Under the pieces are notes generated by a model. The model ran no database searches, was not told the origin of the DNA, and was given only the letters and a program-made list of their open reading frames with translations. Positions 1 through 64,000 of a stretch of 64,000 nt of DNA are shown piece after piece. This stretch comes from Chlorops oryzae (Eukaryota; Arthropoda; Insecta; Diptera; Chloropidae). The position numbers and the translations under genes were made by a program. Location of the stretch: NCBI GenBank assembly GCA_020466095.1, contig CM035808.1, forward strand, positions 70,328,829 to 70,392,828, written 5' to 3'. How positions within the stretch are numbered: the first letter of the stretch is position 1; every line of letters begins with the position of its first letter.

Positions 1-417
1 GAAGCAGAAACTAACTGGCGCGAACATAGAAGCAATAATTAAAAAATTCAAAAAGGACTAATCAACAAGGAAAACTTGATTAACGTACTTTCAAGAGCGG
101 CTTCAAAATCTGAATACCGAATGGTCCACGTTCAACACAACCGATAACCAGATTCGGCTACTGGAGAGTACCAATTGACCGCGACTATTTCAAGAACGAT
201 TACTTCAGTGCAATGATGAACATCGGCCACGAATATCAAGAGATATTTCAATTCAATGCTTAATGTCAATCAAGCACGCAATACTAAGCAGCGTCCGGAA
301 GCAACTCAGCGCAAAAATAGCACGAACGATAGCCAGCAATCAAAAACGGCAGGACAACAGGCAATATAAAAAAAAAAATATGCAGAACTTATCCAATAAG
401 TTCGCCGGAAAAATGCA

Positions 418-1468
418 ATGATGAATTCCCTTCAACGATTAATAGAAGAAAACCTTCAAGTCGCAAAAAAATTATGGAAAAATGTTCAAAATCTTCACTT
501 CCCAGTTAGTGAACGGCATGCTTACCAAAAGGAAAAAGGATACAATCTGAACAGGTTCATTGCACTCGAACAAATCATCAGATACATTTGCAACACTATG
601 ACAGGTAATTCATCAACTCAGCCAACCCCGATACGGACCAATAATCAATCGGATTCCATTCCAATGCCAAAAATCCTGATACCAAAATTTTACGGCAATC
701 ACCTAAACTGGCAAGAATTTCACGACTTAATCTCGTCACTTGTAATAAATCAACCGATAGCAAACGTTAAAAAAATTTGGTTTCTAAAAACACTCTTGGT
801 GGGGGAAGGTGCAAACCTCATGAAGCATCTTTCTGCCACAGGAGAAAATTTAGAAGCTGCGTAGGAGATTGTGATCGATCGCTGCAATAACAAAAGGATA
901 CTGGTTGGGAAATTAGTTCAGGAGCTGGTCGATCCGCCAAAGAATCCTTCAAACGATAACTTTATGGCATTAAACGATACAACTCAACAATTCTTATTAG
1001 CTGTGCAACATCTTGACAAAAACACGTCAACTTGGTACCCTCTGATGCTACATCTACTACTGCAACGGTTAGACCAAGCGACGCGCCTTCGATATGAACA
1101 ATCTCTTTTGCAACTTCGAGAAATTCCAACAGTTATGGATTTTCTGATGTTTTTGGAAAGACATTTCCAATCCATGGAAGCAATAGGTTTAAAAGAGAAA
1201 TCAACTCAACAAACGCAAAGCCAAAAGTATGTACTTCAGTCACTTCAGCCAATCAACCTCATTGATCTTGTACTTTGTGCAAACACGGAACGCACCCGTT
1301 GTTTGCCTTCAAAAAGTTCCTTCAGGCATCACCATCGACACAACTTCAGTTTAAGCAAGAGCAAAAATATTGTTTCAACTGTTTAAAACCTGGAAATGTC
1401 TCGAAAAAGTGCACGTCAAGGAGCTGTACAAAAGGCAACAAGAAACACAACACTTCTACATCTTAAGG
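418..1468 (+). pseudogene. BEL/Pao gag remnant
   Basis: Three overlapping frames (418-864, 871-1386, 1275-1466) make up a Pao-type Gag. The signature is KILIPKFYGNHLNWQEFHD near residue 85 of the first piece, typical of the DUF1759 region of BEL/Pao polyproteins. A CCHC-like knuckle beginning CFNCLKPG follows at about 1370-1430; its histidine is replaced by serine in the visible frame, so nucleic-acid binding is doubtful. A TAG stop at 862-864 and frameshifts near 1270 and 1390 break the ORF. Gag would assemble the cytoplasmic particle that packages element RNA. Confidence 0.8.
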
Positions 1469-1599
1469 ATCAAACAACAAGCACGTCATCATCAACAAAA
1501 GACAAGTCACCAGAGAGAAAGTCATCAGGGGTTACGGAGACAGCCCACGACGACAAAGAGGCGGCATCCCTGACTACAGCCAAGCAATCAAGATCAAGT

Positions 1600-2060
1600 A
1601 GTTACGTAATTCTGGGAACGGCAATGATCAAGGTGCAGACAAATGCAAAAAAAATTCAGTGCAGAGCAGTTCTAGATTCAGGCTCTCAACTTAATTTCGT
1701 AACGGAACGGTTGGTTAAACGCATGGGAATTTCTACAAAACCAAGTTCGATATCCATCAATGGAATCGGTTCGACCAACACAAAAGCAAGACATCGAGTC
1801 AACGTTGCATTACACTCCAACATCAACAGTTTCACAACACGTCTTGAAGCAGCTGTTTTGCCAAACATAATTTCTTCGCAACCATCAAAGGTAATCAACA
1901 TCGATAATTGGCCGATTCCTAAAAACAGAACACTGGCAGATCCAGAATTACATCAGCCGAACATTATTAACGTCCTTTTAGGAGCGGAATTTTATCACCA
2001 GCTTTTGGTAGATGGACAAATAAAATTATCGAATAAGTTGCCTACGTTACAAAACACGTG
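1600..2060 (+). pseudogene. BEL/Pao retroviral-type aspartic protease remnant
   Basis: The frame 1396-2061 contains AVLDSGSQLNFVTERL at about 1669-1716. This is the BEL/Pao version of the D-S/T-G catalytic motif (DUF1758 family). It is followed by the second lobe containing LLGAEFYHQLL. The domain is the usual length and this piece is uninterrupted, but it is cut off from RT by a stop at 2059-2061. Its family role is processing of the Gag-Pol polyprotein. Confidence 0.8.
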
Positions 2061-2211
2061 ACTCGGTGGGGTCATTGCAGGGAAAATTTATGGAACTCAG
2101 TTGTCAACTGCCACATGTAGTCTTTGCACGGATGATGAAACTAGTCTGGAAGAAAATATTGCTTGATTATGGGAAATAGAAGAAATTAAAACAGCAGAAA
2201 AAGTCCTTTCT

Positions 2212-3449
2212 GTGTCCGAAAGACAATGTGAGACTCAGTTCGCACATATCTACAGCAGCGATAAAATTGGAAGATTCATCGTAAAGATTCCATTTTGTGA
2301 CAGCCCAGAGGTGCTAGGAAAATCTCATAGAATAGCTTTCAACAGGCTTCTCTCTCTTGAACGCTGTCTAGCAAAGCCACCAAAAGTTAAAATTCAGTCG
2401 GAGAAGTTCATGGGAGAATATGAAGCATTGTGGCACATGACGCAAATACCTCTTGACTCCATCATTAGGCCAAATTATTTTATCCCTCACCACTGCATTC
2501 TATGGCCACAGAGCGAAACAACAATATTTCGAGTAGTTTTCGATGCATTCGCGTAAACCTCATCTTGAATCTCATTAAACGATATAATGCACGCAGGCCC
2601 TACAGTCCAAAGTGCATTGTTTGCCATTCTACTTCGCTTTCGATTACCTCGATTCTTGTTTACCACCGATGTGGAAAAGATGTATGACCAAATGGGTGAA
2701 TGAAACCCAGAAGATCGAAAATTTCATGTTATCATATGGAGGGAAATCTCAACCATGCCAATCAAGTATTACCAGCTCAACATAATAACCTACGGAACTC
2801 GAGCAGCAACATATTTGGCAACTAAATGTTTGGAGAAGATAGCTAAAGAGAATATGACACGACATCCTCTTGGGGCCAAGTTTCTTCTTGAAAACTTCTA
2901 CGTGGACGATGAAATCGGTGGAGCTGACAAATATTAATTCAGCCTTGATTCAACGGGAGCCTACACACATACTGAAACAGCACGGGCTCAACCTTCAAAA
3001 GTGGCATGAAAATCACCCACAGTTACTCCGGAACGTAGCAGGAGAAAATCAAGATTTCAACATTAATTTCAACGACTGTCAAGGTTTAACCTGGGTTCCC
3101 AAGAGCGATAAATTCTGTGTAAAAGTATGCCTTGACAAAAGCAAACGTGTAACTTAAAGAACAGTCAGTTCAGATTAAGCAAGGCTATTCGATCCTTTAG
3201 GAATACTAGCACCTGTAACTGTCCTTGCAAAAAATTTTCATTCAAGAATTATGGCAAATAAAACTCTCATGGGACGAAGCCTTACCAGAGGAGCTGCATA
3301 CAAGATGGTTAAAATTTCGCAATGACTTGGAAAATATGACCAATATGCAGTTCTTACGACACATGTGTGAAGACCACGTCACAGCATACGTACAGATTCA
3401 CGCCTTTGCCGATGCCTTCAAAAAGGCGTTTGGAGCAGCTTTTATATAA
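2212..3449 (+). pseudogene. BEL/Pao reverse transcriptase and start of RNase H, broken
   Basis: Frame pieces at 2212-2556, 2502-2687, 2755-2937, 2870-3157 and 3225-3449 follow the BEL RT in order. The catalytic box reads YVDDEIGG at about 2899-2922, and the upstream fingers region around 2670-2690 matches the TDVEKMY motif. The connection piece (KIFIQELW at about 3226) leads into HAFADAFKKAFGAAF at 3400-3447, the first strand of RNase H with its catalytic Asp. At least four frame changes and internal stops make it non-functional. The domain ends abruptly in RNase H. Confidence 0.85.
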
Positions 3450-3529
3450 GATCAGTAATGAAAAATAAAGAAAGCTTAAGTTGGTCAAGCCCGACTTTGA
3501 CATACCCAGCGTCCCAACATTATTGGCGC

Positions 3530-3966
3530 ACTATGTTTTGCCTCTCCATTTGTGGGCGTGGCAGTGAAAGGGCCCCATAAATTTTTTCCAACATCTTTCA
3601 TTCGCCTTGGTCAACCTATGTTATGAATTTGAAGCTTCTACGCCTTTTACTTCGGAAGTTACGACAAATCTCCATTTCTGGGCGTGGCAGTAGGCGGGCT
3701 AAATATTTTTTTCCTACACCTTTTCTTCGCCTTGGTAAGCCTATGTTACGACTTTGAAGCTCTACGCCTCTTACTTTGGAAGTTACGAGAAATCTCTATT
3801 TGTGGGCGCGGCAGTGGGCTGGCCACAAAAAATTTTTTTGCTACGCCTTTCATTAGCCTTGGTTAACATATGTAGCGAACTTGAAGCTTCTACGCCTTTT
3901 ACTTCACAAGTTATGGTAAACCCTTATATGTTGGGTAATTTGTGGGCGTGGCTCGCGGAGTACAGC
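3530..3966. repeat. DINE-1/INE-1-like (Helentron-type) tandem repeats
   Basis: Four diverged copies of a roughly 125-bp unit, each containing TGTGGGCGTGGCAGT or a close variant, at about 3550, 3677, 3801 and 3941. Repeated GGGCGTGGC blocks are a hallmark of DINE-1/INE-1 elements of flies. No ORF. The flanking 3967-4190 holds no recognisable feature. Confidence 0.55.
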
Positions 3967-4190
3967 GTCGTTCGCCTCGCACAGCTATTTTACCCTTTCA
4001 GTGAAAGCATGCACTGACAATCCTGATTTTCCTTCATTAAATTTCAACTGCCATTTCGCAAAATTACATGTTTTTTTATGTGAGGCGGTCGAGTGTTCCT
4101 GGGTGCGGCAACCTCTTTAATTCCCAAAACCTCTGCTGCAGATTCTCTACTTATGATTGCTTAATTATTTCCAGGTAAACGCGGTTTCAT

Positions 4191-4451
4191 CTAGTCTGAT
4201 GATTCCATTTCCTTGAGGGGCAGATCATCCGCTTTCTCCTCGTCTGCATCCGTCAATTTCGCCCAGAAATCAAGACAGCTCTGCCTTAGAATAGCTTGTT
4301 CCTCTAAATCCTCTTCGATAGGCGGTTTTGCTCTACCTAATCTATTTAAAGCCCATTCAATTTTGGTTGCTATCTTTGCATACTCATTGGATTTAGGATC
4401 CTTAGAACTAGACTGTAACAACTCCCCTATCTCCGTAATTTTTTGCTCCAC
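4191..4451 (-). pseudogene. Possible N-terminal Gag ORF of an unassigned LTR element
   Basis: An 86-codon minus-strand ORF, acidic and helix-rich, with no conserved domain I recognise. It lies about 550 bases downstream (minus sense) of a tRNA-Lys-type primer binding site at 4991-5006, where the gag start of a gypsy-like element is expected. A Gag N-terminus is therefore the most economical reading, but it rests on position only. The rest of the element is missing to the left. Confidence 0.35.
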
Positions 4452-4990
4452 TGCTACGTTGTCCTCCTATAAATCAAACGCGCAATTCAAAAATACATCT
4501 ACCGATCCCATTTTCTCTAAATTCATAGACGTAATGATTTCCGCGTATTATGTACCGTTCCTACTACTAAGCCCGTAGCCTGTAGTTCGTATGATATTTC
4601 CTCCTGATTAAACCTGTTTATATCCAATGTTTGCCTGCCGAATGTAATCAAACTAATCTGTTATACCTATATGTATTAATAAAAATTAAATCAAAAATTA
4701 AAATTTATTTTTGTTCCTTTAAATATATTTCGTTTTTTTCTCAAAAAAAAAAAAATTTAAAATTTCTTTCGGGAACGGACTCACCGCGCGTTTTCCTTCT
4801 TCTCTAAACAATTTTTTCGACACACGTATGACGTACCGCCGAACTCTCCAAACTCATTCTGCTTAAATTCACGGCCGCTTGCGCTAAAAGAAAAAAAATC
4901 AAACGCAGATTTATTTCGACACGCAACAATAAACAACACGCAACCGCTAACAAAAACCAAAAACCGCTTACAGCTTCTATTACAACTACA

Positions 4991-5006
4991 CACACGTTGG
5001 GCGCCA
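4991..5006 (-). other. Primer binding site (tRNA-Lys type) of a minus-strand LTR element
   Basis: The minus strand reads TGGCGCCCAACGTGTG, complementary to the 3' end of a fly tRNA-Lys as in gypsy-group elements. On the plus strand it is followed two bases later by TGTTGCAAC at 5009, a plausible LTR terminus. Confidence 0.55.
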
Positions 5007-5008
5007 AT

Positions 5009-5500
5009 TGTTGCAACTATTCCCGCCAAAAATAAGATGTACATATGGGTATTTCCGTAGTGGCGCACGTGACAGTCGTACGCATTTGATGCAAAAAATT
5101 TCGGTGAAGTATCAATTTTTTCAACTCCTTGTCTCCCTTATCTGACAGTTCCTTAGCTGTAGAATAATTGGTGTAAAATGTGCTGGCCAGCGAAAGTGCG
5201 GTCCAGAGATATTTTCTATTAAATGCTGAGGCGCACGTGACAAAAAACCGGAAGTCAGTTTTTTCTTCATCTACTGCACTGCAAAAATCTTCCTAAATAA
5301 TATGAGGTTTTTAAGGAAACTTCATGAACAATGACGAGAAATATTGCAGTTTTCGTGTCAAAACTTTTAATCCAGAAAATTCTTTTTACTTTTTATTTAT
5401 TGAGGCATATTATGATACGTTACGTGACATACGTGACGTGAAATTTTTTTTTCAAAAGGGTTTTTGTCATGAAAACAGTCTTTTATTTTAACCTGTTTTC
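5009..5500 (-). repeat. Putative 5' LTR of the unassigned element (outer end not found)
   Basis: Starts with TG directly outside the primer binding site. The stretch holds several ACGTGAC motifs (about 5066, 5233, 5424, 5433) but no second copy in the window, so the far boundary cannot be set; 5500 is nominal. Confidence 0.35.
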
Positions 5501-7566
5501 CTTTCAATTCATCAATTCTGGTATTATAAATAGAAGGGCCAATAATAAATTTTATCAAAAACAATATTTAATTGAGCTTGCGTAATTAAAAGATAATTAT
5601 CAACTTATTCGTTAAAGAATTTTTGTTGTTGTTGTTTTGGTTGATTCTTCTGATTGGAATTATTAAGGACGATAACTTCCATTGATCAGGTTACTTAAAT
5701 GGCCCAAATTTCATAGATAAAGCACTTTTAAAGGTAATTTAAAAAATACAAATACAACAAAATAAGCCTTTACCTATGTTTTACAGATATGAGGGCTGAC
5801 TATAACCACCAATCTTCTTAAATAGTGGAATTCAGATGTGTTACTATGAAAGTACATACCCAAAAACTGTTTTAAGGAACTGGGGCATTTTCATTTCCGG
5901 TAGACCATTCTGTGGAAATGCCCATATATATACAAACGAATACCGAAAAATATATATATCACATCACACGGACGAAACAACAATAAATTCCCGCTTTCTC
6001 AGTGGAGACGGGGCGGGTTGAATTTGGTAAAAGCTGAAAATAATAAATCCGTGTTTGGAAGAGTGCCTCGATTTGGAGTCGGACAAAAAGAAACAGACTC
6101 ACACGCTGGATTCCAAATGAATCCGACACAACCGAAATGGTCTGTCTGTGATTAACCCATAGAAGGGCTCGGCACGATAGAACAGAGGAAAATGAAAGAT
6201 ATAATAGACAAAGAAAAATTTTAACTAAAGTAACAGAGAATTTAGGAAAGCACATGTACAGCCAAATAGTTAACTTATAAAACTTCCGGACGTTACACAC
6301 TGGCGAACAATTTCCCATAAATATACTCTCCTGGTTGAAATCCTCTTCACTAACTCCTTTTTCCGCTTTGACTTTTATTCATAAAAACTAACTGTTATAA
6401 TTTCACTTTTCTTCACAAACCACTATCGCAATGCACCTTGAATTCTTTACACACTTGCTCAAGAACTAACTTCCTCTTTTTCCCTGAACAACATTTATAT
6501 AATAAGTTTGTGAAAGCTTTCACTCATTGCTTCCTCCTTTTCCTGCTCGCCCCCTTGAACACAACGAATCATTGCAATTCCCGCGAAAATCATATAACTG
6601 ATGTTGTCGGCATTGTGTACTACATTCAAATATATGTACATCGTGGTTCATGCAATGAATAAAACATCATTCTTTGATCTCAAAGGAAGAAACAAAAATG
6701 AAAAAAATTTTATCATGGTGTAATTTAGACCAAAAGTGATTTTAAAAAAGTAATTTTGTTAAAAATGAAACAAATTTCTGAAAAAGTTCATTAATAGTTT
6801 CTAAGCCAATAGTTTTAACAAAAAGTATTCTTGGCATTGTTAATAGGGAATTTCATTACCTTTAATTTTATAGTTATAAAGTTCAAAGCGGTTTAGTATG
6901 TCCGGAGATAATTGTAATTTACCACACATACTTTTTTTCAAAACTCAAAAAACGGAAAACAGCATATTTCTGACTAGATATTCGGCTTCAGCAAAAAATA
7001 AGAAATAACCGTCAGATGGTTCAGGTCAGATTTTTCGTAAACTGTATAATAAGTACCAAGGCACAAAATACACAAAGTTATGTAGCTTTACGCTATCCTA
7101 CGCCGTTGATTGGTTTAAGTATGGGCGCAGGGGAAATGTCCAAAAGAAACAAGCTAAATATTTCGATCTTGCTTCTCTACTTACAACAATTATATTTTTG
7201 AGAATAACTCGCAATAATTTCCGAAGAACAGCTGTTCATTTTTTGTGGCTAATTAATGGATCACCGACCGCCAGTGCACATAAATTATGTCGTTTGCATT
7301 GCCGTTTTTTCTATTTTGTTTGTTTTATGCCTTCCGATGTTCCCCTTCCTATGTTCGAAAGTTTTTGTAGATAAAGAGAGTGCGTGTTAAACTTTCGAAG
7401 ATCGAGAGAGTCAAAATGCCAGAAAAGAGAAAAAGAAATGGCAATTACCAAGAAATGACAGAAATGTGTAAAGCACATATCTACAGAGGAATATAAATAA
7501 ATAAATAAATAGACAAATAAAAGCAATATAAATATAAATAAAATTAACCTAATAACCAAATAAATA
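5501..7566. other. Non-coding mosaic without identifiable genes
   Basis: AT-rich sequence with only short chance ORFs. A short inverted repeat (GGGCATTTTC with GAAATGCCC) spans about 5883-5926. An (ATAA)n-like simple repeat occupies about 7488-7560. I recognise no element here; old unassigned transposon fragments are likely. Confidence 0.5.
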
Positions 7567-8190
7567 ACTACGGTGTATAAGTCTGAACTGTCTTGGATAT
7601 AACTTGCCCTTTATGAAATGAAAGCAACGCTCAAGATTTACTTTTACTAATTCTTTTATTGAAAATCAATCTTTTTACAAGTTGTTCTTAAACACTAAGC
7701 TTCTACGTCGTGGCCCTATGGTGAGTACGCTCGAGAAGACCCCGTTCGATTGTCCGTGATCCACTTTTATAGGGAAAAGTTGCTACGTTGACACTTTCTT
7801 CTAGCCAATACTTGTAGATCGATATTGCTGTACTGACAATTTCTGCAATCGCTGCTAGTATTTACATAAGTGACCATCGTTGTTGTACAGGTGCATAATA
7901 TGAAAACGACCGGGCGATTTGCTGGATAGCTTGCTTGGGTTGTTGTTATGTAGGAACGACATTTGTTGTTGTTGTTGTTGTCGTTCGAGCTTCATATAAT
8001 ATGTTGCATGAGTTTGTGCTATTGTTGTTGTTGTTGCTGTCAGTTGTCGAATTTCTATTGTGGGATGAGCTATATGTAAGCATGTATGTATGTATATATT
8101 ATCATCACCTTAGCGAAGAACTTCATAAGCCGCTGACTTTGGCTTTCGATTTAAGGTGACCAGATGTAAGTTCGGGAGAGACTCACAACA
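7567..8190 (-). repeat. Errantivirus LTR, subfamily B (solo or truncated)
   Basis: The part 7570-7835, read on the minus strand, matches the LTRs of errantivirus B (42391-42703 and 56647-56895) over R/U5, with an internal deletion of about 35 bp near 7583. In its own orientation it appears to begin at 8190 with TGTTGTGAGTC, very like LTR A (TGTTGCGAGTC) and solo LTR C. It therefore preserves about 340 bp of U3 that both LTRs of element B lack, including (TTG)n runs at 7962-7981 and 8022-8038. The end near 7567 is eroded and no target duplication is visible. Confidence 0.65.
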
Positions 8191-8962
8191 ACACTAAAAA
8201 TGATTTTCCCGTAAATGAATCGGTTACAGTTACGGAGTAAATTCGGCACAGCAGTAGCGCGTCTACTTCTGCGCTTTGCTTTGTATCAACTTTAGTTTTT
8301 ATGCAATGAATCGGACGAAAAAATACACATTGATTTTACATTTGCGGTGATTTTAAACAACGTTGGGGGCAATAAAGGGCAATAAAATATATATTTTTTA
8401 AAAGGCAATAGTTTGGAGTAAACTATTGGTTTGGAGTATTTATAAAATGTAATTCTATTTGAAAGGGTTTTAAAGAAAAAAAAGTTTTGCCTTAAGAAAG
8501 GGAAAATTTGAAGAAATTTAAGATAAATTTTTTTTTAATTTTCAAATTGAATTTATGGTGTTACAAAAAAGCTTTTCACCTATTAACCTGTAGAAAATGA
8601 TTAATTTTAGTTGAAAAAAATTGAATTAATTCTTGCATTTATTATGAAAGAAAAAAAAGTTAACCAAAGTTTGTAGCAATATGCATTTTTGCATTAAAGC
8701 AAACACTCAATTCGAATTTCAATGTTTAAAAATACGCCACACCTACGCTCCTTAACAAAAAGTCTACAATTTTGGGATCCTGAGTTTGATGGTATTTACT
8801 ATGTATCTGCATACCACATTGTTTTCTAAACTTTCTTTGCGTTTAGGTGTTTTTGGCTGACCCTGGCCATTTTTGAACTACTGTGCAGCGTTTGCTGCCT
8901 TTTATACGTCAGCACCAAGGTTCAGTACTTTTTTGGCCTGACCTTTAAATACCTCACTACGC
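8191..8962. other. AT-rich sequence, nothing recognised
   Basis: No ORF or repeat boundary that I can support. The stretch from about 8880 may be an unreadable upstream part of the Tc1-like fragment that follows. Confidence 0.4.
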
Positions 8963-8978
8963 CCAGAGAACGATGGAT

Positions 8979-9130
8979 TGGTACCAAGCCAATAATGTCA
9001 TTGTGGTACCAAGAGAAGCCAATACTCCAAATTGGCCCGAACTTCGTCCAATCGCAAAATATTAGACTTTAATGAAAAGCAACCTTAGGAAGACTAAACA
9101 AACTGCGAAAAACATCGAAATATTTCGACA
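8979..9130 (+). pseudogene. Tc1/mariner-superfamily transposase, C-terminal fragment
   Basis: The frame at about 8979-9130 contains NTPNWPELRPI followed by a lysine-rich tail. This is the typical end of IS630/Tc1-type transposases, whose usual form PNxPELRPIExxW carries the last catalytic acid. Here that Glu position reads Ala and a stop (TAG at 9062) follows. Only about 50 codons are left and the N-terminal part is unrecognisable. Dead fragment. Confidence 0.55.
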
Positions 9131-9500
9131 TAAATAACGTCGGGCATACACTAAGGTGAACAAAAGGCCGGTAAAAAACCTAATGGAGGACTTTAATCAA
9201 AAAGTGTATAATTGTTTAATTTTTTACAGTGTAATTAAAATTTTTATCTATTTTGTATTTTTCACTAAAGCGCTGCGCAAATGCATTTGGATCACCATAC
9301 AAAACATTTTCGCGGAGCGCAATTTCATTCGCTCTCTCGCTCTCCTTTGGGGATAGCGTTGCGGTGAGTGCGAATATTTGGTAGTGTGTTTAAACGAAAA
9401 ACGCGTTGAAAGCAAAACAAATGAATAACTGTCTTGTTCGCTTTAATTATGCCTCTGCAAGAGGAGTTCAAGTAAGCAAGTATTTGGAGTACTTGAGTAA
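9131..9500. other. Non-coding, target of the MITE
   Basis: No ORF or RNA gene seen. The last three bases (TAA, 9498-9500) are the left copy of the MITE target duplication. Confidence 0.5.
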
Positions 9501-9748
9501 CACTAGCCGACACCAAAAATATCCGCGAACCAAAGATATGAATTCTATAGTAAAGTTTTCTGCTGATTACGAAAATGGCCAAAAAAAAATTTTCTATCCG
9601 ACAGTTTTTCCGGTGTTTAAAAAAACCGTTTTTTTTTTCATTTTTTGAAAGCATTGTCGTCATTTTCGTAATCAGCGGAACATTTTACTATAGAATTCTT
9701 ATGGTTGTTTCTTGGAGCATGAAAAAATCTAACATATGTCGACTAGTG
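9501..9748. mobile_element. 248-bp CACTA-ended MITE related to the element at 17416-20964
   Basis: Starts CACTAGCCGAC and ends GTCGACTAGTG, flanked by TAA at 9498-9500 and 9749-9751. Its inner inverted repeats (CTATAGTAAA and CTGATTACGAAAATGG on the left, mirrored on the right around 9660-9700) match the terminal repeats of the large CACTA-like element. There is no coding capacity, so it is a non-autonomous derivative that would need the transposase in trans. Confidence 0.8.
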
Positions 9749-9751
9749 TAA

Positions 9752-10079
9752 TTTATAAGCAACGCTACTCACGAAAGAAGAAAAGCAACTGACTCGTTCG
9801 CTATAAATAGCACACAATTAGCGGCGCAGGCAAATATTTTGAAGAGAAGCTAGAACCATACAGCTATTTTGGCACGTGCCGTTAAAGCATCGTATGAAAA
9901 CAAGAGTCAATGAGAGTAAGTGGCGTATGCTACTTGATTCGAGAGAGAGAGAGTTAAAACATTGCTCGCACGCTGAGTAGCAAGTAGCTCTTTTTCTCTA
10001 TCCCTTTGCTGTTTTCTTCTACAAGTGATGTGCGTATTTTAAAGTACTTGGTGTTATCAAAGAAGCAAATGCATTTGCA
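9752..10079. other. Non-coding, nothing recognised
   Basis: Contains a short (GA)n run near 9940-9953 and no supported gene. Confidence 0.4.
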
Positions 10080-10226
10080 GAGGGACAGACGGACGGACAG
10101 ACAGACATGTCTAAATCGATTCAGTTTTTGATACTGATGAAGAAAATAAATATATGTCTATATCTACGGAGCTTGGTTCTGGCTGTTACAAGATTCGCAC
10201 AAAACTAATATACCCTGTGTTTGTGC
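10080..10226 (+). repeat. DINE-1/INE-1-like terminal fragment
   Basis: The block GACAGACGGACGGACAGACA, then an AATATATGTCTATATCTAC stretch and a terminal TATACCC, is the typical end sequence of fly DINE-1-like elements. The same block recurs at 56490-56640. Confidence 0.5.
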
Positions 10227-10793
10227 CCGCGAGGAACTAATGGTCTTGCGACCCAAAGGGAGCAAAGGGAAATTGAATAAAGTCAAATCAAATCACTAAT
10301 AAATCACGTACCTGGGATGACGGCAACTTTGGACGGTTCGGTTGAAGAATTCTGCTGCTGCGGTGGCTGTTGTTGCTGTTGTTGTTGATGACGTGGGTTT
10401 CAAAAAATGTCCCTTGGCGAATTGATATGGCTATTAAGAAAAAAAGGTTGTCGCGAACGCGGCCCGAACTTCACAATACACTTCACTTTAAACTTTGTTG
10501 TTGTTAACGGAATAACGGTTCGAAAAGTCGCGGACGTGTCGTTTGTTTCACAGTTTGATTTGAATGCTTTTTAATCCCGACTGGTGTTGCTAGTCAAGCC
10601 CGGCGGAAAAAAGAGCGAGCAGCTGGTCTCGAAGTGCTGCCTTCCTTTTTCCCGTTTTTTCGCCGCTGGTGGGACTTAACTGCGTAGCGGCAGCGGCAAA
10701 AACCGAAACCCTGCTTACGCTTGGTATAAAAACACCATCGGTTTTTTTACAATAAAAAAAACAAAAGGACAGTTATTTCTGGGACAGTCTTTA
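10227..10793. other. Non-coding with CAG/CAA-type microsatellite
   Basis: Has a CTG/TTG run at about 10350-10390 and a TATAAAA at 10723, but no ORF. The origin is not recognised. It abuts the left GTAG copy of the solo LTR. Confidence 0.4.
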
Positions 10794-10797
10794 GTAG

Positions 10798-11672
10798 TGT
10801 TGCGAGTCGTCTTTACTCACAACCCTTCTGCATTGTGTTGTGAGCTGTTTCTACTCACAACCTTTTCACGTTGACTCTGATCGACAACAAGTTAAACAAC
10901 ACCCGCAACGAATGAAAATAAACAAACGACCCTGAAGTGAAAGCCGACAAAACTGAAACTTCATAGCCAAGGTCGAAACAACAACAACCGACCAAGACAA
11001 TTCCGAAGTCGAAGCCAATAACCGCAGCAAGTGATGAAATATGATCAGTCGCAAACGACAAACAGACGAACGGCGAAGAGTGAGACCGACGACATGCGAG
11101 AACGACGGTCAGCGAGAACGACGATCAGCGAGAACGACGATCAAGAATAACAGCAACGTTTGCATTTTCGGAAACTTGCGGATATTGAACTAGAGCAATA
11201 AAAGTGGGTCAACAATTATAAACAACAACAACAGCTAGAACTTCAGCAGCCAGAGATTGCGAAATGATCGATTTCGAAATAGTATTGCGACACAACAAAG
11301 ATGTTCCAGATTATGGAATCGCAGCGAGAAAGTGAAGACTAGACACTTTCTCCCTATATAAGCAAATGATCGATATCTGGAAAAGGAATTGCATTCTAGT
11401 TTTCAAAGTCCCAATTCGAATCGGCTGTACTCACCAAGCGGCAACAGCGACTAGAACGTGGACTTTAAGTGTTAATTAGTATATTAGGAAGTGTTTCGAG
11501 TGTAAGAAGGAGTTTAGTTTAGGAATCATTCATGTAAAAGTAAACAAGAGGACTATAAATTAATAAAAGAGATTGACTGAATTTATTGTTTGTCCTTGTT
11601 TTTGTTTTCTACATGAAAAAGGGGATTCAGGTGTATCTTTCTTCTGAAAATACACACGGAAACCCTTTAACA
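10798..11672 (+). repeat. Solo errantivirus-type LTR (subfamily C) with GTAG target duplication
   Basis: Begins TGTTGCGAGTCG and ends CCCTTTAACA, 875 bp. It is flanked by GTAG at 10794-10797 and 11673-11676. The start matches LTRs A and B (TGTTGYGAGTC), which places it in the same errantivirus clade. A TATATAAG box at about 11354 and an AATAAAAG polyadenylation-like signal near 11560 fit U3 and R. No internal sequence remains, so it probably arose by LTR-LTR recombination. Confidence 0.75.
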
Positions 11673-11676
11673 GTAG

Positions 11677-12421
11677 CATAACGGCCAAACTAAGAGTGGA
11701 ATTTGGATGCCACCTGTAAATCTTCAAATGGCTTCTCACTTAATGATCAATTACTTGTAGGGCCAACATTTCAGAGTAGTTTATTTTCCATCCTTATTTA
11801 GCTTAGAAAATATTCAGTCGCATTTTCAGCTAATATAGAAAAAATGTCCATCCAGTTGATACTTAGAATAGTTCAGCGGATCTTGTGGTGTGAAGACAAC
11901 AATCCTCTTCCGAAAACATATTCAATAACATATCGAGCGGCTTCTGCGCCATGTTAAGCGACACGCACTCTATTCCAAGTGGCAAAAATATTGCCTCAAA
12001 TTTTCCAAAAGCACCCGAGATGATAAAAAACTGTTTTTACCTAGACCCTCTTATGTTTTTAATGTAAATCAATTTCTTCTACATACCGAAAGGGAAGACA
12101 GGGAATCGTCCACGGAGACAATAATTGACGATGCTCAAACAGATAAAACGTAAGGCCTACTCTGAGACACAAAAGTCGATTCATTTAAATACTTGGCGGA
12201 AATCTTAGGCACCATTATTAAATGAAAAATGTTGCCGTACATATGCTAACTTTTTGACCCTTTAGGGTGGTTGTCTCCGGTAATTGTCCCATTGAAAATT
12301 TTCAAGCAGTCGCTGTGGCTAAAGGGAATCGATTGGGATCTACAGTTGACGGGGGAGCTACTTGATCAATGGCACGAATTGAGAAATGATATTTTCGTCA
12401 TGAGTCCAAAGCCCGCGCTGG
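11677..12421 (+). pseudogene. BEL/Pao copy 2, reverse transcriptase and connection (left part)
   Basis: Multiple frames give BEL RT landmarks: DATCKSSNG at about 11706-11732, GPTFQSSLFSIL at about 11760-11795, and SPVIVPLKIFKQSLWL at 12274-12321, which is the RT-to-RNase H connection motif. Stops and frameshifts are frequent. The sequence is interrupted after CTGG at 12418-12421 by errantivirus A. BEL coding resumes at 61099 beyond the right copy of CTGG. Relative to a complete BEL, roughly 90 codons of RNase H are missing between the two parts, so the copy was already internally deleted or deleted at the break. Confidence 0.8.
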
Positions 12422-12471
12422 TGTTGGGATATAGGGAGCTAGTGCTCAGACACAGTCGAGCGTATGAACGT
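12422..12471 (-). repeat. Errantivirus A 3' LTR, distal 50 bp
   Basis: Begins TGTTGGGATATAG, as does the 5' LTR at 60117. It is separated from the rest of the LTR (25184 onward) by the Ulysses-like insertion; its last four bases ACGT are the left target duplication of that insertion. Confidence 0.85.
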
Positions 12472-12902
12472 TGTAAGGGACCTTTCCAGGCCGGGGTATT
12501 AACTCAGCCGAGTCACCAAGGACAGTTTCCTTACACTTATTTATTTGAAAGGAAACCCACAAAAGATTTTCAGTTTATAACAATTTCAATTTTATTCTTA
12601 ATTAATAAAACTATATTTACAGGCAAACTGGTCGACTTCTTTAGGGTCTTTGACCAGGATGGATTCAATCGGGAGAGTACGAAAATATTCCTTCCTAATT
12701 TATTAATGTCTAACTAACTAACTACTACTAAATTATTTTACACGGGGCCTAGCTACTGATCTGCGCGTAAAGAGCCTCTTTGCAATTAATTCGGTGCGTC
12801 AGCGAAACTGAACAGTGGTTTGACAGAGCGGAGCTCTATCCGTGAAATTCGTGAAATCGACTCAAGGAGGCCCGTGCAGAGGGTATTAAATGCGGTTATG
12901 CA

Positions 12903-13147
12903 ACTGATCTCGTGTAAAAGCGGCAAAAGCGACCGTGCGTCGGTATATAAATCTTGGCTTGTATAACTGGTCTCGTGTAAACGCGGCGAATCGACCGTGC
13001 GTCGGTAGGTAAATCTTGGCTTGTACAACTGGTCTCGTGTAAACGCGACGAATCGACCGTGCGTTGGTATATAGATCTTGGCTTGTACAACTGGTCTCGT
13101 GTAAACGCGACGAATCGACCGTGCGTGGGTATATAGATCTTGGCTTT
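12903..13147. repeat. LTR minisatellite 1, about 61-bp unit, four copies
   Basis: Units share CTGGTCTCGTGTAAACGCG and CGACCGTGCGTCGGTATATA. The same array is in the other LTR at about 23029-23273 with the same copy number. Confidence 0.85.
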
Positions 13148-13199
13148 AGAATTTTACTATGGTGATTAAATCCCTGTGGCGAACGAAAGTTGACCCCAA

Positions 13200-13895
13200 T
13201 GGGTCCTCTGGGCACACGTGAGCTTCAACTGCACGTGGTAACTACTAGAATAACCTGGATCACACGCAAGTTTCAACTGTGCGTGGAAACGGGTATGAGA
13301 TCCTGAATTGAATAGATATTTCCTCTGGGCGCACGTGAGTGTCAGCTGCACGTGGTAACTACTAGAATAACCTGGATCGCACGCAAGTTTCAACTGTGCG
13401 TGGAAACGGGTATGAGGTACTGAATTTAATAGATCTTTCCTTTGGGCACACGTGAGTTTCAACTGCACGTGGTAACTACTAGAATAACCTGAATCGCACG
13501 CAAGTTTCAACTGTGCGTGGAAACGGGTATGAGGTCCTGAATTGAATAGATATTTCCTCTGGGCACACGTGAGTTTCAACTGCACGTGGTAACTACTAGA
13601 ATAACCTGAATCGCACGCAAGTTTCAACTGTGCGTGGAAACGGGTATGAGGTCCTGAATTGAATAAATCTTTTCCTCTGGGCACACGTGAGTTTCAACTG
13701 CACGTGGTAACTACTAGAATAACCTGAATCGCACGCAAGTTTCAACTGTGCGTGGAAACGGGTATGAGGTCCTGAATTGAATAGATCTTTCCTCTGGGCA
13801 CACGTGAGTTTCAACTGCACGTGGTAACTACTAGAATAACCTGAATCGCACGCAAGTTTCAACTGTGCGTGGAAACGGGTATAAGGTCCTGAATT
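13200..13895. repeat. LTR minisatellite 2, 117-119-bp unit, about six copies
   Basis: Each unit contains two related halves, CACACGTGAGTTTCAACTGC with its CACGTGG end and CGCACGCAAGTTTCAACTGT with its GCGTGG end, so the unit is an ancient dimer. Two CACGTG boxes per unit form a potential hairpin. The corresponding array in the 5' LTR has about nine units. Confidence 0.85.
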
Positions 13896-14702
13896 TAATC
13901 CGTAGAAAAACCTCGTTCCGCCACGAAAGTACGTGAAATAATTCTTGCAAATTTCTTTAAGTTATCTCACCACTCTGACTTGTTGCTGACGTCGTCTCTC
14001 CGTTCGTCTTCCTGTTTCGTTTGGTTGGCTTCCTTATTTCTCGTTTCTTTCCGTCTTGATGATTCGTGATGCTTGCTTGGGGTTCCTCGTCGTGTTCCTC
14101 GCTACTCGTTTCCGTCTTGGTTCCAAACGTTGGGATAGGTCCGATCGTTTCGGCTCCTCAGGAACAAGTGAAGTCGGTCGTGACTTCGAATTCTTAGCAG
14201 AGCGCTTCGCTTCACTTTCCGTTGTGCTGCCACTCTTGGTCTTCTACATCGTGAGTTCAGCTGTTCGGCGTTAGTCACTCTTTACACGCAGTTACAAACA
14301 TATTTCCCAAATTATGGGTTATGAAATACTTAAACCTAGGACTTTTAAATGGTGGCAATCATTCTTAATACTATTCTAATTCGTACTCCTACTCATAACT
14401 GTTCCTTGTTTAGATGCTATCATATACAAAAGTCAATCTTACGTTTTCCTTAAATCTACCAAATTATAATTTAAACCTACCATTCGATAACTTTTACCTA
14501 CTTCTTATCGTTAGTGTTGTTCCTACTATATAAAATGTTAAGGGGGGAATCTGATCGCGCCGTCACGTCATTTTAGCGTGTTCCTACCTACTAATATTTA
14601 TTATAAGAGTGAATTAAAAAATATAAAGAGAAATTTATAATAAAAAAAAAAGTAAACAATATCTACAGATATGATGGTCGGTGGATTTTGTGAGTCCTCA
14701 CA

Positions 14703-14720
14703 CCCCATGCCTTCTTACGG
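14703..14720 (-). other. Polypurine tract region of the Ulysses-like element
   Basis: The minus strand reads AAGAAGGCATGGGG immediately before the 3' LTR, the position of plus-strand priming. It is imperfect (C and T within). Confidence 0.5.
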
Positions 14721-14769
14721 AAACGTGAAAAACGACCGGCCTTGCTTGTTCATGGTCAGTTTCCAGCGT

Positions 14770-17412
14770 TTACCCTGGCTGGTCCTCATCATCCGCATCT
14801 TCCTCCCGATTTTCATGGAACGCCTTCAAATCGCTTAAATGTGCTCTTCGGAGTCGTCGGGTCCCCTTCACCGCGTATTCGATGATGACGGGTGAAACGA
14901 ATTTCTTGACGACATGAGGCCCTTCATATTTTGGAGCCAATTTGGCAGCAAAGCTCTCTGTCGCGTTGGACAGCGGGTGTGTCCTTACCAGTACTCGTTC
15001 GCCTACTTTGGGCTTCCATGGACGCCGTCGAAGATTATAGTGCCTCGCCTGCTCTTGACTGGCCATGGCCAGTTGATTCTTGACCCAAACAAACGTCTCC
15101 TGAAGATGGCTAGCTCGCTCGTTCGGGGAAATATTGAGGTGCCCCGTTCCCGGGGTGATTTCGTCATATAGAGTTCCGGGTAGTCGCAACTCCCGTCCTT
15201 GCACGACGAATGCGGGGGTAAACCCTGTAGAGGTAGCGACGCTACTATTCAGCGCGAGGGACAGCTCTGGCAGCTTGTCGTCCCAATCTCGTTGATTTCC
15301 TTCGGTGAACTGTGCCACCATTGTTTTCAGAGTACGATTAACCTTCTCGGTTGGGTTTTCCTGTGGCGTGTAGGGGGCAGTCATACGGTGTTCCACGCCC
15401 CACTCCTTCAGCAATTCCTTGAATCCTCGACTGGTGAATTGAGTCCCGTTGTCTGTGAGGATCATCTTGGGGACCCCAAACCTACTTAAGATCCGTTCTC
15501 GTATGGCCTTGGTGGTAGCGTCAGTAGTAGCCCGTCTCATGGGGGCCACTTCCGTCCATTTGGAGAACTTATCGACCATGACCAACATTACGGTGTTCCC
15601 TTTTTTAGAACGTGGCAGAGGTCCAACAAAATCTAAGCTGACGACTTCCCAGGGACCTTCAGGTAATAAGGTCAGCATTTTCCCTGCTGGTTGTTGCTGA
15701 CTTACTTTGAAGCGCTGGCAGCTTCCGCACTTTTGTACATAGGACCGCACGTCTCGGTACATTCCTGGCCAATAGTAGCTTTGGCAAATCCGGGCGATGA
15801 TTTCGCGAATTCCGAGATGGCCTGCTGTGGTCGTATCATGATTTTCCTTTAACACGCGTTCTCTTTCCGGCTTGGGTACACACAGTTTCCAGGTGAAAGA
15901 GTCAGCGGCATCAGTAGTCGGTAAATGCCGGTATATGTGATCGTTCATCAGGGTATAATCCGGATACTTCTCGGGTTCTTTCTGTATTCGGTCCCGCAAG
16001 CTCTTCGTCCAGAGGCAGTCCACTGACTGGTCCACTATTGAGAGACCTAGAGTTTCTAGAGGATTACGAGAAAGAGTGTCGGCAACGACATTAAGTTTTC
16101 CCTTCCTGTATTGGACGTCGAACTGGAACTGCTGCAGTTCCAATGCCCACCTAGCTATACGACCTGACGGGCTCTCAATTGAGTTCAGCCATTTTAAGGA
16201 GAGGTGATCAGTGATGATCGTGAAACGATAGCCCTCCAAATATGGCCTCATTTTCCGGACGGCCCAAACTATAGCCAGACATTTCGTTTTCTGTCGGGGA
16301 GTAATTTTTCTCGGCGGGATTCAGACTCCTACTGGCATACGCAATAACACGTTCCGCCCCGTCGACGGTCTGTGTTAACACCGCCCCTAATCCGAAATCA
16401 CTAGCGTCTGTCTGTAACACGAAACGCTCCTCAAAACTTGGACACGTAAGGATTGGAGCCTGTGTCAAACAATCCTTTAATGCCTCAAATGCTTGATTTT
16501 GTTCCGCACTGGATACGAACCTCCGGTACCACGATGCGACCCCTAGAATACGCCTAACATCGCGGATATTATGTGGCACGCTTAGAGCCTTTATGGCAGC
16601 CACCTTGTCAGGATCCGTGTGTATCCCTTTGTCACTCACTACATGTCCGAGGTACTTCAGTTCTTGTTTGAAAAACGCACATTTTTCGACGTTGAGTCGC
16701 AGATTGGCTTCACGAAGCCGACGGAATACTTCTTGGAGATTTCGTCGGTGGTCTTCCAAGTTTTTTCCGATGACGATGATATCGTCGAGGTAAGCAAAAG
16801 CGTAAGAGTCGAGCTCGGGTCCGATGACGGTATCTAGAGCTCGCTGAAAGGTTGCCGGGGCTGAATGTAAGCCAAATGGCATGACCCGCCATTGGAACAA
16901 CCCACGGCCAGGCACGGTAAACGCCGTGTATGGTTTACTAGATTCGGCCATTGGGACCTGCCAATAACCGCTTTTGAGGTCAAGCGTTGATATATACTTT
17001 GCATCTCTCAATCGAGAGATTGACAGAGTTGGCATTGATTTTCCGAAAGTCGATGCACAGCCTCCAAGTGTCAGTTTTCTTTTCATCAGCACGATGGGTG
17101 AACTGTAAGGGCTTCGGGATGGTTCGATGCAGCCCTTTTCTAATAGTTGGTCAACTTCCTCATCGATAATCTTTTGTTTCATCGGGTTATGCGTAAAGTA
17201 TCGCTGTTTGATCGGAATATCGCTCTTCATCTGTATGCGGTGAGTGGCTATTTGCGTCACTCCCGCGAGCCCTTCAAACAGCTTTAATTCTGAAGCAAGA
17301 AAATCCTGAATATCTTCCGTACTCTTTGGCTTGATTTCGGTAATGGCACCATGTCGCTGCCGTTTCTCGGACGGACCTCCACTGGGAGAAATTTTGATTC
17401 TCTGGGTACCTA
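14770..17412 (-). pseudogene. Ulysses-like pol: RT, RNase H and integrase with one frameshift
   Basis: Read on the minus strand: an RT domain with FAYLDDIIVIG (about 16776-16808) and KYLGHVV, RNase H with LQTDASDFGLGAVL (about 16390-16430), then a second frame starting MRPYLEGYRF that carries the rest of RNase H. Integrase has an HHCC finger (H-x3-H, CGSCQRF) and the catalytic acids in LDFVGPLP, TDNGTQF and NPTEKVN. A GPY/F-like C-terminal module and an acidic tail end at 14770. The only clear break is a single-base frameshift near 16288, between RT and the RNase H centre, plus a compensated frame change in the RT fingers near 17070. Reverse transcriptase and integrase copy and insert the element. 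It is one reading frame with gag-protease across the CACTA-like insertion. Confidence 0.85.
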
Positions 17413-17415
17413 TTA

Positions 17416-18059
17416 CACTACTCGACAAATTTTTGCTTTTTTTATGCTCCAAGCACCAAACGCATGATTTCTATAGTAAAATTTTCCGCTGATTACGAAA
17501 ATGGCGAAAAAAAATTTTTCTATCGGACAGTTTTTCCGTTATTAAAAAAAAACCGTTTTTCAGCTTTTTTTTCAACATGTCGTTAGTTTTTTCACTATAA
17601 CACCGTCATATTTCTTCGGACAATAAAAATCGAAGCACCGCTGTAAGGCCATTACCTCAGCGCATACAATGGTGTAACAAACATTTGAGTACGTAAAATA
17701 GTTAAAACACTACATTGCAAAATGTAATGAAAAAAATTTTAAATTTTAGATTTTTTTCAAATTTTTAATTTTCAAGACAACGGCAACCCTAGAAAAAATT
17801 TTTTTAAAATTTTTTTTAGGCCTCGGATCTTAAAGCCCATTCAATTTCCAGCAATTTAAGTGGTCTAAAGTTAAACATCGGTTGAGTGTAAGTGAAGTTA
17901 TAGCCAATTGCCCAAACCAACCCAAAAGACATATTCTGAAGAGACAAAAAAAACTATGAAAAAACGATTTCGTCCATTTCGTATTTATTACTTAAAATTA
18001 CAATCTAATACCACCAAATCTCTCTTTATTATGTATAAGGCTAGTTTTTTTAAATAACT
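17416..18059 (+). repeat. Left terminal inverted repeat of the CACTA-like element
   Basis: Mirrors 20334-20964 with only scattered differences up to the TTTAAATAACT stretch near 18058. The subterminal part holds CTATAGTAAAATTTTCCGC, shared with the MITE at 9501-9748. Confidence 0.85.
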
Positions 18060-18543
18060 AACTTATTTTTCTTAGTTTGGAATGTATGCGGCTTTATTTT
18101 ATTTTCTTCTTAATGCAATGGGTTAGTCGTATAGTATAGTAGGTAAAGTGTGCAGGTATTTATTGAAGACCGCATTATTTCGTATGTGTTCGAATACTGC
18201 ATATTTGAGTATAGGATGTAGGCAACCAAAAAGGTCATGGTAGGCAAAGGGTTTCCTAATACAGGCAAAAATACGGTTCCACCCGTTTTTTCAATAAAAA
18301 TACGGTGAAAAACATCATTGTTCCTCTCTTAAAAAAAGAAAGCTTGCAGGTCAAATTTCATTGACTGGTTGTGTGGGAGACGAATTTAAGCATGTCGTGA
18401 GGTATTTAAGCGAAATGAATTTGACTACACTTATTCAGTGTTAAAACCGAGCTCATCATTCGCGGACTAGTATTTTTCATATTATCCTTTTTGAATTTTA
18501 TTTTCGCGGCGTTGTTTATTGGAAAGTTATTTTTTTGTATAAA

Positions 18544-20325
18544 ATGGAAACGAGAAGGTTCATGTGCAAAAACAATCCAAATAGCTTTTGTTACATTTGT
18601 GGAGAAGTTGTTAAAAAGCATCAGTTCAGAAACATAACAGATAATGTGCGGCAAGCTTATTTCCATTATTTCGGATTTCCAATGCAGAATGAGAGTAAGC
18701 CTTGGACACCAAACGGAGTGTGCCCTACTTGCAGAATTACTTTATGCAAGTGGCTATGCGGCGAGGAGCGTTACTTGAAGTTTAAGAAACCCATGATTTG
18801 GACGGAGGTGGTAGATCATTCACAATGCTATTTTTGTGAGGCTATTATCGAAGGCGGAGGAGCATCGAATTTCGTTACAAAATCGTATCCAAATACGACA
18901 TCAGCAGCAAAACCGGTGAATAGCAATGAAAATTTCACTTTACCAACTCCCCCATGTATTGATAAGGGTGCAAGTGAAAGCGGAAGCTCAAGTGCTTTGG
19001 AAGTTTCGTTTGGAAGTTCGGACAGCAAAAACCGGAGACATTTCACATCTCAAATTGAATTAAATGACCTCGTAAGAGATCTAAATTTATCAAAAGCAAA
19101 AAGTGAGTTGCTTGCTTCGCGCTTTCAAGAGTGGAATTATCTGGAACGCAACACCTCAGTTACCTGTTTCAGAGAAAGGGGCAACAACTTCTCAGAGTTT
19201 TATGTGAAGCGCGAAAAAATAACTTATTGCTGTGATGTAGAAAGTTTATTTAGGGAACTTAAATTGCAATTTAAAACATGTGAATGGCGACTATTTATTG
19301 ATAGCTCGCAGAAAAGTTTGAAAGTTGCTCTTGTCCATAACGGAAATGAGCTGCCAACTATTCCTGTAGCGCATGCTGTTGGCATAAAGGAAACGTATGA
19401 TGAAATCGCGCACCTCTTGAGGCTGATCGACTACGACAAGCATCACTGGAAAATTAGTGCTGACCTGAAGGTTTGTAATATTCATTAATTTAAAATTATA
19501 TAAAATTTACCTTCTTATACATCATATTAACTGTAAAAATAACCGATTTTCATTTTCCCTTCGATTTCATTTCAGGTAGTTGCCATTATTACCGGGCTAC
19601 AAGGAGGTTATCCAAAATTTTGCTGTTTTCTGTGTTTATGGGACAGCAGAGCGAAGGAACATCATTTCACAAAATCATCTTGGCCTAAAAGGGAACAACA
19701 CTCCATAGGAAACAATAATTTGGTGAACCCACCTCTTGTTTCGCAAAATGACGTTATTTTGCCTCCGCTTCATATTAAACTTGGATTAATGAAAAATTTC
19801 GTCAAAGCTTTGCATAGAAGGGAAAGCCAGGCTTTTCAGTATCTGCTAGAGGTTTTCCCAAAACTTACATATAATAAAGTAAAAGAAGGAATATTTGTTG
19901 GGCCGCAAATACGCAAAATCATGAGGGATGAAAAATTCATTAAATCAATGAACAAACAAGAGGCAAAGGCTTGGTCATCCTTTAAGGAAACTGTAAACGG
20001 GTTCTTAGGCAACAGGAAAGATCCAAATTATAATATTATTATTAAGGACCTAATTAAAAACTACCACGCTATCGGAGCGACTATGTCCCTTAAAATGCAT
20101 TTTCTGCATTCCCATTTAGATTTTTTTCCCGAAAATTTAGGGGCAGAAAGCGATGAGCAGGGAGAAAGATTTCATCAAGATATTATGACAATTGAAAAAC
20201 GTTACCAAGGAAATTGGAATGCAGGTATGCTAGGAGATTACTGTTGGAATCTTATACGAGAAACTAACCCATTGCACTACAAGAGATATAATAAAATCGC
20301 ACACATTCCAAATTATGAAAAATAA
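18544..20325 (+). CDS. Putative DDE-type transposase, two exons (18544-19470, 19576-20325)
   Basis: About 558 aa. Exon 1 starts at the ATG at 18544 and ends in a GT donor at 19471; the AG acceptor ends at 19575 and the frame continues without stop to 20325. The N-terminus is a zinc-binding region (CYICGE, CPTC, CYFC within residues 16-100). An RNase H-like fold is suggested by LFIDSSQKSLKVALVHNGN (first acid), ADLK at the exon junction followed by GLQGGYPKF and the knuckle CFLCLWDSR (second acid), and GERFHQDI near residue 506 (third acid); these catalytic assignments are inferred. I know this protein type only as an uncharacterised arthropod family, often annotated as hypothetical. A single gene between long terminal repeats makes transposase the best reading. 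No disabling mutation is visible. Confidence 0.7.
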
Positions 20326-20333
20326 GTACTTAA

Positions 20334-20964
20334 GTTATTTAAAAAAATTTACCTTATACATAGTAAAGAGAGATTTGGTGGTATTAGATTGTAATTTTAA
20401 GTAATAAATACGAAATGGACGAAATCGTTTTTTCATAGTTTTTTTTGTCTCTTCAGAATATGTCTTTTGGGTTGGTTTGGGCAATTGGCTATAACTTCAC
20501 TTACACTCAACCGATGTTTAACTTTAGACCACTTAAATTGCTGGAAATTGAATGGGCTTTAAGATCCGAGGCCTAAAAAAAATTTTAAAAAATTTTTTCT
20601 AGGGTTGCCGTTGTCTTGAAAATTAAAAATTTGAAAAAAATCTAAAATTTAAAATTTTTTTCATTACATTTTGCAATGTAGTGTTTTAACTATTTTACGT
20701 ACTCAAATGTTTGTTACACCATTGTAAGCGCTGAGGTAATGGCCTTACAGCGGTGCTTCGATTTTTATTGTCCGAAGAAATATGACGGTGTTATAGTGAA
20801 AAAACTAACGACATGTTGAAAAAAAAGCCGAAAAACGGTTTTTTTGAAATAACGGAAAAACTGTTCGATAGAAAATTTTTTTTTCGCCATTTTCGTAATC
20901 AGCGGAAAATTTTACTATAAAAATCGTATGTTTGGTACTTGGAGCATTTTGGTGTAGACTAGTG
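20334..20964 (-). repeat. Right terminal inverted repeat of the CACTA-like element
   Basis: Inverted copy of 17416-18059; see the left repeat. The transposase stop codon (20323-20325) lies just inside it. Confidence 0.85.
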
Positions 20965-20967
20965 TTA

Positions 20968-22597
20968 TCATTTCGGCATTTACTGTGGCCAGAAAGTCCA
21001 TACCGAGTATGAAGTCATCCATGGCCTCTGGCATCACGAGAACTTGGACTCGTGCTCTGGTTTGCCCTAACTGAATTTCTACTAGAAGGGTCTCGTTTAC
21101 TATAGACGGGGACCTATCTGCTAAATGTACTGTCACTGATGTTTTTTTTGAATTCTCAGGGGTTCGCAGACGCTCGGCAACGTGCGCTTTCATGAAACTA
21201 CGAGTGGCCCCTGTATCTATGGTAGCTCGTATCGCCTGGCCCTCAACTTCTATTTGAGCGTCAATGCGCCTACCATCTGAGGACAAGAGATTTACTTTTT
21301 GGGTGGGGCGGCTTGGTCGATCGCTGGGGGTCGCCCCTCTGGCCTGGCGATCGTTTCCGTTTCCCGTGCGGCAATATTCGTAGGTTCTTTTACCTTCCTT
21401 GCCGCAATCCCAGCAGTACAATCGCTGCGGGTTTTTGCAAGTTTTTGCCCAGTGGCCTGTTTGCCCACAGCGGTGGCAAGTGGCTGGTATACGGACAGAC
21501 TCGGAGGTAGCACTCTCAGCTTGGGCTAGAGTAGCTTGATGTGTTGTCCCCTCGGGATCAGGAAAAGTGCTCTCGACTGGAGCGAAAGTGACTCGTTTTC
21601 TTGAGAATGTGGGAGAGCGAACTCGGGACGGCGGCTCCTGAGCCCCGTTGCCCTGGATTCTCTCCCAGTCGTTGGCATGGAAGATCAGATCCGCCACCGA
21701 AAAGATTTCGTGCCTCTTGACATACAGCTGGAGGCCTACGAGACTGTTTTCATACAGCAAATCCAACTTCTCGCATTCTGTCCACGTGGTGAACTTCATG
21801 AGGTGTCGCAATGAAATTGCGAAATCGGAGAATGGCTCGGAATAGGCTTGTTTTCTATTTTTAATGCGTTCCTCCAACCGTTTGGAGAATCGGGGTGGCA
21901 GAAAAATTGTGAAAAGTTCGTGTTTAAATTCCTTCCAGCCTTCAAACTTTCTACTGCTTCTAAACCACATCAGGGCCTTTCCACTCAAGAGTTCTGGGAG
22001 TGCTTTGACGAGGACATCTGTTGGGAAGCCATAGGCTTCAGCCAATTCCTCGACCCTTTCGATGAATTCCAACGGTTCACTGTTTCCGTCGAACTTCACC
22101 GCCCATTTCCTGACTTGGTCTATGACTAATGCGTGGCTAGTTAGCCGCGGAGTAGCGACTGGAGTAAACGATAACGTTCTGGGGTCATGATTTTGAATTT
22201 CTGGCGGAATAGGGGTGTCTGAGGTGACCACGATCGGAGGCACCGGAGAACTGCCACGAGCATGTTTGCTCTGAAGATTTTATAGCTTTCTCATTGTGTC
22301 TTCTTCGTACTCGCTGTCATTTATATAAGTGGAAAATTTCTGTCTCAATTGATCTACCGTCCCCGCGTTATTTAGTCCAAATTCCTCTAAATATGACGCG
22401 AGATCCTCTTTCCTAACTTTATATATCCACCCTATCCGTAATTTGCTTTTTGCGGCGGTATTATCGGCACTAGATTTTCTAGCTCTATCAGCGGTGGGCA
22501 CAATTAAATTTGACACCTCTGGTATCTCTTCCTCTCTTGAATCATCCTTGCCAGTTTCCTGATTTTTATCTTTTGTGGGTCCCTGCTCGGGCGCCAT
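20968..22597 (-). pseudogene. Ulysses-like gag and protease with one nonsense codon
   Basis: The ATG at 22597-22595 opens inside the primer binding site. A single in-frame TAA at about 22280-22278 splits an otherwise continuous frame. Gag has a capsid-like helical region (WAVKFDGNSEPLEFIERV, then about 150 residues), one good CCHC knuckle (CHRCGQTGHWAKTC) and a second degenerate cysteine motif (CWDCGKEG). Protease follows with ATIDTGATRSFM and the flap partner FILGMDFL. The frame then runs directly into pol beyond the CACTA-like insertion, so the element encoded one Gag-Pro-Pol polyprotein. Confidence 0.85.
22579..22596 (-). other. Primer binding site, tRNA-Lys (UUU) type, overlapping the gag start
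   Basis: The minus strand reads TGGCGCCCGAGCAGGGAC, differing at one base from the lentivirus-like tRNA-Lys3 site. It begins at the base after the A of the gag ATG, so the first Gag residues MAPEQGP are encoded by the primer site. Confidence 0.8.
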
Positions 22598-25179
22598 TGT
22601 AAGGGACCTTTCCATGCCGGGGTATTAACTCAGCTGCGTCACCAAGGACAGTTTCCTTACACTTATTTATTTGAAAGGAAACCCACAAAAGATTTTCAGT
22701 TTATAACAATTTCAATTTTATTCGTAATTAATAAAACTATATTTACAGGCAAACTGGTCGACTTCTTTAGGGTCTTTGACCAGGATGGATTCAATCGGGA
22801 GAGTACGAAAATATTCCTACCTAATTTATTAATGTCTAACTAACTAACTACTACTAAATTATTTTACACGGGGCCTAGCTACTGATCTGCGCGTAAAAAG
22901 CCTCTTTGCAATTAATTCGGTGCGTCAGCGAAACTGAACAGTGGTTTGACAGAGCGGAGCTCTATCCATGAAATTCTTGAAATCGACTCAAGGAGGCCCG
23001 TGCAGAGGGTATTAAATGCGGTTATGCAACTGATCTCGTGTAAAAGCGGCAAAAGCGACCGTGCGTCGGTATATAAATCTTGGCTTGTATAACTGGTCTC
23101 GTGTAAACGCGGCGAATCGACCGTGCGTCGGTAGGTAAATCTTGGCTTGTACAACTGGTCTCGTGTAAACGCGACGAATCGACCGTGCGTTGGTATATAG
23201 ATCTTGGCTTGTACAACTGGTCTCGTGTAAACGCGACGAATCGACCGTGCGTGGGTATATAGATCTTGGCTTTAGAATTTTACTATGGTGATTAAATCCC
23301 TGTGGCGAACGAAAGTTGACCCCAATGGGTCCTCTGGGCACACGTGAGCTTCAACTGCACGTGGTAACTACTAGAATAACCTGGATCACACGCAAGTTTC
23401 AACTGTGCGTGGAAACGGGTATGAGATCCTGAATTGAATAGATATTTCCTCTGGGCGCACGTGAGTGTCAGCTGCACGTGGTTACTACTAGAATAACCTG
23501 GATCGCACGCAAGTTTCAACTGTGCGTGGAAACGGGTATGAGGTCATGAATTTAATAGATCTTTCCATTGGGCACACGTGAGTTTCAACTGCACGTGGTA
23601 ACTACTAGAATAACCTGAATCGCACGCAAGTTTCAACTGTGCGTGGAAACGGGTATGAGGTCCTGAATTGAATAGATATTTCCTCTGGGCACACGTGAGT
23701 TTCAACTGCACGTGGTAACTACTAGAATAACCTGAATCGCACGCAAGTTTCAACTGTGCGTGGAAACGGGTATGAGGTCCTGAATTGAATAGATCTTTTC
23801 CTCTGGGCACACGTGAGTTTCAACTGCACGTGGTAACTACTAGAATAACCTGAATCGCACGCAAGTTTCAACTGTGCGTGGAAACGGGTATGAGGTCCTG
23901 AATTGAATAGATCTTTCCTCTGGGCACACGTGAGTTTCAACTGCACGTGGTAACTACTAGAATAACCTGAATCGCACGCAAGTTTCAACTGTGCGTGGAA
24001 ACAGGTATGAGGTCCTGAATTGAATAGATATTTCCTCTGGGCACACGTGAGTTTCAACTGCACGTGGTAACTACTAGAATAACCTGAATCGCACGCAAGT
24101 TTCAACTGTGCGTGGAAACGGGTATGAGGTCCTGAATTGAATAGATCTTTTCCTCTGGGCACACGTGAGTTTCAACTGCACGTGGTAACTACTAGAATAA
24201 CCTGAATCGCACGCAAGTTTCAACTGTGCGTGGAAACGGGTATGAGGTCCTGAATTGAATAGGTATTTCCTCTGGGCACACGTGAGTTTCAACTGCACGT
24301 GGTAACTACTAGAATAACCTGAATCGCACGCAAGTTTCAACTGTGCGTGGAAACGGGTATAAGGTCCTGAATTTAATCCGTAGAAGAACCTCGTTCCGCC
24401 ACGAAAGTACGTGAAATAATTCTTGCAAATTTCTTTAAGTTATCTCACCACTCTGACTTGTTGCTGACGTCGTCTCTCCGTTCGTGTTCCTGTTTCGTTT
24501 GGTTGGCTTCCTTATTTCTCGTTTCTTTCCGTCTTGATGATTCGTGATGCTTGCTTGGGGTTCCTCGTCGTGTTCCTCGCTACTCGTTTCCGTCTTGGTT
24601 CCAAACGTTGGGATCGGTCCGATCGTTTCGGCTCCTCAGGAACAAGTGAAGTCGGTCGTGACTTCGAATTCTTAGCAGAGCGCTTCGCTTCACTTTCCGT
24701 TGTGCTGCCACTCTTGGTCTTCTACATCGTGAGTTCAGCTGTTCGGCGTTAGTCACTCTTTACACGCAGTTACAAACATATTTCCCAAATTATGGGTTAT
24801 GAAATACTTAAACCTAGGACTTTTAAATGGTGGCAATCATTCTTAATACTATTCTAATTCGTACTCCTACTCATAACTGTTCCTTGTTTAGATGCTATCA
24901 TATACAAAAGTCAATCTTACGTTTTCCTTAAATCTACCAAATTATAATTTAAACCTACCATTCGATAACTTTTACCTACTTCTTATCGTTAGTGTTGTTC
25001 CTACTATATAAAATGTTAAGGGGGGAATCTGATCGCGCCGTGACGTCATTTTAGCGTGTTCCTACCTACTAATATTTATTATAAGAGTGAATTAAAAAAT
25101 ATAAAGAGAAATTTATAATAAAAAAAAAGTAAACAATATCTACAGATATGATGGTCGGTGGATTTTGTGAGTCCTCACA
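22598..25179 (-). repeat. Ulysses-like 5' LTR (2582 bp)
   Basis: Partner of 12472-14702. It contains minisatellite 1 at about 23029-23273 and an expanded minisatellite 2 at about 23327-24372. It is followed by ACGT, the right target duplication. Confidence 0.9.
23327..24372. repeat. LTR minisatellite 2 in the 5' LTR, about nine 117-119-bp units
   Basis: Same unit as 13200-13895 with three additional copies. In several stretches units are exactly 117 bp, so the minus-strand (element sense) frame stays open across several units; I regard the resulting repetitive ORFs as probably non-coding. Confidence 0.85.
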
Positions 25180-25183
25180 ACGT

Positions 25184-26112
25184 TCCTTTATTCCAACACC
25201 AATTTATAGGAAACAAGCGCTCAGACAAAGTCGAGCGTATAAACGTTCCTATAAACCTCTTTAAATAAAAGAGTGAAGCTTATATTTTATCTTTTCTTTT
25301 ATTAACTGATCCTTATGTCTATGACAGGATTTAGCTTCACTGTAAAAATACTAGCACACTTTACAATTTCCCTATATCCTTAATTATACTTATAACGCCG
25401 TGGGTCGTATGTACGCACGTCAAAAGCAGAGACTTCCGAAAACCAGTCTGAGCTTTCTGTGTTCGAAGCTCCCTTTTTACAGGTCAATATTGCTGATGGG
25501 GCAATATTGGCTATCGTTGTCGATTCTTCCCAAAACCACTTGCATAAGATTCACCTGCAAGTCTATCTTCGTTGCTGCTATGTTCATTTTGTTGTTGTTG
25601 TAGATGTTGTCGTAGGTCGGTGTTTGGTGGCGTTGAACCTGGCGCAGAACTTATGACTCGTCAGCTCTTGCCTCCCGTCTTGCCCTTGCTCGCCGAAAGC
25701 TCGCCAAAGCTATCCCGTTGTTAGTCTGATGTTGTTGTTGCCAGCGATCGAGCTCTTCAGCATAGCTCAGACTATTGCAATGTTGACTTGCCGGCTCGTG
25801 TCCCTCATACCCGTCACTTGGCTGCCCGTGTCTATCATTGCTGTCGCTCCGTTTATTCTTTCGCACCGTTCTAATTCTCGGGTTTTATCCATTGGCTTTA
25901 AGCATTGCGATCGTGGGCTTGGAGTGACTTCACAACCGTTGCCGTCTGCCGAAACTTCTGGGTCTCATATTTCATTCATTTCATTTGGGCGATTGCTGCT
26001 AAGGCTCATTTCACAATCGCACCGGTTGAGTCTTCGCGCTGGTTCTTGTTGTTGCTTTTTTGTGGCGAAGATTGGGAGGTGTCGCATAGTTGTGCGTCTG
26101 TGACTCGCAACA
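25184..26112 (-). repeat. Errantivirus A 3' LTR, main part
   Basis: Matches 60163-61098 at roughly 93 percent by eye and ends GACTCGCAACA on the plus strand. Joined with 12422-12471 it gives a full LTR of about 980 bp. Contains an AATAAAAG-like signal and (TTG)n runs. Short ORFs here are chance frames conserved between LTR copies. Confidence 0.85.
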
Positions 26113-26127
26113 TCCCTCCCCTCCTTG
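26113..26127 (-). other. Polypurine tract of errantivirus A
   Basis: The minus strand reads CAAGGAGGGGAGGGA directly before the 3' LTR start TGTTGCGAGTC. This shows the LTR belongs to a minus-strand element whose body lies to the right. Confidence 0.8.
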
Positions 26128-26679
26128 AAGAAAATCGCTATCATAGCGATTACAGAAAATTGGATGCTTTTGTGCCACGTATTTATTGTTTACATCGTGG
26201 CTGATACGAATGTTGCTTAAAGTCGTGCTTTATCAAAACCAGGTTGTTGTTGTTGTTGTTGTTGTTATTGTGACTGTACTCTGATTCCGTTACTGTTGCA
26301 AGTATGATTCGGCTCTGGCAATGGGTTAGCCTTGAAGATAAAGTTGATATGGAAAAACGCTGTATTGTGATATTTACACGCTCGGTACAAAAATTTTCCC
26401 GTTCAGGAGTCCGTGCTGGCTCCCCACTCCTCCTCTTTTACAGAAGTCCACTTTGTCGACCGTTAAATTCTGTTGTTGAATAGTTGAAGAATTTATGAAG
26501 GTTTTGAAGAGTGCGATCTCTGACTGTTGATTCCGGGGTTGATGAATACTTAATTTATTTTCTTATATCTATGTATAATTGTTTTCTCTTAATTTTTATC
26601 ATTTACATACTGCAATTTAAATTTTTATAAACAGTTGAAAAATTTTCTTCGGAAATTTTGTTGTGCTTAGATTGTTATA
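26128..26679. other. 3' untranslated region of errantivirus A (probable)
   Basis: Follows the polypurine tract and has no ORF. A (TTG)n run lies at 26244-26267. There is a short inverted pair GGAGTCCGTGCTGGCTCC at about 26407-26424. Assignment rests on adjacency to the polypurine tract. Confidence 0.45.
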
Positions 26680-27968
26680 TTAGGTGTAGTAAAAAGAAAT
26701 CCATTATTTTTGCATTAAATTGAGGGCTTTATTTAAGATAGTTAGAATGACCCGATTTAGGTAAAATATGCGCCGTTTTGTTCGATAACTTGTTGCCATT
26801 TTAAAGGTAATTTCATTATGCCTCTCTCATAGAAGCCCTCGTTCCTATTAGCAAAAAATTGAGACAGTCGAATTTCAGAAGCCTCTCTTGAAGCGAAGGT
26901 TTCACCAGCAAAATTGTTCGCCATGGACAGGAACAGATGGTAATCACTTCGTGCCAGGTCCGGACTATAAGGTGGATGCAGAAGAACCTCCCAACCAAAC
27001 TCCCGGAGCTTCTGGCGAGTCACTATCGATGTGTGCGGCCTGGCGTTGTCCTGATGGAACACAATTCCTCTCCTATTGGCCAAAGCTGGCCGCTTATGGG
27101 CGATTGCTTCCTTCAGACGGTCCAATTGTTGACAGTAGAGTTCCGAGTTAAGAGTTTTGCCGTATGGGAGCAGCTCATAGTAGATAATTCCCTGCCAATC
27201 CCACCAAACACACAGCAAAACCTTCCTGGCCGTCAATCCTGGCTTGGCCACCGTTTCCGCCGGTTCACCGTGTTTCGACCACGACCGTTTTCGCTTGACG
27301 TTGTCGTAAGTGACCCACTTTTCATCACCAGTCACCAACCGCTTCAGAAATGGGTCGATTTTGTTGCGGTTCAGCAGCGATTCGCAGATGAAAATTCGGT
27401 CTATGAGGTTTTTTTGCGTTAACTCGTGTGGCACCCATACATCGAGCTTCTTTGTGTATCCAGCCTTATTCAAATGGTTCCAAACGGTTTTTTGTGCAAT
27501 CTTTAGCTCTTTTTCAATCGAAACAGTGCTAACATGACGGTCGGACTCGATAATTTCCATGATTTTATCGACATTTTCGACAATTGGCCTTCCAGTGCGT
27601 GGTGCATCCTTGACATCGAAGTTACCGGAACGGAATCGACGAAACCAAAATTGCGCATGATTGGCTGTTACAGTATCAGGTCCATAAACGCTATTCACAT
27701 TTTCAGCCGCCTGGCTTGCGTTTTCTCCCTTATCGAAGAAAAACTGTAAAATGTAGCGAATTTTCTCTTTGCTGATGTCCATCTTTGACAAGCTCTCAAA
27801 CAAAACTGAATCAATCAATCAAAAAAAGTGTCAAAAAAGTTTTTTTAGTAGAAACTGTCATCTTTCTAATGCCCCCTAGCGGAACACGATCGGACTTATA
27901 CAACGCGAGATGCAGATAAATAACGCCATCTATTGGAAAAATAATGGATTTCTTTTTACTACACCTAA
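26680..27968 (-). mobile_element. mariner element, copy 1
   Basis: 1289 bp, terminal repeats TTAGGTGTAGTAAAAAGAAA at both ends, flanked by TA at 26678-26679 and 27969-27970. Same family as 33547-34834 and 52404-53697. Confidence 0.95.
26757..27782 (-). CDS. mariner transposase, copy 1
   Basis: 341 aa from the ATG of MDISKEKIR; the frame is open to the natural end. The helix-turn-helix N-terminus and WVPHEL motif are present. The DD34D acids are visible in TGDEKW, HQDNARPHTS and the third motif, which reads SPDLARSDYHLF. The Pro normally preceding SD is Arg here, although the Asp itself remains. The transposase cuts and pastes the element at TA. This copy may be impaired by the P-to-R change; the copy at 33624-34649 has the standard motif. 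Confidence 0.9.
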   Translation of the reverse strand: MDISKEKIRYILQFFFDKGENASQAAENVNSVYGPDTVTANHAQFWFRRFRSGNFDVKDAPRTGRPIVENVDKIMEIIESDRHVSTVSIEKELKIAQKTVWNHLNKAGYTKKLDVWVPHELTQKNLIDRIFICESLLNRNKIDPFLKRLVTGDEKWVTYDNVKRKRSWSKHGEPAETVAKPGLTARKVLLCVWWDWQGIIYYELLPYGKTLNSELYCQQLDRLKEAIAHKRPALANRRGIVFHQDNARPHTSIVTRQKLREFGWEVLLHPPYSPDLARSDYHLFLSMANNFAGETFASREASEIRLSQFFANRNEGFYERGIMKLPLKWQQVIEQNGAYFT

Positions 27969-27970
27969 TA

Positions 27971-28264
27971 TTTGTTTTCTCTTACTTTCTATTCAGTTTC
28001 ATACTCTAACAAAAATTTTATTTATTTTTTTTTCTCTTTTCCATACTTTTATTCAAATTCTAACAATATGATTTAAAAAAAAAAATTGTCTTCTAAAATT
28101 TTGTAGTGCTTGCTTTTGAATACATTTTTTTTCTTTTTTTTTCTCAATTTTTTCATTTCTAATTTTAATAAACGATTTAGTTAAACTCTTCTAATTAACA
28201 GATATTTATTGAAAATTTATTTGTACCGTTTATCTTAACACTGAAATTTTTACCTAGTGTGATC
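27971..28264. other. AT-rich non-coding
   Basis: Long T and A runs. It shows weak similarity in words to 26570-26670 on the other side of the mariner (TTGTTTTCTCTTA and TTTTGT-GTGCTT blocks), suggesting an older local duplication. No gene. Confidence 0.4.
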
Positions 28265-29034
28265 TTATTTTTTATTTATTTTATTTTTATTTTTGCCTTT
28301 ATTTAAAAATTGTAAGATTTTATTTAAGATTGTTCGTTGGGTTCTTGAGATTCTTGAAGTGGTTTTTGATGCTTCTTGTATTTGCCAATCTCTGATTATT
28401 TCCGCTAAAAATTCTGTGGATAAGTTCAGTTCTTCTTTGTCAAACAAATTTTGATATGAATTGTAATTATATCTGTTTGCTATGCATTTAAAAAGATTTT
28501 CTGCGAATTTTAAAATAAATAAACCACAATCTATTTGATTTGTTTTTTGCGGACAATTAGGATATACAAGCTCTCTTTTTTGTTAAAAAATATTATTGCT
28601 CGCTATGTGATTGGCAGTTTACAAAAAAAAAATGTAATGTTACTCATTATTTCCTGGATATTATGTGGCTTAAGGGAGTCGAGGATATAGACACGATCTG
28701 AGTGTACTGCCACCAGCATCCAATGGTTGTTTTCGCAAATAGGAAAAACGAAAGTACTAATCGTGTACACATCAATGTCTTTTAGTAAAAGTTTTGTTCT
28801 AATTTTTGCTACTGATGTGTTGGTTGTTTTTTTCGCTGCTTTAATGCTTGCGTAGGCAAATGAACTAAAAAGGTGTACGTTCTTGCGAACTGAAAAGTGC
28901 AAGTCTAGTAGCCAGTTCATGAAAACATTGATATGCACATCGCTCAACCATTGGTTACTACGTAGCCTATTATATTCCTCGTGTGTGATACTAATTGATA
29001 TATTCCCTCCTGCGTGTTTGTACATAAACTCCAT
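28265..29034 (-). pseudogene. ULP1/SENP-like C48 cysteine protease, frameshifted
   Basis: Minus strand. The first frame (29034-28603) has NQWLSDVHINVFMNWL, the entry helix of ULP1 peptidases, then ENNHWMLVAV with the catalytic His and YILDSL with the catalytic Asp. After a frame change near 28590, a second frame has NQIDCGLFILKFAENLF with the oxyanion Gln and catalytic Cys, and continues to the stop at 28265. All catalytic residues are therefore present but in two frames. ULP1-like peptidases cleave ubiquitin-like proteins and also occur in several eukaryotic transposon families. Whether it is transposon cargo or a fragment of a host gene is not determinable here; the transposon setting favours the former. 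Confidence 0.65.
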
Positions 29035-29247
29035 TAGATGAAATGTGTAATGGGGGATAGTAAATCAGTATGAAGTTAACCTTGATTTTGTCTTAGGGTT
29101 CCAAAAAATAATTTTATTTTCTGGCTTTTTTTTTTTTTGTTATGTTTGGGTATAATTACCGTAGCTCCAAAACTTTATTTGCGCCATCTTCTTGCTGACC
29201 CTGAAAAAGAACGAGACTAAAAGAATAATATGAGCCGAGTCCCAACT
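29035..29247. other. Non-coding between ULP1-like ORF and 59-bp repeat
   Basis: No ORF on the minus strand upstream of the protease start; a poly-T run at about 29125-29138. Nothing else recognised. Confidence 0.4.
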
Positions 29248-29306
29248 ATGATGCCCCTTTTTAATCAGGACTTTCAGTCGGAAAGTCCTTTATTGATGTT
29301 TATGGA
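29248..29306. repeat. 59-bp direct repeat, left copy, with hairpin
   Basis: One mismatch against 32899-32957. Contains GGACTTTCAGTCGGAAAGTCC, an 8-bp stem with a 5-base loop. Both copies are in the same orientation. Confidence 0.8.
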
Positions 29307-29944
29307 TGTTATATCGTATATTGAAAGCGAGTCGGCCAATTTTTAGCTTTAAAGTTAGGTTTTAAAATAAAATTTAAGTTTTATGTTTTTTAAGCCAGTT
29401 TTACCAACATACACAATTCGAACTGAAATATACATATGAACGAGCGAAGAATATACCAAAAATAAAAATTCGTTTTTGTCATTTTCAGCGAAAATCCTCA
29501 TAAAATTAGAACGACGCAACGGATTTTTTTTTGTTTTAGGCTCAAAACTTTTTCAATTGATTGTTCTTTCATTCAAAGTATTAAGACCTGGAATACCAGC
29601 CTTGGTTCGGAAATTATAACCATTTGAATTTCAAGTTTTTAAACAAAATCGCTAAAAATTGGAAATCAGCATCGCGTTTTTTGCCCTATAGCTTCCAAGT
29701 TACTGAATCAATTCCAAATTTGTGTATAAAGGATATGTTGCGTTGTCATTCCTCTTTCATATGAGTACCAAAAACTTTGAAATCGGTTAAGGCATATAGG
29801 GTCTACGACCTCATTATTGACATAGACTATAGGTAAAAATGTCAAAAACCGTTATTTAACAATTTCTCAAAAACTTGACGTGATAGAGAAAAACGGGTAC
29901 CAGATTCGGAATCAGCACGAAAAATTCCTATAGGGTCGCTATCC
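29307..29944. other. Non-coding, unassigned
   Basis: No supported gene. The block around 29640-29930 reads like the tail of an interspersed repeat but I cannot name it. Confidence 0.35.
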
Positions 29945-30790
29945 AGTTTCTCTGGTCCAAAACCTTGTATACCTGTGCTATTGCTTTCGCTATTGTATTT
30001 GCAGATTTATTTGGGATAGCTACTGTAACAAGAAATTTAGATAAGTCACAAATTATAGTCAGAGCATACTCGTTGCCGTTGAAGGATCTAGGGAGAGGTC
30101 CTACGGTGTCGATCTGTACTACATCAAAAGCTTTTACTGGTGTTTTGGTGGTAACCAGTGGTTCTATATTATTTTTGCCGTGTTTGTTTTGTTTACATTT
30201 TTCGCATTTTCTGACATAGGACTTCACGTCTGAAGCCATGCCTTTCCATGAATAGAATCGTCTGAGTTTTGTTAAAAGTCGAGTGACACCTGGGTGGCCT
30301 CCAAAGACAGGGTCATCGTGAAATTTTTTAAAAATTTCTAATTTCTGGGTTTGTGAAGTGATTTCAATAGCTTTTGGTGTTATCGCTATAGTTACCTTTT
30401 TTAATAAATTGTTGCCTACTTTTTTGAATTCCTCATTGTTTACATAATTAAATAAATTGTCATTAATCGCGATTTTGATGCATTTAAAGTGCGTATTGCC
30501 AACTGCTGTTTCAAGTTTGAGAAATAATTGCACTAATGCAATTTTCTCTTTAGCAATGAACTCTTTAGCATTTATTTCAAATATTTTTCTTTTTCCATGG
30601 AATAAAATTAAATTGGAGGATTCTTCTATATTTTTGGTGCACCTTTTTTCAATAAATTTTAGGCTAGGTAATTTTCTTACTTCGTTCGTGGTAATGGCAT
30701 TATAAATTTTTTGTTTAGGAATTTTTTCGTCCTTTATTTTATCATTTTGGTTTGTTGCAGAAATGGACTTTGATTTGGACCTGATTAATA
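29945..30790 (-). pseudogene. 412/mdg1-like integrase N-terminal half
   Basis: Minus strand. A charged linker typical of the RNase H-integrase junction leads into the HHCC finger (HDDPVFGGHPG, CEKCKQNKHGK) and the first catalytic Asp in VQIDTVGPLPRS, followed by ALTIICDLSKF. The domain ends abruptly near 29945 before the second Asp. RT and RNase H are missing: sequence passes at about 30785-30800 from protease straight to this linker. It belongs to the 412/mdg1 group rather than to the errantiviruses around it. Confidence 0.75.
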
Positions 30791-30794
30791 TTAT

Positions 30795-31861
30795 GACCGG
30801 AATTTATGTTGATTGTATTTCGAATTGGTGATTTGAAAAGACTTATGTCTGAACCGGTATCTAAGAGAAATGTTGATATTGAATCATTTAGGGATGGTTT
30901 TATTTTGATGTAATTGTTAAGGTAGAGATTGCAACGCTCCTGAACTCTCGGAGCTCAGTTCAACGAATTTTGTAATTGCTTCGCTAACTGAACTGAACTG
31001 GCCTGCCCTCATAAGCATTTTTACTTCGTCCGACCTTGAATTCGTCTTCATGGCCTTGGCAACCGATTGAGCTGAGTATGTTTTCGCCAATTCGCTTGAC
31101 ATACCGTCTGCTATATATGCACATTCAAGCTGTTGAGCGAGTGCTTCGATTTCTTTAGCAAAATCAATGTCGCTTTTGTTTTGTTGCTTTACGCTGAGCA
31201 ATCTAGCTGAGATACTTTGAGAGGACTCATATTTCACATTAGCAGTGAGGGTTCTTTTTATGTCTTCTATAGTGAGCTCATTGGATAGCAGTCTGCTTGC
31301 GTTTTTTGACAATTTAGTTTTTATCAATGAAATCGCTATGGTTTCATGTGTCTCTTTAATTGAGTTTAGGAGGTCTAACGAGTTAATGAACTGAGTCAGG
31401 TTTTCTGCTTTACCATCAAATTCAGGTAGCAGTTTTGTTGCTATATTTATAAATTCAATGGGCGTCATGGTGTTAGTTGTTTCTTTATGTGCTGTTTCTG
31501 ATTCAACGTCTGAGATTTCGCTATCGCTAACCGATGGCAGTGTTAAGTTGAGAATGCTTGTTAGACCTGTAGGTATTCGTTGTGGGATTTGAAGTCGGTC
31601 AAAAAGGGTTGTTAGTCTAGTTTTTATTGACGATGAATATTTTGTGAATTCGATTTGGTGAGTGTAATTTAGGAAAGGGTAAATTGTTCTACCTAAACTA
31701 GCTAGTGTGTTGTGGGTATATATTAGTGTGTGTAAGTGTTTAATCTGTGTATTTCTTGAAGGTAGATTTGTTTTGTTTAAGCATTTATATGCTTTGTCGA
31801 AATTTGTTTTTACTTTTTGTAGTTTGTTTAATACTTCTTCCCAGGAAACTGAATTGCTCAT
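30795..31861 (-). pseudogene. 412/mdg1-like gag and protease start
   Basis: The 314-codon frame 31861-30917 is a Gag with a helical N-terminus and a capsid-like region (LLPEFDGKAENLTQFINSL; SVKQQNKSDIDFAKEIEAL). It has no zinc knuckle, as in 412-type Gag. After a frame change the protease motif FLLDTGSDISLF appears at about 30840-30875. The sequence is then joined by deletion to the pre-integrase linker. Confidence 0.75.
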
Positions 31862-31878
31862 TTATGGATTGGACTAGA

Positions 31879-32151
31879 TTAGATTCTTGGCTGAAGAGGT
31901 ATTCTATTGTACTTATTTTTTAAATGATTTTTTATTAGGGAGTAAATGACAGTAATGACCAATAATATTATAATGATGGCTGCCACGTGCAAAATATTGA
32001 TTCCTGATTCACTTTTGTTATAGATTATGTGGTTGTTGTCATAAATTTTCTCTTCAAGGTTTTCTATTCTATTATTTTGGCTATCTTTGCCTACTTCATA
32101 CCCGGATACTGCTATGAGGATAGCGCTAAGCGCCTTTTTCCACCAGGACAT
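31879..32151 (-). CDS. Small membrane-anchored ORF upstream of 412-like gag
   Basis: 90 aa, 17 bases before the gag start. An amphipathic N-terminus (MSWWKKALSAILIAV) and a short coiled-coil-like stretch precede one strong transmembrane segment (about residues 52-68, HVAAIIIILLVITVIYSLI) and a basic tail. A small extra ORF ahead of gag is known in 412/mdg1-type elements; its function is unknown to me. Intact in this copy. Confidence 0.6.
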   Translation of the reverse strand: MSWWKKALSAILIAVSGYEVGKDSQNNRIENLEEKIYDNNHIIYNKSESGINILHVAAIIIILLVITVIYSLIKNHLKNKYNRIPLQPRI

Positions 32152-32462
32152 GTTGTAATAGTAAGAAACGATGACAAGACTGAATTTGGGATTTTTAAAG
32201 ATGTAAACGTGAAAAGAAGGAGGAAAAAAAAATTTTTTTTTTCGAGCTTGTGGGAAAAGCGCAATCGATATTAAAACGTTATGCTAGGTATGTTACTTTC
32301 TCTATAACTTTCTTTAGAATTTAAAAAAATTTTTCGAGCCTCTTTTTATTTTATTTTATTTTATTTTATTTTAAATATTAATGATTTAGTACATCCTGTG
32401 GACAAATTGGTGATAGCAGCGAATTACCGCCTCTATGCTATTCATTAGTTTGCAGCAGGGTG
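32152..32462. other. 412-like leader remnant and (TTTTA)n microsatellite
   Basis: Non-coding. A pure (TTTTA)n run lies at about 32344-32373. No primer binding site or LTR end is identifiable, so the element is truncated here. Confidence 0.45.
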
Positions 32463-32822
32463 CTATTCAGCACTCCTTTGGTATAAGATGGCCTCAATTT
32501 GACCAACCTTTCTCCAGTTTTCCGAAAGGATTTTTGGGTCTGTGGTCCTTGTTGCTTGATTTATTAAGTCTGCTCTCATTCGTCTAAGGCGGTTCTTCAC
32601 GCCTCCTCGTCGCTTAGGTCGCTTTTGGATTGGTATTCTGGTTAACTGTTCTTCTTTTGCTTTGGTCTTCTCAGCTGCGGATTGATGTTGTCGAGCCTTA
32701 TACTCCTCGACAGTGAGTGGTTTCGGTCCAGCGGTGGGGTTGTCTTCTAAAGCCTGTTTTAGCGTTATGTTCATGCTAAAATCTTCCGTGAATAACTCCG
32801 CAATAAATCCAGTAAATCCCAA
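32463..32822 (-). pseudogene. Unrecognised basic ORF, 119 aa
   Basis: I do not recognise it. The composition looks coding: a short acidic start, NITLKQALEDNPTAGPKPLT, then a lysine/arginine-rich middle (RIPIQKRPKRRGGVKNRLRR) and an amphipathic end. An open frame without stop continues a little upstream of the first Met, so it may be the 3' exon or tail of a longer protein. It sits between the 412-like fragment and the right copy of the 59-bp repeat. A Gag-like or non-LTR ORF1-like protein is possible; not determinable. Confidence 0.35.
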
Positions 32823-32898
32823 AAGGATTTGGGTGTTGTCCTCTGCCTTAGGATTTCGCAGGTCTTTAGTTAGTTGTCCAGGATGGCAGGATCGCCAT

Positions 32899-32957
32899 AT
32901 GATGTCCCTTTTTAATCAGGACTTTCAGTCGGAAAGTCCTTTATTGATGTTTATGGA
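32899..32957. repeat. 59-bp direct repeat, right copy, with hairpin
   Basis: See 29248-29306. The pair flanks the 412-like fragment and the unknown basic ORF at a distance of 3.65 kb. Confidence 0.8.
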
Positions 32958-33546
32958 ACATCAGTATTTTTGGTGAAAAAAAGGAAAGAGGCAAAGTCTT
33001 TTTTCGGTGGCGGTTGCTACGCCTTATTTTATTCTTAGGCGACTGGAACGCCTGGGTTCAAGTTTGAACATTGAATATGAATTCTTAGAGCTAAAAATCT
33101 ATATTTATATCATTTTTACATATGGTTCTTAGTTGCTATTTTTCGTTTGCTTATCTACGGTGTCGAATGGAAAAGGGTCACTTAGATTTTCCCAACTACC
33201 GGGGTCGTATTGCAAATGACACATGTACTGCAGTTGGTGCATTGTTCTTGCTTTGACCTTTTTTGTGTTTGAGCAATAAAGTTGATTTGAGTCATCATAA
33301 AAATGAGCATTGTTTGTAAGTGAAAGTAGTAAAAGAAAATAGCATAACTGCCTGTGGGAAATATCGCGTGAGTGACTTTAATTGAGTGATTAATATGAAT
33401 GCCAGTAGGGAATATTACATAAGTGACTTTAAGTGACCGTTTGTCCATAACACAACTGATAGTTTTTTGCAAATTTCTCATTGTATCTGATACCTTTGTG
33501 CCGTTGCATTTTATTATGATTTTTTTTAATTTTTTTTTTATATATA
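32958..33546. other. Unassigned; includes a minus-strand Cys-tailed ORF
   Basis: The ORF ending at 33182 (minus) has an imperfect internal duplication (KVTYVIFPTG and KVTHAIFPTG) and a Cys-rich tail (CTNCSTCVIC). It overlaps the mariner terminus, so its start is artificial. Its link to errantivirus A is uncertain. Confidence 0.3.
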
Positions 33547-34834
33547 TTAGGTGTAGTAAAAAGAAATCCATTATTTTTGCATTAAATTGAGGGCTTTATT
33601 TAAGATAGTTAGAATGACCCGATTTAGGTCAAATATGCGCCGTTTTGTTCGATAACTTGTTGCCATTTTAAAGGTAATTTCATTATGCCTCTCTCATAGA
33701 AGCCCTCGTTCCTATTAGCAAAAAATTGAGACAGTCGAATTTCAGAAGCCTCTCTTGAAGCGAATGTTTCACCAGCAAAATTGTTCGCCATGGACAGGAA
33801 CAGATGGTAATCACTTGGTGCCAGGTCCGGACTATAAGGTGGATGCAGAAGAACCTCCCAACCAAACTCCCGGAGCTTCTGGCGAGTCACTATCGATGTG
33901 TGTGGCCTGGCGTTGTCCTGATGGAACACAATTCCTCTCCTATTGGCCAAAGCTGGCCGCTTATGGGCGATTGCTTCCTTCAGACGGTCCAATTGTTGAC
34001 AGTAGAGTTCCGAGTTAAGAGTTTTGCCGTATGGGAGCAGCTCATAGTAGATAATTCCCTGCCAATCCCACCAAACACACAGCAAAACCTTCCTGGCCGT
34101 CAATCCTGGCTTGGCCACCGTTTCCGCCGGTTCACCGTGTTTCGACCACGACCGTTTTCGCTTGACGTTGTCGTAAGTGACCCACTTTTCATCACCAGTC
34201 ACCAACCGCTTCAGAAATAGGTCGATTTTGTTGCGGTTCAGCAGCGATTCGCAGATGGAAATTCGGTCTGTGAGGTTTTTTTGCGTTAACTCGTGTGGCA
34301 CCCATACATCGAGCTTCTTTGTGTATCCAGCCTTATTCAAATGGTTCCAAACGGTTTTTTGTGCAATCTTTAGCTCTTTTGCAATCGAAACAGTGCTAAC
34401 ATGACGGTCGGACTCGATAATTTCCATGATTTTATCGACATTTTCGACAATTGGCCTTCCAGTGCGTGGTGCATCCTTGACATCGAAGTTACCGGAACGG
34501 AATCGACGAAACCAAAATTGCGCATGATTGGCTGTTACAGTATCAGGTCCATAAACGCTATTCACATTTTCAGCCGCCTGGCTTGCGTTTTCTCCCTTAT
34601 CGAAGAAAAACTGTAAAATGTAGCGAATTTTCTCTTTGCTGATGTCCATCTTTGACAAGCTCTCAAACAAAACTGAATCAATCAATCAAAAAAGTGTCAA
34701 AAAAGCTTTTTTAGTAGGAACTGTCATCTTTCTAATGCCCCCTAGCAGAACACGATCGGACTTATACAACGCGAGATGCAGATAAATAACGCCATCTATT
34801 GGAAAAATAATTGATTTCTTTTTACTACACCTAA
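33547..34834 (-). mobile_element. mariner element, copy 2 (apparently intact)
   Basis: 1288 bp, terminal repeats TTAGGTGTAGTAAAAAGAAA at both ends, flanked by TA (33545-33546 and 34835-34836). Inserted downstream of the envelope-like region of errantivirus A. Confidence 0.95.
33624..34649 (-). CDS. mariner transposase, copy 2, intact
   Basis: 341 aa from MDISKEKIR; no stop or frameshift. DNA-binding helix-turn-helix pair in the first 110 residues, WVPHEL linker, and a full DD34D triad in TGDEKW, HQDNARPHTS and SPDLAPSDYHLF. With both terminal repeats and TA duplications present, this is the best candidate of the three copies for an active or recently active element. It differs from copy 1 at few positions. 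Confidence 0.92.
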   Translation of the reverse strand: MDISKEKIRYILQFFFDKGENASQAAENVNSVYGPDTVTANHAQFWFRRFRSGNFDVKDAPRTGRPIVENVDKIMEIIESDRHVSTVSIAKELKIAQKTVWNHLNKAGYTKKLDVWVPHELTQKNLTDRISICESLLNRNKIDLFLKRLVTGDEKWVTYDNVKRKRSWSKHGEPAETVAKPGLTARKVLLCVWWDWQGIIYYELLPYGKTLNSELYCQQLDRLKEAIAHKRPALANRRGIVFHQDNARPHTSIVTRQKLREFGWEVLLHPPYSPDLAPSDYHLFLSMANNFAGETFASREASEIRLSQFFANRNEGFYERGIMKLPLKWQQVIEQNGAYLT

Positions 34835-34836
34835 TA

Positions 34837-36396
34837 TATGAATAAGATACTCGTAAGAATTCAATGAGGAGAATGTGTTTGTAAGAGGTGTTCAAAATAT
34901 TCGTGACTTTAGACTCGCGAGTTGTTCGTCTCTTGTTCATAACGCTTATGGACTGATTGAATACTGGCTCTTTCCTGTATACCGGGTACTATGTCCTGTT
35001 TTACTTCAACCTTTACGGATTTTCTTTTAAATATTATGCAAACTAATAAAGATTATGAAGAGTGTACCGCTTAAGCCGTATGACATTTTTTGGTGAAACT
35101 GTAATTCTCTTGTGTACGGTCAATTTTTAAAACTGTGAACTACGATATCTTCGAAATTATCGGTTTGTTACTTAAGTTTCCCATTGTATTTTCATGGTAG
35201 AAGTATTTGTCTTCTACTGTTGAAAAACTCTTCATACCCAATCTTTACACTGCAATTCGAAAAAGTAATAAGGGCGTTATTTACAATCGTTTAATTTCGT
35301 TTGTCACACGTCTGCTATACCCGCAAGTTTTTAGCATTTTTTATTATTAATGTCCCCTCATCGACGCATTGAATGAATGTTTTATTATTAAAAATCAAAT
35401 TGAAATTGTTTTGGATAATGCAATGTCGGCTTCGTTTTAATTCCTTTAAAACTGCGGTTTCTTGTTATGTGAAAAGTATGCCATGGATGGAAGTAACGAC
35501 TTCATCGTCGGCCATTATTTCAACAAATTCGTTATTGGGTAATGCTGTGATTAAACTAACCTCTGCCCCTATAAGAGTTTTAGGAACCTTTATTACTATA
35601 AAAATTGAACTGTGTGCATGGGCTAATATTCCTACTCGTATAAACTTCAATTTAAAAAAATCGATTTGAAATTTTTCTATTTCTTCTGAATCTCAAATGC
35701 TGGGAATTATTAATCCATGTCTTGCCGCTGCAATACTATCTTGTATTAGGTTTATTTTCCTTTCTGAAATTTTTAGTTTGAACATTTGATCAATGAACAT
35801 TTCGTGGTTGGTAAGGTTAATATTTTGAATGTTCAATTTATTAAAATTTTGTCTGGCTTGGTCTAAGGCCCTTTTTTAGGCGCCTAGGGTGTCATTAAAG
35901 TGGCTGTTAATTGTTATTTGTTCATTGAGTCCCTCTATTGCATTGTGGCTATTTTCTACCACGGTTGTCAGGTGATTTTATATTTCTTCTCTATCCTGAT
36001 CATCCATAATCCCGAATAAGCACTTATTTGCCGTGCCCACTGCAATTATTAAACCTCTTTTAGAACGCTTCTGTTCAAGCGGTGTTATAGCCTTAAGTTT
36101 CATTCGTATGTGTTTGATATCGTGTGTTAACAAGTATTTGTTGTACATCGGTACCTTATGGATATAATCGTCGATGGAGTCCAACATGCCTGCTATTTCT
36201 TGCGGGTGAGTTATATATAAAATCGTGTATGAGTCCGAAACGATATTTGTATCCCGTAAGTGAATTTCGATGAAGCCCCTATGGTCGGAAATCGGAGTGT
36301 ATATTAAATTTGCTCTAGCCGTTCTGACTAGGAATATTAAAAGTGTTAAAATCTGAAACATGACAAAGGAAAGGTAAGTAGAACTTCCGGTCATTG
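34837..36396 (-). pseudogene. Errantivirus A envelope-like (env) ORF, broken
   Basis: Minus strand. A hydrophobic leader near 36300-36390, then an ectodomain with the conserved SDSYTILYITHPQEI segment, a furin-type cleavage site RSKR at about 36050-36062, and the hydrophobic Gly-rich stretch that follows it in insect errantivirus/baculovirus F-like proteins. Further pieces (for example the frame 35650-35465) correspond to the later ectodomain of element B's env. Stops and frame changes occur repeatedly after about 35978, and the C-terminal third is degraded up to the mariner. In the family this protein mediates fusion and transfer between cells; this copy cannot. Confidence 0.8.
36351..36355 (-). 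promoter_or_regulatory. Probable splice acceptor for errantivirus A env
   Basis: The minus strand has a TTTGTCATGTTTCAG acceptor immediately before the hydrophobic leader, at the position equivalent to the acceptor at 54567 in element B. Confidence 0.55.
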
Positions 36397-36427
36397 TTTA
36401 ATCAATTTGCTGGGTCGTCATTATTTT

Positions 36428-37190
36428 TCTATAAAAGCTTAAAAGTTCTGCCCACTTTGGGCATTCGCAAAGATGATCTCTATCCTGTTAGGCACTCTAA
36501 TGGTAAGTATCTTAGAGCTATTTGTTTCTTTTGTTTTTTATACACATTATTTGTGCACTAACTTCACCTTTCTTCTTTTTTTCTTATTTTTTCAGATGTA
36601 TGAAGGCTTGGTGACCGTGGCTTCGGTGCTCAATGATTACTATGGGTGCGCAGCCATTTCCTCTTTGCTGCGAAAACGGCGCATTTGGCAACGGTGCAAT
36701 TCCTTTTGCTTGCTGGGTAGGCGGTGTCGTACCTGGAGACGACGGTGCCAGGAGTACCATTAAATGGACGACCCGCTTCTACATTTTCATTTTTGGGCCT
36801 ACCTTGGCCCTGCCTATTGGCTGATAGGGACCGTGTTCTCCCCGTTCTTGCCAGTGTCCTAGAATTGGCTCTCCGGGAGGACTACCGGGGTCGTCTGGGG
36901 CATATTCTCGACGCCGTCCATGCGGACTGGATCCAGACGCTCCGGGGGCATGCCAAGGATTACGATGTCCTTCCGGAGGAACGCCTTCACTCTGATGTGG
37001 AATGCACTTCCTCCACGCATCGAGAGAATGCGCTGTCTACCAAGGGGTCCCTTAATTGATGACCTCGATCATGGCAAGCCGTTTTATTTTCCAAAAATCT
37101 TTCGGAGCTGCGCACCCGATCCGAAAGTTGCCTCACCGAACTCGGAACAGACCATATTATATGGTTTTAAACACTTGTCTTTTGGAAAAA
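36428..37190 (+). other. GC-rich segment with gene-like splice signals, unexplained
   Basis: Between PTP and env of errantivirus A lies a stretch unlike its AT-rich surroundings. On the plus strand it has TATAAAAG (36431), an ATG (36474), a GTAAGT donor (36504) and a pyrimidine-rich TTTTTTCAG acceptor (about 36595), then an open frame to about 36763 and another (36724-37059) in a different frame. The minus strand also shows a Pro/Gly-rich frame. I recognise no protein on either strand. Element B has no counterpart. It could be a captured exon, a short unknown element, or a gene fragment. Confidence 0.4.
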
Positions 37191-37393
37191 AAAAATTAAA
37201 TTAAAAATATCTGTAAAAAAAAATTCTCGCTGTGTTATTTTTATTTCAAGGTAGAAGGCAGGCTTTCGATCTATTCATCGGTGGTGTTGTTGCTTTTCTT
37301 TTCAGGCTCCAAAAAATAAAAATCATGACTGCACGGCAAATAACTTTTGACGAAAGTGATTTTGATACTGCGGAACCTTAATGCTTTGTTTTT

Positions 37394-38365
<972 letters not shown>

Positions 38366-38367
<2 letters not shown>

Positions 38368-39623
38368 TGGCGTCGCTAGCATTAAATGCATATTATTTTT
38401 ATATAGTGGCAACCTTCAAATGATTCGTGTCAAAATTTGATGTCTGTAAGTCAATTAGTTTGTGAGATAGAGCGTCTTTTGTGAAGCAACTTTTGTTATT
38501 GTGAAAAAAATGGAAAAAAAGGAATTTCGTGTTTTGATAAAATACTGTTTTCTGAAGGGAAAAAATACAGTGGAAGCAAAAACTTGGCTTGATAATGAGT
38601 TTCCGGACTCTGCCCCAGGAAAATCAACAATAATTGATTGGTATGCAAAATTCAAGCATGGTGAAATGAGCACGGAGAACGGTGAACGCAGTGGACGCCC
38701 GAAAGAGGTGGTTACCGACGAAAACATCAAAAAAATTCACAAAATGATTTTGAATGACCGTAAAATGAAGTTGATCGAGATAGCAGAGGCCTTAACGATA
38801 TCAAAGGAACGTGTTGGTCATATCATTCATCAATATTTGGATATGAAAAAGCTCTGTGCCAAATGGGTGCCGCGCGAGCTCACATTTGACCAAAAACAAC
38901 AACGTGTTGATGATTCTGAGCGGTGTTTGCAGCTGTTAACTCGCAATACACCCGAGTTTTTGCGTCGATATGTGACAATGGATGAAACATGGCTCTATCA
39001 CTACACTCCTGAGTCCAATCGACAGTCGGCTGAGTGGACAGCGATCGGTGAACCGTCTCCGAAGCGTGGAAAGACTCAAAAGTCCGCTGGCAAAGTAATG
39101 GCCTCTGTTTTTTGGGATGGGCATGGAATAATTTTTATCGATTATCTTGAGAAGGGAAAAACCATCAACAGTGACTATTATATGTCGTTATTGGAGCGTT
39201 TGAAGGTCGAAATCGCGGCAAAACGGCCCCATATGAAGAAGAAAAAAGTGTTGTTCCACCAAGACAACGCACCGTGCCACAAGTCATTGAGAACAATGGC
39301 AAAAATTAATGAATTAGGCTTCGAATTGCTTCCCCACCCACCGTTTTCTCCAGATCTGGCCCCCAGCGACTTTTTCTTGTTCTCAGACCTCAAAAGGATG
39401 CTCGCAGGGAAAAAATTTGGCTGCAATGAAGAGGTGATCGCCGAAACTGAGGCCTATTTTGAGGCAAAACCGAAGGAGTACTACCAAAATGGTATCAAAA
39501 AATTGGAAGGTCGTTATAATCGTTGTATCGCTCTTGAAAGGAACTATGTTGAATAATAAAAACGAATTTTGACAAAAAAATGTGTTTTTCTTTGTTAGAC
39601 CGGAAACTTATCAGCCAACCTGT
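38366..39623 (+). mobile_element. Himar1-like (irritans) mariner lacking its left terminal repeat
   Basis: The right inverted repeat is present at 39597-39623 (AGACCGGAAACTTATCAGCC and on to CCTGT), followed by TA. The left end starts at about 38366 inside the element's 5' leader; on its left, host sequence of errantivirus A (plus-strand reading ACGTTAGCTGGAGACGG) abuts it directly. Comparison with element B shows that about 215 bp of host integrase C-terminus is missing at this junction together with the left repeat. Confidence 0.85.
38510..39556 (+). CDS. Himar1-like mariner transposase, 348 aa, intact
   Basis: Starts MEKKEFRVLIKYCFLKGKN, as in Haematobia irritans Himar1, and has the same 348-residue length. 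The catalytic Asp residues are in TMDETWL (about 156), FHQDNAPCHKS (249) and SPDLAPSDFFLF (284), giving DD34D. A few substitutions relative to my memory of Himar1 (for example FSPDL instead of YSPDL) are not obviously disabling. The frame is uninterrupted. Because the left terminal repeat is gone the element itself cannot be excised, but its protein could act in trans on other copies if expressed. Confidence 0.93.
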   Translation: MEKKEFRVLIKYCFLKGKNTVEAKTWLDNEFPDSAPGKSTIIDWYAKFKHGEMSTENGERSGRPKEVVTDENIKKIHKMILNDRKMKLIEIAEALTISKERVGHIIHQYLDMKKLCAKWVPRELTFDQKQQRVDDSERCLQLLTRNTPEFLRRYVTMDETWLYHYTPESNRQSAEWTAIGEPSPKRGKTQKSAGKVMASVFWDGHGIIFIDYLEKGKTINSDYYMSLLERLKVEIAAKRPHMKKKKVLFHQDNAPCHKSLRTMAKINELGFELLPHPPFSPDLAPSDFFLFSDLKRMLAGKKFGCNEEVIAETEAYFEAKPKEYYQNGIKKLEGRYNRCIALERNYVE

Positions 39624-39625
39624 TA

Positions 39626-40380
39626 TAAATTATACAAGGGATCTGGTTTATGTTTTAATTTTATTGGAATCTCGAATTCAAAGCCGAAAAGAGTTCTACT
39701 GGGAGTTTTTGTGGACGAATGTACCGTGTTGTTATGCACGTGCATAGCATGATGCAGCCATTTGTCCCAATTTGTTCCATCTTCATTCACAAAATTTCGA
39801 AGGAATTCTGCAAGAGGCCGGTGGCTTCTTTTGAGTGCACCATTGGCCTGCGGGTGGTATGGCGAAGTTTGCGATTTTTTAATACCAAGAATTTTGCAAA
39901 TCTCTAAATAGGACGGATGTGAAGTTTGTGCCATTGTCGGTTACTAATACTTTAGGGATATTAAATTTGGAAATTATTTCATTGAAAAAGGCTGACACGC
40001 ATATATGTAATTCTTGATCTGTCTTTGCATCCCTTCCCACTTACACTGTTTTCTGATTTGGAAATATGTTTTCAAAAATCCCTTATGGTCTCCTATTGGA
40101 GTGTCATGAAAAACCTTTAATATTCTCTGAATGTCTTGTATGTCGGTAATGAATACCGCTGTGTCTTCGCTGTCTGAACTGCTATTATCTGCTATGTCAA
40201 TTTCTATTGGTTCTTCTGCTACTATGTCCTGTCCTACTCGTGATTTTGATCTTGTAATAACCGTTTTTTTATTTTCCTCGGCCGGAAGCCTTCTTAATGC
40301 GTCCGCGTTTAGATTATTTTTACCCGGTTTATAAAAAATTTCAAAATCATATTCTAAAAGTTTTAAACGAAATCGGCCAA
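39626..40380 (-). pseudogene. Errantivirus A integrase, internally deleted
   Basis: The first part (about 40330-40030) has the HHCC-finger histidines (HDTPIG-HKG). The sequence then jumps near 40000 to the second catalytic Asp region (VTDNGTNFTS, about 39935-39965) and the PYHPQANGALKRSHRP block, in which the usual catalytic Glu reads Lys. The Cys pair of the finger and the first catalytic Asp are deleted, about 60 codons by comparison with element B. The C-terminus is cut at 39626 by the Himar1-like insertion. Confidence 0.8.
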
Positions 40381-42390
40381 GCCTGGTGTCCTGGTCCTTT
40401 AATTTGCTATTCCCTTTAGTAGTTTGTAATCTGTGTATATTTTAAAGTGATTTCCCAAAAGATACGTTCTAAAATTTTTAACTGCCCATACTTTTGCCAA
40501 AAATTCCTTTTCTATGGTGAAATAACGTCTTTCTGTTGCGCTAAGTGCTCTGCTAGCGTAGTATATTGGCAGGTCTTGTCCCTGCTCTCCTTGAGAGACT
40601 AATGCCCCCAAAGCTTCGTTACTGGCGTCTGTAGTTAAAATGAAAGTTTTATTGAATTAGGGATATTGCAATATTGATGGACTTGTTGCTGCATGTTTCA
40701 GTCTGTCCATTGCATCTTGGCATCCGTCACTCCATACAAACTTTTGTTCCTTTCTCAATAGTTAAGTTAGTGGCAAAGTAATCTCTGCGGCTTTTGGGAT
40801 GAATTTTCTATAATAATTAATTAGGCCAAGGAACGCCTGTAACTGTTTAATATTATTCGGTGGCTGTATGTTTTTAACGCATTCTACTTTGGAAGGATCG
40901 GGTAGAACACCCGTCCCTGAGCATTTGTGGCCTAAATATACTACTTTTTTCTTCAAAAATTGGCATTTTTCCGTCTGCAATTTTAAATTATTAGCCCTCA
41001 GTACTTTTAATACTTTTCTTAATCGTGTCTCATGCGATTCTAAATTTTTTCGCATTGACGACAATGTCATCCAGGTATACGAAGCAATATATTCCCTGCA
41101 AACCGGTTAAAATACTATTTATTTTGCGTTGAAAAGTGGCTGGCGCTCCCGTCAACCCGAATGGCATCCTTTCAAATTTAAAATGGCTCATACCCGTACT
41201 AAATGCCGTTTTTTCCCTATCCTTGCCGTCAACTAACACTTGGTGATAGCAACTAGCTAAGTCTAAAGTGAAAAAATAACGACTGTAGCCTAGCTAATCA
41301 AGAATTTCATCAATTCGTGGGATTGGAAAAACTTGTTTAATAGTTATTTCGTTCAGTTTTCTAAAATCCACAACCAACCTCCATTTTTTATTTCCATCTT
41401 TATCTTCCTTCCTTGGGACCGAAATTATGGGTGAATTCCAAGGCGACTTGCTTGGCCTAATCACACCGTCTGCAAACAGTCTCTCAACTTGCTCATTTAT
41501 TTCCTTTTTATGTTTTTCTGGTAATCTATATTGTCTCGTATTTATTGGCGGATGCCCTAGTTCCTTGGGGATTTCATGTTTTAAGACCGTTGTGTAGGAT
41601 TGTTTGTCTCCACTTAAATGGAAGACGTCTGAATATTTTGAAAAAAAATTTATCATAGAATTTCTTTCCTCGTCGTTCAGATTTTTATCCAAATTAACCA
41701 TTTCTAATAACATTTTCCGACGATTTTTTTTTTCATTTTCTTCTAAATAATTTATGTTAGGGGACTTTGGTTCTTCGAAACTTGTCGTCTCTTCTTCGTC
41801 TAGTTCAATGGCTGTGCCTATGTTAACCGTACTGTTTTCTGTATTTAAAATGGGTATATATCCTTTCTTATTATAAATTTTTGTTACGGTTCCTCCCACA
41901 AATACATTTGTGATAATCTCCTTTTTATTTATTACGACATCTCCTGACAGACCCTTTCCATAAATTTCCACTATCATTGCTTCCCTAGCGTTGATCGTCA
42001 CTGCTATTGCAATACAAATCATTCTGCTGTCGGTACTAACAAGTGAAAGACGTGCAATTTCTCTTCTCTTGTTGTAAAATATGACTTCCTTTGTGATTTG
42101 ATTTACTATGGCTCCAATTCCAATTGTGTCCAATTGTGAGTTTTCAGAATTTGCCAATTTTACTTTGAACACACCCTCCGAACGCTCCTGTAAACTTTCT
42201 ACTGTCTGACTGATCAATAGTATAGTGTGATTTTAATGTTTCTATCTTAACTTAACATGTGTCAGCACCAGTGTCCACCAACAAGGTACCCTTTTCATTT
42301 ATAGCTTGTCCACAGGGAAATACTACAAATGTGTCGTCTGATAATGACTGCGAACCTTCAATGTTTAGTGGTGATTCATTGCTACTACCT
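40380..42390 (-). pseudogene. Errantivirus A protease, RT and RNase H, broken
   Basis: Minus strand. Protease motif LLVDTGADTC at about 42255-42285. The long frame 42217-41294 carries the pre-RT region and RT fingers (WNSPIISVPRKEDKDG, WRLVVDFRKLN). The next frame has RMPFGLTGAPATFQR and the catalytic CFVYLDDIVV (about 41055-41085). Then the thumb (PDPSKVECVKNIQPPNNIKQ) and RNase H (YYASRALSATERRY, IYTDYKLLKG). Frame changes occur near 41260, 41040 and 40650, with stops between. Sequence is closely related to element B but clearly a different lineage. Confidence 0.85.
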
Positions 42391-42703
42391 TGCAATATCG
42401 ATCTATGTACAAGTATTGGCTAGAAGAAAGTGTCAACGTAGCAACTTTTCCCTATAAAAGTGGATCACCGACAATCGAACGAGGTCTTCTCGAGCGTACT
42501 CACCAAAGGGCCACGACGTAGAAGCTTCGTGTTTAAGAACAACTTGTAAGAAGATTGATTTTAAATAAAAGAATTAGTAAAAGTAAATCTTGAGCGTTCC
42601 TTTCATTTCATAAAGGACAAGTTATATCCAGGACAGTATATTGGTTTGACGTGCGTACATACGAGCCACGGCGTTCAGACTTATACACCGTAGGAGTATA
42701 ACA
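42391..42703 (+). repeat. Errantivirus B 5' LTR (U3-truncated)
   Basis: Starts at about TGCAATATCG; carries TATAAAAG at 42453-42460, AAATAAAAG near 42565 and ends GAGTATAACA. The left boundary is uncertain because the related LTR at 7567-8190 extends about 340 bp further upstream. Confidence 0.75.
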
Positions 42704-42708
42704 TTTAT

Positions 42709-42728
42709 TGGCGCAGCCGGTATTCAAC
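42709..42728 (+). other. Primer binding site of errantivirus B
   Basis: TGGCGCAGCCGGTATTC, five bases after the LTR end. It resembles the tRNA-Ser site of the 17.6/297/ZAM group and is shared with element A (60092-60111). Confidence 0.7.
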
Positions 42729-42813
42729 TACTTAAGTTGGATGCGAACTTACACTTCGAAAATTTCAAAGAAGGTCTATTTTAAGATCGATATAGAGTGA
42801 CTCCATCCAGCTT

Positions 42814-43060
42814 AGCGGAACTGTTTTCAGTTTTAAAAAGTGGCGAAGTCACAAACCGATTAGCTCGATCCTGTGAGTCTAACTGTGTCGGTATTAGAAA
42901 AAACCACAGAAAGTAAATACTGTTAGTACACTACCAGTATTTCCTTTGCAAGAAATTTTTAGTGAAAAGCTAATGATAGAATAATTGGCCGAAGCGGAAC
43001 TGTTTTCAGTTTTAAAAAGTGACGAGTTCACATACCGAAGAGGCTTAATGTTCTATTGCT
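42814..43060 (+). repeat. 5' UTR tandem duplication of errantivirus B, period about 179 bp
   Basis: AGCGGAACTGTTTTCAGTTT followed by TAAAAAGTG occurs at 42814 and again at 42993. The 5' UTR of element A has an independent three-copy array of similar period at the same location. Confidence 0.7.
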
Positions 43061-43216
43061 TTTTATTTTAAGAAATTGATTCAGTCTTTTTCAATTTAAT
43101 TGCAAGTCCTAAAAGAGTAAATAAGAATACATAAACAAAAAAGTACATTTTAAACAACATTCGAGAAACCCAGGATCACATCAATCAACTTGTCCAGTAG
43201 CAGAGACTGAAATAAA

Positions 43217-43225
43217 ATGGTGAGT
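43217..43225 (+). promoter_or_regulatory. Candidate splice donor carrying an ATG, errantivirus B leader
   Basis: ATG immediately followed by GTGAGT. The same ATG-GTGAGT arrangement occurs in element A (59209-59217, minus). Such a donor spliced to the env acceptor would give env its start codon. Confidence 0.55.
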
Positions 43226-43303
43226 ACAGCAAAAAACTTGTAATTTTAACACATTGAGTCCCACTTCATACATATTATTCCTTTTTTAACATAAACGAGG
43301 CTT

Positions 43304-45480
43304 GTGGCTAAGGAGCTAGATTCATTTAAAGAGAAGTTGAAAGTTTACGAAAGCGATTCAAAAACAATTTTAGAAGAAGCAAGGGAACTAGTAAGAGAAG
43401 CGAACCGCGGAAAGGAAGTGTCAAGTCTTATAAGGGATCAAACGGTATTAGGACAATTTTCGAAGCTTGGGGAAGCTATATTTTACATCAATCAGGTCAA
43501 GGATACAGTAAGTGCATCAGCGCAGGCCACGCAAGAACGAATAAGCCTATTAGAAAATACAATAGAGTTAGGTACACGGGATTGTAAAAAATTGAGAGGG
43601 CTAATTGAGGAACAAAATAGTTTGATAGACGAGGCCGAAAAGGATAATCAAGATCTTAGAGATTCATTAAATAGAGCAGTTGGTAAACACATAGCGCAAT
43701 CTTTAGAAAAGGACAAAACTTGATTAAAAGAGAGCGAGAAGGAGGTAAAAGTCTTAAAACAAGACATAAGGAAACTAAAAACAGCATTAAAAAACGTTTG
43801 CGACACTAAATCTCCAAGTCCTAACCCAGGGCGTAAAATCAGAACAACGAGCACGAACACTGAAAATCTAGCGTTTTCAACCCAGAACGTTATGCCTCTT
43901 AAGGGAACTGCAAATCTTTTAACACCCACTAATCTTAAATTGCCAACAATCAGTATAAACATGCCCCATACACCACAGATAGATGAATTGATTGAAAAGG
44001 TCAATCGAATAGTACCGTACTTCTCAGGATCAAATAATCAAGAATTAGGACTGGAGGTTGATAGGTTTATCACAGCAATTGAGTTGCTGAAGAGTGTAGT
44101 GGGTAGCTTCAACATAATAGACATCATAAAGTGCAGTAAGATCAGACTATCAGGCGTGGCTTATATGAAGGTAAGCCAAAGGACAATTAACAGCTTAGAC
44201 GAACTTTGCGATTTAATGAAAGGAGAGTTTTTAAAAACACGAACCCTTGAAACTGTTAGATCTGAAATAGCAAGCGCAGAACAACAGAATGGCGAGAGGG
44301 CTTCAACATTTGGAGGCAGATTAGAATTTTAACTAAATGAAGCAGAGGCTTTAATTTATTAATCATGGAATAATGCGGAGGCATTGTCGGCGCTGAGCGA
44401 ATATAGAAAGCTGGCAACCAACAAATTCGTTTTCGGTGTGAAAGGCCCTTACATGCAGAATAGACTTGAAAGTTCAAGAGACAAACCAATTGCAGTTTTG
44501 ATAAATTAACAAAAGATTCAGAAAACCTTCATGAGGAAAACGGAAGAAGGAATGATTTCACAAACAAAACATCCCCAGCAGGAAAACAAGTTATACACTG
44601 TTCGTTTTGTTACTTAGAGGGTCATACTTGGGATATGTGCGCACAAAGGAAAAATGCGCCTTTTTGCACCAATTGTGCAATATATGGGCATCAATTTGGC
44701 GCTCAATGCAATAAGATTGTTAAGGCCTTGAGTCCAAATGCGGAAATATGCACACATTGCGGAAAGAGGGGTCACTCAGAGGTAAAAGGTTTTAATAAAA
44801 TGAAAACCTTGTTTTGCAATATTTGTAGGATAAATAATCATTTGAGCACACCCTTTTGTAAAAAGAAACTCGAAAACAATAATTCAAAATCGAATCAGTG
44901 GCAAAATACAGAACTATTTAACAAGAACGGAGAGGGATATTTTGATAGAAACAGAGCAGGGAATTTTAACTCCTACAGCCCCCTAATTCTAATAGTGGAA
45001 CAGAAAATACTAACAGAGGAGGAGACACAGGAACCAGGCCTCCAACTAACAGGGACGTGCAATGCTATAAATGCTCTGAAGTGGGCCATATGCCCAAATA
45101 TTGCCCTAATCCACCTCAACAGGCAAGGTTCAATGAGGGAAACTACCAAAGGCCCGGTCTCGGCCAATAGACCGGAATGCCACAACGAAAAAGGATTATA
45201 GCAGGCCAGGTTTAGTTCTAGGTGTAAAGACAGACGAAGAAAAAGTAAATGAAAAAAGAGATAGTTACGAATTAGAAGAGCTAGACATTAATAAAATATA
45301 TCTAGATGATGTGGAGGCCACCCAAATGAACATTAACGGTAAAAATATAGAGAGAGATAAAAATACAACATGCATAGAAAAGGCAGGAATACACAGTAAT
45401 AAGGAGTTTTTGGTGAGAAATATTCATAATAAAAACCAAAAGGTTGTACGTTTCAATGACGAGTAAGTATTCCATTTTGA
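43304..45480 (+). pseudogene. Errantivirus B gag with five zinc knuckles, broken
   Basis: The first frame (from about 43304, where the expected ATG reads GTG; element A has ATG) is a long coiled coil. A TGA at about 43722 interrupts it. The capsid-like part (43892-44332) includes PTLNPKLP-like and VNRIVPYFSGSNNQELGLEV segments. Four CCHC-like knuckles follow at 44590-44880 (HCSFCYLEGHTWDMC, FCTNCAIYGHQFGAQC, ICTHCGKRGHSE, FCNICRINNH) and a fifth near 45060 (CYKCSEVGHMPKYC). Frames change at about 44335, 44510 and 45050. Gag forms the particle and the knuckles bind RNA. Confidence 0.8.
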
Positions 45481-45560
45481 CGACAAGAAAATGCCATTAG
45501 TAAACAAAGACATTGAGAATTTTTAAAAATTGCAAAGAGTAAAAACGAAGATGAAAACCA

Positions 45561-46169
45561 ATGTTTGGTTTTATTTTTATCTTTGTGTTACATATCTTCG
45601 CAATTTTAAAGGAATATTTTTTTATTTGGAGCAATGAAATGAGTAAATGGTGTAAGAGCCAACACAAAAACCCCTTCAGGAACATAATTAGAAATAGCAC
45701 CCAAACTTTTAATACACAATGTTCAAGTTCAGTGTCAGAAGACGCGTTTATAGTATTTCCTAGTGGACAAGCTATAAACAAGGAGCTTAGCCTGTTAGTG
45801 GACACTGTTGCAGACCCAAGTTTGATTAAATGGGAGGCACTAAAAAATGCAAAGGAGGTAAATGAATTGGAAACGAAAAGTTTAGTAGGAGCCTTCGGGG
45901 GCCATACGCAGAGTAAGGGAATAGTAGAAATAGGACATTCCGATATTAAGGAGTTAAAATTTAAATTTCATGTTTTACCCAAAGGAAAAAAAATTCCAGG
46001 AGATGGACTAATAGGCAGAGATGAGCTCTGGAATAAGTCCTTGATAGACAACATTAATAAAAATATTTCGTTTTTTAAAATGGGAAGAAAAATAGTTTCA
46101 CTACTACTTGTATGTTCTACCAGCAGTAGGGTTTGTATTGCAAAAACAGTCACAATCCAAGCTAGATAA
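45561..46169 (+). pseudogene. Errantivirus B aspartic protease, active site altered
   Basis: The frame contains FIVFPSGQAINKELSLLVDTVADPSL (split here by position: LLVDTVADP at about 45795-45820). The catalytic D-T-G reads D-T-V, a change expected to abolish activity; element A keeps DTGAD at this place. The second lobe (DGLIGRDELWNKSLI) is recognisable. The N-terminal part of the ORF is the Gag-Pro linker. Confidence 0.75.
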
Positions 46170-46184
46170 ACAAGGATAGAAGAA

Positions 46185-46952
46185 ATGCGGGCAAGAAATA
46201 TGTCAGGAGACGTTATAATAAGTAAAAGAGAAATTATGCCAAATGTGTTTGTTGGAAGCACGCTGACTAATATTATTAATGAGAAAGGTTATGTGCCAAT
46301 TTTAAATACAAGAAATAGTGCAATGAAAATAGACCCCAGAATTGAGTTGGAGGGGGAGGCGATGAGACATTTTGAGGAGTTGAGCATACCAAATATAAAG
46401 TTTTTGAGGGAAGGAGAGGAAGAATGTAAGCGTTTGCAGGCCTTACTAGAAACGGTTAATTTAGATAAAACCCTTAACGAAGATGAAATAAATTCGATGT
46501 TAAAAATTTTTAGGGAATATTCAGACGTTTTTCACCCATCCCACGAATTGATGAAATTTTAGACCAATTAGGCTATAGCCGTTATTTTTCAACGTTAGAC
46601 TTAGTTAGCGGCTACCACTAGGTGCTAGTAGACGGCAAGGATAGCGAGAAAACAGCTTTTAGCACAAACATGGGCCATTTTGAATTAAAAAGGATGCCAT
46701 TTGGGTTTACAGGGGCGCCAGCTACTTTTCAACGCATTATGAACACCATATTAACAGGGCTACAAGGAATTGATTGTTTTGTGTATCTTGACGACATTGT
46801 AATTTATGCCAGAAATTTACAATCACATGAAGCACGGCTGAGAAAAGTATAAGAAGTATTAAGGGCCAATTATTTAAAATTGCAGACAGAAAAATGCCAA
46901 CTCCTAAAAAGGGAAGTTGTATATTTAGGCCATAAATGCTCAGAGTCTGGCG
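46185..46952 (+). pseudogene. Errantivirus B reverse transcriptase, N-terminal part
   Basis: The pre-RT region (46185-46562) matches that of element A. The fingers with the VVDFRKLN-type motif are deleted at about 46545; palm motifs RMPFGFTGAPATFQR and FVYLDDIVIYAR (46692-46815) are present. A stop lies at 46850. The coding sequence stops at TA 46953-46954 where the pogo-like element is inserted, and continues at 49671. Confidence 0.82.
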
Positions 46953-47340
46953 TAGGGAAGGTCGTGTACCTTGGACCGTTTTTGAAGAAATGGTTTGTGG
47001 TGTCTAAACGAAGGCCTGATTTGTTTACCTGACACCTTCACATTATCAACTGATATCTTAGCTTTTGTGAAACGTTAATAAAACGCCCATATTTTCAGTC
47101 AAATCAGAGTATTAAACATTTATTGTCAGAAACTCAAAACGGTCCAAGGAACAAGCAGGCCTTGTACCTTGGACCATACAGTACTGTTCCTTGGACCATA
47201 AGAAAAAAAATAGTGTTAAAGGTTACATAAAAGGAAAATAAAAAGCTTTCACGCTGAAGTAGAATGTGTTAAGAGTCGCATATTGCAAAATTAATTAAGA
47301 AAATTAAATATATTCTTCAATATTATAAATAAATGATGAG

Positions 47341-49190
47341 TTAGCGGCGTTTGGATCCGCACATCTTTAATATTTCATCAATTGAAAAGTCGCTGTCAGC
47401 ACTGAAATCTGAGTTTTCGTTTTGCGGAATCCGTGAAGTCTTAGAAGCATCTTTTGATTTCCGAAATAAACTCTGCCTAGGCATTGGTAACGAGATTTCA
47501 CCGTTTGAGGACGAGTCCGAGCTGTGTAACGGAATTATTTTTTTCACAGTCTTCAGTTTCTTTGATTGCGGTTTGATTCTGGGTTGTTTTTTTTTCTTTT
47601 GCTGGAGCTCCTTTTTTTCTGGACTGTCAGTCAATATTCGGGTTTTTCCTTTCTGTCTTCCAGCTCTGATATTTTTCCGATTACCTGCCTTTGGATATGG
47701 ACGTATTATATGTAGCGGTGTTAGTTCAGTCGATTCCATTGTAACTGAAGAAAATATGCTATTGTGACTATAGTACAACGTAATATTATCTACCTACCTT
47801 TTGTCCCCGATGAACTTGAGAATATTTCATTCCTTTGCAGTTGTATTGGAGATGAAGCGTTAGACTGGAATGTTGTTATGGATTGTTGTACTGGAGATGG
47901 AGCGTTAGAGGTAGAATGATTTACAGACGGACTTTCTGGTGCAGTTATGTGCTCAACGGGACGATCTGTAACATATGCAGATAGATATTCGTCTTCTGTA
48001 AAAATATTTTCGTTTAGGGGAAAGATTCCGGACACTTCAAATCCCTTTACAATATTCTGTGTGCTGAATGATAAGTTATATGATTTGCCAATTATTTCAG
48101 CAATGTCGTAAATAGTAATTGGTTTGCCTGGATTGTTAAACATCCAATCATTGGCAGCAGTGTTATAAAACTTTTTATATGGTCCAAAAACAGATCTATC
48201 TAGTGGTTGAAGCTTATGTGATGTGTGAGGCGGCATAGTCAAGAGAACAACACCATTATTTTTAGCGGCATCAATTAGTGGAAGCGAAATGTGACTTTCA
48301 TGATTGTCCATTATTAAGAGAACCATGTCCTGAGTTGACGGTTTGACATGCTCAATGAAGTGTTCAAAATATTTAAGAAACATCTCCTCGTTAACCCAAC
48401 CTGATGGAGTTGCTGCGCCAATAGACCCTGAAGGAGCGCCTTTTAACATATGATCCTTGAAATGAACTCGAGGGAAGATTAGCATCGGAGGTACATGGTT
48501 ACCAATAGCATTAACTGCAGCAATCATAGTTACATTAGAACCACGTTCTCCTGATGTCATGCTGCCTATCTGCTTGTCTCCTTTAGACGCAAGAACTTTC
48601 GGGGGAACATGAACAGTCGAATTTCCTGTTTCATCCACATTATAAATTTGGTTCGGAGAAAACGGATAACGGGCAAAACATTCCTTCAAGTTTTTAAAAA
48701 AGTCTTCAACATTTTTTTTATTAAAGCTAGTCGATCTTGACATGCTAGTGGCTTCAGGTTTTCGCAATGATATGGTTGCATTTCTTTTCAAAAATCCTTT
48801 TAACCACTCCTTGCCAGCAGCCCCGTTATCAACCCATGTTTGAGGAAAGGTTTTATTGTTTTTTTCAGCAAACTGATACGCAAGTTTCATTGCCTCTTTT
48901 CTGGACAGACCGTAATGCAATTTTGCAGCGGTTTTTATATAGTTAGCCAACATTGCCTCCTCTTCAATACTAAATACCTTTTTATGTTTTAGTTTCGACT
49001 GATATATAAAATCTGTGCTTCCACAAGATCGATGGTTAGCCAAATGACGTAACAAGGTTGTTTTGGGAATATTGTGTTTTTTTGCAGCAAAGCCTACGCT
49101 ACTTCCACCTTGCAAGACTTCATTAACTGCCGAAGACAACTTATTTTCATTGATTGGCTTTCGTTGTTTCCCATTTTTACTTCGGGGCAT
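47341..49190 (-). CDS. pogo-like transposase, two exons (49190-47798, 47744-47341)
   Basis: 598 aa. CENP-B/psq-type helix-turn-helix at the N-terminus (AAKKHNIPKTTLLRHL, residues 35-50), a CENP-B middle region, then DDE_1 with YNVDETGN (Asp near 186), LIMDNHESH (near 295) and QPLDRSVFGPYK (near 331), a DD35D triad. A 53-bp intron has a GT donor after 47798 and ends in TTCTTCAG before 47744. The C-terminal exon is basic, then acidic/serine-rich (SDSSSNGEI, NSDFSADSDFSIDEI), ending KMCGSKRR. No disabling mutation seen. Cut-and-paste transposase acting at TA. Confidence 0.88.
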
Positions 49191-49230
49191 TATTCTATAT
49201 TAAAAATGTAGGATTTATTAACAAAGATTT

Positions 49231-49302
49231 GTACCTTGGACCTATGCAGGGCATGTACCTTGGACCGGTCCAAGGTACATGCCCTGCATAGGTCCAAGGT
49301 AC
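49231..49302. repeat. 72-bp perfect palindrome in the pogo-like element
   Basis: Two 36-base arms with no loop. Each arm starts and ends with the 12-mer GTACCTTGGACC (or its complement) around TATGCAGGGCAT. Located upstream of the transposase start. Confidence 0.95.
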
Positions 49303-49672
49303 ACGTGAATCACAAAATTTACAAAACAATAAAAATATTCTTTGTCCTTCAAAGTGACAAGTTCTTATGCTTATCATTTTAAAGAAGACGCTTTACCTTT
49401 ATTTCACTGTTACACCACACACAGTACAGTAACTCAATTTAATAAAACTTGATTGGAAAAGTCAGCGAAAATATTTACTAAAGACGTGAAATTTCTGTCT
49501 TTGCTTCTTGCCGGTTCGTCTTCAACTAATCGAACCCAACTACAGGGTTGATAATATCGGAGTCAAAAATGCAACAAATCGTAGTGGAACACTTTTCTGT
49601 TATCAGCTGGGAACAGTGAAATATTGCAATTGGTCCAAGGTACAATCGGTCCAAGGAACACGACTTTCCCTA

Positions 49673-51300
49673 CTACCCGACCCATCCAAGGTAGAGTGCG
49701 TAAAAAATATAAAATCTCCACATAATATAAAGCAATTACAAGCGTTTTTAGGATTAATTAATTATTACAGAAAATTCATACCCAAGGCCGCAGAAATTTC
49801 GCTACCACTAACTAAACTATTGAGAAAGGAGGAAAAATTTATATGGAGTAAAGAGTGCCAGAAGTCAAAAGACACGCTTAAACAAGCAGTGATCAATCCC
49901 CCGATTCTACAATATCCTGACTTCACAAATACTTTTAATTTAACCACCGATGCAAGCAATGAAGCTTTGGCCGCACTCCTTCCCAAGGAGAACAAGGACA
50001 AGACCTTCCAATTTATTACGCGAGTAGAGCGCTTAGCGCAGCAGAAAGGCGCTACTCCACAATAGAGAGAGATTTTTTGGCTATAGTATGGGCGGTAAAA
50101 AACTTTAGAACTTACCTCTTAGGAAATCGTTTCAAAATTTATACAGATCATAAACCTCTTAAGGGGATAGCGAATTTAAAGGATCAAGACACCAGATTAG
50201 GCAGATTTCGTTTAAAACTTATAGAATATGATTTTGAAATTATTTATAAACCGGGGAAAACGAATCTAAATGCAGATGCATTAAGTAGACTTCCAGCCGA
50301 AAAAAATAAAATATCAGTGGTCACGAGATCAAAGTCAAGAACAGAGAATGACATAGTGGCAGAAGAGCCGACAGATAACAAATCACCTACCGAAGCTGAC
50401 AACGAAGACACAGCAGTCGTTCTTACAGATCCGTACGAATTTCAGAAGGTATTAAAAGTTCTTCACGATACACCAATAGGAGGCCATAAAGGTTTTCTAA
50501 AAACATATTTCCTTATAAGAAACCAATTTAAGTGGGAAGGAATGCAAAGACAAATTAAAAATTACATAAATGCCTGCAAGCTTTGCCAAAAGAATAAAAG
50601 TTCCCGTGTGGAAAAAATGCCTATGGCTATAACCGATACCCCTCATAGGCCATTTGATAAAGTGTTCATGGATATAGCGGGTCCCCTACCAATCTTGTCA
50701 ACAGGAAATAAATACATAGTAACATATTTAGATGAATTTTCAAAATACTTCATATGTACTGTCATTCCAGATGCAGAGGCAGCTACAGTAGCTAGAGCAT
50801 TTTTTAACGAAATAATAGCAAAATTCAATATTCCAAAAGCTCTAGTAACAGACAATGGTACTAACTTCACCTCGGTATTATTGAAAGAGGTTTGCAAACT
50901 CCTTAGAATTAAAAAATCGCAAACTTCTCCATACCACCCGCACGCCAACGGTGCTCTCGAAAGAAGCCACCGACCCCTTAGCGAAATTTCTTCGAAACTT
51001 TGTCATTGAAGACGGCACCAATTGGGATGAATGGCTGCATCACGCAATGCACGTTCATAACAATACCATTCATTCATCCACTTAACAAACACCCTGTAGA
51101 ACACTTTGGTTTTGATTTTGAAATTCCCGTTAAATTAAAGCACAAACCAAGCCCACTGTATAATTCGGACGATTACAGCAAGATTTTGAAATATCAAATC
51201 CAAAGAAGTCACGAAATAGTAAGAAATAATCAAAAGAAATCAAAAGAAATATCTAAGCAATATAATAATAAAAAGACTAAAAACAAAAATTTTTGAATAG
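49673..51300 (+). pseudogene. Errantivirus B RT thumb, RNase H and integrase
   Basis: Thumb (LPDPSKVECVKNIKSPHN) from 49676, RNase H with LTTDASNEALAALLPKE and a frame change at about 50010, then the long frame 50077-51009. This has ENDO-like IYTDHKPLKGIANL, the integrase finger (HDTPIGGHKG, CKLCQKN) and catalytic Asp residues in FMDIAGPLP and VTDNGTNFTS; the HPHANGALERSHRP block contains the Glu. A frame change near 50995 enters a frame running through the C-terminal GPY module into PTP, interrupted by TGA near 51296 and TAA near 51345. Confidence 0.85.
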
Positions 51301-51359
51301 GTGAGAAAGTTTGGGTTAAGAATCAAAACAAACAAAATAAATTTTAAGCGATTTGGGAA

Positions 51360-52354
51360 GGGCCCTATGAGGTCATCTCCACTCCCACTCCAAGTAATGT
51401 CAGATTGCGCATTAAAGGAAAGGAAAAAACGTTCCATAAGGAATTGCTCAAACAATTTAGAGATAAAACTGAAAAAAATTGTGCCGTCGAAAATAATAAG
51501 TCAGGTTCAGAAGCAGCAAGTTCGCAAAATTTAATAGAAACAAAAAACCTGGAGGATCGAATAAGAGAATTCAAGGCATTAAAAGAACAAATATTTAAAG
51601 ATAAAAATGCTTCTTTCCTTACAAACAAATCAAAAAACCGATATACAAATATCTCATGCTTAGAATATAATCGAGTTAAGCTTGCTTCACCTTCGAATTA
51701 CATTCATGCAAATTTCGTTGATGGTTTTCGCAAAGAGAAAGAATATATTGCAACATAGGGTCCACTTTAAAATACACTAGTCGAATTTTGGCAGATGGTT
51801 TGGGAACAGAATTGCTACAATATAGTGATGTTAACTAAAGTTAAAGAAAATGGTATAGAAAAGTGTGTCCAATATTGGGGAAAAGAAGAAGACAATTGCA
51901 TTTCACTAAAAGAGTTCAAAATACAAATTTAAAAAGTGATTAGGACCGATTATAACGTTCGCACAAAGCTTAGAATACAACATTTTAAAACTGGACAGAC
52001 TTAAATAATATTTCACTGTCAATTTTTAAATTGGCCTGATTTCGGCACACCCGATCTTAAAGATTTACTAACATTTTGGCATAGAGTTAAAAGCAATCAA
52101 AATTCAGTAGCAAAAGCAAATGAAATTTTCCCAATAATCATTCATTGCAGTGCCGGGATTGGCAGAACAGGTACAATGATAGCAATAGCTATTGGTCTTT
52201 CGAAGGTTCGTTCAGGAGTAAAAGTAGATTTAAATGAAATAGTGGAAAAAATTCGCGAACACCGAGCGTGTGCTATTAGTTGCACGGAGGCATACACGTT
52301 TGTCTATGACGTTTTGGAATACCACGCCAAAAGAAATTTCTCAGTAATTATTTA
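51360..52354 (+). pseudogene. Protein tyrosine phosphatase domain fused to errantivirus B Pol
   Basis: One reading frame runs from the integrase GPYEVIS module (51360) through a linker of about 80 codons into a classical PTP domain of about 240 codons ending at a stop at 52352-52354. Motifs: NKSKNRYTNI and NYIHANFV (51625-51720), EYIAT then GPL (a stop, TAG at 51756, replaces the Gln), QMVWEQN and IVMLTKVKENG (51790-51855), WPDFGTPD (52032-52055, with the general acid Asp), and P-loop HCSAGIGRTGT (52143-52175). The Q-loop Gln is not conserved (ISCTEAY). Four nonsense codons (51756, 51771, about 51930 and 52002) but no frameshift. It is placed between integrase and env, in the same position as in element A. 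Role unknown; tyrosine dephosphorylation of host signalling proteins is the family activity. Confidence 0.87.
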
Positions 52355-52403
52355 AAGTCAGATTTTTCCACTTCAAGATTTAAAATTAGTAGAATTTATA
52401 CTA

Positions 52404-53697
52404 TTAGGTGTAGTAAAAAGAAAATTCCATTATTTTTCCAATAGATGCGTTATTTATCTGCATCTCGCGTTGTATAAGTCCGATCGTGTTCCGCTAGGGG
52501 GCATTAGAAAGATGACAGTTCCTACTAAAAAAGCTTTTTTGACACTTTTTTGATTGATTGATTCAGTTTTGTTTGAGAGCTTGTCAAAGATGGACATCAA
52601 CAAAGAGAAAAATTCGCTACATTTTACAGTTTATTCTTCGATAAGGGAGAAAAACGCAAGCCAGGCGGCTGAAAATGTGAATAGCGTTTATGGACCTGAT
52701 ACTGTAACAGCCAATCATGCGCAATTTTGGTTTCGTCGATTCCGTTCCGGTAAACTTCGATGTCAAGGATGCTCCACGCACTGGAAGGCCAATTGTCGAA
52801 AATGTCGATAAAATCATGGAAATTATCGAGTCCGACCGTCATGTTAGCACTGTTTCGATTGCAAAAGAGCTAAAGATTGCACAAAAAACCGTTTGGAACC
52901 ATTTGAATAAGGCTGGATACACAAAGAAGCTCGATGTATGGGTGCCACACGAGTTAACGCAAAAAAACCTCATAGACCGAATTTCCATCTGCGAATCGCT
53001 GCTGAACCGCAACAAAATCGACCCATTTCTGAAGCGGTTGGTGACTGGTGATGAAAATTGGGTCACTTACGACAACGTCAAGCGAAAACGGTCGTGGTCG
53101 AAACACGGTGAACCGGCGGAAACGGTGGCCAAGCCAGGATTGACGGCCAGGAAGGTTTTGCTGTGTGTTTGGTGGGATTGGCAGGGAATTATCTACTATG
53201 AGCTGCTCCCATACGGCAAAACTCTTAACTCGGAACTCTACTGTCAACAATTGGACCGTCTGAAGGAAGCAATCGCCCATAAGCGGCCAGCTTTGGCCAA
53301 TAGGAGAGGAATTGTGTTCCATTAGGACAACGCCAGGCCACACACATCGATAGTGACTCGCCAGAAGCTCCGGGAGTTTGGTTGGGAGGTTCTTCTGCAT
53401 CCACCTTATAGTCCGGACCTGGCACCAAGTGATTACCATCTGTTCCTGTCCATGGCGAACAATTTTGCTGGTGAAAACATTCGCTTCAAGAGAGGCTTCT
53501 GAAATTCGACTGTCTCAATTTTTTGCTAATAGGAACGAGGGCTTCTATGAGAGAGGCATAATGAAATTACCTTTAAAATGGCAACAAGTTATCGAACAAA
53601 ACGGCGCATATTTGACCTAAATCGGGTCATTCTAACTATCTTAAATAAAGCCCTCAATTTAATGCAAAAATAATGGATTTCTTTTTACTACACCTAA
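52404..53697 (+). mobile_element. mariner element, copy 3 (inactive)
   Basis: 1294 bp with both TTAGGTGTAGTAAAAAG termini, TA at 52402-52403 and 53698-53699. Inserted 50 bp after the PTP stop codon. Confidence 0.95.
52590..53620 (+). pseudogene. mariner transposase, copy 3, frameshifted and with nonsense
   Basis: Same protein as the other two copies. Frame changes lie near 52620-52650, near 52750 and near 53490. A TAG replaces the Gln codon in the catalytic HQDN motif (about 53323). The catalytic TGDEKW reads TGDENW. Non-functional. Confidence 0.92.
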
Positions 53698-53699
53698 TA

Positions 53700-54567
53700 A
53701 ATTAGAAACAACATAGACATATTTATTCACCCGAGCATATTTCCTACAGAGCAATTCCATTTCGTCTCAAAGGCAGTGTAGAGACAAATCCCAAACATAA
53801 ATTAAGAAACTGAAAATTAAAACGTTATGAGAATAAATCACAGTGATACCGAAAATGTTTGAAAGCCTTTCTTCGACGATGGTATCCAGAAAAAAAAAAC
53901 CAACTTCAAGTCAACACCTAAAAAGAAATCGCTTTACTCCGAAATATTCACACATTATACACACTTACTAGGAAAAAGAGAAGAAAACCTCAAACGCATT
54001 TTAGATGGCCAATGCCCAGGGAAGCGCCGAAGCGGTTGCCGGAGGAAATAACAAAACACTCCAAAGTAAAAGCTTCGACGCATTCCGGAGTAAAAAACAC
54101 TTTTATTCAAAACCTGAATTTATATTTTTCAAATTTAGAGCACTTTTCACAGCACATTTAAAATTCACCGAACACAAAATAGTGAGAAAATTTCGAAAAT
54201 TTAAATTTTAAAATATTTCTCATTCACAAACACAAGTTATCTGCTCAAAATCTTTAATAAAACTGTTCTACTCCGATCGTAGAAAGCTTACGAAGCAAAA
54301 AAGAAACACAAGCGATAAGAAAAGCAAAAGAAAAACAATTCGACTCCCAAGCGAGCCCAACAAAGACAAACACTGAAATTCTACACTCCAAGCCACTCCA
54401 AGCTAAAAGGGCTGATCATAAAATATAAACAAACAAGATTCTAAATGGGTTGATCAAGAAGTTCGGGGACACATGTTATAAACAGTTTTTTCAAATCGAT
54501 TCTTGTGTATTTGAAATACAGTGTCATTATAATAACCAGAACGATAACAAAAATTTATTTTTTTCAG
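53700..54567 (+). other. Pre-env region of errantivirus B with splice acceptor
   Basis: No conserved ORF; a 68-codon frame at 54005-54211 (GSAEAVAGGNN) is not recognised. A T-rich tract ending TTTTTTTCAG at 54567 is a convincing splice acceptor directly before the env coding region. Confidence 0.6.
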
Positions 54568-55780
54568 ACACTACTCGCGATAGCGTGGTGCATCGTAGCG
54601 GCATAGGGTAGCTTCATCATATCCCCCGTCACCGAGCAAAAGGGTTTTGTCGAAATTCACTTGCGCCACACAAATATTGTGTCGGATTCATATACAATCT
54701 TATATATAATTCACCCACAAGAAATAGCAAGTATACTAGATTCAATGAAAAACTTTATAACTGAATCAGAAATACATAGCAAAGACTTATTATTCAACGA
54801 AATTAATCATATTCGGGTAAAACTTAAGACAATCGCACCGTTCGAACAGAAGCGCCAGAAAAGGGGATTAATTAATGCAGTCGGTACGGCCACTAAATGG
54901 TTATTCGGAGTTATGGAAGACAATGACAGGCAGGAAATAGAGAGCCATCTCAAAGTAGTGGTAGAAAATAGTCACAATGCGATCGGGGGGCTCAACGAAC
55001 AGATAGTAATAAATAATCATTTGAATGAGACACTAGGAAATATACGGAAAGGAATATACCAAGATAGACAATTTTTAAACAAGTTAGATAAGACCAATAT
55101 CAACATATCAAATAACCTAATGTTCAACGAACAAATGTATAAACTAAAGTGCATTGAAAACAAAATAAACATTATACAGGATAGTATTGCGGCAGCCAAA
55201 AATGGATTAATGCATCCCAGTATCCTCACCATGAAGAAATAGAAAAGTTCGAAATTTATTTCTTTAAATTGAAATTTATGCGAACAGGCATATTGTCTTA
55301 TGCACAGAATTCAATCATAATAGTAATTAAAGTTCCCAAGACTCTTATTACGACAGAGATTAGTTTAATTACGGCAATTCCCAATAGCCAGTATTTTGAG
55401 ATAATGGCAGATGACGAAGAAATAAAGTCAATAAATGACACAATATTCATATACAAAGAAATGCAATTTTGAAAGCATTAAAACGAAGTCTCCTTTGCGT
55501 TATACAAAAAATTGCAACTCTATTTAAAACAACAAAACGAATGTCCAATACTTTGATGAAGGGACGCTTATAGTAAAAAATGCTAGGGGTTTAAGTTTAG
55601 TTCAAACGTGCGACAAAAGCAAGCTCACTTTAGAACATAACGCGCTTATCACCTTTTCGAATTGTACTATAACAAGTTAAGAAGTTTACATCGGCAAAGC
55701 CGATTGCACACATACCTTTTTTCAGCCTAAAATATGTTAAAACATTACCTAAACGAAAATTTCTGCCGTTTTCGTTGTTC
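54568..55780 (+). pseudogene. Errantivirus B envelope-like (env) ORF, broken
   Basis: A short hydrophobic leader after the acceptor is interrupted by TAG at about 54605. The main frame 54661-55242 has SDSYTILYIIHPQEIAS, the cleavage site RQKR at about 54848-54860 and the following hydrophobic segment, then a heptad-like helical region. A second frame (55269-55472) and fragments to about 55780 continue the ectodomain (GTLIVKNARGLSLVQTCDKS). The C-terminal membrane anchor is not clearly preserved. Same architecture as element A's env and insect baculovirus F-like fusion proteins. Inactive. Confidence 0.8.
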
Positions 55781-55849
55781 TAGGTTGGATAACTATTTAT
55801 AACTTATCTGTTCTTCGATTTAGCTTCTAAAACTCGAGATTATTATTAA

Positions 55850-56140
55850 GCACAAAATTTTCGCGAATGGTGGTCATGGTCAAATTTTAACCGTTAGAGG
55901 ACATTTTTTCTGGCAGCGAAATACTCAATTCAAAATAGTGAATATCAATTTTTTGCGAATGTCGCGAATGGTGGTCTTCATAAATTTTTAACCCTTAGAG
56001 GACATTTTGTTTAGCTGCGAAATACTCAATTCAAAATAGTGAAAATCAAATTTTCGCGAATTTCGCGGATGGTGGTCATGGTCAAATTTTAACCTTAAGT
56101 GACGACTTTATTTGGCGGCAAAATACACAATCGGAAGAAG
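55850..56140. repeat. 101-bp tandem repeat, about 2.8 copies
   Basis: CGCGAATGGTGGTC recurs at 55862, 55963 and (as CGCGGATGGTGG) 56064, exactly 101 bp apart. It lies between env and the DINE-like tail and may be the internal repeat block of that element. Confidence 0.8.
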
Positions 56141-56646
56141 CAAAAAAAAAATCAGTTTTGTAAACAGATATGAGAATAAGTAAAAGAGTGTTTTTTTTTA
56201 ATGTGTAGGATGATAACCATTTTTTTTCAGCGAAAGCTTAAGTCTACATAGTAGCTATACACACATCCAATTTCAATAAGCTGGGATGTATAGTAAAAAA
56301 GTTATCCAGGAAAAATCTTAAAAATCGTGATTGTTGAAACTTCTGAACCACTTCCCACGACCCAAGGAGGGACTACGAAAACAATTTTATTGCAGTTTTT
56401 CGGACATTTACCTGGTTCATGTCCATGCCGAATTTCAATATGATATCTTTCATGGCTTAGGAGTAAATTACGAAAAACTAAAGTGTGACCGACAGACAGA
56501 CATGGCTAGATCGACTCCTCTTGTCACCCTGATCAAGAATATATATATATGTCTATATCTATCGCGACTCCTTTGGTATGTTACATACTCCGAGCCAAAC
56601 TTAATATACCCTTTCCTTCGGAAAAGGTATAAAAATTGCAAATGAG
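56141..56646 (+). repeat. DINE-1/INE-1-like element end
   Basis: GACCGACAGACAGACATGGC followed by TAGATCGACTC, CTGATCAAGAATATATATAT and a terminal AAGGTATAAAAA are typical of DINE-1-like elements. It replaces the U3 of element B's 3' LTR. Confidence 0.6.
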
Positions 56647-56895
56647 GAAAAGTGGATCACCGACAATCGAACGAGGTCTTCTCGAGCGTACTCACCAAAG
56701 GGCCACGACGTAGAAGCTTCGTGTTTAAGAACAACTTGTAAGAAGATTGATTTTAAATAAAAGAATTAGTAAAAGTAAATCTTGAGCGTTCCTTTCATTT
56801 CATAAAGGACAAGTTATATCCAGGACAGTATATTGGTTTGACGTGCGTACATACGAGCCACGGCGTTCAGACTAATACACCGTAGGAATATAACA
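56647..56895 (+). repeat. Errantivirus B 3' LTR (R-U5 part only)
   Basis: Starts AAAAGTGGATCACC and ends AATATAACA. Two differences from 42457-42703 over about 245 bp. U3 and polypurine tract are missing. Confidence 0.85.
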
Positions 56896-59136
56896 AAATA
56901 TATTTTAGTCTGTCTTGGTTTTTATTCATCACATTTTCTGTCGTTTTGCCTTTGTGAGCTAGTTTTATGTTATTATCTTCCTGGCAAAGAGATATAATAT
57001 TTTCTCCCACTTGCCTCTTGTCTTCAATTTCATTAAAGTTTTCTTTCTGGACTATTACTTTGCCAAAGCTCACGTTTGGTTTCATTATTTTTTTCTTAAA
57101 TAAGAACTCATTTTTACCAACATATCAATATTTTTCAATTTTAAGCTATTCGACTCGTCTTCTGAATCCTCTAGTAATATTTTGGAAATGTCTGGCTCTT
57201 TTTAATTAAATTTCTCTTTCGTGTCTTTGAATTTTGCTCTCTTTTTGCCAGACGAGCTTTGGTTAGGCCTGTAAGTTTCGACATTTAATTTGGCGTCCCG
57301 GTCTATTGGCCTTGACCGGGCCGTTGGTGGTTTCCCTGGTTGTTTACTGTTCATCTGTGGCCCTTTACAAAATTTGGCTATATGTCCAAATTGGGAACAT
57401 TTAAAGCATTGAATGTTTGTTCTATTAGGAGGTTGGGCTGTTGCATTTCCTCGTTTGTTATAGTTAGCATTTTGTGACTTGAATGCATTTGTATTAAAAT
57501 TTTTTCCCTGATTATGATTCTCTTTTTGTCCAAATTGTTCATTATTTTTTTGCTGAGTACTCTGTATATTATTTTTTCCTGCCTTTGTCTGCAAAAGGGG
57601 GTGCTCGAATGACCATTCAACTGACAAATACAACAAAATAATGCTTTTAACTTATTAAAACAAGTTGTCTTTATGAGACCTCTTTTTCCACAAAGATTGC
57701 ATGTTTGTGGGTGTACGTTTGTTGCTTTATTATTCCTTATATTGCATTTTTCGCTATATTGATGCCCATATTCAGCACAACTGGTGCAAAATGTAGTATT
57801 TTTTCTTTGGGCACAGATATCCCAAGTATGGCCTTCCAAATTGCAAAAAGAACACTTAATCGTTTGTGCTCCTACTGGGGGTGTTCTGTTTATGGAATAG
57901 TTGTTTCGACTATTTTCTGCATGGAGGTCTTCTGATTCTTCTGCTAGTTTTATCAAGTCTGTAATTTGTTTATCCTTTGAACCTTCTAGTCTTTTCTGCA
58001 TAAACGGGACTTTTGTTGGTTGCCAGTTTCCTATATTCGGCTAATGCAGATAATGCTTCTTTGTCATTCCAGGATTTTTTAAGTAAAACTTCTGCTTCAT
58101 TTAATAAGCATTCTATTCTACAACTGAATGTTGATGCTCTCTCGTTCGCCTGTTGCTCTGCGCTTACTTTTTCTGACTTAGTAGTTTCCAGGCTTTGCTT
58201 ACTTAAAAAATCTCGTTTTATTAAATCGCAAAGTTCACCTAACTATTTATTATTCTCCGGCCTACCTTCATGTAAGCTATGCCTGTTAATCTGTGTTTAA
58301 TACACTTTATTTTGTCTATTATATTGAAATTACCAAGTACACTCTTCAATAATTCAACCCCTGTAACAAACTTATCAACCTCTAAGCTAAATTCTCGTTT
58401 GTTCGACCCTGAGAAGTATGGCACTAGTCTATTGACCTTTTCAATCAGTTCATATACTTGTGGTGGATTCGAAAAGGCTATGCTTATTGTTGATAAATTT
58501 AGATTCGTTGGCGTTAACAAATATTCTGTATTTGTCTTTGTAGTTAAGGCTTGATTTATTGGAAGCACGAGGTGGTCAGTGGTAGTTCTTTTGCGCGGTG
58601 GGTTGGGACTTGGAGATCTAGTATCGCAAACGTTTTTTAATGCGGCCCTTAAGTCTCTTACTTCTCTTTTCAGATGCTTTACTTCTTCCTCGCTTTCCTT
58701 TAAACGCGTTATATCTGTTTCTACTCTTTCTGCTAGCTCTTTTCCAACGGCCTTACTGAGTGATTCTCTGAGTTGGTCTGTGAGTCTCCTGGTTGTCTCT
58801 TTCAGATTCGTCAATCAAATTATTTTGTACGTCAGTCTGGTTTCTCAACTTTTTTCACTCCCTTGTTAGACCCTGAATTGATTCTTGTAATATCTGAATT
58901 CTGTCTGCTGTTGCTTTCTCAGACGTACTAACTGTATTTTTTACGTGGTTAATTAAAAATGTGGCTTCTCCTAGTTTTGAAAATTGACCTAGCACCGCTT
59001 GATGATTTATTAGTTGTGAAATTTCCTGGTTTAAATTTGCTTCTTTTCCTAAATCCCTTGCTTCTCTTTAAACTATTTCTGAATCAGTCACGAATAATAT
59101 TAATTTGTCTTTTAGCGGTTCTAAATCTTTGGACAT
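56896..59136 (-). pseudogene. Errantivirus A gag with five zinc knuckles, broken
   Basis: Minus strand, start ATG at 59136-59134 (MSKDLEPLKDK). A TAA follows after about 20 codons, then coiled-coil frame 58814-58239 with capsid-like VNRLVPYFSGSNKREFSLEV. Knuckles in frame 58001-57378: IKCSFCNLEGHTWDIC, FCTSCAEYGHQYSEKC, TCNLCGKRG, FCCICQLNGHSSTPFC, and CFKCSQFGHIAKFC at about 57360-57400 in the next frame. The Gag-Pro linker ends at 56896, where element B's 3' LTR begins. Same domain plan as the element B Gag. Confidence 0.82.
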
Positions 59137-59208
59137 ATGGCTTGAGTAAAACAACAATAAATCTATCAGACGGGGCTCAACGTTATAACAATTTCAAAAT
59201 TTTTGTGC

Positions 59209-59217
59209 ACTCACCAT
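59209..59217 (-). promoter_or_regulatory. Candidate splice donor carrying an ATG, errantivirus A leader
   Basis: The minus strand reads ATGGTGAGT, about 75 bases before the gag ATG, as in element B (43217-43225). Confidence 0.55.
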
Positions 59218-59555
59218 TTTTTTCCAGTCTTACTGCCTTTTTCGTCTTATTCTCGCTGAAAAAGCACCCATTTTTTTTTTCTGTGTTGGGCTGCTACCGT
59301 CGGTTTTTTGTTTTTCAAATGTTTGTTTTCCCGATTGTAAAAAATTTTTTGTTTTCTTGATTTCTTTTGATTTTTATTTTAGTCGAAAAATTTTTTTGGT
59401 ATTTTTTCTTTTGTTTTTGGTTTCTTCCTAGTTAGACAAAAGGATCATGAAAAATGTCTATTATTTTGTGCCAATTATGCATAAAAATTTTTCTTCAAAG
59501 CTACACCCTCATAGCACGCTCAAAAACGTTACTTGGTGATGTTTCACTTCGTTCA

Positions 59556-60065
59556 GATTTTTCCAATCGTGTGCGCTTGTTTGACACGAGAGTTTAGAGT
59601 TTTGCCTATTCGGTTCTGGTATCACCAGCGATGAAGACCAAAAAAGGTCCCGCCTCAGCTCGACTCTTTTACTCAATGTCCTGCCGCACCACGTCTTAGG
59701 CTAACTCTGCTTCGGAACTTTTTAACAATGATTTTGAATTCTTCCAATCGTGTGCGTCTGTTTGACACCAGAGTTTAGAGTTTTCCTTATTCGGTTCTGG
59801 TATCACCAGCAATTAAAACCAAAAAAGGTCTCGTTTCAGCTCGACTCTTTTAACTCAATGTCCTGCCGCACCACGTTTTAAGCTAATTCCCATCCGTGAT
59901 TTTTTCAAATTCTCCTAATCGTGTGCGCTTGATTGACACGGGAGTTAAGAGTTTTGCTTATTCGGTTCTAGTATCACCAGATATTAAGACCAAAAAAGGT
60001 CCTGATTCAGCTCGACTCGTTTACTCAATGTCCTGCCGCTCCACGTTTTAGGATAATTTTTTTAC
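59556..60065 (-). repeat. 5' UTR tandem array of errantivirus A, three copies of 171-181 bp
   Basis: TCGTGTGCG recurs at about 59567, 59748 and 59919 within long similar units (TATTCGGTTCTGGTATCACC; ACTCAATGTCCTGCCGC). The array fills the space between the primer binding site and gag. 59218-59555 is leader without repeats or ORF. Confidence 0.85.
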
Positions 60066-60091
60066 AGTGATTCGCATCCAACTGAAAGTCA

Positions 60092-60111
60092 GTCGAATAC
60101 CGGCTGCGCCA
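60092..60111 (-). other. Primer binding site of errantivirus A
   Basis: Minus strand TGGCGCAGCCGGTATTCGAC, five bases from the LTR end, same spacing and sequence class as element B. Confidence 0.75.
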
Positions 60112-60116
60112 ATTAA

Positions 60117-61098
60117 TGTTGGGATATAGGGATCTAGCGCTCAGACACGGTCGAGCGTATGAACGTTCCTTCATTCCAATACCAATTTATAGGAAACAAG
60201 CGCTCAGACAAAGTCGAGCGGACAAACGTTCCTCTAAACCTCTTTAAGTAAAAGAGTGAAGTTTATATTACCTTTTTATTTATTTGCTGATCCTTATGTC
60301 TAAGACAGGATTTATATTCACTGTTAAAATTCTAGCACTACTTTACAGCTTCCCTATGTCCTTAATTATACTTTTAACGCCGTGGCTCGTATGTACGCAC
60401 GTCAAAAGCAGAGACTTCCGAAAACCAGTCTGATCTTCCAATGTTCGAAGCTCCCTTTTTATAGGTCAATATTGCTGATGGGGCAATATTGGCTATCGCT
60501 GTCGATTCTTCCCAAAACCTCTTGCATAAGATTAACCTGCAAGTTTGTTTTTGTTGCTGCTATGTTCATCTTGTTGTTGTTGTAGATGTTGTCGCAGGTC
60601 AGTGTTTGGTGGCGTTGAACCTAGCGCAGAACTTATGACTCGTCAGCTCGTGCCTCCCGTCTTGTCCCTTGCTCGCCGAAAGCTCGCCAAGGCTATCCCG
60701 TTGTTAGTCTGTTGTTGTTGTTGTTGCCAGCGATCGAGTTCTTCAGCATAGCTAAGACTATTGCAATGTTGACTTGCCGGCACGTGTCCCTCATACTCGT
60801 CACTTGGCTGCCCGTGTCTATCATTGCTGTCGCTCCGTTTATTCTTTCCCACCGTTCTAATTCTCGGGTTTCATCCATTGGCTTTAAGCATTGCGATCGT
60901 GGGCTTGGAGTGACTTCACAACCGTTGCCGTCTGCCGAAACTTCTGGGTCTCATATTTCATTCATTTCATTTGGGCGATTGCTGCTAAGGCTAATTTCAC
61001 AATCCCACCGGTTGAGTCTTCGCGCTGGTTCTTGTTGTTGTACTTTTGTGACGAAGATTGGGAGGTATCGCATGGTTGTGCGTCTGTGACTCGCAACA
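60117..61098 (-). repeat. Errantivirus A 5' LTR (982 bp)
   Basis: Plus-strand ends TGTTGGGATATAG and GACTCGCAACA. Uninterrupted at the site where the 3' LTR carries the Ulysses-like insertion (GTATGAACGTTCC at 60157-60169). Followed by CTGG, the right target duplication. Confidence 0.9.
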
Positions 61099-62388
61099 CT
61101 GGGGACAATACTATGATAAGTGCCATGTGGAACTGCACGTAAGCCTGATAATTCAGTAGAAGTAATTCGGTTATACAGACTCTACAATTATGCTAGCCTG
61201 GATTTCAGATCATCCTTAACGATGGAAAACATGCATTGCCAACAGAACCTCATACATTTTAAATATATTACCAGCTAACCAATTGAGACATTTATCCTCT
61301 CAGCAAAATCCTGCAGATCTTGCCACAAGAGATATTTCTGCAGAAGCACTAATCAAAAACGACTTGTGGTGGCATGGGCCAAACATTGGGATGCAAACAC
61401 AATTCAAACAATTAACTTCTATATCGCTAAAAGAGGACGAAGACCTGGAAGATCGAAAAATCACATGGACACATGCATTAGTAAAAACCGATTCCAATTT
61501 CATAAACCGATATTCCATCTACAACAGGCTTCTTCGCATAACAGCACTTCTGTTGAGTTTTGCCAGTAATTGCTAGTTTCAAAGATTTGATAAAATGTTT
61601 CATTCCCTTGTCAGTGTTCGTATCATAACTGAAGGTAAAAAAAACTTCCGAATATAAGCTTTCACCTCAGGCTATATTCAAAGGAAATAGTGGTTAGTTA
61701 CTGTAGAGTTAAAAAAACCAACATATCCTACGATCAAAAACACCCTTGTACTTCACATAAATCCTCATACATGATAGAATTGATTGTAAGGGATATCCAT
61801 ATTAAAAATCTGCATGTGGGATGTCGTCAACTTGAATACTCATTGGATTCAAAGTTCTGCGTTCCTTACGCAATACTTATTATCGAAAAGATAATTTACA
61901 AGTGCACTAAATGCATGCGCTACAGAAATCGACTATTCCAGCAACAAATGGGAAACATTCTGCGATGTTTCAAATTCTTCTACGCAGGAGAGATATATGA
62001 ATGATCTTCTCGAAACCATTACAAAGTCGCATTTTTCACTCCCATTCGGACCACATTTTGGTGGAATGTTTAAAGCAGGAGTTAAATCCGTTAAATTTCA
62101 TTTGAAAAGAAATTTGCAACGCTCAACAGCAACTTTTGAAGAAATGTCTACATTGTTGTGCCAAATAGGAGCTTGTCTTTATTCAAGGCCGTTGTGTCTT
62201 AAGTTTGCCCATGACCCTAATCCATTGACGCCTGCTTAATTTTTTAAATCTTTTTATCAATGCACTCAGTACCAGAAGAGAATGTTTTACAAATTCCAAT
62301 AAATCGCTTATCTTGTGGGCAATAGTTACAAAGATTGGTGCAACATTTTTGGCAAAAGTAGTCTTAGGAGTTCATAGTGCAGTTGCAA
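61099..62388 (+). pseudogene. BEL/Pao copy 2, RNase H end and integrase
   Basis: YTDSTIMLAWISDHP (about 61176-61220) is the late RNase H motif. NPADLATRDISAEALIKNDLWWHGP (in pieces from 61310) is the pre-integrase motif. The CTKCMRY finger half is near 61897, the FGPHFGGMFKAGVKSVKFHL block at 62049-62105, and DPNPLTPA near 62211-62235. Stops and frameshifts throughout. It continues into the 160-bp segment that is duplicated around the LINE piece; the HFWQK motif lies in that segment. Confidence 0.82.
62229..62388 (+). repeat. 160-bp direct duplication, left copy
   Basis: About four to five differences from 62898-63057. The duplicated sequence is the BEL integrase C-terminus, so it is target sequence rather than part of the inserted LINE piece. 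Confidence 0.9.
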
Positions 62389-62897
62389 GATATTTAAATT
62401 TTCCGTCTTTGGTAGGTCAGTGTTATTTATTTTGATGGTCCCTGCTACGCAATTGTCTGTTGTTATGTAGTATGTTTTCCAGACATTGAAACGTAGTCCA
62501 AACATAGACAATCTATCATGCCAGTCTTGTACTTGTTTCTGTAAGTTGTTTTTATTGGTTGAGGCAAGAAGAACGTCATCTGAATATAGTAACGTCCAGG
62601 GAGGTGATATTTGTAGGTCTTCGGTATTTGAATCCATAACTAATATGAACAAAAGAGGAGATAGAGCTGATCCTTGGTGAACGTCTACAGATATTGAAAA
62701 TTCAGATGAAATTCCGGCAGCAGAATGTACTCGACTTTTGGGATTTGCATACAGAAGTTTTACCCACATAATAAGTTCTTCCGGCACTAAGTGTGGCATA
62801 ATTCTAGTTGCTGGCCGTTTCTGGGATTTGGTTAAAACTCGGTTTGTATATGTAGAATGGTCTCCTGATTCCAAATCTGCAATCCGTTTTTGTCGGT
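62389..62897 (-). pseudogene. Non-LTR retrotransposon reverse transcriptase fragment (RTE/BovB-like)
   Basis: Minus strand. RT motifs VDVHQGSALSPLLFILVMDS and WTLLYSDDVLLAS (catalytic YxDD, here YSDD), then LSMFGLRFNVWKTYYITT. About 165 codons of the palm and thumb, lacking endonuclease, the N-terminal RT and the C-terminus. No poly(A) or 3' end, so it is an internal slice rather than a normal 5'-truncated insertion. Confidence 0.75.
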
Positions 62898-63057
62898 CGC
62901 CTGCTCAATTTTTTAAATCTTTTTATCGATGCACTCAGTACCAGAAGAGAATGTTTTACAAAATCCAATAAATCGCTTATCTTGTTGGCAATAGTTACAA
63001 AGATTGGTGCAACATTTTTGGCAAAAGTAGTCTTAGGAGTTCATAGTGCAGTTGCAA
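62898..63057 (+). repeat. 160-bp direct duplication, right copy
   Basis: See 62229-62388. BEL coding appears to continue briefly beyond it (LQRRTVG at about 63048-63068). Confidence 0.9.
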
Positions 63058-64000
63058 CGGCGCACAGTGGGATTTCGGCGGAAAAATACAATTTTCGTAC
63101 TATTCCTTTGCGAAAATTAAGTAATGTAGTTTAATAAAAAATAGTTTGAATAAGTGAAGTTTAAATTGGTTTCCCTAAGAAAGCACTTTTGCCATCAAAA
63201 AAGTGGTGTGAAGTGAGTTATAAATACTGTGGTAAGCAGGAGTGGTTATATGAATGTAACTAAGTAACGTTGATATGGAAGAAATGTTCAAAATTTGGAA
63301 TTTGATTAATTTTATTATTTTATTGTTGCACCTAGTTTTTAATAAAAAAGCTTAACAAGCTGGCTCAAGTAACTGGCTTCAATGATATGTACTTTAGAAA
63401 ATAACTCCATAAAATGAAAGATTTTCGACTTTGGTCAGCAAAAAAAAAAAAATATAGCTACAGCACCCTACGCCTTCTGCACACCAAAAAATTTTAGGTA
63501 AGAATATCTTCTTTTAATTTCAGTAATAAAATTTTGCGCACTTTTGCGCCATTAGGAAATATGTCCAATTTTTCAACGCAACTACATGAAAATTAAAGAA
63601 TTTTAATTAAAAAATGTGTTGCATACTTTTAGCATTATGCTTTGTTTATTATTATAACAAGGATTTAAATAACAACAATTAGTTCGTAATAAATAAAAAT
63701 AAATAAATATGATTGAAAAATAGTTCCATTTGAATTGAAAGTGCAAGTAAAGTGCAATTTTTTAAAACAAGTTGATGAATTTTTAATAAATAAAAATAAA
63801 ATCGTTTTCTGTAAGGTATCAAGAGCTATGCAACGAATTTATCCATTGCAATCAAAACGTTAATCGCTTAACGGAATTTATAAAAAGCAGAAATTCGAAA
63901 TATTCAGATGAAGATATTGCAAGAGTGAAAAATTAGATATCAAAGCGATTTGTAAGTCATTTCCACAAGCGTTGGAATGTAGCACAGCGAAAAATGGATC
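63058..64000. other. AT-rich sequence, no supported gene
   Basis: Begins CGGCGCACAGTGGG. Long A/T runs follow. At 63826-64000 a frame with few stops (YQELCNEFIHC, then HFHKRWNVAQRKM) looks weakly coding and runs off the window; it may be the edge of another transposase. Not assigned. Confidence 0.35.

What the first reader, a model, noticed from the sequence alone, without database searches (positions are those of the whole stretch)
51360..52354. Classical tyrosine phosphatase domain fused in frame to the end of an errantivirus Pol
Seen: a single frame runs from the integrase GPY module through a linker into a full-length PTP domain with KNRY, WPDFGTPD and HCSAGIGRTG motifs. There are several nonsense changes but no frameshift over about 1 kb. 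Known: errantiviruses normally end Pol with integrase and then have env; PTPs captured by insect viruses are known in bracoviruses and, as a different phosphatase type, in baculoviruses. Inference: a retroelement lineage acquired a host PTP and used it as part of Pol, possibly to alter host signalling during infection. I do not know of a described errantivirus with this domain.
Basis: partly seen in the sequence, partly recalled or inferred. Interest (0 to 1): 0.93.

Follow-up and report, generated by a model that had tools for sequence, protein, structure and literature searches.

The report
Retroelement Pol carrying a tyrosine phosphatase
In this insect genome a recently active family of virus-like jumping genes ends its main enzyme protein with a complete-looking tyrosine phosphatase, apparently taken from a cell, and some members carry two further unusual genes, which suggests that these elements interfere with signalling in the host cell.

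Summary
Window 51348-52355 is one frame (4 internal stops) running from the integrase GPY module into a PF00102 tyrosine phosphatase (PTP). It is not a pseudogene accident: of 24 retroelement copies read elsewhere in this genome, 17 have one uninterrupted frame from RNase H/integrase into the PTP. PF00102 has 596 candidate places here; the 150 scored include a few host genes. Of 18 copies tested, 9 gave LTR pairs, 98.8-100% identical. Catalytic Cys, Arg and Asp are kept in all 24 copies and in two fusions from other data sets. Pooled PTP dN/dS is 0.26. The PTP stays open in young copies where no env, antisense ORF or protease gene was detected, so I infer an enzyme made as part of Pol that acts inside the cell during the element's own cycle; activity, substrate and cleavage are untested. 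'Errantivirus' in the strict sense is not supported (GPY/F kept, CCHC in Gag, distant integrase). Two further accessory features were found: a conserved antisense ORF (~200 aa) with a splice-acceptor-like start, and a Ulp1/SENP-like protease gene before the 3' LTR. No report of the fusion was seen, but only three literature searches were answered.

The parts
43724..45466 (+). decayed gag region of the reported element, with a CCHC-pattern knuckle within 44970-45170
   Evidence: ORFs; pattern
45738..46954 (+). protease / reverse transcriptase part of Pol
   Evidence: tblastn with the PTP-less relative P0242
47790..49199 (-). inserted pogo/Tigger-like transposon interrupting Pol (not part of the element)
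   Evidence: ORF; DDE_1 and HTH_psq
49667..51464 (+). RNase H, integrase zinc finger, integrase core and GPY/F module, with frame changes near 50985 and 51109
51348..52355 (+). the reported frame: GPY module, linker and PTP; 4 internal stops, no frameshift
51624..52316 (+). PTP domain, 54.5% identical to the PTP of copy L011
52394..53714 (+). inserted mariner (not part of the element), 98% identical to two others in the window
   Evidence: PF01359; copies
54562..55671 (+). env (baculovirus F-like), frame broken
   Evidence: Pfam; tblastn pieces
39629..42338 (-). Pol (protease to integrase) of a second decayed element of the same lineage
37415..38110 (-). PTP of the second element, 49% identical to that of L021
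36593..37164 (+). antisense ORF of the second element, frame broken
35042..36385 (-). env of the second element
28304..29088 (-). Ulp1-like (C48) protease gene fragment, 61% and 54% identical (two pieces) to that of L019; which element it belongs to was not worked out

Best explanation
A lineage of env-bearing Ty3/gypsy LTR retroelements acquired a cellular-type PTP domain (neighbours in the tree: PTPN9/MEG2-like) and joined it in frame behind the integrase GPY module, so that the Pol frame carries a phosphatase at its C-terminus (shown in sequence). The phosphatase is catalytically competent and under selection (active-site residues and dN/dS shown; activity inferred). Being part of Pol, it should enter the particle with reverse transcriptase and integrase, either cut off by the element's protease or left on integrase (inferred), and dephosphorylate a tyrosine-phosphorylated protein of the cell or of the element, so that replication or integration can go on (inferred). 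It stays open and under selection in young copies in which no env, antisense ORF or protease gene was detected, so its main service is probably to the intracellular cycle, not only to spread between cells (inferred). Fuller copies add an antisense ORF and a Ulp1/SENP-like protease, a SUMO- or ubiquitin-like-directed counterpart.
Against: No enzymatic, expression or proteomic data. The Q-loop glutamine is not kept in L019, L020 and L026, so some subfamilies may be weak enzymes. The PTP changes faster than integrase between subfamilies (dN 0.21-0.60 against 0.08-0.20), which fits an arms race as well as a housekeeping role. L019/L020 differ in the PTP by five replacement and no silent changes. 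The L014 family shares recent ancestry, so its selection signal is few events, and the 3' end of L024, used in it, was not resolved (a second copy lies close behind). Copies were chosen from a PTP search and partly for long frames, so retention of the PTP in them is partly a matter of sampling. PTP-less relatives (P0242-P0249) exist without it. Particle packaging and proteolytic release were not tested.
Confidence: 0.6

Rival explanations
1. Host immune or signalling suppressor for cell-to-cell spread, as proposed for polydnavirus PTPs: the phosphatase mainly blunts host-cell responses to infection and serves the env-bearing, infectious form.
For: Polydnavirus PTPs are prominent among the viral models nearest in fold, beside giant-virus PTPs. 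Polydnavirus PTPs show episodes of positive selection and are linked to immune suppression, with less phagocytosis by S2 cells on MdBV PTP expression (PMC3573978, abstract and passages). The PTP changes fast between subfamilies.
Against: The PTP stays open in copies with no detected env, antisense ORF or C48 gene, and is under purifying selection in the L014 family. Bracovirus PTPs include catalytically dead forms (PMC3573978 section 8); none of the 22 rows here has lost Cys, Arg or Asp.
Confidence: 0.18
2. Targeting or tethering domain: the PTP fold at the integrase C-terminus binds phosphotyrosine on chromatin or import factors and steers integration, as chromodomains do in chromoviruses; catalysis is secondary.
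For: It sits directly behind the GPY module, where chromoviruses carry their chromodomain (recalled; PMC2577118 passages name chromodomain-containing Ty3/gypsy elements).
Against: The general-acid Asp and the P-loop Cys and Arg are all kept, which pure binding would not require.
Confidence: 0.1
3. Passenger: the PTP was fused by accident and stays only because it lies at the end of the Pol frame.
For: PTP-less sister Pols exist (P0242-P0249).
Against: dN/dS 0.26, Fisher p 3e-8; subfamilies with saturated dS still keep Cys, Arg and Asp.
Confidence: 0.03
4. Phosphotyrosine trap (pseudophosphatase) in at least some subfamilies.
For: P-loop variants HCAAGIGRTC, HCMAGVGRTG and HCSAGINRTC, WAD in the L014 family and a missing Q-loop glutamine in L019/L020/L026.
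Against: Cys, Arg and Asp are invariant in the 22 rows; trap candidates in bracoviruses have lost Cys or Asp.
Confidence: 0.07
5. Host pseudogene or assembly artefact beside a retroelement.
For: The window copy is decayed.
Against: 17 of 24 copies with an open fusion at different loci, 8 of 9 LTR-paired copies with target-site duplications, plus fusions in two other data sets.
Confidence: 0.01

Closest known systems
Errantiviruses (gypsy, ZAM, 17.6, 297)
   Same: Ty3/gypsy Pol order, F-like env (Baculo_F), 4-bp target duplications (size of the errantivirus duplication is recalled)
   Different: GPY/F module kept, CCHC-type knuckles in Gag, distant integrase, PTP behind integrase, antisense ORF and C48 gene; the 8 gypsy-like env loci L029-L036 of this genome gave no match to PTP, antisense or C48 queries, and env follows integrase closely in the loci where both could be read
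Polydnavirus (bracovirus and ichnovirus) PTP families
   Same: single insect-virus PTP domains of similar fold
   Different: separate genes of DNA viruses, only a subset active (PMC3573978 passages); here fused to a retroelement Pol and with Cys, Arg and Asp kept in all rows examined
Baculovirus ptp (AcMNPV)
   Same: virus-captured insect phosphatase that acts on the host (abstract of PMC3471939)
   Different: a different phosphatase type according to the finding and to recall; separate gene of a DNA virus
PTPN9 / PTP-MEG2
   Different: only the catalytic domain is present, fused to integrase; about 35% identity over the aligned fold
Chromoviruses (chromodomain behind integrase)
   Same: a captured cellular-type domain at the end of Pol (recalled comparison)
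   Different: a tyrosine phosphatase, not a chromatin reader
HTLV-1 HBZ (antisense gene of a complex retrovirus)
   Same: protein-coding antisense ORF towards the 3' half of a provirus, probably spliced (recalled)
   Different: no relation was found in the sequence and fold searches made; here it lies between pol and env

Membership tests
Classical (class I, PF00102) protein tyrosine phosphatase | PF00102 over the gathering score | tested here: met
Classical (class I, PF00102) protein tyrosine phosphatase | P-loop HCx5R with Cys and Arg | tested here: met
   all 22 retro rows
Classical (class I, PF00102) protein tyrosine phosphatase | WPD-loop aspartate | tested here: met
   all 22 retro rows (WPD; WAD in the L014 family; WKD in P0241)
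Classical (class I, PF00102) protein tyrosine phosphatase | Q-loop glutamine | tested here: inconclusive
   absent in L019, L020 and L026, displaced in L018/L021
Classical (class I, PF00102) protein tyrosine phosphatase | PTP fold | tested here: met
Classical (class I, PF00102) protein tyrosine phosphatase | phosphotyrosine hydrolysis | not testable with these tools
   needs an enzyme assay
Errantivirus (strict sense) | Ty3/gypsy Pol order and LTRs with 4-bp duplications | tested here: met
Errantivirus (strict sense) | F-like env downstream of pol | tested here: met
   13 of 24 loci match env, L018 by a remnant and L024 in a further stretch behind a second PTP piece; Baculo_F
Errantivirus (strict sense) | GPY/F motif lost | tested here: not met
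   WEGPYEV, GPY or GPF in P0241/P0242; criterion from PMC2577118 passages
Errantivirus (strict sense) | Gag without CCHC knuckles | tested here: not met
   CCHC pattern in frames of 250 aa or more in 11 of 18 upstream stretches and in the window; Pfam zf-CCHC over its cut-off in L054, not in L042, the only two scanned; criterion
Errantivirus (strict sense) | integrase groups with gypsy-like elements | tested here: not met
   100/100 split, branches 3.58 and 2.29, from 4 gypsy-like elements of the same genome; no Drosophila reference was at hand
Polydnavirus PTP | common origin with bracovirus PTPs | tested here: inconclusive
   open fork 83/87 holding retro, braco-type and nematode rows; 'braco-type' is my label for P0022 (Cotesia glomerata), P0024, P0026 and P0034
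Ulp1/SENP (PF02902) protease | PF02902 over cut-off and His-Asp-Gln-Cys set | tested here: met
   7 of 9 downstream ORFs scanned match at E 6.5e-11 to 2.1e-20 (L021 no match, L012's ORF is a mariner transposase); NHW, LDS/MDS, QQ and DCG kept in 8 of 8 rows

The most novel reading that the evidence does not exclude
An undescribed clade of complex insect endogenous retroviruses: besides gag, pol and env they carry a phosphatase fused to Pol, a spliced antisense gene between pol and env, and a Ulp1-like protease gene before the 3' LTR. This would be a complex-retrovirus gene set in invertebrates, aimed at two host modification systems (tyrosine phosphate and SUMO or ubiquitin-like tags), with a 3' cassette that starts near the integrase-PTP junction and is exchanged between subfamilies by recombination.
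Probability: 0.6. Interest if true: 0.95.

Novelty: new variant of a known kind. Interest (0 to 1): 0.9.

Why it matters
Pol of retroelements is not known to me to carry a host-type signalling enzyme. Here one is fused behind integrase, under selection, with Cys, Arg and Asp complete, in at least 24 copies read and probably many more of the 150 scored matches of one genome. It makes testable the question whether tyrosine phosphorylation restricts or licenses retroelement replication in insects, and the reduced, PTP-only copies separate an intracellular role from an infectious one. The antisense ORF and the Ulp1-like gene would extend the complex-retrovirus plan beyond vertebrates.

Tried and rejected
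Host pseudogene, artefact and passenger readings were rejected (see rivals). Pseudophosphatase was at first suggested by a strict motif search that missed 12 of 24 copies; the alignment showed Cys and Arg kept in all. The antisense protein was modelled with low confidence (pLDDT 59) and had no match with E <= 0.001 in PDB or BFVD; Pfam gave only hits below cut-off, for one of five proteins, and PDB sequences nothing under E 0.88; a missing match is no proof of a new fold. IMG/VR scans with the antisense alignment and with an integrase piece confirmed no relative. Whether P0241 is an independent capture stays open: the PTP tree does not reject one clade (AU p 0.5); the integrase tree rejects one clade of all PTP-bearers only weakly (p 0.04) and not one clade of the own-genome bearers (p 0.47). 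LTRs of the window copy were not found: the 248-bp repeat at 42456/56648 also occurs near 7600-7800. Full LTR pairs were not found for 9 of 18 copies: none in 7 (L011, L012, L015, L019, L020, L021, L024), a 162-bp partial match in L026, and a long duplication in L010; in env-bearing copies the 3' LTR may lie beyond the fetched stretch.

Genome-wide counts of the antisense ORF and of C48 could not be made: the genome search did not complete (antisense protein; PF02902). No search was answered on the antisense ORF or the Ulp1-like gene, so nothing is claimed about print for them. One search stopped on L025's broken integrase frame; one search repeated it without L025, on 15 of the 24 copies.

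Full report
OBSERVATION. Window 51348-52355 (+) reads in one frame from the GPY module through a linker into a tyrosine phosphatase and stops after it; there are four internal stops and no frameshift. Pieces between stops match PF00102 at 1.8e-11 and 8.5e-25; an upstream piece gives RNase H, H2C2 and integrase core; downstream there is an F-like env. A mariner at 52394-53714 and a pogo-like element at 47790-49199 are later insertions. A second decayed element of the same lineage lies on the minus strand (Pol 42338-39629, PTP 38110-37415, env 36385-35042), and a fragment of the accessory protease lies at 29088-28304.

THE FAMILY IN ITS GENOME. The genome has 442 Mb, three large contigs and no name. 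PF00102 rings at 596 candidate places, of which about 150 were scored; of the 150 printed rows 134 have no stop in the match, 46 of those lie in open frames of 900 aa or more (one of them the host-like L001) and 31 in frames of 1500 aa or more. I read 28 loci from that list: 24 are retroelements (L003-L026) and 4 look like host genes (L001, L002, L027, L028). L001 sits in the tree beside a Megaselia scalaris PTP and has two PTP domains and fn3 repeats, which suits Lar (the name is my inference, as is 'insect'). Of the 24, 17 have an unbroken frame from RNase H/integrase into the PTP, although L022's last residues are altered. Loci came from the top of a PTP search and were partly picked for long frames, so this share is not an estimate for the whole family.

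YOUNG COPIES. Of 18 copies for which an upstream stretch was also fetched, 9 gave LTR pairs: mismatches 0/650 (L009), 1/543 (L013), 1/497 (L014), 0/500 (L016), 3/508 (L017), 3/839 (L018), 2 plus 4 gap columns in 513 (L022), 2/754 (L023) and 0/499 (L025). Four-base target duplications show in 7, and in L018 after a one-base shift; L023 is unclear. Eight of these nine have the integrase-PTP frame open; L025 has a frame change in the RNase H/integrase region.

SELECTION. On 15 of the 24 copies, dN/dS within subfamilies is 0.12-0.30 for PTP wherever it could be computed and 0.08-0.26 for integrase; the linker is looser (0.12-2.39); L019/L020 have five replacement and no silent PTP differences. Pooled over six close pairs PTP dN/dS is 0.26 (p 3e-8), and 0.23 (p 1.3e-5) over two disjoint pairs of the L014 family (the test treats sites as independent). 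Between subfamilies dS is mostly saturated and dN is 0.21-0.60 for PTP against 0.08-0.20 for integrase, apart from L011/L015, whose integrase dN is 0.05. L011 and L015 are 76-91% identical per 150 columns up to about 350 bases before the PTP, 73% in the next window and 53-69% from there on; integrase dS is 0.74 and PTP dS is saturated. The simplest reading is recombination that exchanged the 3' half near the integrase-PTP junction.

ORIGIN. In a tree of 86 domains chosen from the listed hits, 13 own-genome retro PTPs and P0002 form a starred clade (97/85); it lies in an open fork (83/87) with braco-type and nematode PTPs, next to PTPN9-like ones (92/97 for the whole). P0241 is long-branched; one clade of all retro PTPs is not rejected (p 0.5). 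By integrase (52 rows), P0242, which has no PTP, falls inside the starred clade that holds all nine own-genome rows used, and P0241 outside it; one clade of all PTP-bearers is weakly rejected (p 0.04), one clade of the own-genome bearers is not (p 0.47). Loss, exchange or a second capture probably happened at least once; I cannot tell which.

OTHER DATA SETS. P0241 is a 1622-aa Pol with RVP, RVT, RNase H, H2C2, rve and PF00102 in a 7035-base JGI contig. P0002 is a 362-aa protein, GPY module plus PTP, in a 1312-base ENA contig. No host is named for either.

ACCESSORY FEATURES. (a) Between the PTP stop and env lies an antisense ORF of about 185-200 aa, the only stop-free frame of its span in all five subfamilies examined. 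Proteins are 54% (L015/L021), about 41% (L015/L005), 32% (L015/L020) and 31% (L015/L011, 97 aa) identical, while blastn of the gap finds nothing between these five at 1e-5 (short matches of 39-52 bases joined L012 to L014 and L017). Antisense frames give far better translated matches than sense frames (3e-51 against 2e-25, L015/L021); pooled dN/dS is 0.21, p 4e-5, three close pairs, of which L019/L020 alone gives 0.47 and L019 has one stop in the span used. It begins at a pyrimidine tract ending in AG on the antisense strand in L015, L012, L021 and L005; in L019/L020 the tract lies about 30 bases further up; L011 was not looked at. It matches 11 of 24 loci, all of which also match env; env without it occurs in L018 (remnant) and L026. 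No RNA evidence was available. (b) Between env and the 3' LTR lies a Ulp1/SENP-like gene: PF02902 in 7 of 9 ORFs scanned, catalytic set kept in 8 of 8 rows, matches in 11 of 24 loci, a remnant in L023; the fetched stretch of L003-L006 ends inside env, so absence there means nothing. Pooled dN/dS is 0.42, p 0.001, three close pairs, one of them (L007/L009) with five replacement and no silent changes. In L013, L014, L016, L017, L022 and L025, whose 3' LTR lies within the fetched stretch, none of antisense ORF, env or C48 was detected at 1e-4, yet the PTP frame stays open; a very diverged gene could have been missed.

WHAT IT PROBABLY DOES. Shown: the fusion, many copies, youth of some, the Cys-Arg-Asp set, purifying selection, and persistence where other accessory genes are not detected. 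Inferred: activity, packaging with Pol, and action inside the cell on a tyrosine-phosphorylated host or element protein. A signalling role as proposed for polydnavirus PTPs remains the main rival; those families contain members with lost Cys or Asp (PMC3573978, abstract, passages and section 8), which was not seen here.

NAME. By PMC2577118 (passages) errantiviruses lost the GPY/F motif and have no CCHC arrays in Gag; this lineage has GPY/F and a CCHC pattern in 11 of 18 upstream stretches, with Pfam zf-CCHC over its cut-off in one of two scanned. Its integrase is far from four gypsy-like elements of its own genome; in the 8 gypsy-like loci examined no match to PTP, antisense ORF or C48 was found. 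I call it an env-bearing Ty3/gypsy lineage outside the strict errantiviruses; its clade was not settled, for lack of reference sequences.

Noticed in passing
L015:2884-3474 (-), L021:2943-3542 (-), L005:2484-3080 (-), L020:2880-3461 (-), L011:3487-4071 (-); window 36593-37164 (+): Antisense ORF of about 200 aa between pol-PTP and env, conserved between subfamilies, with a splice-acceptor-like start; no known family or fold found
   Followed up: partly
L015:5696-6601 (+), L019:5660-6526 (+), L009:3127-4014 (+), L026:1197-2030 (-); window 28304-29088 (-): Ulp1/SENP-like (C48) protease gene before the 3' LTR of the same elements, catalytic residues kept
   Followed up: partly
window 35042-42338 (-): Second PTP-bearing element in the same window, interrupted by another mariner-type element (ORF 38471-39556; type judged by eye)
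   Followed up: yes
L011 against L015, about 350-200 bases before the PTP start: Fall of identity from about 87% to 53-69%, suggesting exchange of the 3' half between subfamilies
   Followed up: partly
L010 (upstream L038): A 3-kb stretch upstream is repeated downstream at 99%, and part of integrase-PTP occurs twice: a duplicated or nested copy
   Followed up: no
window 26676-27974, 33529-34843, 52394-53714: Three mariner copies, 98-99% alike, one of them just behind the PTP stop
   Followed up: no
window 13204-14702 and 23681-25179: A 98.5% identical duplicated stretch next to and overlapping tandem repeats with an offset of about 117 bases
   Followed up: no
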